Shown here in pieces: positions 1 through 38,612 of a stretch of DNA of 38,612 nt. The notes under the pieces were generated by a model that was not told the origin of the DNA, ran no database searches, and worked only from the letters and a program-made list of their open reading frames with translations. The position numbers were made by a program, and so were the translations under genes. The DNA is from Akkermansiaceae bacterium (GTDB lineage: Bacteria > Verrucomicrobiota > Verrucomicrobiia > Verrucomicrobiales > Akkermansiaceae), in assembly GCA_903878115.1 (NCBI GenBank), contig CAIRGO010000226.1, positions 1 to 38,612 on the forward strand, in the 5' to 3' direction. Numbering within the stretch: the first letter of the stretch is position 1; each line of letters starts with the position of its first letter.

Positions 1-619
1 CATCCAGCAGTGGGATGACTTCATGGCGCATGCGATTTCGCGCAGCAAAAGGTTCGTTGTTCGAGGCGTCTTCTCGCCACGAGAAATTGTTTTTTGTTAG
101 ATAATCGCGTAGCTCTGACCGACGCGTCATCAGCAAGGGTCGCGCGACTACCATCGATTTTCCTGCCATCGTCAGGGTTTGTTCTGGACGCATCATTTTG
201 AGTCCATGTGATCCTCGGCACAGATTCCACAGTGCGGTTTCCGCCTGATCATCGGCGTGATGAGCTAAGATGATGCGCGGGCAGCGTTGTTCTTTGGCGC
301 ATTGGGAAAAAAAGGCGTGACGTGCATTGCGGGCCGCAGTTTCTAACGAAATGTTAGATTCTTTAGCGAGCGCGGCAACATTGACGCGAGTCGATCGAAA
401 TGGCAGCGCCAGCGACGAGCAGAGTTTTTTGACAAACAGTTCATCGGCATCAGATTCTTTTTTACGCAGGCAGTGATTGACGTGACAGACGACGAGTTTT
501 TGATAGCCCGCCTGATGCAAAAGATGCAACAAGGCGATAGAATCCGCGCCACCGGAAACACCTACGAGGTATTTTTTCCTGTGGGGAATGAGGTTGCGGA
601 TGTGGGCAATTAGTGGCAT
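1..619 (-). CDS. tilS: tRNA(Ile)-lysidine synthase TilS, N-terminal part (3' end outside window)
   Basis: Ligates lysine to C34 of the CAU-anticodon tRNA(Ile) using ATP, converting it to an AUA-reading tRNA; cytoplasmic and normally essential. The frame is open from ATG at 619-617 to the window edge, about 206 codons. Visible motifs: the PP-loop SGGADS at residues 22-27 (N-type ATP pyrophosphatase), the Mg/ATP-binding stretch HHADDQAET near residue 125, the TRRSELRDYL segment, and a following WREDASN segment. These are typical of TilS in the usual order. The C-terminal tRNA-binding domains lie beyond the window. The gene diverges from the HIT gene, and an 18-bp palindrome overlaps its start codon. 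Start chosen because MPLIAHIRNLIP leads directly into the PP-loop at the usual distance. Family call is secure. Confidence 0.93.
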   Translation of the reverse strand, partial: MPLIAHIRNLIPHRKKYLVGVSGGADSIALLHLLHQAGYQKLVVCHVNHCLRKKESDADELFVKKLCSSLALPFRSTRVNVAALAKESNISLETAARNARHAFFSQCAKEQRCPRIILAHHADDQAETALWNLCRGSHGLKMMRPEQTLTMAGKSMVVARPLLMTRRSELRDYLTKNNFSWREDASNNEPFAARNRMRHEVIPLLD

Positions 620-635
620 GCTCGGCGCCGAGCAT
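618..635. promoter_or_regulatory. 18-bp perfect palindrome in the tilS/hit divergent gap
   Basis: ATGCTCGGCGCCGAGCAT is perfectly self-complementary. It begins inside the tilS start codon (minus strand) and occupies the first quarter of the 66-bp divergent gap. It could be an operator for a dimeric regulator, or form a 5' hairpin in the tilS mRNA. The symmetry is directly visible; any function is inference. Confidence 0.4.
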
Positions 636-685
636 ATCTGCATTGCTTTTCCGCGACAACTATCATTTGCTTCGAGAACTCACCG

Positions 686-1111
686 ATGACTGATTTTATT
701 TTACATGAACGATTGGCGCGCGGCAGTGCGGATTTAGGGCGGCATGGTATTTGTCGTGTGATGTTGAAAAACCAGGCGCATTTTCCATGGATTTTGTTAG
801 TGCCTGAAGTCGCTGCCGAGGTCAAAGATCTGCACCAACTATCAGAGGAAGATTATCTCATCGTCTGCGCGAGTATTCGCTATTTTTCACAGTGGATGGA
901 GGATCATTTGCCGATAGAAAAAATCAACGTAGCGGCGATTGGCAACCAAGTTCCGCAATTGCATATTCACATTGTAGGGCGTCGGCATGACGACATCGCC
1001 TGGCCCGGCGTGGTATGGTCGTGCAATGAAAAACAATCCTACGCCGATGACGAATGGATTCTCCTGCAGGAAAAATTGCGTGCCGCGATCAATGGGAATA
1101 CATCATGCTGA
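686..1111 (+). CDS. HIT family protein (histidine triad-like nucleotide hydrolase)
   Basis: A 141-residue protein of normal HIT length. HIT proteins hydrolyse or transfer nucleotidyl groups (Ap4A, AMP-lysine, AMP-X). The active-site segment near residues 91-97 reads QLHIHIV, so the first histidine of the canonical H-x-H-x-H triad is glutamine while H93 and H95 are kept. The surrounding NQVPQLH and the downstream WPGVVW segment match a bacterial HIT subgroup that I believe commonly carries this Q. The N-terminal half (LKNQAHFPWILLVPE) is the usual strand carrying substrate contacts. The stop overlaps the start of the pseudouridine synthase (shared ATGCTGA), so the two are probably cotranslated. 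Exact substrate unknown. Confidence 0.85.
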   Translation: MTDFILHERLARGSADLGRHGICRVMLKNQAHFPWILLVPEVAAEVKDLHQLSEEDYLIVCASIRYFSQWMEDHLPIEKINVAAIGNQVPQLHIHIVGRRHDDIAWPGVVWSCNEKQSYADDEWILLQEKLRAAINGNTSC

Positions 1112-1671
1112 TCGCCTTTCACAAACCCTATGATGTGCTCTCGCAGTTTACGCGTGAGCTGCCTGAGCATAAAACGCTTGCTGATTTTGGCTTGCCAAAA
1201 AATGTCTATGCCATCGGGCGATTGGATCGCGATTCCGAAGGGCTGTTGTTATTGAGCGATGAAAAACCGTTAGTTGATCGGCTATTGCATCCTCGGCATG
1301 AGCATCCACGCACCTATCAAGTGCAATGCGAGGGCCTAGCTAACGAAAAACAATTGCAGACATTGCAAAATGGCAGCTTGGTGATTCAAGGGCATAGAGT
1401 GGCGAAGACCACTGCCATCATTCTCACAGAAGAGCCCGCTTTGCCGCCAAGAAATCCGCCGATTCGTTATCGGGCTACAATTCCTACTTGTTGGTTGCAA
1501 CTCACTCTCACCGAGGGAAAAAATCGTCAGGTGCGACGCATGACTGCTGCGGTCGGTTTGCCGACTTTGCGCTTGGTGCGGGTGGCGATTGGTGATTTGG
1601 TGCTCGCCGATCTTGCTTCCGGAACGTGGCGCGAGTTATCGTTGGCAGATAGGATATTGCTCGGGGTTTGA
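1105..1671 (+). CDS. RsuA/RluE-family pseudouridine synthase
   Basis: Isomerises uridine to pseudouridine in RNA; the RluE branch modifies 23S rRNA. The protein is 188 residues and starts directly with the catalytic domain, with no N-terminal S4 domain, as in RluE. The catalytic motif GRLDRDSEG contains the presumed nucleophile D41, and the late EGKNRQVRRM motif is the second family signature. ATG at 1105 is preferred over an in-frame ATG at 1054 because the protein then begins MLIAFHKPYDVL, the normal family start, and gives a translational overlap of 7 bases with the HIT gene. The assignment to RluE rather than another short family member is by length and motifs only. Confidence 0.88.
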   Translation: MLIAFHKPYDVLSQFTRELPEHKTLADFGLPKNVYAIGRLDRDSEGLLLLSDEKPLVDRLLHPRHEHPRTYQVQCEGLANEKQLQTLQNGSLVIQGHRVAKTTAIILTEEPALPPRNPPIRYRATIPTCWLQLTLTEGKNRQVRRMTAAVGLPTLRLVRVAIGDLVLADLASGTWRELSLADRILLGV

Positions 1672-1725
1672 AATTTTGCTCAATTTGGCTTGGCTTTCCT
1701 CGAAAGATCGCTTTGATGGAGCCCG

Positions 1726-2166
1726 ATGTTTAAGACCAGTCAACTCAGTGCAGAACAGCAAGCGATCATTCAACAATGGGCGGAGGAAGGTGCCACCATG
1801 TCTGACATTCAACGGAAAATGAACGAGACCTGGGAAATCCGGGTGACTTACATGGACACTAGATTTTTGATTCTTGATTTGGGAATCACGTTGAAACAAG
1901 AAGTCAAAGAAGAGCCCAAAAAAGAAGAGGAACCAGCGCTAGTGCCTAACGAAGCAGTGGAAGGCGAAGTCCACACCACGCTCGATGCCATCACCATTCC
2001 CGGCATGCTGTTTAGTGGCAAAGTCACATTCAGCGATGGCGCTGGCGGCATGTGGTATGTCGATGACACTGGCCGTCTCGGCTTTGATCCTGATGTTGTT
2101 GGCTATCGTCCTACACCTGAAGATATCGCTACTTTCCAACTACAGTTGAAACAATTGGTTCGCTAA
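1726..2166 (+). CDS. Conserved-looking hypothetical with N-terminal HTH-like segment
   Basis: A 146-residue protein not assigned to a named family. Residues 1-55 (SAEQQAIIQQWAEEGATMSD and following) look like a short helix-turn-helix-style segment, rich in helix formers and with a 'GATMSDIQ' turn. Residues about 60-75 form a highly charged linker (KQEVKEEPKKEEE). Residues about 85-146 look like a compact beta-rich domain (GMLFSGKVTFSDGAGGMWYV). GGAG about 7 bases before the ATG is a plausible ribosome binding site, unusual here because most genes in the window lack one. It lies 54 bp after the pseudouridine synthase and may share its transcript. I vaguely recognise the N-terminal pattern from other PVC-group proteins, but can give no function. 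Confidence 0.7.
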   Translation: MFKTSQLSAEQQAIIQQWAEEGATMSDIQRKMNETWEIRVTYMDTRFLILDLGITLKQEVKEEPKKEEEPALVPNEAVEGEVHTTLDAITIPGMLFSGKVTFSDGAGGMWYVDDTGRLGFDPDVVGYRPTPEDIATFQLQLKQLVR

Positions 2167-2185
2167 AAACTATTGCCAAAAAAAT

Positions 2186-2213
2186 TTGACAAAGCGGCAC
2201 GGAGAGCCACGTT
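2186..2213 (+). promoter_or_regulatory. Promoter-like element, copy A (TTGACA-N16-CACGTT)
   Basis: TTGACA at 2186-2191 preceded by an A-tract, a 16-base spacer, then CACGTT at 2208-2213. The same arrangement recurs at 12291-12318 (copy B) and more diverged at 9535-9562 (copy C), with shared CGGC and AGAGC inside the spacer. The -35 match is perfect; the proposed -10 is only partly consensus. It lies 68 bp upstream of the YceI start. Conservation of the spacer suggests more than a bare sigma-70 promoter. Confidence 0.5.
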
Positions 2214-2255
2214 GTCTTGGAGAGTAATTTTCTAGCAATCAATACTTTTACTACA

Positions 2256-2321
2256 ATCCTCAATTCTTGCCCTACAGACCAGTGAAAACAACCATCCTCG
2301 CTCTCCTCGTGATTAGCCTCG
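2256..2321 (+). repeat. 5' leader/signal-peptide repeat, copy A
   Basis: This 66-bp stretch matches 12361-12426 with about 9 differences and its first 40 bp match 7805-7844. It spans the last 26 bases of the 5' leader (ATCCTCAAT...CACAGA-like) and the first codons of the exported protein (MKTTILALL). Similarity across non-coding and coding parts alike points to duplication of a whole expression cassette rather than convergence of signal peptides. Confidence 0.6.
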
Positions 2322-2896
2322 TCTCCTGCGACAATAAGGCCGACAAGACCGCCGACGCCAACGTAAAGGAAGTCATCGTCAAGACCGCCGATACCGCCAC
2401 TGGCAAGAAATACGTCTTCGCCCCCGAGTCGAAGATTGGCTTCACAGGCTCCAAAGTTACCGGTTCGCGCGAAGGCGGCTTCAAGTCCTTCACCGGCCAC
2501 TTCACCATCAAGGACGGTGCTCCCGTCGGCAACGACCACAAGGTTGTCATCGATATGAGCTCAACCTTCTCCGATGATGAAAGGCTGACCGCCCACCTCA
2601 AGTCACAGGACTTCTTCGACGTGAAGCAATTCGCCCAGACCACCTTCGACGTGACTGAACACAAGAAGGACTCCGACACCACCTACACCATCTCCGGCAA
2701 CTTCAAGCTGCACGGGGTGGAGAAATACATTAGCTTCCCCGCCACCGTCAGCCAGGACGGCGAGACCGTGAAAATCGCGGCGACCTTCGATATCAAGCGG
2801 AAGGACTTTGGCATCGTTTACCCTGGCATGGCAAATGACCTCATCCGCGATGAAGTCGTCATCCGCCTCGACCTCGTGGCAAAGCCGGAAGCCTAA
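2282..2896 (+). CDS. YceI-like periplasmic lipoprotein
   Basis: YceI-family proteins are extended lipocalin-like beta barrels that bind isoprenoid-type lipids in the periplasm. Here a lipoprotein signal ([16 protein letters not shown]) places the lipidated cysteine near residue 16, followed by a flexible KADKTADANVK stretch. From about residue 37 the domain shows YceI hallmarks: SKIGFTGSKVTGSREGGFKS, VVIDMSSTFSDDERLTAHLK, SQDFFDVKQFAQTTFDV, and a terminal strand ending DEVVIRLDLVA. GTG at 2282 is chosen over TTG at 2267 because it aligns exactly with the ATG of the paralogous leader at 12387. It lies upstream of the MacAB-type operon and could deliver or capture a hydrophobic substrate for it (inference). 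Confidence 0.85.
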   Translation: MKTTILALLVISLVSCDNKADKTADANVKEVIVKTADTATGKKYVFAPESKIGFTGSKVTGSREGGFKSFTGHFTIKDGAPVGNDHKVVIDMSSTFSDDERLTAHLKSQDFFDVKQFAQTTFDVTEHKKDSDTTYTISGNFKLHGVEKYISFPATVSQDGETVKIAATFDIKRKDFGIVYPGMANDLIRDEVVIRLDLVAKPEA

Positions 2897-2959
2897 TTCC
2901 ATTTCAAAATGATCTGGTTGGCTAACAATTTTCATGACAGGCATCGGTTTCAGAAACGA

Positions 2960-4453
2960 ATGAAAATTGACTGCAAAACACTGTGTTGCGGGATACTCCG
3001 ACCACCACATGCAGACTTTAAGAGGTTTTTCAGGTCCGACAGGCTGCCAGCATTCCTGAGATTTTTCCTATTTTCCAGCTTCGCCTTCCTTGGCTTGAGC
3101 GGCTGTGCGGTTGATTCCATCGGCAAAAGGCGACCCGTTTCCGTCCCCGCGGATTGGAAAAACGCCCATGGTTTCCCGGTGGCCGACCCCAAACGTGACC
3201 TCACTCGCTGGTGGAGTCGCTTCAACGACCCCATCTTGACACGCATTATTTCCATCGCTCTCGCGAATAATCCAGACCTCGCCTCGGCTTCCTCCAAGGT
3301 GCGGGAATCCCGAGCCCGCCGGACGGCAGTGGCAGCCTCCCTTTTCCCCACACTCAACGGAGGTGCAGTCGCAGGATCGAGCACCACAAGACGGGATGGC
3401 TTTGGCAGCGACGGCAGTAGCAACTTCTCCGCCAACCTCATCGCCTCATGGGAAGTCGATCTCTATGGGAAAAACCGCAGCCTGGTGGATGCGGCGTCCG
3501 CGCAAGTCGGCGCCAGCGAGGAAAACCTGCACTCCGTCCAAGCCTCACTCGCTTCGGAAGTCGCCGTCGCATACACCAGCCTAAGGGTGAATGAAGCCGC
3601 CCTCAAAGTCCTCCGCAGCAACATCACCACCCGCGAGGAAACCAACCGGCTCGCCAGTTGGCGCACTCAGGCGGGCGAAGCGGATTCGCTGGACTCCAGC
3701 CAAGCGCTGAGCAGTCTGGAGCAAGCCCGCGCTGCAGTCCCGGCGCTCGAACAATCCATTTCGCAGGCACGCAACCTCCTCGCATTGCTGGCAGGAAAAA
3801 CCCCCGGCAGCCTCGACGATACGTTGAAATCTGGCAAACAGGCAATTCCGGACCCAGCAGGCAGTCTCGCCGTCGGCATCCCCGCCGACACCCTCCGCCA
3901 ACGCCCGGACGTGCGTCTTGCCGGCTATCAGCTCCTCGCGGCGGCCGCCAACAACAAGGCTGCGAGCGCTGAACGATTTCCCAGTCTTGATCTAACCGGT
4001 TCGCTCGGTGCCAATGCATTGAGCTCTGGAAAAATTTTCAACCCGGAGTCAACCACCGCCGGAATCATCGCCGGCCTCGCCGGGCCGATCTTCAACGCCG
4101 GACGCATCCGCGCGAACATCGACGCGAGCAACGAAGTCGAGGAACAAGCGTTCCAGACTTACCGAGCTGCCGTCCTAACAGCCTTGTCCGAAGTTGAGGA
4201 TGCGCTCATCGCCTGCCGCCGCACAACCGAGCGGCTGGAGACGCTGGAAAAAGCCACCGCCGCCGCCCGCGAGGCATCCACGCTTGCCCAGCAACGCTAC
4301 GAGTCCGGCGTCACCGACATTCTTACCGTCCTCGATGCTCAACGCTCGCTCCTCAATCTCGAAGCCAGCTTGTTCAACGCCCGCGCCGACCGGACGAACT
4401 CATACATCCAGCTCTACAAAGCACTCGGCGGCGGTTGGTCGCCCGGCTCTTGA
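2960..4453 (+). CDS. NodT/OprM-type outer-membrane efflux lipoprotein (TolC family)
   Basis: Outer-membrane channel of a tripartite efflux pump. A hydrophobic segment ending in the lipobox LSGC indicates a lipoprotein. Mature features: WWSRFNDPILTRIISIALANNPDL, the family's first helix; the NFSANLIASWEVDLYGKNRSLVDAA segment, the NodT signature; LRQRPDVRLAGYQLLAAAANN starting the second repeat; and a C-terminal QRYESGVTDILTVLDAQRSLL repeat. Length (about 497 residues) is normal. An in-frame ATG at 2909 would add 17 residues; either start leaves a long n-region. The next gene is the MacA-type adaptor, 22 bp downstream. C-ending codons are strongly preferred. Confidence 0.9.
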   Translation: MKIDCKTLCCGILRPPHADFKRFFRSDRLPAFLRFFLFSSFAFLGLSGCAVDSIGKRRPVSVPADWKNAHGFPVADPKRDLTRWWSRFNDPILTRIISIALANNPDLASASSKVRESRARRTAVAASLFPTLNGGAVAGSSTTRRDGFGSDGSSNFSANLIASWEVDLYGKNRSLVDAASAQVGASEENLHSVQASLASEVAVAYTSLRVNEAALKVLRSNITTREETNRLASWRTQAGEADSLDSSQALSSLEQARAAVPALEQSISQARNLLALLAGKTPGSLDDTLKSGKQAIPDPAGSLAVGIPADTLRQRPDVRLAGYQLLAAAANNKAASAERFPSLDLTGSLGANALSSGKIFNPESTTAGIIAGLAGPIFNAGRIRANIDASNEVEEQAFQTYRAAVLTALSEVEDALIACRRTTERLETLEKATAAAREASTLAQQRYESGVTDILTVLDAQRSLLNLEASLFNARADRTNSYIQLYKALGGGWSPGS

Positions 4454-4475
4454 ATCCATTTCCCCACATTATAGA

Positions 4476-5810
4476 ATGACATCCAACGATTCATCAGAAG
4501 ATCTCGCCACCATCATACGCAGCGGAGCCTCGCGCCCGGTGAGAAAATGGATATTCATCGGGATTATCGTGTCCCTGATCGGCGCTGGTATTTGGTATTA
4601 CTTTCAGGCGGGCAACCGGAATGGTGAAACAAAAGCGGACTATCAGACGGAGAACTCGAAGATCGGCCGCATCGCTCTCATCGTCACCGCTGCTGGGAGT
4701 TTAACGCCAACCAATCAGGTAGTCATCGGTTCAGAACTTTCTGGCACGGTCAATGAGGTATATGTGGACACCAACGACATGGTGAAGAAAAACCAACCGC
4801 TCGCCAAACTCGATACCACCAAACTCACCCAGCAAACCGAACGCCTCCGCGCCGCCCTTTTGATCGCCAAAGCCAGAGTGAATCAAGTTCAAGCTACTCT
4901 AACAGAAAATAAGGCGGCGCTCGCACGGCAGGAGGAACTCCTCAGCATCAGCAACGGAAAAACTCCCTCGCGTGCCGTGATGGACACTTCTCGTGCCGCC
5001 GTCGCGCGGGCGGAGGCGGATACGGAGAGCGCCAGAGCCGCCGTGGCTGGGGCCGAGGCGGATATCAAATCCTTGGACCGCGACATGCAACTGGCCACGA
5101 TTATCGCGCCTGTCGACGGTATCGTCTTATCTCGCACTGTTGAAGTCGGCCAGACCGTTGCCGCCTCCTTCACAGCGCCTACGCTTTTCACCATCGCCGA
5201 GGATTTGAAAAAGATGGAACTGCTCGTCAACGTCTCCGAGGCCGACATTGGTCGCATCGAAGTCGGACAGACCGCGACATTCAGCGTCGATGCCTGGCCC
5301 TTACGCAGCTACACCGCGAAGGTCAAGAAGGTGGCGTTCGGAGCGGTTGGAACGGGCGCCACTGCGAAGGAAGGCGCTGCCGCCTCCAATAACGCTGTGA
5401 CTTACAGCACCGAGCTTGAGGTAAGCAATGAGGATCTCTCCCTCCGGCCCGGCATGACCGCGACTGTGGACATCGCCATCGTGGACAAACCAGACATCCT
5501 GGTCGTGCCCAACGCAGCCCTGCGTTTCGATCCCGCGATCGCCGCCGCCATTGGCAAGCCGGACGCAACCAAACGCACCCTCGTCCAGAGCCTTTCCATG
5601 GGCGGTGGCAGGCGCTGGGGTGGAGCACCGCCACATAAGGCGGGCTCATCGGATTCTACCCCAAAGGTCTGGGTTCTCAAGAATGGCGAACCTTCGGAAA
5701 TCCCAGTCACTCCCGGCATCACCGACGGCCGCATCACCGAAATCACCAGTGGTGCGCTGACGGCGGACATGCCCCTCATCATCAGCATCAAGCCGCCGAA
5801 AACCGAATGA
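4476..5810 (+). CDS. MacA-type periplasmic adaptor (HlyD/RND membrane fusion protein)
   Basis: Links the inner-membrane MacB transporter to the outer-membrane channel. A cytoplasmic N-terminus is followed by one transmembrane segment near residues 24-45 (KWIFIGIIVSLIGAGIWYYF), a lipoyl-like half-motif (GELSGTV-like SGTVNEVYVDTNDMVKKNQP), a long alpha-hairpin rich in Ala/Glu/Arg (about residues 105-205), the second lipoyl half (IIAPVDGIVLSRTVEVGQTV) and beta-barrel and membrane-proximal domains (RPGMTATVDIAI). ATG at 4476 is chosen because upstream in-frame sequence overlaps the NodT gene and is not protein-like. The stop overlaps the start of the ATPase gene (ATGA). A short GGGRRWGGAPP stretch near the C-terminus is unusual and probably a loop. 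Confidence 0.9.
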   Translation: MTSNDSSEDLATIIRSGASRPVRKWIFIGIIVSLIGAGIWYYFQAGNRNGETKADYQTENSKIGRIALIVTAAGSLTPTNQVVIGSELSGTVNEVYVDTNDMVKKNQPLAKLDTTKLTQQTERLRAALLIAKARVNQVQATLTENKAALARQEELLSISNGKTPSRAVMDTSRAAVARAEADTESARAAVAGAEADIKSLDRDMQLATIIAPVDGIVLSRTVEVGQTVAASFTAPTLFTIAEDLKKMELLVNVSEADIGRIEVGQTATFSVDAWPLRSYTAKVKKVAFGAVGTGATAKEGAAASNNAVTYSTELEVSNEDLSLRPGMTATVDIAIVDKPDILVVPNAALRFDPAIAAAIGKPDATKRTLVQSLSMGGGRRWGGAPPHKAGSSDSTPKVWVLKNGEPSEIPVTPGITDGRITEITSGALTADMPLIISIKPPKTE

Positions 5811-6520
5811 GTGCTGAAAAGCTCATTCAACTGCGCGGTATCACCAAGCAATACGGCACGGGCGATGCTGCATTTCTCGCGCTATGCGGTGTGGATCTCG
5901 ACATCCATCGCGGTGAGTTCGTCGCCATCATGGGTCCCAGCGGCTCGGGGAAATCGACACTCATGAACCTGCTGGGCTGCCTCGACACCCCCACGTCCGG
6001 CTCTTACCAATTCAAGGGTATTGCCGTGGAAGAACTCAACAAGGACCAGCGCTCGCTGCTCCGACGTCACGCGCTGGGATTCATCTTTCAGGGCTTCAAC
6101 CTGCTCGCCCGTACCTCGGCCTTGGAAAACGTGGAACTCCCGCTGCTCTATCGCGGCTACTCCAGGAAACAGCGCCATGAGATGGCCCGCGAGGCGCTGG
6201 CACAGGTCAGCCTGTCCGACAAGGAACGCAACACCCCGGCCGAGCTTTCCGGCGGTCAACAGCAGCGCGTCGCCATCGCCCGCGCTATCGTCACCAAGCC
6301 GGACACCCTTTTCGCCGACGAACCCACCGGCAACCTCGATTCGAAAACCACCGTCGAGATCATGGAACTCCTCCGCACGCTCAACGCGGACCACGGCATT
6401 TCCATCATCATGGTGACCCACGAGGACGAGGTCGCAGCCTGCGCACGACGCATCATCAATGTCAGGGATGGGGTGATCTCATCCGATACGGTCAATGAAC
6501 ACACCAAGGAGACGCCATGA
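5807..6520 (+). CDS. MacB-type ABC transporter ATP-binding subunit
   Basis: A 237-residue stand-alone nucleotide-binding protein of the MacB/LolD/FtsE group. Walker A GPSGSGKS is at residues 43-50, the Q-loop in FIFQGFN, the signature LSGGQQQRVAIARA near 147-160, Walker B with LFADEPTGNLD (D171, E172), and the switch histidine in MVTHED. The GxxNLLARTSALENVELPL segment is diagnostic of the MacB/LolD subgroup. ATP binding and hydrolysis would drive the permease encoded immediately downstream, which overlaps it by ATGA. In E. coli MacB these two domains are fused; here they are separate, as in many other phyla. Confidence 0.93.
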   Translation: MSAEKLIQLRGITKQYGTGDAAFLALCGVDLDIHRGEFVAIMGPSGSGKSTLMNLLGCLDTPTSGSYQFKGIAVEELNKDQRSLLRRHALGFIFQGFNLLARTSALENVELPLLYRGYSRKQRHEMAREALAQVSLSDKERNTPAELSGGQQQRVAIARAIVTKPDTLFADEPTGNLDSKTTVEIMELLRTLNADHGISIIMVTHEDEVAACARRIINVRDGVISSDTVNEHTKETP

Positions 6521-7734
6521 ACGCCATGTTTTTCAACGCGCTACTCATCGCCATCCGGGAAATCCGGCGGAACCTGACGCGCTCGTTCCTTACCGTGATC
6601 GGGATCGTGATCGGTGTTGCCGCCGTGATCACGATGGTCACCCTCGGCCGCGGAGCCACCGAGAGCGTGAAGCAGCAGATTTCAAAGATGGGCAACAACC
6701 TGCTCGTCCTACGTCCCGGCCAGGGCTGGGGTAGCAGCGGAGCTCCGCAATTTAGCATGCAGGATGTGGATGCGATCCGCGACCAGATTCCCGGCATCGC
6801 GTCGGTGGCCCCCTTTGTTTCCAGCAACTCTTCCATAGTCTACCAGGATCGGAACCGCACGTTTGACGTCCAGGGCACCACGCCCAATTACTTCGCCATC
6901 GCGAACTGGAAGGTCGGAACCGGTCGGTTTTTCACGGAGGCCGAGGTGACCGAATCCGCACCGGTCTGCGTCATCGGGGAAACCATCCGCAAGGAACTCT
7001 TTGGCGCGGGTGTCGATCCTGTCGGCAGCAAGATCAGGGTGAAAAGCCTGACGCTCGAGGTTGTTGGCGTCACCGGTGCGAAGGGCCAGGGCGGCTTCAG
7101 CGACGATCTCGATGACAACGTGATCACTCCCTACACCACCGTCATCCACCGTCTCTCGGGCCGTCAGGGCGGAAGGAATTTCAATCAAGTGATGATCTCG
7201 GGCGAGCAAGGCTATCCAACCGCCAACATCGTGGCGGACGTCGCCTCGCTGATGCGTGAGCGCCGTAAGATCACCGCTAACCAGGAGGACAACTTCAATG
7301 TCTTCGATTCGCAGCAGCTCGCCGAGGTGATCAGTTCCAGCACCAAGGTGATGACCTCGCTGCTCGGCTGGGTGGCGGCGGTCAGTCTGCTTGTCGGCGG
7401 CATCGGCATCATGAACATCATGCTCGTCTCCGTCACCGAACGCACTCGTGAGATCGGCATCCGCCTCGCCATCGGCGCCCGGGCGCGGGAGGTGCTGCTC
7501 CAGTTCCTGGTCGAGGCGGTTACGCTTTCCTGCATCGGTGGCGTGACCGGAATCGCTCTCGCCTACGGCCTTTGTTCGCTTGGAGCCGAAAAGGTCGGCG
7601 CGCCATTCCTTTTCGACCCAAAGATCAATATCATCGCCTTCATTTTCTCCGCCGGCATCGGTATACTCTTCGGCTTCATGCCGGCCCGCCGCGCCGCCGG
7701 ACTCAATCCGATCGATGCGCTGAGGCACGAGTGA
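6517..7734 (+). CDS. MacB-type ABC transporter permease (FtsX/MacB_PCD)
   Basis: Inner-membrane mechanotransmission permease of the efflux system, 405 residues. An N-terminal membrane helix (about 24-45, SFLTVIGIVIGVAAVITMVT) is followed by the periplasmic MacB core domain (about 55-275: QQISKMGNNLLVLRPGQ, FDVQGTTPNYFAI, VCVIGETIRKELFG), then the FtsX domain with three helices. The VTERTREIGIRLAIGAR loop before the third helix is the family signature, and the protein ends with PARRAAGLNPIDALRHE, also typical. It overlaps the ATPase gene by four bases. With the NodT channel and MacA adaptor it makes a complete export machine; substrates of this subgroup range from macrolides to peptides and lipoproteins. 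Confidence 0.93.
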   Translation: MNAMFFNALLIAIREIRRNLTRSFLTVIGIVIGVAAVITMVTLGRGATESVKQQISKMGNNLLVLRPGQGWGSSGAPQFSMQDVDAIRDQIPGIASVAPFVSSNSSIVYQDRNRTFDVQGTTPNYFAIANWKVGTGRFFTEAEVTESAPVCVIGETIRKELFGAGVDPVGSKIRVKSLTLEVVGVTGAKGQGGFSDDLDDNVITPYTTVIHRLSGRQGGRNFNQVMISGEQGYPTANIVADVASLMRERRKITANQEDNFNVFDSQQLAEVISSSTKVMTSLLGWVAAVSLLVGGIGIMNIMLVSVTERTREIGIRLAIGARAREVLLQFLVEAVTLSCIGGVTGIALAYGLCSLGAEKVGAPFLFDPKINIIAFIFSAGIGILFGFMPARRAAGLNPIDALRHE

Positions 7735-7804
7735 TCCGTTCCGGCCACCGGCTCTTTCAATGGCCCGCATTCGGAAAGGAATCTCATAACATTTGCCTCC
7801 TTCA

Positions 7805-7844
7805 ATCCTCAATCCTTGCCCCACAGATTAATGAAAACAACGCC
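7805..7844 (+). repeat. 5' leader repeat, copy with aborted start
   Basis: About 40 bp similar to the leader repeats at 2256 and 12361 (roughly 86% over the first 36 bases), including CCACAGA followed three bases later by ATGAAAACAAC. In this copy the MKTT reading frame ends after 15 codons instead of continuing into an exported protein. Confidence 0.5.
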
Positions 7845-7878
7845 AATAAAATTCCTAGCATTAACCATGCAATCTTAA
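7831..7878 (+). other. Short open frame (15 codons), leader-peptide-like or signal-peptide relic
   Basis: ATG at 7831 opens MKTTPIKFLALTMQS and stops at TAA 7876-7878, 12 bases before the TAT-protein start. It sits exactly where the MKTTILALL signal peptide lies in the paralogous leader copies. It may be a relic of a signal peptide left after replacement of the gene behind the cassette, or a translated upstream frame coupled to the next gene. Too short to call a protein with confidence. Confidence 0.3.
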
Positions 7879-7890
7879 TACCTTAGCTGC

Positions 7891-9393
7891 ATGAACAATC
7901 GTCGCCAATTTCTCATCAACTCCACCCAAACTGGACTCGGCCTCGGTGCCCTCGGATTTCTCGGAAAACTCCCCCTGCTGAGAGCCGAGGAAACAACCCT
8001 CGCCCCGAGCCGGGTCGCATTCCTTCCAGAAAACGAAAGTCTTGTCCGTCTTCTCGAAGACACCCCGCGCGAGCGCCTGCTGGAAGAAGTTGCCTCTCGC
8101 ATCAAATCGGGAACCTCCTACCGGGATTGGCTCACTTCGCTGTTCCTGGCCGGGGTGCGCAACATCCAACCACGTCCGGTCGGCTTCAAGTTTCATGCTG
8201 TGTTAGTCATCAATTCCGCCCACCTCGCCAGCATCAATGCTCCCGATTCCGATCGCTGGCTTCCGCTGTTCTGGGCCATGGACGCTTTCAAAGCCTCTCA
8301 GGCCAGCGACGTCAAGGAAGGCGACTGGACGATGAAACCGGTTGATGAGTCACGCCTGCACACCATAGAAAATGCCGAAACGGAATTCCGCAATGCCATG
8401 GAAAACTGGGACGTCGAACGCAGTGATGTCGCCGCCGCAGCTTTCACTCGTTCCGCTGGAGCCCAACAAATTTTTGATCAACTTTGCCATTTGGCAGTCC
8501 GTGATTTTCGGGATATCGGCCACAAGATCATTTATGTTGCCAATAGCTGGCGCACCCTACAAACCATCGGATGGCAGCATGCCGAACCCATCGTCCGATC
8601 CTTGGCCTATGCCCTCCTTGCTCACGAAGGAGAGAACCCTGCCAAAAGGGACGCCGCCGCCGATCAGCCCGGGCGATGGAATAACGAAAAGCTGACCACG
8701 ATCCGCGACGGGTGGACCGTTGGCAAAACTGATCCTGCCGTTTCCCGTCAGTTGCTTTCCGGGCTGCGTACGCAGGGTTGGCAGGATATTGCGTCCCAAG
8801 TCATTACCCTGCTCAATCAGGGATATGCGCCTTCCGTGATCTGGGATGCGCTTTTTTCCTTTGGCGCGGAAATGTTGATGAAAAGACCCGGCATCGTCAC
8901 CCTTCACTCGTTGACCAGTCTCAATGCCTTCCACTTTGCTTGGCAAAATACTTCCCGTGATCACACCCGGCGCTTCCTGCTTTTGCAGGCAGCCTCCTTT
9001 CTTCCCCTCTTCCGCGACGGCGGCGGAGTTCGCGACGGCCTTGCCATCGAGGATTTGAAACCAGTCGAGGGACTAAAGCCCGACGTCACCTCCATGGAAG
9101 GAATTTTCGAACTCATCTCACGTGATAGACCCCAAGCCGCTCGCCAATGCCTCGGTTTCTTGGAACAAGGTGGCTCAATCGCCGATTTCCGCGCCATGGC
9201 CCAGCGTCTTGTGTATATGAAGGGGACAGATGCTCATGACTATAAATTCAGCTCCGCTGTCCTTGAGGATTTCAGTCATCTGGGTCCTGCTATTCGCCAT
9301 CGCTTCTTGGCCGCCAGCGTATTTTGGCTAAAAGGGTCCGCCGGTCCCGACAGTTCTCTTGTTCAACGCACTCGAAATGCCTTCGGCGCATGA
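7891..9393 (+). CDS. TAT-exported protein of unknown function
   Basis: A 500-residue protein beginning MNNRRQFLINSTQTGLGLGA, a twin-arginine signal with RR at residues 4-5 and cleavage probably near residue 34. The mature region is helical and rich in conserved-looking aromatic/His positions (DRWLPLFWAMDAFKASQA, RDFRDIGHKIIYVANSWRTL, WQHAEPIVRSLAYALL). I recall this pattern from uncharacterised PVC-group proteins but know no activity; the several buried His residues could bind a cofactor. It follows the MacB permease by about 155 bp with a relic leader between, so it may have its own signals. C-ending codon style, like the efflux operon. It ends just before a compositional change. Confidence 0.75.
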   Translation: MNNRRQFLINSTQTGLGLGALGFLGKLPLLRAEETTLAPSRVAFLPENESLVRLLEDTPRERLLEEVASRIKSGTSYRDWLTSLFLAGVRNIQPRPVGFKFHAVLVINSAHLASINAPDSDRWLPLFWAMDAFKASQASDVKEGDWTMKPVDESRLHTIENAETEFRNAMENWDVERSDVAAAAFTRSAGAQQIFDQLCHLAVRDFRDIGHKIIYVANSWRTLQTIGWQHAEPIVRSLAYALLAHEGENPAKRDAAADQPGRWNNEKLTTIRDGWTVGKTDPAVSRQLLSGLRTQGWQDIASQVITLLNQGYAPSVIWDALFSFGAEMLMKRPGIVTLHSLTSLNAFHFAWQNTSRDHTRRFLLLQAASFLPLFRDGGGVRDGLAIEDLKPVEGLKPDVTSMEGIFELISRDRPQAARQCLGFLEQGGSIADFRAMAQRLVYMKGTDAHDYKFSSAVLEDFSHLGPAIRHRFLAASVFWLKGSAGPDSSLVQRTRNAFGA

Positions 9394-9534
9394 CATCGAA
9401 TCCTGATCTCGACGGCTTCCACCAAAGCCCGACATAGCAGGGCTCTCGAAATCCCATGGGACGATCGAATCTTGGTTTTCGAATACAACTGAAAGGCTGG
9501 ATGGCAGGCTCCGAAAAACCACCGCCGAAAAACC

Positions 9535-9562
9535 TTGACAACGCGGCCTACAGAGCAACGCT
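9535..9562 (+). promoter_or_regulatory. Promoter-like element, copy C (TTGACA-N16-AACGCT)
   Basis: TTGACA at 9535-9540 after GCCGAAAAACC, a 16-base spacer sharing GCGGC and AGAGC with copy A, then AACGCT at 9557-9562. Over 39 bases it differs from copy A at about 10 positions. It lies about 70 bp upstream of the membrane-protein start at 9633, a similar distance as copy A to YceI and copy B to PSD1. This third occurrence supports a real promoter element, though it is the most diverged. Confidence 0.4.
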
Positions 9563-9632
9563 CAGCGCGTATGGATTTGTCCGTCAAAACCAGAAATGGC
9601 GATCGAGTTTTGGTAACGTTCAAGCACCGGTC

Positions 9633-11699
9633 ATGAAGCAGAATCGACTCACACAAATCGCATGGCTGACTTTGATATTTTTGATGGTAGCCTCGTCGCT
9701 TTCTGTATGGTCAGAAGTGGTGCGTGATTGGCTTCCTCCCGTGGATGGCCCCTATCAAACGGCGAATGCGTGCCGAAGGATATTGGCTGGTCAGATACCA
9801 GGGCGAGATTTCGTGGTCTTTCATGGATTAGGCCTGAACTGGTATCACGTACCCTTTTACGCATTGCTTGGGGGAAATATTCAGGATACAGTGGCAGCGT
9901 ATTTTATCGCTGGTGCGCTCGTGATTCCGATCACCCTGATTTTCGCGGCGCGGTTGGGTGGGTTTGGTTGGAGAGCATCGACGATCGTCGGATTGCTCAT
10001 CATCAACGTGATGCTGGTGGTGCCGGGGCCAAGTTACAACGCGGTGATGCCAGGGGGTAATATGCTCGGCACGAGGATTGCGCTATCGCTTTTACCAGTG
10101 ATGGCAGCTTTACTGTTCATGCGTGCAAAGCGGCCTATCTGGCAAGTGACTGTTGCTGTAGGGTCTGCTATCGGGTTGGCGATGTCGGTCAGTCAAGATC
10201 AGGGCATATCGTTACTGGCAGGATCCGTGATGGCTTTCTTTTTTTCCAAAGCGATTCGCAGCAATTGGAAAATTTCGCTGGCGGCAGGGGTAGGTGCCTT
10301 ATTGACCTGTGCAAGTGTTTATCTTTTGCTAGTGACTCTGATGTCGGCCGGGGCACCGCAGGAATACCTTGAATTTGCCTGGAAAAGGATTCCAGAAAAT
10401 CAGTTTTGGTTGTTTGGTGCGTCTTCCGATTTCTTTGGCACGTGGAAGGATTTATTGAACAAAAAATATGTGATCGTGCCTGGAGCTGTCACAGTCATGA
10501 TGTGGTTGGGAGCTCTCATCGTGCGTCGTATGGGCCGAGCTGATAGCGCGGATCGTAGCATGATTTTGCCATGGATGGCGTGGTATGCCGTCGCCAGCCT
10601 TCATCCGCTTTTGGGATACTTGTCCGGTCACTATTTTGCGTCTGCCATGTATGCGGCGTTAGTGATTGTGGCGTTTTCGGTGCCCTCATTTTGGAATGCG
10701 ATGCACGGGCGTCTCCCCATTCGCTTAACGGCATTGATTCCCGCGGCAGGCATCGCCATGGCAATCATGTTATGTGGCTTAGAATACTCGAAAAACTCAT
10801 TGCGTAAAGTCTTGGGCAAGTCCTACCTGCCGATCTCCGCCGTGGCCTATGTGGATGAATTTGAATTTCTCGTAGCACAGGAAGATCCTGATGGTCGTGG
10901 TTTGACCGCCAGTCGACAAGCGGAAGTGGTTAAGAATCTCATCGGCCCTGAGGCGAAGGTTTGGTCTATTTTTTCAGGACAAGAGCGGGAGTCTTTAGGC
11001 ATTTTGCCGCCGGGTCGGCACGACTATATTGTTTATGTGTTAGGTGATAAAGCGCGCGAGCAATGGCTCGCTGATTTTGCACAAGCAGATCCTGATTGGA
11101 TTCTCACCACGCGACAAAGTTCCGGTGGATTGGAACAATGGATGAACAAAATTTATTGGAAGTGGTATAAAGAAGAGGTGGCCCTTCGCTATGAACCGGT
11201 GATGGCGCTCAATCAGGAACTGATCTGGCGCAAGCGACCAGGCAACAATCATGCGTGGCAGAGCAAAGAAGTGGTTTCTCAGTTGGCTATGCAGGGCGAC
11301 CTCCATTCGATCACTTTTCAAGCGGATGCAGAAAGCGAACTGCCTCAATTGCATGAAGTGTCCTTTCGTTATCGACTCACGGGTGACTCCTTGCCGGTGG
11401 TGTCGCGGCGCTTGTGTCGAGTGATGGTGGGGCGCGACACGGCACACGAATGGAAACGGCAATCGTTGGAGGTAAAGCCAGGCGACGAATGGCTTGAGGC
11501 GATCGTTCCAGTGATTACTCGTGCGGGGGAGAATGTGGCGCTGACTGTTCATTCTATCAGTCCCGCCGGCGCGCCGCGTTTAGAAATAGAAGGTGTAAAA
11601 GTGATCAAGCTGACGGGTTGTTCCGCGCTGACACCTGCTGTGCTGGAGAGTGATGCGACGGCAGCGGAATTATACAGAAATCAGAAAAATCGTAATTAA
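9633..11699 (+). CDS. Polytopic membrane protein, possibly GT-C-like glycosyltransferase
   Basis: 688 residues: an N-terminal hydrophobic half with roughly ten membrane helices (starting LTLIFLMVASSLSVW), then a soluble C-terminal region from about residue 390. After the first helix comes DWLPPVDGPYQTANACRRIL followed by GQIPGRDFVVFHGLGLNWYH, resembling the acidic first loop of GT-C enzymes (E/D near the helix end, 'pGrDf' motif). The C-terminal part is beta-rich and may bind sugar. ATG at 9633 is chosen because upstream in-frame sequence is basic, not membrane-like, and overlaps promoter-like copy C. T/G-ending codons differ clearly from the preceding block. Membrane nature is solid; enzyme class is a guess. 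Confidence 0.7.
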   Translation: MKQNRLTQIAWLTLIFLMVASSLSVWSEVVRDWLPPVDGPYQTANACRRILAGQIPGRDFVVFHGLGLNWYHVPFYALLGGNIQDTVAAYFIAGALVIPITLIFAARLGGFGWRASTIVGLLIINVMLVVPGPSYNAVMPGGNMLGTRIALSLLPVMAALLFMRAKRPIWQVTVAVGSAIGLAMSVSQDQGISLLAGSVMAFFFSKAIRSNWKISLAAGVGALLTCASVYLLLVTLMSAGAPQEYLEFAWKRIPENQFWLFGASSDFFGTWKDLLNKKYVIVPGAVTVMMWLGALIVRRMGRADSADRSMILPWMAWYAVASLHPLLGYLSGHYFASAMYAALVIVAFSVPSFWNAMHGRLPIRLTALIPAAGIAMAIMLCGLEYSKNSLRKVLGKSYLPISAVAYVDEFEFLVAQEDPDGRGLTASRQAEVVKNLIGPEAKVWSIFSGQERESLGILPPGRHDYIVYVLGDKAREQWLADFAQADPDWILTTRQSSGGLEQWMNKIYWKWYKEEVALRYEPVMALNQELIWRKRPGNNHAWQSKEVVSQLAMQGDLHSITFQADAESELPQLHEVSFRYRLTGDSLPVVSRRLCRVMVGRDTAHEWKRQSLEVKPGDEWLEAIVPVITRAGENVALTVHSISPAGAPRLEIEGVKVIKLTGCSALTPAVLESDATAAELYRNQKNRN

Positions 11700-12088
11700 T
11701 CAATTCTCCTTTAACGCTGTGGGCGGCTGGGTTGTCAATTCGGCGGCGTGCATTAACTTACTATCGAAACTCCACTTTCGGGCTATCTTAAAGTTCTCGA
11801 CCGTTCCCTGCATGCCCCAGCATTTTTCAATGGCCTTCATCGCAAAAGCAAATTCTTAGCAGCTGATGTGTTCACGCAGGTGCGTGAGCGGTTTGGCGAG
11901 AGGAGAAAAGACGGAGCAAGGAAAAGGCAAGGCGCTGGGGCAGCGAGCGGTAGTAGTGCTGTGGTCAGCGCGTGATTTACAGGTATGGGTGTGAGGCTTT
12001 TCTCCGGCAAGTGAATGGATTCCTTGCAACTTGTATTTTTTGATAGATCGTATCGCGATCTGTCAAGCGCACTTAAAACAATTAGCGC
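11700..12088. other. Mostly unassigned spacer; start-less open frame at 11757-11975
   Basis: No confident gene. On the plus strand 11757-11975 is open for 72 codons after a TAA, without ATG; it includes SGYLKVLDRSLHAPAFFNGL then HRKSKFLAADVFTQVRERF, which reads like protein before decaying into low-complexity G/A/S residues. It could be a fragment of a decayed gene. A small 6-bp hairpin (TCACGC/GCGTGA) is at about 11872-11887, without a T-run. No promoter was recognised. Confidence 0.25.
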
Positions 12089-12089
12089 G

Positions 12090-12182
12090 CTAGGATCTGT
12101 TGCTTTTCAACACTGCTTTATAGATGTTTTTTGAACCGAGTATGGGGCGATCATCTAGCTCATACATCATATAATTTCCCAT
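12090..12182 (-). pseudogene. Remnant of a thiol dioxygenase gene (C-terminal end only)
   Basis: Encodes 30 residues ending YELDDRPILGSKNIYKAV then LKSNRS and a stop, matching the last ~26 residues of the thiol dioxygenase at 16862 (YELDERPMLGSQNIYEAV, LKSDRS). Just upstream in this frame there is a stop and no trace of the His-rich cupin core. The DNA match (12089-12165 against 16861-16937, 77 bp, 8 differences) keeps frame and mostly conservative changes, so it derives from a related gene that was once coding. It sits just before the PSD1/DUF1501 block, with the intact gene just after it. Confidence 0.7.
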
Positions 12183-12290
12183 GTAATTTCCCTAGGCATC
12201 TAACAGGATAGTGAAGTTTAAGAACTTCTTCGCGGATAAGGATCGAACCACACGTAGCTCTGCCGAGTAGATTAACCGCTGCCAAAAAAC

Positions 12291-12318
12291 TTGAAAGAAC
12301 GGCCTAGAGAGCCACGTT
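12291..12318 (+). promoter_or_regulatory. Promoter-like element, copy B (TTGAAA-N16-CACGTT)
   Basis: TTGAAA at 12291-12296 after GCCAAAAAAC, a 16-base spacer, CACGTT at 12313-12318. The run AGAGAGCCACGTTGT matches copy A almost exactly (GAGAGCCACGTTGT there). It lies 68 bp upstream of the PSD1 start, the same distance as copy A to YceI, and is followed by the second leader repeat. Confidence 0.5.
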
Positions 12319-12360
12319 GTGCTGGAGTGCTATATCCAAGGAAGAAATACCTTTTCATCG

Positions 12361-12426
12361 ATCCTCAATCATGGTCCCACAGACCAATGAAAACAACCAT
12401 CCTCGCCCTCCTCGCGATTAGTCTCG
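12361..12426 (+). repeat. 5' leader/signal-peptide repeat, copy B
   Basis: Matches 2256-2321 with about 9 differences in 66 bp, from ATCCTCAAT through ATGAAAACAACCATCCTCGC and several further codons. Both encode MKTTILALL[A/V]ISL. After this point the two proteins are unrelated. Confidence 0.6.
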
Positions 12427-15329
12427 CGCTCTTCCTTTTTCTCACGAAAATTGCTTCCGCTACCCCAGCCCAACTCGACTTCTTCGAATCCCGTATTCGA
12501 CCCGTCCTCGCCACCGAATGCTACGACTGCCACGGCCCGGAAAAACAAAAGGGCGGCCTTCGCCTCGATTCCCGTGACGCCCTCCTAGAAGGTGGCGACA
12601 CCGGCCCCGCCATCATCCCCGGCAATCCAGTAGAAAGCCTCCTTTTTCAGGCCATCAACCACTCCATCGACGACTTGAAGATGCCCAAGGACGGCGCCAA
12701 ACTCGACCGCCGTGTCCTCGACGATTTCTCTGCTTGGATCCGATCCGGCGCAGTCGACCCTCGTGACCAACCTCTCACCAAGGAACAAGCCTCCCGCGAG
12801 TCCGAATGGCCGAATATCCTCAAACTCCGCAGTCAATGGTGGAGTCTCCGCCCCATCTCTTGTCCCACACCACCCGCCACCGACCTCCCCGAATGGTCCG
12901 CCAACCCTATCGACGCCTTCGTTCTCACCCGCATCCGCGAGGCTAAGCTTGAACCCGCTCCCCGCGCCGACCCCGCCACCCTTATCCGCCGCATTAGCTA
13001 TATTCTCACGGGATTTCCTCCCGCACCTGCCGAAATCGACGCTTTCGTAAAAGCCTCCGCCAATAATCCCCAATCCGCCCTCGAAGCCCTCGTCGACCAA
13101 AAACTCGCCTCCCCCGCCTACGGCGAAACCTGGGCCCGCCACTGGATGGATTGGGTACGCTACGCCGAAACCTACGGCAGCGAGGGCGATCCACCCATTC
13201 CCTATGCATTCCGCTACCGTGATTACCTAATCCGTGCCTTAAACAACGACACCCCCTATCCTCAACTCGTTCGCGAGGCCATCGCCGGCGACCTCCTCCC
13301 CATACCTCGCCTCAACCCCGACGCCAAAACCAACGAATCCATCCTCGGTACCGCCCAGCTCCGCATGGTCCTCCACGGCTTCTCACCCGTCGACTCTCTC
13401 GACGAAATGATCACCTTCACCGACAATCAGGTCGACGTCGTCTCAAAGGCCTTCCAAGGTCTCACCGTCAGTTGCGCACGCTGCCATAACCACAAGTTCG
13501 ACGCGATCTCCCAAGCCGACTACTACTCGTGGTTTGGCATCTTCTCGAACTCCCGTCCCGGCGTCGTCAACGCCACCCTCCCAAGATCTAACAAATCGAT
13601 TCGCGACGAACTCAACACCCTCAAACAACAAATCAAAACCTCCCTCGCTAATTCCTGGCTCCAGGCGCTCCCGGCACAGGAACCTGAAGGGAAACCCCGC
13701 AACCCCGCCGCCCCGGAAATCCTTAAACAATGGAATCTCCGCACCGACCCTTGGTTTACCAACGGCATCGGTATCCAACAAGGCCCCACCCGCGCCGGTG
13801 AGTTTTCGATCAATCTCGAGGGCGACAAGATCATCTCCCACATCCGTCCAGCCGGGGTCGTCTCTGACCTCGTATCTAACAGCGATCCCGCCGTCCTCAT
13901 GTCCCCGCGCTTCATCAACCCCGGCGGCACGCTCTGGATCCGCGCCGGCGGCTTCGGCAACGCCCGTGCCCGCTACGTCGTCAACAACTACCCTCGCACC
14001 GGAACCATCCACAAGGCCATCGACCTCAACGGCGACGGTGCTATCGCATGGCGCAAGCTCGACCTCGAATTCTGGAAAGGAAACGAAATCTCCATCGAAA
14101 TCACCACCGGCGCCGATCTCCCCGCGGAAACCAAAATCAACCAGCGTTCCGGCTTCGCCGTCACCGACGTCGCCATCACCACCGGAGGCCCACCACCCGA
14201 TCCCACCTCCGCCATCGATCCCCGCGCCGCCATCCAGGCTTGGCTCGACAACTCCATCGCGGATCCACAGGCCGAACTCCTCGACTCCCTCCTGCACAAC
14301 AACAGACTCCCTAACAGTGCCTCCCTGATCCCCACTGTCGCCCCCCTCCTAGCCAAATACCGCGAACTCGAATCAAAACTCCTCCCACCCCTCCGCTCCC
14401 CCGGCGTCATCGAGGCTGACGCCTCCGACCACCCGCTCTTTATCCGCGGAGACCACAAACAACCCTCCGACCCCGTTCCCCGCCACTTCCTCGATGCCAT
14501 CGACCCAGCTCCTTACAAGACTCAACACAGCGGCCGCCTCGAACTTGCCAACAGCATCACCCGCCCCGACAACCCTCTCACCTCCCGCGTCATCGTCAAC
14601 CGCCTCTGGCACCACGTCTTCGGCCGCGGCATCGTCGCCACCACCGACAACTTCGGCCGCCTCGGCAGCGAACCCACGCACCCTGAACTCCTCGACTTCC
14701 TCGCTTCGGATTTCAACACCAACCACGGCTCGATCAAGCACACCCTTCGCCTCATCCTCACCTCCCGCACCTTCCAGCTCGACCACCACGCCTCGCGCTT
14801 GGCCGGCGAAATCGACCCTGAAAACAAACTGCTCGCCCAATTTACCATTCGCCGCCTACCCGCCGAAGCCATCCGCGATGCCATCCTCTTGCTCTCTGGC
14901 ACCATGAACCGCGAAATGTTCGGCCCCTCGGTCCCCGGAAACAACCCGCGCCGCAGCATTTACGTGAATGTTGTACGCAACGACCTCGATCCTTTCCTCG
15001 CCGCCTTCGATGCCCCAGTCCCGTCCTCCACCCGCGGCAACCGCGACTCCACCAACGTCCCCGCCCAATCCCTTTCCCTCCTCAATGACCCCGCGATCAT
15101 CGATTGGTCAGGAAAATGGGCCAAACGCATCCTTAACTCCGCTGCTCCCGATGACCCCTCACGCATCACCACCATGTTCAACGAGGCCTTCGGCCGAAAT
15201 CCCACCCCCGAAGAAAACAAACACTGCCTCGATTACCTCCATTCCCTAGCGGACCAATCACCGGATGCCGCATGGCGCGACCTCGCCCAGTCCCTTATTA
15301 GTCTCAAAGAAATGATCTACCTCCGATGA
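12387..15329 (+). CDS. PSD1 / planctomycete cytochrome C domain protein (PSCyt1-DUF1549-DUF1553)
   Basis: 980 residues, exported by a Sec-type signal ([20 protein letters not shown], cleavage probably after ASA near residue 25). A c-type heme motif CYDCH (C45, C48, H49) in [19 protein letters not shown] defines PSCyt1 (about 30-95). DUF1549 follows (about 165-370), including [19 protein letters not shown] and a second Cxx[12 protein letters not shown] (C363, C366, H367). A lectin/LamG-like insert lies about 410-600, then DUF1553 (about 720-960) with [20 protein letters not shown] and [12 protein letters not shown]. Such proteins are very expanded in PVC bacteria and are thought to act with DUF1501 partners in polysaccharide use. 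ATG at 12387 is favoured over 12291 by the signal peptide and leader repeat. It overlaps the DUF1501 gene by four bases. Confidence 0.93.
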
Positions 15330-16750
15330 TCCCACACATCTCACGCCGCGACTTTCTCGCTCGCACTTCCAACGGCTTCGGACTCACCGCCCTCGCCGCT
15401 CTGATGGGTGATTCCGCATACGCTGGCATTGGCTCCGACCAATCTCCGCGCACCCCGAAGTTACCCCCCCGCGCCAAGAACGTGATCTTCTGCTACATGA
15501 GCGGCGGCGTTTCACACGTCGATACCTTCGATCCCAAGCCCGCTCTCGAGAAATTTGCGGGCAAACCCATGCCCGGCGAAGTACTGCGAACCCAGTTCAA
15601 TAACAACGGCACCATCCAGCCCGCCCATTGGGCTTTTAAAAACTACGGTCAAAGCGGTCTCCCCATTAGCGACATGTTGCCCTTCATGGGCGATGTTGCC
15701 GACGAACTCTGCGTTATCCGGTCCATGACGGCCAAGTTCAGCGAGCACGCCCAAGGCAACTTCTTTATGCACACAGGTTTTCCCTTCCTCGGCTACCCAA
15801 GCGCCGGCGCATGGACCACTTACGGCCTCGGCTCCCAGTCGAACAATCTCCCGGGATACGTTGTTCTCCAAAGCGGCAACGCAGGCGTTCCCCACGGTGG
15901 CTCCGGCCTATTCAGCAACGGCTTCCTCCCTGCCATCCACCAGGCGTCAATCATCCGCGCCGACCAAGGCGAAGCCGTCCGCAACATCAAACCCCGCGAA
16001 GCCGCCCACCTTCAGCGCCGCAAACTCGATTTCATCAACTCCCTCGACAAGGGCTTCGCCTCTACTGTCGACTCCAACCCTCAGGTTGAGGCTGCCATCC
16101 GCAACTACGAACTCGCATGGCGCATGCAATCTGCCGTTCCCGAACTCTGCGACCTCACCGGCGAATCCGAACTCACCAAAAAACTCTATGGCCTCGACGA
16201 CCCCGAGCCCCAGAAGGCCGCCTACGCTCGCCAATGCCTCCTCGCCCGCCGCCTCGTCGAACGCGGCGTTCGCTTCGTCGAACTGTCCACCCTCGCCTAC
16301 AACGTCGGTGGCGGAAACGGCGCCAACCCATGGGATCACCACGGCGATCTCAAAAAAGGCCACGGTAAAATGGGCAACCAGATCGGCCAACCCATCGCCG
16401 CACTCATCAAGGACCTCAAGGCCCGCGACCTCCTCGAAGACACCCTCGTCATCTGGGCTGGAGAATTCGGCCGCACTCCCTTCGCCCAAGGCAAGGACGG
16501 CCGCGACCACAACCCTTACGGCTTTACCGTCTGGATGGCCGGCGGTGGCGTCAAAGGCGGCCATATCCACGGCTCCACCGACGAATTCGGCTATCACGCC
16601 GCCGAAGATCCCTGCACTGTTTACGATCTCTGGGCCACTGTTCTCCACCTCCTCGGACTCGACCACAAGGCCCTCACCTACCGCTTCAGCGGACGTGACA
16701 TCCGACTAACAGATGTTCATGGAAAAGTCATCCACCCCATCATCGCATGA
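15326..16750 (+). CDS. DUF1501 family protein, TAT-exported
   Basis: 474 residues starting [20 protein letters not shown], a twin-arginine signal (cleavage near AYA at residue 33). DUF1501 proteins share the alkaline phosphatase/sulfatase fold. Typical segments: [99 protein letters not shown], and [14 protein letters not shown] near the C-terminus. Length is normal. The gene overlaps PSD1 by ATGA, the usual PVC pairing, so the two are cotranslated. PSD1 uses a Sec-like signal while DUF1501 uses TAT, so the pair would be assembled after separate export (inference). The substrate of the pair is unknown. Confidence 0.93.
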
Positions 16751-16860
16751 CCCCATGTACGCGTCAGACTCGTCCCACGTCGGTAGCGCCGAGACCGTGT
16801 AATTGACAGGTGAATGATCACGAAATGGAAAGGCTTATGGCTGGTCCCCTGAATTGGTTC

Positions 16861-16937
16861 GCTAGGATCTATCGCTTTTCAGCACTGCTTCATAGATGTT
16901 TTGTGAACCGAGCATGGGGCGCTCATCTAACTCATAC
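16861..16937. repeat. 77-bp direct repeat partner of 12089-12165
   Basis: About 90% identical (8 differences in 77) and in the same orientation as 12089-12165. It forms the 3' end of the intact thiol dioxygenase gene. The two copies bracket the PSD1/DUF1501 block with its promoter and leader, about 4.7 kb. Confidence 0.75.
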
Positions 16938-17620
16938 CACAGGCTATTTTCGCTGCGCTCTTTGTTGTAAGGTGGCGTAAAAATATCGATCAACTGAGTG
17001 ACTTGCTTTGCTTTGAGAGTGTGGATATTTCGCGCTTTCGATGTCAGCGTGGAAATGTCGCCTTTTTTCATCTCCACGTCCGAGCTTTGTTTTAATAGGC
17101 ATTTTCCGTGATGTTTGCCATTGATGGTTTCATCTTCGATCGATTTATAGAGGTCGTAATTTTTGGTGTGAATTTCTCCCGAAGCGCAGAGAATCATTCC
17201 CGTCATCCCTGGATGATTGTGCGGGTTGATTTCCTCGTTCACATCGAATTGCAATAAGCACACGGCAAAATCGAGACGTTTTTCGAGGTCGTGAAAATCC
17301 ACCCAACCTTTTTTCAATCGTTCACTGACCTTGGTCATCGCCCCAGTAATGACCGGATCTTCGAGGTAAAGATTTTTTGTTAGTGCGGCCAGTTTTTTGA
17401 GATATTCTTCCTGCTGCCAATTGTCCAAATGCTGTTTCGCCGCTTCTTTTGCCACCGCTTCGAGAAAGGCTTCCCAGTGCATCGGTTGATCAGCCGCGAG
17501 TCGCCCTTGGCAAGCATTGGCGCGGGTTCCTAGTGCACATAGGGTTGGCAATGACATCAATACACCGAGAAAACCAGGGATGCTAGTCTTGATGAATTCG
17601 CGTCGATCATATTCGTCCAT
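16862..17620 (-). CDS. TAT-exported thiol dioxygenase-like protein (PCO/ADO cupin)
   Basis: 252 residues. The N-terminus MDEYDRREFIKTSIPGFLGV is a twin-arginine signal. The C-terminal half resembles the plant cysteine oxidase/cysteamine dioxygenase (PCO_ADO) cupin: NPHNHPGMTGMILCASGEIH with candidate iron ligands H134 and H136, YD after the second strand, and ARNIHTLKAKQVTQLIDIF followed by TPPY with the third ligand H200. Such enzymes add O2 to free or peptide-terminal thiols with a 3-His Fe(II) centre. Known members are mostly cytosolic; a TAT signal would fit export of a folded, metal-loaded enzyme. Residues 40-120 are helical and unassigned. It lies 53 bp after the PEP-type gene with its own promoter-like sequence. 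A broken copy of its 3' end is at 12090. Confidence 0.75.
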   Translation of the reverse strand: MDEYDRREFIKTSIPGFLGVLMSLPTLCALGTRANACQGRLAADQPMHWEAFLEAVAKEAAKQHLDNWQQEEYLKKLAALTKNLYLEDPVITGAMTKVSERLKKGWVDFHDLEKRLDFAVCLLQFDVNEEINPHNHPGMTGMILCASGEIHTKNYDLYKSIEDETINGKHHGKCLLKQSSDVEMKKGDISTLTSKARNIHTLKAKQVTQLIDIFTPPYNKERSENSLWYELDERPMLGSQNIYEAVLKSDRS

Positions 17621-17631
17621 AATGTAAAAAA

Positions 17632-17659
17632 AGTCTATGTGCTAAACAGCAGAAGTCAA
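17632..17659 (-). promoter_or_regulatory. Sigma-70-like promoter for the thiol dioxygenase gene
   Basis: On the minus strand, TTGACT (17654-17659), a 16-base spacer and TAGACT (17632-17637). The -10 ends 11 bases before the ATG, so the transcript would have a leader of only a few bases. Hexamers are recognisable though not perfect. Confidence 0.45.
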
Positions 17660-17673
17660 GAGTTTGCGTTGAT

Positions 17674-20217
17674 CTAACAAGTGGAATCCGTCACGGCATC
17701 GATGCGTGTGACAATTCCCCGCGCGCCATCGATACGCACGATTTCGCCATTTTTCAATTGAGACAAGCAACTGCGCACCGACATCACAGCGGGGATGCGC
17801 ATTTCGCGGGCGGTCACTGCTCCGTGAGAAAGCGGGCCACCGCTTTCAGTGATCACGCCACTGGCCGCATAAAACAATGGTGTCCACGCAGGATTGGTCG
17901 TGCGCGCCACCAAAATCGCACCGTGCGGGAAGCTTGCAAAGTCTTGTGGCGAATAGACAAGACACACGGGTCCTTGGGCGATCCCCGGGCTGCCAGGAGA
18001 CCCAGTGAGTTCCGCACCAGCGACGAGATCTTGAGCCGCACTTTCCGCATTCGGTTCCCAGTTCGGTGTTTGATTCACTGCTGCACACCATGACTGTTTG
18101 CGCTCGCGTATCGTCACGGAAAATTTCTTCCACTCACTGCTGTCATTGTGGGCAATCGCCTGTTCGATCTCTGTTTCGTGGGCGAAAAATATATCTAACG
18201 AATCTTCCAGAACATCGCGCAAATGCAATCGCTCGCCGAGTTTTAACAAGCCTTTACGCATCGGCAGCGCCAAACGTGTGGTCTGGTAATGTTCGAGGTC
18301 GTCCAAACTGGTATAAACTCGTGCCAGTCGAATGACTTCATGCATGAAAAAATGCAGTTCCTCGGGGATTCGTTGAAATACCTGAAACTCCGCCGATTGC
18401 GAACGAATCTTCAACTCGCGTTCGCGTTGCGATGGCGTGATTTCGCTCGAGGCATCGAGGATCAATCGAATCTGATCCAAGACAATCCATGGCACGCTGA
18501 TCCAGGTCGGATGATAGGGATCGAAGTCAGTTTCGCGATGACCATGATCACGTAGGAAACGTATCAATCGTTGATGAAAAACATGGTGTTCTTTTTCTAA
18601 CAAACCTGAACTCCACAATGCATGGCTTCCGGCTTCCACACGCAGGCGCTGCTCGAGCAATGGCTCCTGATGCACGAGTTGCGCCAATTCAAACAACTCT
18701 TTGTTGATGGCGCCCGTTTTTGTTTCGCAATAGGCTAACAAATCACCCATCAACTTTGCCGCTTGCTCTGCTCCCAAGAATTCGCGCAACAGGAAATGCA
18801 ACAGTTTGTAAAGCACACCTTGTGTGATCGAAATGGCGATGTTGGGCAGGAAATAATCCGAACCATGTTGTTGTACCTCTTGCACAAAAGCCCACAGTTC
18901 GCTGAGAGATTTTTGATCTAACGTTTCTGCCATGAATTCGCCAATGCGTATCAAATAAAAATCGAGATCGCGCAACCACTGCACAGGCAGGCTTTGCACC
19001 CAACTGTATTCTTCGCGCAACTGCGGAATCAAAGCCGGCAAGTCGTTCAAGGATCGTAAGGTGAACGGCATGCGTTTGGCATAAAGATCGACAGCGTTTT
19101 GATTGCCATAAATGTAGTGGTCGTGCATGCCAAACCATTCTCCGGAAAAAGGAGGAAATCCCATCAAATGGAACGAATGATCCATCGAACGCTTGAAGCC
19201 TTTTTTCACGAAGTCCCAGGTCAAGGGAGTGATTGCATTCGGAAATCTTTCCGCTGATTCATCGCGCGTCCAATGCGGCGGAATGGTGGTGATGGCGCGC
19301 GATTGCAACAGTTGTAAGGAGTCTCCACAAAATCCCCACTCGATGTCTTGAGGGAAGCGATACCACGCTTCTACGCGACGCAACAACTCGGTGATTTGCG
19401 TGAGCTGCGCATCCGAGAGCGACGGTTGACTGCTCTGTTCTCCTGCTAACGATTGCAGTTCGACACCACCATCCTCAAGGCAGACGGTGCGCACGGATTT
19501 TTGTGCAATTTGGCGCGAGACAATCTTACCCGTCGCTTTTTCCACGGCCCAGTCATCGACGTCGCACTCGCCACTGACCACTGATTCTCCCAGTCCGAGA
19601 TTTGCTTCAATCAGAGCCACATTCATGTCGCCCGAAATGGGATTGATGCTAAACGCTACGCCCGCCACATCACAGCGCACCATTTGTTGCACCACCACGG
19701 CCATGTTCGCGGCACAGGGATCAAAGCCCTGACGACTGCGATACGAAATCGTGCGGTCGTGCCACACCGACAAGTAACAATCGCGGATTGCCGTGACGAT
19801 TTGTTCCTCGCCGCGGCAATTCAAAAACGTATCATGCTGTCCAGCAAAAGCTGACTGCGCTAGATCTTCCATCGTCGATGAGGAACGCACGGCAAAACAG
19901 GTATGAGCATCGAACAGCGCTAACTGCGAGCGAATGTCCTGCACTAACGATTCGGGCAAAGGAATCTCGCGCATGCGGTCGCGCAATTTCTCGGCCGCTC
20001 CCACCAACGCAGCGGGGTCATCGAAAGGCAATTGCAGCACGTATTCTTGCCAACTAGGAAAGCCATCGATCCACGCGCGATAGGCATCGGCGACGATAAA
20101 AAATCCCGACGGCACGGGAAAATCGCCGCTGGTGAGAGAGGCGAGATTGGCGCCTTTACCGCCCGTGTATTCGGCGCGTAAGGCGAGAGCATCAGTGAAG
20201 GCCAGCGTGTAGTTCAT
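17674..20217 (-). CDS. PEP-synthase/rifampicin-phosphotransferase-like enzyme
   Basis: 847 residues. Residues about 8-320 form the PPDK-type ATP-binding domain: GGKGANLASLTSGDFPVPSG, FAVRSSSTMEDLAQSAFAGQ, VVQQMVRCDVAGVAFSINP, EANLGLGESVVSGE. Residues 720-847 hold the mobile phosphohistidine domain: TNPAWTPLFYAASGVITESG then GPLSHGAVTARE, catalytic H798, and a typical end (KNGEIVRIDGARGIVTRI). There is no PEP-binding TIM barrel. The middle (about 330-710) is helical and unassigned. This ATP domain/acceptor domain/His domain order and length match rifampicin phosphotransferase, so the middle domain probably binds an unknown acceptor, to which ATP's beta-phosphate is transferred. ATG at 20217 gives a 26-base overlap with the PAP2 gene; an upstream start at 20277 would only add sequence antagonistic to the normal family N-terminus. 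Confidence 0.82.
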   Translation of the reverse strand: MNYTLAFTDALALRAEYTGGKGANLASLTSGDFPVPSGFFIVADAYRAWIDGFPSWQEYVLQLPFDDPAALVGAAEKLRDRMREIPLPESLVQDIRSQLALFDAHTCFAVRSSSTMEDLAQSAFAGQHDTFLNCRGEEQIVTAIRDCYLSVWHDRTISYRSRQGFDPCAANMAVVVQQMVRCDVAGVAFSINPISGDMNVALIEANLGLGESVVSGECDVDDWAVEKATGKIVSRQIAQKSVRTVCLEDGGVELQSLAGEQSSQPSLSDAQLTQITELLRRVEAWYRFPQDIEWGFCGDSLQLLQSRAITTIPPHWTRDESAERFPNAITPLTWDFVKKGFKRSMDHSFHLMGFPPFSGEWFGMHDHYIYGNQNAVDLYAKRMPFTLRSLNDLPALIPQLREEYSWVQSLPVQWLRDLDFYLIRIGEFMAETLDQKSLSELWAFVQEVQQHGSDYFLPNIAISITQGVLYKLLHFLLREFLGAEQAAKLMGDLLAYCETKTGAINKELFELAQLVHQEPLLEQRLRVEAGSHALWSSGLLEKEHHVFHQRLIRFLRDHGHRETDFDPYHPTWISVPWIVLDQIRLILDASSEITPSQRERELKIRSQSAEFQVFQRIPEELHFFMHEVIRLARVYTSLDDLEHYQTTRLALPMRKGLLKLGERLHLRDVLEDSLDIFFAHETEIEQAIAHNDSSEWKKFSVTIRERKQSWCAAVNQTPNWEPNAESAAQDLVAGAELTGSPGSPGIAQGPVCLVYSPQDFASFPHGAILVARTTNPAWTPLFYAASGVITESGGPLSHGAVTAREMRIPAVMSVRSCLSQLKNGEIVRIDGARGIVTRIDAVTDSTC

Positions 20218-21049
20218 GATTTTTGATAGATGGGAAAGTGAGGCGCAAACAAAAACTGCCGAGTAACATACCGGCAATCACATCGACGCCGTAGTGATAG
20301 CGTAGATAAAGCGTGGCGAGAAACAAACCACAGGCGGGCAATAGGCAGCACCAGAATACCAGACGTTTTTGCCGCCACCAGTAGCCGAGGAAAAACCATG
20401 TAATCGCGCTGTGTAAACTCGGAAAGACATCCACATGATTGCTGCCCTGCGCGACCAAGCCAGCATTGACACGGGTGAAAAATCCCATTTCTTGCAAGTC
20501 AGGAAACATCTCTGGCCACGCGAGGTGAGGGCCTACCGCAGGAAGCAAGCTGTAACCAAAAAAACCAATCGCATAGAGCGAGATCAACCCACGAAATAAT
20601 GCTGTTCCGCCTCCTGCACCTTGCCAAATTGCCACCACAAATAATGCCAATACCGCTAAGAAAAATAGCAGATAACAGAACGATAGAAATTCTGTTAGCC
20701 ACGGCTGCGTGAAAGGAATCAAGCTCTGCGCCGGTGTGCGACCAAAGATTTTCTCGTCCCATGCCAGCAAAGTTTCGTCCCATGATCGATAGCCGATAAG
20801 ATTCATGGTTTTGCCCAATTGTGCGTAGACGATATTGATCAAAATTGGATACCACAACAAACGCAAACGTTCGCTCCAAGGTTGAGTCGAGCCAAAGACT
20901 GCGATCGCCAAACAAATTGCGGCAAGTCCTAAATAGTATGTCATTTCCTCATAGGCACCGGCGAGAAGCAATCGCAGCGCGAGACTGCCTAACAACAAAA
21001 GACATAGGCTTTCGTGGAGACGCAGTGACTGATAAAATTTCCGATTCAT
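20192..21049 (-). CDS. PAP2-superfamily membrane protein (AUR1/inositolphosphotransferase-like)
   Basis: 285 residues with about six membrane helices. The PAP2 active-site motifs are present: the FPSLHSAITWFFLGYW segment (catalytic His) and YLRYHYGVDVIAG (second His and Asp). The loop before the core, IGYRSWDETLLAWDEKIFG, and the preceding helix pattern resemble the AUR1/PAP2_3 branch, which moves phospho-head-groups between lipids or dephosphorylates lipids at the outer membrane face. ATG at 21049 overlaps the acyltransferase stop (ATGA). The gene ends 26 bases inside the PEP-type gene. Tight packing implies joint expression and a shared lipid pathway (inference). The acceptor is not predictable. 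Confidence 0.82.
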   Translation of the reverse strand: MNRKFYQSLRLHESLCLLLLGSLALRLLLAGAYEEMTYYLGLAAICLAIAVFGSTQPWSERLRLLWYPILINIVYAQLGKTMNLIGYRSWDETLLAWDEKIFGRTPAQSLIPFTQPWLTEFLSFCYLLFFLAVLALFVVAIWQGAGGGTALFRGLISLYAIGFFGYSLLPAVGPHLAWPEMFPDLQEMGFFTRVNAGLVAQGSNHVDVFPSLHSAITWFFLGYWWRQKRLVFWCCLLPACGLFLATLYLRYHYGVDVIAGMLLGSFCLRLTFPSIKNHELHAGLH

Positions 21050-22242
21050 GATGTCAGTGAATGCAAAACTAACGCATGCAATTTTTGTGCTGCCTCGCGT
21101 AAATCGCGATGGAACAAACCATTCGCCGCGACGACTAACGTTTTTTTGCAGCGATACCACAACAAAATTGTTAGCGCGCTGCTACACCATGCGCCGCAGA
21201 GTAGAAGCCACGAGCCATTCCAAGCAAGTAAGATCAATAGCAGCAGGTTCCACAACAAAGCGATCGGCATGCCCGTGAGAATCCTCCATAGCGCGATCAC
21301 ATTAGTATCATCGGACAACGTTTTTCCCGCGATCGCCGCCACGCTCAGAGGCAGGGCTTGCACGATTACGCCCGGCAGAATGAACAGAAACATCAGCGCA
21401 CCAGCCAAAACATACAACCAAGCATGGCGCAAGGGAAACAACGGCACACCCTGATGCAGGAATAAACTTCGACCGCAGGAAGTTTTCTCCCATGCGTCCC
21501 AACCTTGATGTAACTCAGCGGGAATCCCGCGCGCCAATTGCTGCAACACCGTCGCATACGAATGACTCGTGCCCAATGTCGCCATGTAGGCAAAACGCTC
21601 GGCAATCTGTTGCGTTGCGGCATCTGGGAAATTAGCGCCCACTTGTTCCAGAGCAATGGTGAATTCTTTGCGGATAGAACCTAACGAAGCGGTGGCATCT
21701 AACGAAATCGGCGAACCGATGACAATTTCCACCCGTGAGCGAAAGGCCCACGCTCGTTCGTAATGAATGCCGCAGGGCACCACGCATAAGTCATCGCGTT
21801 GGGATCGATACTGCGACGCAATGCGCGCCGCACCACTGCGAAAGGACAAGTGCGCAGGACCGAGTTTGCTAGTGCCTTCAGGAAAAATTCCCAAACAAGC
21901 GCCTTGCTTTAATACTGTCACGCATTGCTCGATCACAGCGAGATTTTCGCTTGCGTCGGCACCATCATCACTGCGGGCGATTTCCAAACCATTGAAAAAA
22001 ATCCGTCCCATCAATGACTTTCGTAATGTTGCCTTCAGTGTGTAACAAATCTGCGGCCACACGGCGCGATAGACAAAACCATCGACTCCGCCATTGCGAT
22101 GCAATAGCAACAATAGCACTGGCCCGTGCGACGGTAAATGCTCGCGACCATGAACTGTCACGCGACTATAATACAATGAGCGAATCAAGGCGTGAAACCC
22201 CGCGTGCCAGGTGCTCTTGCGAATAACAATTGCCTCGCTCAT
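21046..22242 (-). CDS. PlsC-like glycerolipid/lysophospholipid acyltransferase
   Basis: 398 residues. The acyltransferase core lies at about residues 10-220: LLLLLHRNGGVDGFVYR holds the catalytic His/Asp in an H-x5-D spacing as in the 'NHPNSxxDP' subgroup, and GIFPEGTSKLGPAHLSFRSG carries the FPEG-S phosphate-binding motif. After a helical part there are membrane helices from about residue 270 (WLYVLAGALMFLFILPGVIV, LLWNLLLLILLAWNGSWLLL). It would transfer an acyl group to a lyso-glycerolipid or similar at the inner membrane. First gene of the overlapping three-gene set, preceded by a strong promoter-like sequence 8 bases from the ATG, so its mRNA may be leaderless. Confidence 0.85.
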   Translation of the reverse strand: MSEAIVIRKSTWHAGFHALIRSLYYSRVTVHGREHLPSHGPVLLLLLHRNGGVDGFVYRAVWPQICYTLKATLRKSLMGRIFFNGLEIARSDDGADASENLAVIEQCVTVLKQGACLGIFPEGTSKLGPAHLSFRSGAARIASQYRSQRDDLCVVPCGIHYERAWAFRSRVEIVIGSPISLDATASLGSIRKEFTIALEQVGANFPDAATQQIAERFAYMATLGTSHSYATVLQQLARGIPAELHQGWDAWEKTSCGRSLFLHQGVPLFPLRHAWLYVLAGALMFLFILPGVIVQALPLSVAAIAGKTLSDDTNVIALWRILTGMPIALLWNLLLLILLAWNGSWLLLCGAWCSSALTILLWYRCKKTLVVAANGLFHRDLREAAQKLHALVLHSLTS

Positions 22243-22250
22243 TAATTATA

Positions 22251-22279
22251 CTTATAGAGTCGTGCTGATACCATGACAA
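22251..22279 (-). promoter_or_regulatory. Sigma-70-like promoter of the acyltransferase operon, near-leaderless
   Basis: On the minus strand, TTGTCA (22274-22279), a 17-base spacer, and TATAAG (22251-22256). Only 8 bases separate the -10 from the ATG at 22242, so initiation 6-8 bases downstream would start at or next to the A of ATG. No ribosome binding site is present, consistent with a leaderless mRNA. Confidence 0.55.
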
Positions 22280-22337
22280 CTTAATTCTAAAGCATGGCTG
22301 AAAGTGTTAGATCGATCTGATCTTTGCGGTCGCTCGT

Positions 22338-25300
22338 TTACTTCACGCGACTATTTTGACGGCGTATGATGATCGCGGTGATGATCGGGCACATTAGGAT
22401 GAACATTAATAAGACAAAGCCATTTCGCCGGTCGGTTTCCATCCAGGTTGTTTTGGCTAACGGTTGTTTTAAGGCGAGATAGATGGCGCGATTTTTTACG
22501 TTCCGATAGTCAGTGCGGTGTGTCTCTGCTTCGCGGGTCATTAGGTCGATGCGCGCGTTAACGAAGTAATCAGCAATGGGGCGCGCCTCCTTGTCGTCAT
22601 CGGGCCACACTTTATACGCAGCACATTGATCGCGTGTGCCGTTTCTGGCGAGGGTTGTGAGTTCGCTAGCGATGCGCTCGCCTTCGGTGGCTGATGTGGC
22701 ACCACTGCCTAGTAGTTTTGTGAGAGAAAGTTTTAACGTTTCCAATCGCTCAGCGGTTTCTTTTGTGAGCTCGCGCGTGTTGGATAGATTTTCCAAACGA
22801 CGTTGAATTCGTAATCGTTCTTTTTCAAATGGATTCCGTGTGGCTTGGGCGACGACCATGGATTCATAGGCATAGCGTAGCGGCATGATTTGTGCTGGCA
22901 CGGGAGTGCCTCCGCCATCTCGATTGATGCCGAGGTCGTTGAATAAGGCACGATTCATTTCTTTAAAAGGAACCAATGCACCAGCTAAGAGCATTTGTGG
23001 GACTAACAATAATGGCACCGCGGTGAGAGCGGCGCGTTCTGTTTTTACGATCGATGAAATGAACAATGCGAGCGATGTGCCAGTCCATGCGGTAAGCGTC
23101 ATCCATAGCCAATGTTCTAAGAACATCCCGCGAATCTCTAACAATGGATGTGCCACCGCGATGTAAGCGAGACATTGAAGGGCTCCGACAATCGCTAGCG
23201 CAAGAAACTTTGCCGTGACATACATTCCCGCTCCCGGGTAGCAATTGCGCTCGCGGCGAATGATCGGTCGGTCGCGTAAAATCTCGGTAGCGGAATTCGT
23301 TAGGCCGAGAAACATCGCCACGGTGACACTGAGAAACAAGTAGGCGGGAATATGCAGCGCCGTGGAAAAGTCGTATTTCCCTTCAGGTGACGCCCTCAGC
23401 GTATAGCCAATCAGTGCGGCGAGTAGTGGTGCCTCTAACAATGTGGAATACAAGGTGCCACGCGTGCGAAATTTTGAGAGCAATGAGCGTTGAAAGTGTG
23501 TGGCAAAGAGAGCGAAGATTTCACGGATGCGACGAATTTTTTTGGCGGGGAATAGGCTGTCGCTGATGAGATTTTGTGAGCTCGATAGCCGAGATGGTGG
23601 GGGCTCTGTATTTTTATGCAACGACTGCATCAGTGCTTCACTCTCGAAACGTTCTTGCCAAAATGCTGGCGGGAAGCGCCGAGCTGCGAGAGGGTTCTGG
23701 CCACCACCGATGGTGTTGAGTGGCGTTTCTAACACATCGAAAACAAAGTCGGCACCGAGCGGGCTTTGTGCGAGAATTGATGGATGGGCGATGCCAAGTT
23801 CTTGGCACGCTAGACGGAAATATTCCATCATTTCGTGAGGCGCGCCAAAGTAGGCAAGGCGACCGCCGGAATCTAACAGCAATACTTTGTCAAAAAGTCG
23901 CAATACCTGGGCGCCGGGGCGATGCAGGGAGGCGATGACAATTTTATCACGAGCCATGGCGCGCAGTGTTTCGGCAACATGCTCGGAATCTTTTGAGGAA
24001 AGTCCAGATATGGGTTCATCGAAAAGAAACACTTCCGCAGAGCTCAGCAAATCTAAGCCGAGATTCAATCGAGAGCGCTCGCCGCCAGATAATGTTTTTT
24101 CCCCGGCAGCACCCACTCGCCGATGGGACAGCGCCTGCAAACCTAGTTCTGCTAATACGATGTCGATGCGCCGTTCGCGGTCGGCGGCTGATTGTGATGG
24201 GCGACGAATGGAAGCAGCGTGGCGCAGATGCTCGCGCACGGTGAGTTGCGGGAATAATGCTTCCTCTTGCGCCATCCGCGCGATGAAGCGAGTCAGTTCG
24301 GCTCGATTATGATACAACGATGTCCCGTTGAGTTTCACTTGCCCGCGTGTTGGTTCTAACTGTCCAGAAAGTGCCGCCAATAGTGTTGATTTTCCTGAGC
24401 CACTGGGGCCGATGATGCACATCATTTCACCGCGTCGCACGGTGAAACTGAGATTATCCAATGCTCTGACATCAGCAGAAAAATCGTGGATCAAATCGTC
24501 CACGATGAGCGTTTCGATGACATGTCTTTCTTCATCGATCAGATGCTCTGAAAATCGACAACGCAGGGCTTGCCGATTGGACAAACGAATCAGTCCACCT
24601 TCCTCCAGTCGGGTGACTCCGCGCACCACTTGCCCCTCGATCATCACCTGTCCATCACTGGCTATCACTTCCACATAGCCGGCACCTTCTTCGGGAGCGT
24701 AGCGCATCGAGAGCACCACTTTTGGCGCGAGACCAGCAGAGATGAGGAGATCACCTTTGCCCAGAGTAGCGGGATCGTTCGAGACGCGAAATTGCTTGCG
24801 CTGATTATCAATGCGAAATCTTCCTCCTGCTTCGAGCGCCCGTTTGCGCAGAGATTCCAGATCCACGATGGCACCATCAGGATCTGTCAAGCGGGTATGA
24901 TGATCACAAAAAACAGGAACCCCAGGGATGAGCTGATCGTGTTTTCCGACTTGCAAATCACACTCGCGATGTGCCTCGACTTCCACTTTAAGACCGAAGC
25001 GGATCACCGCCAGACTATGGCGACTTTTCGCGCGTTCTACCGTGATGCCAGCATCGCTCGCTACAATGTGAATCCTTGGCGTAATGCCGGTTTTTTTCAC
25101 ATTGAGAAAATGTATCAAGTCAGCATGCATCAATGTCCACCCTGGTACGGCGAGCGCTTGTCGTTCACGCATCCGCAAAAATGTTCCGCTTTCTAATGAG
25201 CGCCCGCGCACCCATAGCGGCTGCACGCCAGTGTTTCGCACCATGACTAAGTCACCCACACGATACACTCGGAACTCGCGTTCGCCAGCTTGTGGTGGCA

Positions 25301-25826
25301 GCATCACATCGGCTGTGGTGGTCACGCCAAACGTCACCCGCTCAAAACTGCGCACAGTATTGTTATGCTCACCTTCTGCCATCTCATGCAAAATTTCTTG
25401 CCCGTAATCTGGTCGCCCCAATCGTCGCATGAACACATCAAAGGTAGTGCGTGATCGCTCCGATCTGCCCGCCGCATCGACAAGTGTCCACAGTTGAAAC
25501 CCGAGAGCTAATTTCCCGGTGTCGTCCAGACGTTCATGCAGCTCGGCTGCGATGTTTTGCAGTGATTGTGGTGATCTTACCGAGCGTTGCAAACGTCGCG
25601 CTAGCCAACCATGGTCCACCTCTGGATAGGCTGCGCGCAGCAAATCTAACACCAGATCAGCTTCGTCGTTGTCCAGTTGTTGATCGACGACCGCGAAGGC
25701 GGCAAAAGCATCGATGAGTTGCCCAAGCAGAGCATCCGTGCCAGGACGCAGAAAACGCAAGCGCCCCACACCTGGGATCAGCCGAAGAAAGGAAAAAATT
25801 TTCCCTTTGATCACAGATTCGCTCAT
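22338..25826 (-). CDS. ABCG-like ABC exporter with TerB-like and FHA-like N-terminal regions
   Basis: 1162 residues. About 15-150 is a TerB-like helical domain (FAAFAVVDQQLDNDEADLVL). About 170-270 and 330-430 are beta-rich regions resembling FHA-type domains (FRVSNDPATLGKGDLLISAG, VMIEGQVVRGVTRLEEGGLI). The ATPase at about 440-690 has Walker A GPSGSGKST near 472, signature LSGGERSRLNLGLDLL, Walker B VFLFDEPISGLSS, and a C-terminal 'AYFGAPHEMMEYF' typical of the ABCG (White) group. The ABC2-type permease (about 800-1160) has six probable helices and a long helical loop (about 1000-1080). ATG at 25826 is preferred over TTG at 25856. An exporter controlled by FHA-type phosphopeptide binding is plausible. 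Substrate unknown; it lies 95 bp upstream of the lipid operon. Confidence 0.85.
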   Translation of the reverse strand: MSESVIKGKIFSFLRLIPGVGRLRFLRPGTDALLGQLIDAFAAFAVVDQQLDNDEADLVLDLLRAAYPEVDHGWLARRLQRSVRSPQSLQNIAAELHERLDDTGKLALGFQLWTLVDAAGRSERSRTTFDVFMRRLGRPDYGQEILHEMAEGEHNNTVRSFERVTFGVTTTADVMLPPQAGEREFRVYRVGDLVMVRNTGVQPLWVRGRSLESGTFLRMRERQALAVPGWTLMHADLIHFLNVKKTGITPRIHIVASDAGITVERAKSRHSLAVIRFGLKVEVEAHRECDLQVGKHDQLIPGVPVFCDHHTRLTDPDGAIVDLESLRKRALEAGGRFRIDNQRKQFRVSNDPATLGKGDLLISAGLAPKVVLSMRYAPEEGAGYVEVIASDGQVMIEGQVVRGVTRLEEGGLIRLSNRQALRCRFSEHLIDEERHVIETLIVDDLIHDFSADVRALDNLSFTVRRGEMMCIIGPSGSGKSTLLAALSGQLEPTRGQVKLNGTSLYHNRAELTRFIARMAQEEALFPQLTVREHLRHAASIRRPSQSAADRERRIDIVLAELGLQALSHRRVGAAGEKTLSGGERSRLNLGLDLLSSAEVFLFDEPISGLSSKDSEHVAETLRAMARDKIVIASLHRPGAQVLRLFDKVLLLDSGGRLAYFGAPHEMMEYFRLACQELGIAHPSILAQSPLGADFVFDVLETPLNTIGGGQNPLAARRFPPAFWQERFESEALMQSLHKNTEPPPSRLSSSQNLISDSLFPAKKIRRIREIFALFATHFQRSLLSKFRTRGTLYSTLLEAPLLAALIGYTLRASPEGKYDFSTALHIPAYLFLSVTVAMFLGLTNSATEILRDRPIIRRERNCYPGAGMYVTAKFLALAIVGALQCLAYIAVAHPLLEIRGMFLEHWLWMTLTAWTGTSLALFISSIVKTERAALTAVPLLLVPQMLLAGALVPFKEMNRALFNDLGINRDGGGTPVPAQIMPLRYAYESMVVAQATRNPFEKERLRIQRRLENLSNTRELTKETAERLETLKLSLTKLLGSGATSATEGERIASELTTLARNGTRDQCAAYKVWPDDDKEARPIADYFVNARIDLMTREAETHRTDYRNVKNRAIYLALKQPLAKTTWMETDRRNGFVLLMFILMCPIITAIIIRRQNSRVK

Positions 25827-26248
25827 GCGCTTTTGTTGCTCCACAGCCACCGCCAACAGACTGTCACAGTTTCAATATGGCTAGCAAGCGTGGATTTCTA
25901 TCGCGCTACATCATTCGCTTTTGCCATCATTTCTCTGGCGAAAGGAAGAATCTATCTCGCAGATACGAATTGATTCCCGGATGTAAACCGCCTGAATCAT
26001 ACATCACTCCGAATTGCCCCGAAACAACACGTGCTGAAGCAGAGTTATGGCGGTCAATTCTAACTACGCCAAGGTGAGCGGAAATACCTCGATCACATTA
26101 CACCACAGACCGAGGAGATGCCGCCGGCCGATGGAGTTGAAGTAGTTAGAGGAAAACTCTTTTTCATGCCTTTTCTCAGAGAAAATTAGAGCGATGGGAA
26201 ATCGTTGATGACTACAACACCGTTGTAATCCTGAGCATGGTTAAGGTC
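25827..26248. other. Divergent intergenic region, no confident gene
   Basis: Separates the ABC gene from the giant protease. The plus strand has a 66-codon open frame (25877-26077) with a weakly protein-like stretch (NCPETTRAEAELWRSILTTP), but no start context or recognisable family; a decayed gene fragment is possible. TTTCAA at 25870-25875 could be a minus-strand -35 (TTGAAA), but no convincing -10 follows at 16-18 bases. Confidence 0.35.
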
Positions 26249-26275
26249 TTGTGATTGCGCCGAACGAGTTACAAT
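26249..26275 (+). promoter_or_regulatory. Possible promoter of the giant protease gene
   Basis: TTGTGA (26249-26254), a 15-base spacer and TACAAT (26270-26275). The -10 is good; the spacer is short. Initiation near 26282 would leave a leader of about 20 bases before ATG 26303. Confidence 0.3.
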
Positions 26276-26302
26276 ATGATTGACTTTAGTTGCTAAATTT
26301 TC

Positions 26303-29300
26303 ATGATCTGCTTGCATTTTATGAGAATCCGTAAGCACATTGCATTCATTTCATTCCTCTGCTTTCTGCTAGCTTTGGTGTCCGTGCTATTTTTTTACAA
26401 TGCAGAGAAAAGTTTCACTGGAAGCACGCAGGAAACGGCTGCACACAGTGCGCGCGATGTTTCTAGTGCCGCGGACACTGCTGAAGATCCATTTTCCCAA
26501 GCTGATAAAGCACCAGTAGCCTCTATTCCGTTGGTCGCTCCTGCGCTTACAACGCCCACTGCTGCGGTGCCTGATAGCAGTCATCCACTGCTTAGCGCCA
26601 TCAAGCGCGTGATTTCTGAGCAATGGATCGATACCCCACAGAAGCTCTCCAATCGCAGGCGAGTGCGTATCGTTGATGCGAATTTCAAATACTCGCACCT
26701 GAGGTTAGAGGAAGAGGTGAGCACTGATCCCGCCACTGGTATGCAGAAAGTCACCTTGCTCCGTGCTTCCGTAGCTGATCACGTCATGATTGGTCTCAAG
26801 CCAGGCGTTGATTTTCGTCGCGCTGCGGCAGCGATCACTGAGAAGGGCTTCAGTATCCGCGCCATCGAAGAGGGTTCTTATCTATTAGCTGAATTACCTG
26901 AATTTTCAGCAGCTGAGGACCAGTCTGCGGCGGCTGAAGACCTTGCTGCACTGGAAGAGTTCATCAACCACGCCGAGCCAGATTACCTTGTTTTTCCTTG
27001 CCTCGCTCCTAACGATCCCGCCTACACACAGGGAAAAATGTGGGGACTTCACAATCCCGGCACTGCTGCCGGCACCAAGGCGGATGCGGATATCGATGCA
27101 CCCGAGGCGTGGGATATCCGCAGCGACGCTTCCTCGATCGTTGTTGCCGTAACTGATACTGGTATTCAATACAATCACGAGGATTTGGCTCCGAATATGT
27201 GGGTTCATCCTACCAACGGAAGTTATGGTTTTGATGCTTATGATAACGACAACGATCCCATGGATGTGGGTGGTCATGGGACGCATTGTGCCGGTACTAT
27301 TGGCGGGCGTGGAAACAATGGCGTCGGTCTCACTGGTGTGGCATGGCAGGTAAAGCTCATGGGCGTGCGCTTCTTAGGTCCTAACGGAGGTAGCACCTCT
27401 GACTCGATTCGGGTTGTTAACTATGCCCGGCAAAATGGGGCGAAAGTCATCAGCGCCAGTTGGGGCGGAGGCGGCTACAGTCAGAGTCTTTACGATGCAC
27501 TAAAAGCCTGCGCCGATGCTGGCATTGTCTTCGTCGCAGCAGCGGGTAATTCCTCCGCAAACAATGATGCTACTCCTCATTATCCGTCCAGTTACAATCT
27601 CAGTAATATTGTGTCGGTTGCTTCTACTACTTCCGCAGATGCTCTTTCTTCCTTTTCCTGTTATGGAAAAAACTCAGTGGATATTGCTGCGCCTGGCAGT
27701 GGGATTTGGTCGTCCTATATTGGCTCTAACAATCAATACACTTTCTTAAATGGCACCTCCATGGCTACGCCTCACGTCAGTGGGGCACTCGCTCTGGCGA
27801 TGGCGCAGTTCCCGTCAGAAAGTCTCACTGTGCTGATTCGCCGACTTTATTCGTCGGTTGATAAAATTACTGCTCTCACTAACAAATGCAGTACTGGTGG
27901 TCGGCTGAATGTTGCCAAGTTGTTAGGCGGCACTTCTCCCCCACCAGGGTTGGATATTTTTGCCAATGCTCAACGCTTCGAGGGCTACTCTGGTGTTTGG
28001 TACGGGAACAATGAAGGCGTAGCGCGAGATCCTAACGAAATCATCATACCCGCTCCTACTCCCGGCACTAAAGGTTTTTGGTTTGCTTTCCGTACGCCAC
28101 ACAGTGGTCTTGTTTCGCTGGATTTCACTTCAGATGTTCCCTTATACTCCGTTGCGATTTACGAAGGTTCTGAGTTACAGAGTCTTAAAACACTTCAGAC
28201 CAGCGATCCTTATGCTGGCTACAACCGCAAGCTTACTTTCACTTCCAAACCTGATACCGAGTACCGCGTGCTGCTCGTATCGAACTACGCTCAATTACAA
28301 CTTTTTTTACTGCAATATTCGTTGACTCCACCCAATGATATGTTTGCCGACGCTACGTTGGTTAGTGGTGATCTTTTTTCTGTGAATGGCAATAATCGCA
28401 GTGCCACTGCTGAGTTGTTTGAAAGCAAAAAAAGCCACGCCCGCTCAGGCCAAGGTAAATCCGTCTGGTGGCGTTGGACAGCACCCGTCGATATGAATGT
28501 CACGTTCAATACACGTGGTAGCGCTTTCGATACTGCTCTCGCCGTTTACACAGGGAGTGATGCAAACAGTCTTGTAGAGGTGGCCTCGAACGATGACCGA
28601 AGTGCTTTAGACTGGACCAGTCAGGTGTTGTTCCCCGCCATCGCAGGTACCACATACCACATTGCCGTTGATAGTTTCCGCGCCGATGCGGCAGGGGATA
28701 TCACGCTGAACGGCTTCCGCAGCGGCACACTCACCATCCTGCGTAAGCCCGTGCCCGTGGCAGTAGAACTCGGCAAACGCGCCGTTTTCGAGGTATCCGC
28801 CCTGAGCAATAGCGATCTCACCTATCAATGGTTCCTCAACGGCCAAGCGATCCCCGGCCAGACCTCCTCCAACATCGTCATCGATCCCGTCCGCACCGTG
28901 GATCTTGGCAATTACAGCGTCCAGATCTGGACAACCGAAAACAGCGTGACCAGCAATACCGCCGCGCTTACCGAAAAACAAATCGCTCCGAAACTCACCT
29001 GGTCCTCCGGCAATCAGGCGGTGGCGGCAGGCACAGCGCTTTCCTTATCTGCCAATTTCTCCGGTTCCACGCCGATGACTTACGCATGGACAAAAAACGG
29101 ACAACCGTATGCGGGTGCCAACACAACAATTACCATCTTATCACCAACCACTGCCGACAGTGGTGCTTATCGCCTAACCGCGACAAACAGTGCGGGTAGT
29201 GCAACGGCGGATTTCACTCTATCCGTAGTGGCTTCGCCATGGGATCGCTGGGAATGGCGCCGCCCCGGCATCCCCAACGCCGCCATCACCGACATCAAGG

Positions 29301-32300
29301 TTTATAACGGCGAGGCTTTCGCTGTATCTGCGACCACCCTGCTCCGCTCCACTGACGGAGTGAACTGGACGAAAAGCGTTTTCCCGAATGGATTTTCGGG
29401 TAATTCAATTTCCAAGGCAGGCACCAGATTCCTCTGCATCGGTTTAAACACAGCAGGTCAATTCCGCGTCGCCACCTCTACTGACAATGCCGTCTCCTGG
29501 ACGATCTCCGCGCCCACCGGCTTCGCCATTACGTCGTCCCCAGAAAAGTCCTCGCTGCACGGACACAACGGGGCATTCATTGCCTACAATACAGTCTCCA
29601 ATCAATATGGCCAAGACTTCCTGCGCTCGACAGACGGCATCACCTGGACCCGCCTTACCGCGACAAATCTCGACAACGCCACGGTGAACCTAACTGGGAA
29701 GGGCCGCATCGCCTCCAACGGAAATACGCTCATCGTAGCCTCCGGCACGAACAACGGCAGCGGACGTATGCGTTATTTCAAATCCACGAACGGAACCACT
29801 TGGCAGGAATTCGAAACGAACAGCCCTGAAACCACAAGCGGCGGATACTCCGCCACCGCCTTTCACGATGGCAGCAAATTCTACCTCTTTGAGACCTACG
29901 CGATGTATTCCTCACCCGACGGGACCAACTGGCTCCGCCACATCGCCTTGAGCAACGGCTTCGATTACAATATCCACATGGCATCCAACGGTCAATCAGT
30001 GGTCGGATTCGCACCCGAATACCAGTTCATTAAGCATTTCAGCGACCCGAACGACATCAAATTCCGCAAAGTCCTGCCAGCCAACTCACATAATTTCACC
30101 GCTGCTGCGAGCTTTGGGAGCAAAATTCTTTATGGCACCGACAAAGGACTCCTGGCCGTCGTAAACGGGCCGTTTGACGTGGCAATCCCGCGCGAGAAAT
30201 CCTCGATTCTCCGGTCCGTAGAATTCACTGAAAGTCTCTTCATTGCACGCACGGAGAATCCATCCTACATAAGCAATTCCGTGCTCGACCAACTTTCCGG
30301 AGACGGTATCACATGGAAACCGAACACCCCGTTGGACACGCCCAACGTTATGCTAACTGGCTCCGCTTCCGGAAGGCACTTCGGACTGAAAGATTTTTCT
30401 ACAGCGATCTATTCCGGCCATAACCCCTTCGATGTTCGTCTTAACACCAGCGATACCATCGGACTAGCACCTAACATCGCCTTCATCGCTCAATTGCCAA
30501 ACGGTAATGCGCTAGCTGTGAGCACGCCAGCGACGGGAGCATCTTCGCTACGTGCTCGTGCGAACGGCTCCACCACATGGTCAGCAGCGACTCTGCCCAC
30601 GGGAATGACCATCAATTCCTCCTCAAAATTTGCCTCGCTGGGCAACCGCTGGTTCTCCAATGCCGGCTCATCCTCCGCATTACTGATTCAGACCTCTACG
30701 AATGGAACATCGTGGACATCCACAGGGCTGACGGGCAGTACACCCCACTTCGCAACCTTTGGCGGGAAATCCTGGTGTTTTTTCCGAAACACATCATCGG
30801 CGATACGCGCCGCAGACAGCACAAACGATACTTCATGGACCAGCCAACCCACCACCGGCCTTCCCAGCAGCGGGTTTGTCATCAAACGTGTTTTTACCTT
30901 CGGCACTTTTCTCGTGATGCTGGGCGGAGATGAGAACCTCTATTATTCGGATAACGCCACCACCTGGCTGCGCGGTTTCACGCCAGGCAAGGTCGTCGAT
31001 ATCGCCGTAGGCAACGGCCAACTCGTCGCGATCATGAAAAATGGCGGGATTATCCAAACGGGAACGCCCCATGCCGGAGGCAGTGCTCCGCTCGTCTCCA
31101 TCGTATCACCACAGACAGCAAGCACCCACCTGATCGGCTCACGGGTCACCATCGAGGGCACTATATCCGATCCCGAAGATGGCTCTGCCTCCTACGATTG
31201 CTACTTGGATTCCCAAATTGTCGCATCTGGCACGGGCAATTCCTTCCGTTTCCACGTCAACATCACAGATCCTAAGGGACACACCGTCACCGTCCGCGCC
31301 CGTGACTCTCAAGGACTGAGACAGATGGCCGCGATCCGCCTCAAGGTGGCCGCCGCCGAGCCGGACAATCTGCTTGGCAGTACCCAAGGTGGAGCTATCG
31401 CCGCTAATCAGTCATTGACGTTTGACGGCGTCTTTTATGCCGCCGGAAGCCGCTCGATACACCGCTCGCTTGATGGCAAAAACTGGGAAAAAATACCTAT
31501 TCCCAGTTTCGCGAATTCAATCTACGGCATGGCCGCCGGAAACGGGGCTTTGGTGATCCAATTCGACAATGGCGGCATCATGTCCACCCGCGACGGGGTG
31601 AACTGGACCCACTTCCAGCCAAACCTCACCGACTACTGGGTGCGAGAGCGCGTTCATTTCTCCTCTGGTGTATTTATTGCGGCCTACCAGACGCAAGGAT
31701 CTACAAGCGGCAGCGTGATGACCTCTACTGACGGACTCATTTGGGAAACCGGAGTCGATAGCGAAGATGGTTATCTTGCTTGGACGGCGAGCCCGGGTGA
31801 CGGCACTGTCATTGGTGCCGCATCGTATAAAACCGGTGGCTACCGGACCGTGGATAACGGCTACAACTGGGTACCCATCCCGGCCCTTAGGGATATATCG
31901 GACCATTCCGCAGGCATTTTCGCGGATGGTCGCTACGTGGTTGTGCAATCGAGTTGGTCCACCCCAAAGGTTTACCTATCAACTGATTCTGAAGCCGACG
32001 ACTGGCAGGAGCATCCACTACCTCCAAGTATCACATACTTACCACTTCTGATGAAGCTAAATGGCGATTATTTCCTAGGAACCTATGAATCTTATTCTCA
32101 TTTTTCCAAAGACGCCGTGACATGGCAACCGTTGTCCCGTCCGATCAGCAAGCGCAAGATGATTCACTCACGTGGCCTCTTTGTGGGCGAGGCTGCCGCA
32201 GGCGGCATAGTAACCAGCCGTGACGGACAGACATGGAATGTGATTCAGGGCTTGCCTTCCCGCGTTTCCCAAATTCTCGCGAACGAGGACTTCTACCTTC

Positions 32301-34450
32301 TGATCGGAAACGACGGAGCAGTATGGAGATCTCTCGACGGCAGTGCATGGGAAAAGACTCTCGCAGGTGGCGCTTCCACCGACTTCGACAGCAGGGTCGG
32401 GCAGAGTATGGCTGAACTGAACGGTAGGATTGTCGCCGCGGGCAACAGGATTCTCGTCTCCAGTGCGGACAACGGTCGCACATGGACGAACACCACCCTC
32501 AACGGGATGCCCCCTGTCGCGGATCGGATGTTCGCAAAAGTCGTATCCAGTGGATCGGAGATCCTCGCAATGGAAGGGACCTTCTCCACCAACAGTATCC
32601 TTCACCGGACTACCGACGGCGCGGCGTTCACAAGTGTGACAGGTCTGCCCGCAAAAAACTGGGCAGATTTTGCGTGGAACGGCTCCGAGTGGATGCTCAT
32701 CGCCACAGACGGCAGTCTTTTCCGCTCCACAAACGGGGGCATCACTTGGACGCAGCTTGTCGTCACAGGTATTGCGCGCGGTGCGGCGGTCGCGTGGTTC
32801 AACAACCGCTGGGTTGTCATCGGAGCCGCGCTATCTGGGTTCAACACGCCCTACGTCGGCTTCAGCCTCGGGGCGGGCGACGTCCTGCAGAACCACGGCA
32901 ACATAGGATTCTTTAACTCGAATATGCCTCTGCGCACGCTGATCGGCCATGGTAAGATGCTGATTTGGACGCAAGGGGAGATTACCTTCGTGACTAGCGA
33001 TGGCACAGCATGGGCGACCTCAAACCTCAGTGCCGGGTCAGGAAATCACGACTACGACATTTATTATACGCCCGACGGTTTCACCGCGTTCAAAGGCTCT
33101 ACGGTAGCCTTTTATCCGGTAGAGGCTTGGACCGCTGGTCCGACCGGATTGACATGGTCTTCCACCCCATCGCCTTTCAACAGTATCCAGTATGCCGCGA
33201 ACCTTGGCGAACGACTGTTCCTGTTCACCAACGGCACGATCTCCGAATTTCATGACAAAGACCTCGCCCTCAACTTGCCCTCCATGACCGCAATATCCCT
33301 CGGCGTGGGCGACAACATTTCTACGAACGTGAGCATCCGCAACTTCGGCCGCGCGATTCCGCCAAGCGGAGTCTGGAAAGTCACCGCGTGGCTTGCGAAA
33401 AACCGATTCTTCGGAGACACCAAGAATATCCTGTTAGGCACCTTCGATATCACCGCAGCCATGCCCGCGCCCGGAGCCTCGCAGAACTATCCGGTATCCT
33501 TCACTTTGCCCAACGAGATTCTCACTGGAGCCAATTTCCTGATCATGCAGCTCACGGGGCCCTCTGAGATTCGTGAAACGAACACGGCCAACAACACCGT
33601 CATCAGCGATACCGCTGCGATCACGATTCCGGAGTGGAGTTTCAACGTGCTGACGAATGGGAATGGGCAGGTGAATCGGGATTTTGCGGCGATGCGGTAT
33701 CCGCATAAGGCGCAGGTGTCTCTTACGGCCAGCGCGGGTAAGGGGGCGACTTTTACCGGGTGGAGTGGCGATGGCTATAGCCCGAACAACCAGATCACCA
33801 TTCTCATGGATGCGAATAAAACGCTGGCGGCGAATTTCTCGAACCGTACCACCTTGCAAGTCTTCACTCGAGGTTTGGGCTCCATAAGCGGCCTTGCGGA
33901 TCAAGGTAGTTATTCGGTTGGTAATACTGCGAATCTTACTGCTGTTCCGGCTGCAGGATGGCAATTTTCACACTGGTCGGGCGATGCCACGTCCACACAG
34001 GTTGCTCATTCCTTGGTTATGAGTGAGTCGAAGGTCGTCACTGCAAATTTCATCCTGCCAGTGGCTACATGGAAGAGCAATCTCTTCAGTCCAGCTCAGC
34101 TTGCAGATGAAGCCGTCTCTGGCGATAATCAAGATCCAGATGGTGATGGTTTAAAAAACTGGCAGGAATATTTGCATGCATCCCATCCGCTTGATTCTCT
34201 CTCCCGAGGAATGACCCCTATCACCCTTGAGGGCGGATTTATGCGCTGTCTCTATACGCGCAATCTTGGTGCAGTGAACGGCGGCACGCTTTTTAGCCAA
34301 GCCTCGCGCGATCTCGTAGGGTGGAATTCGCCTGGTCTTCAAGAGCGCATTATTTCCTCGGATCTTGGGGTCGAAACGATCGAAGTTCGTTTTCCTACCG
34401 CAGCGCCTTGTGGTTACTTGCGATTGAAATACCACGCCACCGCCCCCTGA
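26303..34450 (+). CDS. Giant secreted S8 subtilase with PPC, Ig-like, Asp-box repeat and InlB-type domains
   Basis: 2715 residues. An N-terminal signal or anchor (about 7-32; a second ATG at 26321 is equally plausible) and a propeptide-like region (about 130-235) precede the S8 protease: D285 (VAVTDTGIQYNHED), H325 (GGHGTHCAG), oxyanion N416 (AAAGNSS), S486 (NGTSMATPHVSG). Then two PPC-like domains (about 550-800), two Ig-like domains (about 810-975), an array of S-x-D-G-x-x-W repeats (about 976-1590), a bridging Ig-like domain (about 1594-1685), a second array (about 1688-2320), a CARDB-like domain (about 2323-2442), two InlB/divergent repeat domains (about 2446-2582) and a calcium-type DPDGDGL tail. 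All catalytic residues are intact. Codon style changes near 28640 and 33640. Likely a surface adhesin-protease. Confidence 0.9.
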   Translation: MICLHFMRIRKHIAFISFLCFLLALVSVLFFYNAEKSFTGSTQETAAHSARDVSSAADTAEDPFSQADKAPVASIPLVAPALTTPTAAVPDSSHPLLSAIKRVISEQWIDTPQKLSNRRRVRIVDANFKYSHLRLEEEVSTDPATGMQKVTLLRASVADHVMIGLKPGVDFRRAAAAITEKGFSIRAIEEGSYLLAELPEFSAAEDQSAAAEDLAALEEFINHAEPDYLVFPCLAPNDPAYTQGKMWGLHNPGTAAGTKADADIDAPEAWDIRSDASSIVVAVTDTGIQYNHEDLAPNMWVHPTNGSYGFDAYDNDNDPMDVGGHGTHCAGTIGGRGNNGVGLTGVAWQVKLMGVRFLGPNGGSTSDSIRVVNYARQNGAKVISASWGGGGYSQSLYDALKACADAGIVFVAAAGNSSANNDATPHYPSSYNLSNIVSVASTTSADALSSFSCYGKNSVDIAAPGSGIWSSYIGSNNQYTFLNGTSMATPHVSGALALAMAQFPSESLTVLIRRLYSSVDKITALTNKCSTGGRLNVAKLLGGTSPPPGLDIFANAQRFEGYSGVWYGNNEGVARDPNEIIIPAPTPGTKGFWFAFRTPHSGLVSLDFTSDVPLYSVAIYEGSELQSLKTLQTSDPYAGYNRKLTFTSKPDTEYRVLLVSNYAQLQLFLLQYSLTPPNDMFADATLVSGDLFSVNGNNRSATAELFESKKSHARSGQGKSVWWRWTAPVDMNVTFNTRGSAFDTALAVYTGSDANSLVEVASNDDRSALDWTSQVLFPAIAGTTYHIAVDSFRADAAGDITLNGFRSGTLTILRKPVPVAVELGKRAVFEVSALSNSDLTYQWFLNGQAIPGQTSSNIVIDPVRTVDLGNYSVQIWTTENSVTSNTAALTEKQIAPKLTWSSGNQAVAAGTALSLSANFSGSTPMTYAWTKNGQPYAGANTTITILSPTTADSGAYRLTATNSAGSATADFTLSVVASPWDRWEWRRPGIPNAAITDIKVYNGEAFAVSATTLLRSTDGVNWTKSVFPNGFSGNSISKAGTRFLCIGLNTAGQFRVATSTDNAVSWTISAPTGFAITSSPEKSSLHGHNGAFIAYNTVSNQYGQDFLRSTDGITWTRLTATNLDNATVNLTGKGRIASNGNTLIVASGTNNGSGRMRYFKSTNGTTWQEFETNSPETTSGGYSATAFHDGSKFYLFETYAMYSSPDGTNWLRHIALSNGFDYNIHMASNGQSVVGFAPEYQFIKHFSDPNDIKFRKVLPANSHNFTAAASFGSKILYGTDKGLLAVVNGPFDVAIPREKSSILRSVEFTESLFIARTENPSYISNSVLDQLSGDGITWKPNTPLDTPNVMLTGSASGRHFGLKDFSTAIYSGHNPFDVRLNTSDTIGLAPNIAFIAQLPNGNALAVSTPATGASSLRARANGSTTWSAATLPTGMTINSSSKFASLGNRWFSNAGSSSALLIQTSTNGTSWTSTGLTGSTPHFATFGGKSWCFFRNTSSAIRAADSTNDTSWTSQPTTGLPSSGFVIKRVFTFGTFLVMLGGDENLYYSDNATTWLRGFTPGKVVDIAVGNGQLVAIMKNGGIIQTGTPHAGGSAPLVSIVSPQTASTHLIGSRVTIEGTISDPEDGSASYDCYLDSQIVASGTGNSFRFHVNITDPKGHTVTVRARDSQGLRQMAAIRLKVAAAEPDNLLGSTQGGAIAANQSLTFDGVFYAAGSRSIHRSLDGKNWEKIPIPSFANSIYGMAAGNGALVIQFDNGGIMSTRDGVNWTHFQPNLTDYWVRERVHFSSGVFIAAYQTQGSTSGSVMTSTDGLIWETGVDSEDGYLAWTASPGDGTVIGAASYKTGGYRTVDNGYNWVPIPALRDISDHSAGIFADGRYVVVQSSWSTPKVYLSTDSEADDWQEHPLPPSITYLPLLMKLNGDYFLGTYESYSHFSKDAVTWQPLSRPISKRKMIHSRGLFVGEAAAGGIVTSRDGQTWNVIQGLPSRVSQILANEDFYLLIGNDGAVWRSLDGSAWEKTLAGGASTDFDSRVGQSMAELNGRIVAAGNRILVSSADNGRTWTNTTLNGMPPVADRMFAKVVSSGSEILAMEGTFSTNSILHRTTDGAAFTSVTGLPAKNWADFAWNGSEWMLIATDGSLFRSTNGGITWTQLVVTGIARGAAVAWFNNRWVVIGAALSGFNTPYVGFSLGAGDVLQNHGNIGFFNSNMPLRTLIGHGKMLIWTQGEITFVTSDGTAWATSNLSAGSGNHDYDIYYTPDGFTAFKGSTVAFYPVEAWTAGPTGLTWSSTPSPFNSIQYAANLGERLFLFTNGTISEFHDKDLALNLPSMTAISLGVGDNISTNVSIRNFGRAIPPSGVWKVTAWLAKNRFFGDTKNILLGTFDITAAMPAPGASQNYPVSFTLPNEILTGANFLIMQLTGPSEIRETNTANNTVISDTAAITIPEWSFNVLTNGNGQVNRDFAAMRYPHKAQVSLTASAGKGATFTGWSGDGYSPNNQITILMDANKTLAANFSNRTTLQVFTRGLGSISGLADQGSYSVGNTANLTAVPAAGWQFSHWSGDATSTQVAHSLVMSESKVVTANFILPVATWKSNLFSPAQLADEAVSGDNQDPDGDGLKNWQEYLHASHPLDSLSRGMTPITLEGGFMRCLYTRNLGAVNGGTLFSQASRDLVGWNSPGLQERIISSDLGVETIEVRFPTAAPCGYLRLKYHATAP
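29231..31070 (+). repeat. Protein-level repeat array 1 (about ten Asp-box-like units)
   Basis: Units carry a core S-x-D/N-G-x-x-W: RSTDGVNW, TSTDNAVSW, RSTDGITW, KSTNGTTW, SSPDGTNW, SGDGITW, NGSTTW, TSTNGTSW, DSTNDTSW, YSDNATTW. The spacing (mostly 45-75 residues) and the loop-like core fit BNR/Asp-box beta-propeller blades. The DNA of the units is not tandemly repeated, so the array is old. Confidence 0.7.
31366..33260 (+). repeat. Protein-level repeat array 2 (about thirteen Asp-box-like units)
   Basis: Units include RSLDGKNW, STRDGVNW, TSTDGLIW, RTVDNGYNW, STDSEADDW, SKDAVTW, TSRDGQTW, RSLDGSAW, SSADNGRTW, RTTDGAAF, RSTNGGITW, TSDGTAW and GPTGLTW. It is separated from array 1 by an Ig-like domain, suggesting two propellers or two pairs of propellers. 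Confidence 0.7.
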
Positions 34451-34552
34451 GTTGATTGCCCTTAGCATGGGTCTTATTTCTGACAAATTATGTTTCGATA
34501 GATCATCTCGCCACGGTTCGTATTGATGCTGGTTATTATCTAACGAAAAAAT

Positions 34553-35794
34553 ATGAAACGCACAGTCGCACTTCTTAGTATCCTTCTTCTTGCTGCCACT
34601 GGTGTGGAAGCCAAGCCGTTGAAAATTTTCATTCTCGCGGGGCAATCGAATATGGAGGGGCCAGCTAGCATCGCGACCTTTGATTATATCGGCGATGATC
34701 CCGCGACTGCGCCGCTATTGAAAATGATGCGTGGGGCCGATGGCAAGCCGACCGTGTGCGACAATGTTTGGATTTCCTATCTCACTGGAGCAGGAGAAAA
34801 AAACTTCGATCTCTCAGGAAAACTAACCGCTGGTTACGGTTCACTGTGGGGGCAGGATGGCACTAAGCCCGGCGACAAAATTGGCCCTGAATTCACCTTT
34901 GGTTTGACGATGAGCGCCGCGCTTAAGGAGCCAATTCTCATCATCAAAGCAGCATGGGGTGGCAAGAGTTTGCACACAGATTTTCGTTCGCCGAGCGCGG
35001 GACCTTATCAAATGAGTTCTTTTCAGTTAGAAAATTATCCCAAGCAGGAAGGTCATGGCATCCCTAAGGATTTAGCTCAGTGGAAAGTCGACAAGGTGAA
35101 AGAGACTGGAGTTTACTATCGTCTCATGGTGGAGCATGTAAAAAAAGTGCTCGCTGATCCGAAACAGGTCTATCCAGCATATGATGCCGCTCAGGGCTAC
35201 GAACTTGCCGGTTTTGCGTGGCTTCAGGGTTTTAATGACATGGTCGATAGTCACGTCTATCCGAATCACAACAAGCCAGATCGATTCAATCTATACTCGG
35301 ATTTGTTAGGGCATTTCATTCGCGATGTGCGCAAGGATCTGGCTGCACCGAAACTTCCGTTCGTGATTGGCGTGATGGGGGTTGGTGGTCTCAAGGATGA
35401 CTCTGTGGGCATGTTAGCTTTCCGGCAAGCGATGGCCGCGCCCGCCGCCTTGCCTGAATTTAAGGGGAATGTCGTTGCAGTGCAAACTGCGCCGTTATGG
35501 TCGGCTGAACTCGGCGCGATTGCCGAGAAGCGCGAAAAAGTGAACAATGAAAAACACGCCATCGATTCGAAGAATAAAAATTCGGTCAATGCAGATGGTC
35601 ACATGACTGATGATGAAAAGAAGGAGCACATGAAAAAATTCGAAGCGGATCTCATTTCTTCGCAGGACGTCGCTTTGTGGAAACGTGGTGCCTCCAATGC
35701 CGGTTACCACTACCTCGGCTGTGCCAAAACCTTCGCGCTAATGGGAGATGCTTTTGCCAAAGCAAACCTTACGATGATGCAAGCAAGTCATTGA
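34553..35794 (+). CDS. SASA/DUF303 carbohydrate esterase-like protein (SGNH hydrolase)
   Basis: 413 residues with a Sec signal (MKRTVALLSILLLAATGVEA). The SGNH block I motif GQSNMEG has the candidate nucleophile S32; FTFGLTMSAALKEPILIIKA and AWGGKSLHTDF form block II (G and downstream), GFAWLQGFNDM block III-like, and the late NAGYHYLGCAKTFALMGDAF supplies a candidate catalytic His. The family is the sialate-O-acetylesterase group (CE6/SASA), widespread in PVC bacteria for deacetylating polysaccharides. An insert (about 310-355, very Lys/Glu-rich: KREKVNNEKHAIDSKNKNS) may form a coiled segment. No ribosome binding site; TATCTAACGAAAAAATATG precedes and includes the start, echoed before the next gene. 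Confidence 0.85.
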   Translation: MKRTVALLSILLLAATGVEAKPLKIFILAGQSNMEGPASIATFDYIGDDPATAPLLKMMRGADGKPTVCDNVWISYLTGAGEKNFDLSGKLTAGYGSLWGQDGTKPGDKIGPEFTFGLTMSAALKEPILIIKAAWGGKSLHTDFRSPSAGPYQMSSFQLENYPKQEGHGIPKDLAQWKVDKVKETGVYYRLMVEHVKKVLADPKQVYPAYDAAQGYELAGFAWLQGFNDMVDSHVYPNHNKPDRFNLYSDLLGHFIRDVRKDLAAPKLPFVIGVMGVGGLKDDSVGMLAFRQAMAAPAALPEFKGNVVAVQTAPLWSAELGAIAEKREKVNNEKHAIDSKNKNSVNADGHMTDDEKKEHMKKFEADLISSQDVALWKRGASNAGYHYLGCAKTFALMGDAFAKANLTMMQASH

Positions 35795-35825
35795 TAAAAA
35801 AATTCTATCTAACAAATAATATCCG

Positions 35826-38258
35826 ATGAAGCGAATCTCACTACTACTTTTTTCACTGGTAACCTTATCTGTGAATTTTATTACGTTTTCTCATGCCGCT
35901 AGTGCCGCCGAAGCCCAGCCGATGCCGGACTTTACACAGGGTGGAAAGCCCGATCAGTCGCACGATTGGACACTAGGACCGACCGGGGCTCGCGGCTGGA
36001 TTTACACCGCTAATGGTCATTCGCATTTGGCGCGGCAGATTCTCATCACAGCCGTTGCTAGTGGATCGCCGGCGGATGGAGTGCTCAGCGTTGGCGACGT
36101 GATCCTCGGCGTGGGTAGTCAGAATTTTGCCGATGATGCACGTGTCCAGTTTGGCAAAGCCATCGCCATCGCGGAGTCAGAAAAAGGTGCTGGCAAATTG
36201 CCGTTGCTGCGTTGGCGTGACGGCAAAACTGAGGCCGTGGAATTGAAATTACCGGTGCTCGGAAGTTATAGTGACACCGCACCGTATGGTTGTGCGAAGT
36301 CGAAACGCATCTTCGAACTTGGCTGCGCGTCACTCGCGAAAAGAATGAGTGATGAGAAATACGGAAAAGGCATGCATTCAATTCCGCGCTCACAAAACGC
36401 TCTCGCTTTGCTCGCTAGCGGAAGTAAAGACTACCTGCCATTGATTCAACGGGAGGCAAAATGGGCGGCTGATTTCACAACGAATGGTTATCTTTCCTGG
36501 GATTATGGCTATGTGATGACTTTCCTCGGAGAATACGTCATAGCTACGGGTGATCAGTCGGTGATGCCCGGTCTCAAGCGGCTCGCATTGGAGACCGTGC
36601 ATGGACAAAGTTATGTCGGCACCTGGGGCCACCGTTTCGCTGAACCAAGTGGTAATCTCGGTGGCTATGGTTGCATGAATCAGCCAGGCTTGAGTCTCAG
36701 CATCGGCATGGTCGCGGCCTACACTGCTGGCGTGAAGGAGCCAGACTTGCAAGCTGCCATCACCAAAGCCGCAGGATTTCTGCGCTGGTATGTAAACAAA
36801 GGCGCGGTTCCTTATGGCGACCATCTTCCTTTCCCTGCGCATGAAGATAACGGCAAATGTTCCAGTGCGGCGGTGTTGTTTGACTTGTTAGGTGATCGTG
36901 AGGCGGCGGGATATTTCTCCAAAATGTCCACTGCTGCGTACAGCGAGCGCGAGCGCGGACACACGGGCAATTACTTTAATATACTCTGGGCCTTGCCCGG
37001 CGTTGCCCGCTGCGGTCCGCTGGCAATCGGTGCTTACATGAAAGAGCAGGGCTGGTATTACGACCTCGCGCGTGATTGGGATAACTGCTTCCTCTATCAA
37101 GGCTCTCCTGTCGGTGCGGAGGAGCATGGTAAATATACCAAATGGGATTGTTCCGGTAGTTATTTGCTAGCCTACGCACTTCCGCTAAAAAGCTTGCTGA
37201 TCACCGGCAAGAAATCGTTTTGCGTAGCTCCGCTGAATGCCGCCGAGGTCGATTCCGTCATTGCCGCTGGTCGTGATTTCTCTTTTCAGGGCGATAAAAA
37301 CGCCTTCGAATTGCGCACCACCGAGCAATTGTTCACTGGTCTAGCGAGCTGGTCGCCCTTCGTGCGCAAACGCTCCGCTGCCGCGCTTGGTGTGAAAGAA
37401 GGTGATTTTCTCCCCGCCTTGTTAAAAATGCTCACTGGCTCTAACCGCGATGCTCGTTACGGTGCCTGCGAAGCTTTCGCAGCTCTTGGCTCTCGTGCCG
37501 ATGCCGCCGCGCCGCAGCTACGATCCGCACTAAAGAATTCTGATCCTTGGCTGCAAATTCTCGCTGCCAAGTCCATCATCGCACTTAGCCCCGCTGAGCG
37601 TAAAGCCAGTGTCAGCGATCTGCTAGCTCTCACAGTGCGCAGCAATCCTGCCGATCCGCGCCGTCACGCGGCACTATTCGCCAGCAACGTGTTATTTTCG
37701 GCCTATCCAGGGGAACGTGCCCCTAGAAGTATTCTTGCAGATTCGTTAGATGGCGTGGACCGCGCTCAGTTTTATCCTGCGATTCAAGCGCTGTTGAAAC
37801 ACGAAGACAGCGTTGCGCGTTCATCGGCGTCAAAAATTTTCCCGCTGCTTACCGATCAGGATTTAATCAAACTGCTGCCTGACATTGTGACTGCGATCGG
37901 ACGTCACGCGCCGAGCAATGAAATGTGGGGCTTTGATGTCCGCATGGCTGGTCTTGATCTTGTAACACGCCTGCGAATCACGGAAGGCATGGCACTTTGT
38001 CTGGCCACCATGGAACCTGATCGATGGGGTAACAAAAGCAGCCAGTGTTATGCATTCCTCGAACGCTACGGTGCTAACGCCAAACCGTTGTTGCCGAAAT
38101 TAAAGGAAATCCGTGAGCACATCGCTACGGTGAAAAAAGCATCGGCCGATGCCTTGGCACCACTTGATAAATCCATCGCTGCGATTGAAAATAGCACCGA
38201 TACACCGACAGTCGTGAGTCTGAAAGACTTCAAAACTCGTTCTCCTGCGAATAAATAA
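35826..38258 (+). CDS. DUF6288-like secreted protein with PDZ and HEAT repeats
   Basis: 810 residues with a Sec signal (cleavage near residue 28). A PDZ-like domain at about 50-140 includes ARQILITAVASGSPADGVLS and GDVILGVGSQNF. The centre (about 150-440) is an alpha/alpha-toroid-like region (YLSWDYGYVMTFLGEYVIAT, GNLGGYGCMNQPGLSLSIGM), as in cyclase-like or glycoside-related folds. From about 515 helical HEAT-like repeats occur (VRKRSAAALGVKEGDFLPAL, ARYGACEAFAALGSRADAAA). I recognise this architecture from PVC proteins annotated DUF6288, with unknown activity. It follows the esterase by 31 bp and is probably cotranscribed; together they could act on an exported polysaccharide (inference). 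Confidence 0.8.
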   Translation: MKRISLLLFSLVTLSVNFITFSHAASAAEAQPMPDFTQGGKPDQSHDWTLGPTGARGWIYTANGHSHLARQILITAVASGSPADGVLSVGDVILGVGSQNFADDARVQFGKAIAIAESEKGAGKLPLLRWRDGKTEAVELKLPVLGSYSDTAPYGCAKSKRIFELGCASLAKRMSDEKYGKGMHSIPRSQNALALLASGSKDYLPLIQREAKWAADFTTNGYLSWDYGYVMTFLGEYVIATGDQSVMPGLKRLALETVHGQSYVGTWGHRFAEPSGNLGGYGCMNQPGLSLSIGMVAAYTAGVKEPDLQAAITKAAGFLRWYVNKGAVPYGDHLPFPAHEDNGKCSSAAVLFDLLGDREAAGYFSKMSTAAYSERERGHTGNYFNILWALPGVARCGPLAIGAYMKEQGWYYDLARDWDNCFLYQGSPVGAEEHGKYTKWDCSGSYLLAYALPLKSLLITGKKSFCVAPLNAAEVDSVIAAGRDFSFQGDKNAFELRTTEQLFTGLASWSPFVRKRSAAALGVKEGDFLPALLKMLTGSNRDARYGACEAFAALGSRADAAAPQLRSALKNSDPWLQILAAKSIIALSPAERKASVSDLLALTVRSNPADPRRHAALFASNVLFSAYPGERAPRSILADSLDGVDRAQFYPAIQALLKHEDSVARSSASKIFPLLTDQDLIKLLPDIVTAIGRHAPSNEMWGFDVRMAGLDLVTRLRITEGMALCLATMEPDRWGNKSSQCYAFLERYGANAKPLLPKLKEIREHIATVKKASADALAPLDKSIAAIENSTDTPTVVSLKDFKTRSPANK

Positions 38259-38360
38259 TATACATGCGCGCGAGCTTTGAGACAAGATGCTCAGGAATGA
38301 GCTTGCAAATTCCACTCAATACGATAGCATCTTCCTTGGCTGGTTGTTTCTTTTTCATTA

Positions 38361-38386
38361 GGGCCGATCCTGTGTGGGATCGGCCC
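38361..38386. terminator. Strong hairpin downstream of the DUF6288-like gene
   Basis: A perfect 10-bp stem GGGCCGATCC / GGATCGGCCC with a 6-base loop (TGTGTG), about 100 bp after the stop. No T-run follows on the plus strand (CGCCAGCCAC comes next), so it may stabilise an mRNA end or be a dispersed inverted repeat instead of a classical terminator. Confidence 0.45.
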
Positions 38387-38421
38387 GCCAGCCACTAAAA
38401 TAATTTTCCTATGGGACGGCT

Positions 38422-38601
38422 GTGATTCCTTTTCAAAAAAATCCCCTTCAACTGAGCTTGAAATATTTCTCACACGAAGCGGGAAAAAAGGTCGAAGAAA
38501 TTTCACCACAGCTTGCACAGATCGTCATCGATAAAAGAAGGGTGATTGCGTTATGTGCAGCGCACCCTGAGTGCGGATGGCTCGCCTCCGCCGTGAGGTA
38601 G
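38422..38601 (+). CDS. Small hypothetical protein (59 residues)
   Basis: GTG start at 38422 and TAG at 38599-38601 enclose MIPFQKNPLQLSLKYFSHEA and then a basic/acidic helix (GKKVEEISPQLAQIVIDKRR) and a Cys-containing end (IALCAAHPECGWLA). Composition looks protein-like, but there is no ATG, no ribosome binding site, and no family I recognise. Confidence 0.3.
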   Translation: MIPFQKNPLQLSLKYFSHEAGKKVEEISPQLAQIVIDKRRVIALCAAHPECGWLASAVR

Positions 38602-38612
38602 ATGAGGCTTGC

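Follow-up and report, generated by a model that had tools for sequence, protein, structure and literature searches.

Mosaic genes and recombining giant surface-protein genes are already known, and the interesting part of the case described here is recurrence at shared joints. Flagellin-type genes have conserved ends and an exchangeable middle. In Campylobacter, introgression has been reported to produce mosaic alleles by homologous recombination between related species (PMC3139442). The giant surface-protein genes of Apilactobacillus kunkeei encode very large extracellular proteins reported to be diversified by intragenic recombination tracts (PMC12863079), in an article whose main text holds neither 'codon usage' nor 'GC content'. 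More generally, a survey of domain transfer reports that within-gene recombination breakpoints are common across prokaryotes, with no preferential preservation of intact domain-coding regions (PMC2639706). Regarding Verrucomicrobiota, no report of the gene analyzed here or of its pattern was among the results listed by our literature searches.

The focal gene (26303-34450, forward strand) was found in the genome of an uncultured Akkermansiaceae bacterium, hereafter G000, the window being the whole stretch of 38,612 nucleotides that was analyzed. It consists of a single ORF encoding a giant S8 protease of 2,715 residues, which is predicted from its sequence to be secreted. Like flagellin-type genes, it combines conserved ends with a variable centre; unlike them, its middle is multi-domain, spans about 1,650 residues and is missing in some relatives. 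As in the Campylobacter alleles, a resident gene would have been replaced in part by the allele of a relative, the remainder being native; however, both parents are reported there as known and about 15% diverged (PMC3139442), whereas the silent sites of the focal gene are nearly saturated and no donor was found. The A. kunkeei genes are comparable in that very large, here putatively extracellular, proteins and intragenic recombination tracts are involved, and they differ from the focal gene in being described from population data with mapped tracts and in belonging to a beta-solenoid family (PMC12863079). In contrast to the survey, as far as its reported view of domains goes (PMC2639706), the right border of the focal module lies at a domain start and the left one near a domain start.

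All features of the gene lie on the forward strand. The native-style 5' flank (26480-28654, codons 60-784) comprises a propeptide region, the S8 subtilase and a PPC-like region. The Peptidase_S8 domain (PF00082; 27134-27826, codons 278-508) scores 191.1 bits in Pfam against a curated cut-off of 21.8, and the translation contains DTGIQ, GHGTHCAG and GTSMATPH, which we take to be the Asp, His and Ser catalytic motifs of an S8 subtilase. Deseasin-like proteases carry a C-terminal PKD domain; no PKD family was called in the focal protein by Pfam at E<=0.1. The closest solved relative of the catalytic domain is the S8 protease deseasin MCP-01 (PDB 3vv3, E 9.3e-74), no relation being shown for the remaining protein. 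The flank is followed by the foreign-style module (28655-33622, codons 785-2440), which contains two Ig domains, a beta-propeller A region (29255-31072, codons 985-1590; AlphaFold2 model and a Pfam match to DUF6242 at residues 1110-1210), a Big_7 domain (31088-31294, codons 1596-1664; Pfam), a beta-propeller B region (31373-33202, codons 1691-2300; model and weak match to YCF48-related proteins) and a CARDB-like part. Next come the first InlB B-repeat, which is also the right border tract (33623-33856, codons 2441-2518), and the native-style 3' flank, made of the second InlB B-repeat and the C-terminal tail (33857-34447, codons 2519-2715). Pfam calls two Ig-type stretches and two InlB B-repeats, the best at residues 2517-2583; PPC and CARDB, names given by the preliminary description, are absent from its calls at E<=0.1, and every NCBIfam match to the protein stays under its cut-off. 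AlphaFold2 predicted residues 665-1592 (nine-row alignment) as an all-beta chain with pLDDT 76 and pTM 0.63, in which the modelled Ig pair resembles the tandem Ig structures of titin and Robo (TM 0.57-0.64 by target). A second model, of residues 1590-2520 (seven rows; pLDDT 68, pTM 0.46), shows, like the non-Ig remainder of the first, a weak predicted likeness to multi-propeller proteins. Sequences 31-33% identical to the C-terminal tail (34058-34447) occur in further long frames of G000, on contigs C101 and C269, and this tail may represent a shared surface or sorting tail.

The preliminary description had contrasted T-ending flanks with a C-ending middle bordered at 28640 and 33640, and had noted a distinct G-ending style between 33640 and 33840. 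To express this contrast we used two ratios at third codon positions, CY = C/(C+T) and GR = G/(A+G), and all three statements hold. Indeed, CY is 0.43 in codons 60-784, 0.70 in codons 785-2445 and 0.43 again in codons 2513-2715, with GR at 0.57 in each of them, while codons 2446-2512 stand apart with CY 0.41 and GR 0.97; GC3 along the gene, which had been proposed as a check, is thus not flat. The best two-changepoint segment covers codons 766-2445 (CY 0.70 inside versus 0.43 outside) with a log-likelihood gain of 60.9, whereas the highest gain among 500 permutations, in which synonymous codons were shuffled within amino acids, is 12.7; this design rules out amino-acid composition as the cause of the switch. 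Of the 15 amino acids listed, 14 show a higher CY in the module, with His and Cys nearly equal, and only Tyr does not. The 95% interval of the left switch is 28559-28711 (codons 753-803) and that of the right one 33596-33661 (codons 2432-2453), both counted as the last codon before the switch and both in agreement with the borders first proposed. The match between switch and domain border is firm at the right end; at the left end, the best fit (codon 768) falls inside the PPC-like region, whose end at about codon 803 is reached by the upper end of the interval alone. Among the other sampled G000 genes of at least 700 codons, 3 of 42 exceed all 100 of their nulls, the highest gain, 35.3, belonging to a 2,794-codon gene on contig C137, so that the focal gene is the most extreme of the sampled large genes of this genome but not the sole one to shift. 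Genes in these samples are uncurated longest-ORF calls; of the first 20 G000 regions, three consisted entirely of N and yielded none. In the control list, some of the shifts within genes (G246 locus L230, G266 loci L218 and L231) look like artefacts of over-long ORF starts.

Compared with codon tables drawn from stretches of 16 genomes, G000 included (8 to 19 thousand codons for each congener), the flanks are native and the middle is foreign to the host genome. For the N flank and for the tail (codons 2519-2715), the own genome ranks first of 16; for the module it ranks 15th, the best fit being the congener G003 (lnL +111.8), and for the right border tract it is again 15th, with G009 as best fit. 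When this tract is counted with the 3' part (codons 2446-2715), the own genome ranks third. In a leave-one-out analysis of 195 G000 control genes, 160 rank their own genome first and five deviate per codon like the module. Elsewhere in the window, two blocks, 2267-7731 (YceI and efflux OEP/HlyD/MacB) and 12291-16747 (PSCyt1/PSD1 with a neighbour), have CY values of 0.70-0.85; as this is above the 95% point of sampled G000 genes (0.64), they look acquired.

Searches for relatives gave matches to the whole protein in 79 of 97 relatives, many of which concern the protease part or repeat domains, and matches to the module alone in 22 of the 386 genomes of the order. From the stretches read for most of these 22 genomes, nine full-length long-form genes were obtained in eight genomes (G000, G009, G020, G066, G325a, G325b, G266, G307 and G246), G066 belonging to another family than G000. 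Their common order of parts was judged by full-length alignment, without per-gene domain calls; G266 and G307 have about 350 extra residues in the propeller B region. G009 is 64% identical to G000 overall. Identity to G000 in the protease domain is 84% for G009, 72% for G020, 71% for G266, 61% for G307, 56% for G066, 55% for G325a and 40% for G325b, and in propeller A 57, 21, 28, 27, 20, 29 and 21%, respectively. Among the sampled genomes, which represent one genome per species, no donor allele was found, and the closest module interior is that of G009, at about 57% residue identity. Four partial or broken genes (G301, G370, G377 and G292) were left out of trees and scans; that of G370 (L162) runs over three reading frames and that of G301 (L165) over two, by decay or assembly error. 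In the congener G005, two 5' copies are present (loci L069 and L070, contigs C51 and C35), 94% identical over 755 bases, and both contigs end at the same identical stretch of 149 bases, which implies that paralogues or strain variants of the gene exist in the genus.

Both borders of the module are marked by short tracts shared with G009. A silent scan of G000 against G009, over 1,645 same-residue sites, gave two significant tracts only: codons 803-860 at the PPC/Ig1 junction (28709-28882; 41 of 52 same-residue codons identical, 4-fold identity 0.72) and codons 2423-2518 (59 of 80 identical). Each was equalled in one of 2000 permutations, against 1204 of 2000 for the next best. Elsewhere, 4-fold identity between the two genes is 0.35 in the N flank, 0.30 in the module interior and 0.37 in the tail (range 0.25-0.37), and most windows approach saturation at silent sites; some 60-codon windows off the tracts reach 0.5-0.6 (e.g., 2641-2700), non-significant by the scan. 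In two of six other pairs, the best tract was equalled in just 54 and 56 of 2000 permutations, and both of these tracts lie in the protease domain. The right tract is G-ending in G000 and G009 alike, with 90% nucleotide identity and a 4-fold identity of 0.61. In G000, 34 of the 35 purine-ending codons of codons 2441-2518, a patch whose edges were set by eye, end in G (W and M left out), and no such window arose in 2000 permutations; the G-ending fraction is 0.97 in the right tract of G000 versus 0.50-0.79 in the other seven long forms. Searched as DNA with slightly longer queries among 260 genomes of the family, the right tract was found in three (G000, G009 and G020), and the left tract gave a long match in G000 and G009 only, with matches of 31-62 bases in five more. 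At the residue level, G020 and G266 are 40-61% identical to G000 at the border tracts.

The preliminary description had suggested looking for orthologues lacking residues of about 785-2445, and such forms exist. At least two short forms were identified among the matches listed, and there may be others. G018, from the same family (1,026 aa), aligns with G000 residues 100-810 at 39% and then directly with residues 2518-2710 at 34%. Its joint at own residues 831/832 thus leaves out reference residues 811-2517, a gap lying exactly between the tracts, and Pfam calls in it an S8 domain and a single InlB repeat. In G070, from another family (1,172 aa), S8 and two Ig domains are followed by the tail from about residue 2604, the propellers, Big_7 and the InlB repeats being absent. 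These two forms imply that gain or loss of the unit at these joints has occurred in the family. Codon style, silent identity and the short-form joint, three separate readings, therefore point to the same two places.

Comparable codon switches were found in other members. In G020, codons 781-2400 have CY 0.48 versus 0.65 in the rest and a genome mean of 0.67, hence in the opposite direction to G000; its left interval (reference codons 764-820) overlaps that of G000 (753-803), while the right one (2460-2694) is ill-determined and falls just past that of G000 (2432-2453) without overlap. For this module the own genome ranks tenth of 16, a deficit matched by 3 of 72 control genes. In G066, the switch concerns codons 976-1560, about propeller A (CY 0.80 versus 0.55 in the rest), and the own genome ranks 11th of 16, as extreme a deficit being seen in 2 of 57 control genes. 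The G009 module is native-like, with its own genome ranking first of 16, and the scan detected in this gene a mild signal (codons 151-2415, CY 0.71 versus 0.54, gain 15.0 against a null maximum of 12.7). The remaining five of the nine members gave gains that some of their nulls reached (29 of 200 as high for G325a, 19 for G325b, 19 for G246, two for G307 and one for G266). The possibility that domain type dictates codon style was ruled out by the reversed direction in G020 and the native-like module of G009.

Phylogenies of the parts place limits on the origin of the module. Each of the six overlapping segments pairs G000 with G009 as sisters (bootstrap 98-100), which argues against a donor outside the G000/G009 group at this sampling; a congeneric donor, as suggested by the codon fit, would not show in these trees. 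In the module, G020 groups with G066 and G246 with full support, and its grouping with G000 and G009 is rejected (p-AU 0.0001), whereas a larger head tree places it with G000 and G009 (83/85). The flanks, however, do not reject the module grouping of G020 (p-AU 0.134 and 0.489; 0.206 for the head with 25 rows), and the conflict of G020 (S8 72% versus propeller A 21% identical to G000) was consequently dropped as proof. No tree conflict between parts reached significance, none being seen for G000, and the trees are compatible with exchange as well as with its absence. The preliminary description had named concordant phylogenies in orthologues of the same domain order, or flat GC3, as arguments against recombination: the same order of parts and the G000/G009 pairing were recovered throughout, but GC3 varies. 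In the head tree, which includes 15 other subtilases, the focal gene and its relatives form a group of their own (99/95), with G018 and then G070 branching just outside eight long forms (86/84 and 81/83, not starred). This branching order would fit a stepwise growth, from head and tail to the Ig domains and then the propellers, although losses may have occurred instead. G325b was left out of this tree, its placement being unsure, and of the AU tests because of its long branch.

The explanation we consider probable, although well short of certain, is a mosaic allele in which homologous sequence from a relative took the place of the resident middle, in frame. The ancestor of the long-form genes would have had the full layout, from protease head through tail; in the G000 lineage, the middle (codons of about 785-2440) would then have been swapped by homologous recombination for that of a relative's gene, the protease head and the C-terminal tail remaining resident. 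The donor was probably a congener with a genome richer in C-ending codons, as suggested by the codon fit of the module, best with G003. Crossovers may have occurred in or beside the two short tracts, at the PPC/Ig1 junction and in the first InlB repeat, which could have served as homology arms and might themselves have been exchanged with the G009 lineage. Recombination between paralogues would be an alternative route, as the two G005 copies illustrate. Of the replacement or insertion of a module of about 1,650 residues initially proposed, replacement is thus the better supported and fresh insertion fails. Indeed, a module newly inserted into a short protease gene in the G000 lineage, with the switch dating from the insertion, is highly improbable, even if the short forms G018 (810/2518) and G070 exist and branch just outside the eight long forms, as stepwise growth predicts. 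The layout is common to nine long forms in eight genomes, one of them, G066, from another family, so that the G000 switch is not the first insertion of the long form; moreover, G000/G009 silent sites are near saturation and the codon contrast is missing in G009, and any first insertion must hence be far older than this contrast.

The replacement must also be weighed against other readings. A chimeric assembly, joining two co-occurring relatives at conserved tracts so that the module is the other organism's copy, is unlikely, yet it is a real rival as G000 is a metagenome-type assembly in 331 contigs. An assembler would jump at short stretches that relatives have in common, which is what the borders are, and blocks 2267-7731 and 12291-16747 of the same contig likewise depart from the codon use of the genome. 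However, the assembler would have had to jump twice within 5 kb and end up back in the same organism, the genome contains no second close copy of the gene (next best 38% identity in an own-genome search), and the right tract has a third style, common to G009. In addition, comparable switches occur in G020 and G066, each on its own contig, and in the single-contig genome G246 a 2,939-codon ORF, cut by the edge of the sampled locus, shifts style more gradually. It is rather unlikely, too, that the parts of the gene simply evolved under different regimes, translation selection or a local mutation bias having shaped the middle. Genes with high CY and moderate GR do exist in G000, and 24 of them fit the module best of 11 tables, a test of high expression that is weak because this set was chosen by CY itself; an EF-Tu fragment (160 residues, by our own identification) has CY 0.68, and other giant genes shift style as well. 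Against this, the parts of a single gene share their expression, and in G000 it is the conserved catalytic part that has fewer C-ending codons, G020 showing the reverse; biased gene conversion should lift G and C alike, whereas GR is 0.57 in both parts, and the two silent-identity tracts at the borders would be left unexplained. Such tracts might instead be kept by selection at the nucleotide level, for instance as an RNA element, the codon switch being a separate event. The conservation of both residues and silent sites there between G000 and G009 speaks for this idea, but it is very unlikely given that G020 and G266 are just 40-61% residue-identical at the tracts and that the other seven long forms are far from the G-ending fraction of G000.

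Beyond the single replacement, it is conceivable, although we regard it as doubtful, that these genes form a standing exchange system in which a catalytic head and a surface tail are fixed and the binding middle can be acquired, lost or swapped between genera at the same pair of joints, the conserved anchor tracts being kept alike by each exchange. As for the replacement in the focal gene, its likely purpose would be to alter what a putatively secreted protease binds, with catalysis and attachment to the surface left as they were. Regarding a mobile carrier, viral contigs contained no confirmed relative (one pattern match), and 72,556 plasmids gave weak Thermus propeller matches only. If the mosaic reading is true, environmental Verrucomicrobiota alter the binding parts of their giant multi-domain exoenzymes through in-frame exchange at fixed joints, and the codon-style signature of the exchange can be read off one sequence alone. 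Applied to any genome, the same scan could list splices of this kind, and the focal gene would be a concrete case to set against the survey view that domains are not transfer units.

Two further observations concern related giant genes. G066 (L068) and G246 (L226), although from two different families, share 82% identity in the protease domain, and that of G246 is closer to G066 than to the other long forms compared, which suggests a possible whole-gene transfer between the two lineages. Finally, a 2,794-codon gene on contig C137 of G000 (19029-27410, loci L224 and L089) displays a sharp change of codon style near codon 1651, CY being mostly 0.6-0.86 upstream of the change and about 0.5 downstream, with a native-like end part.
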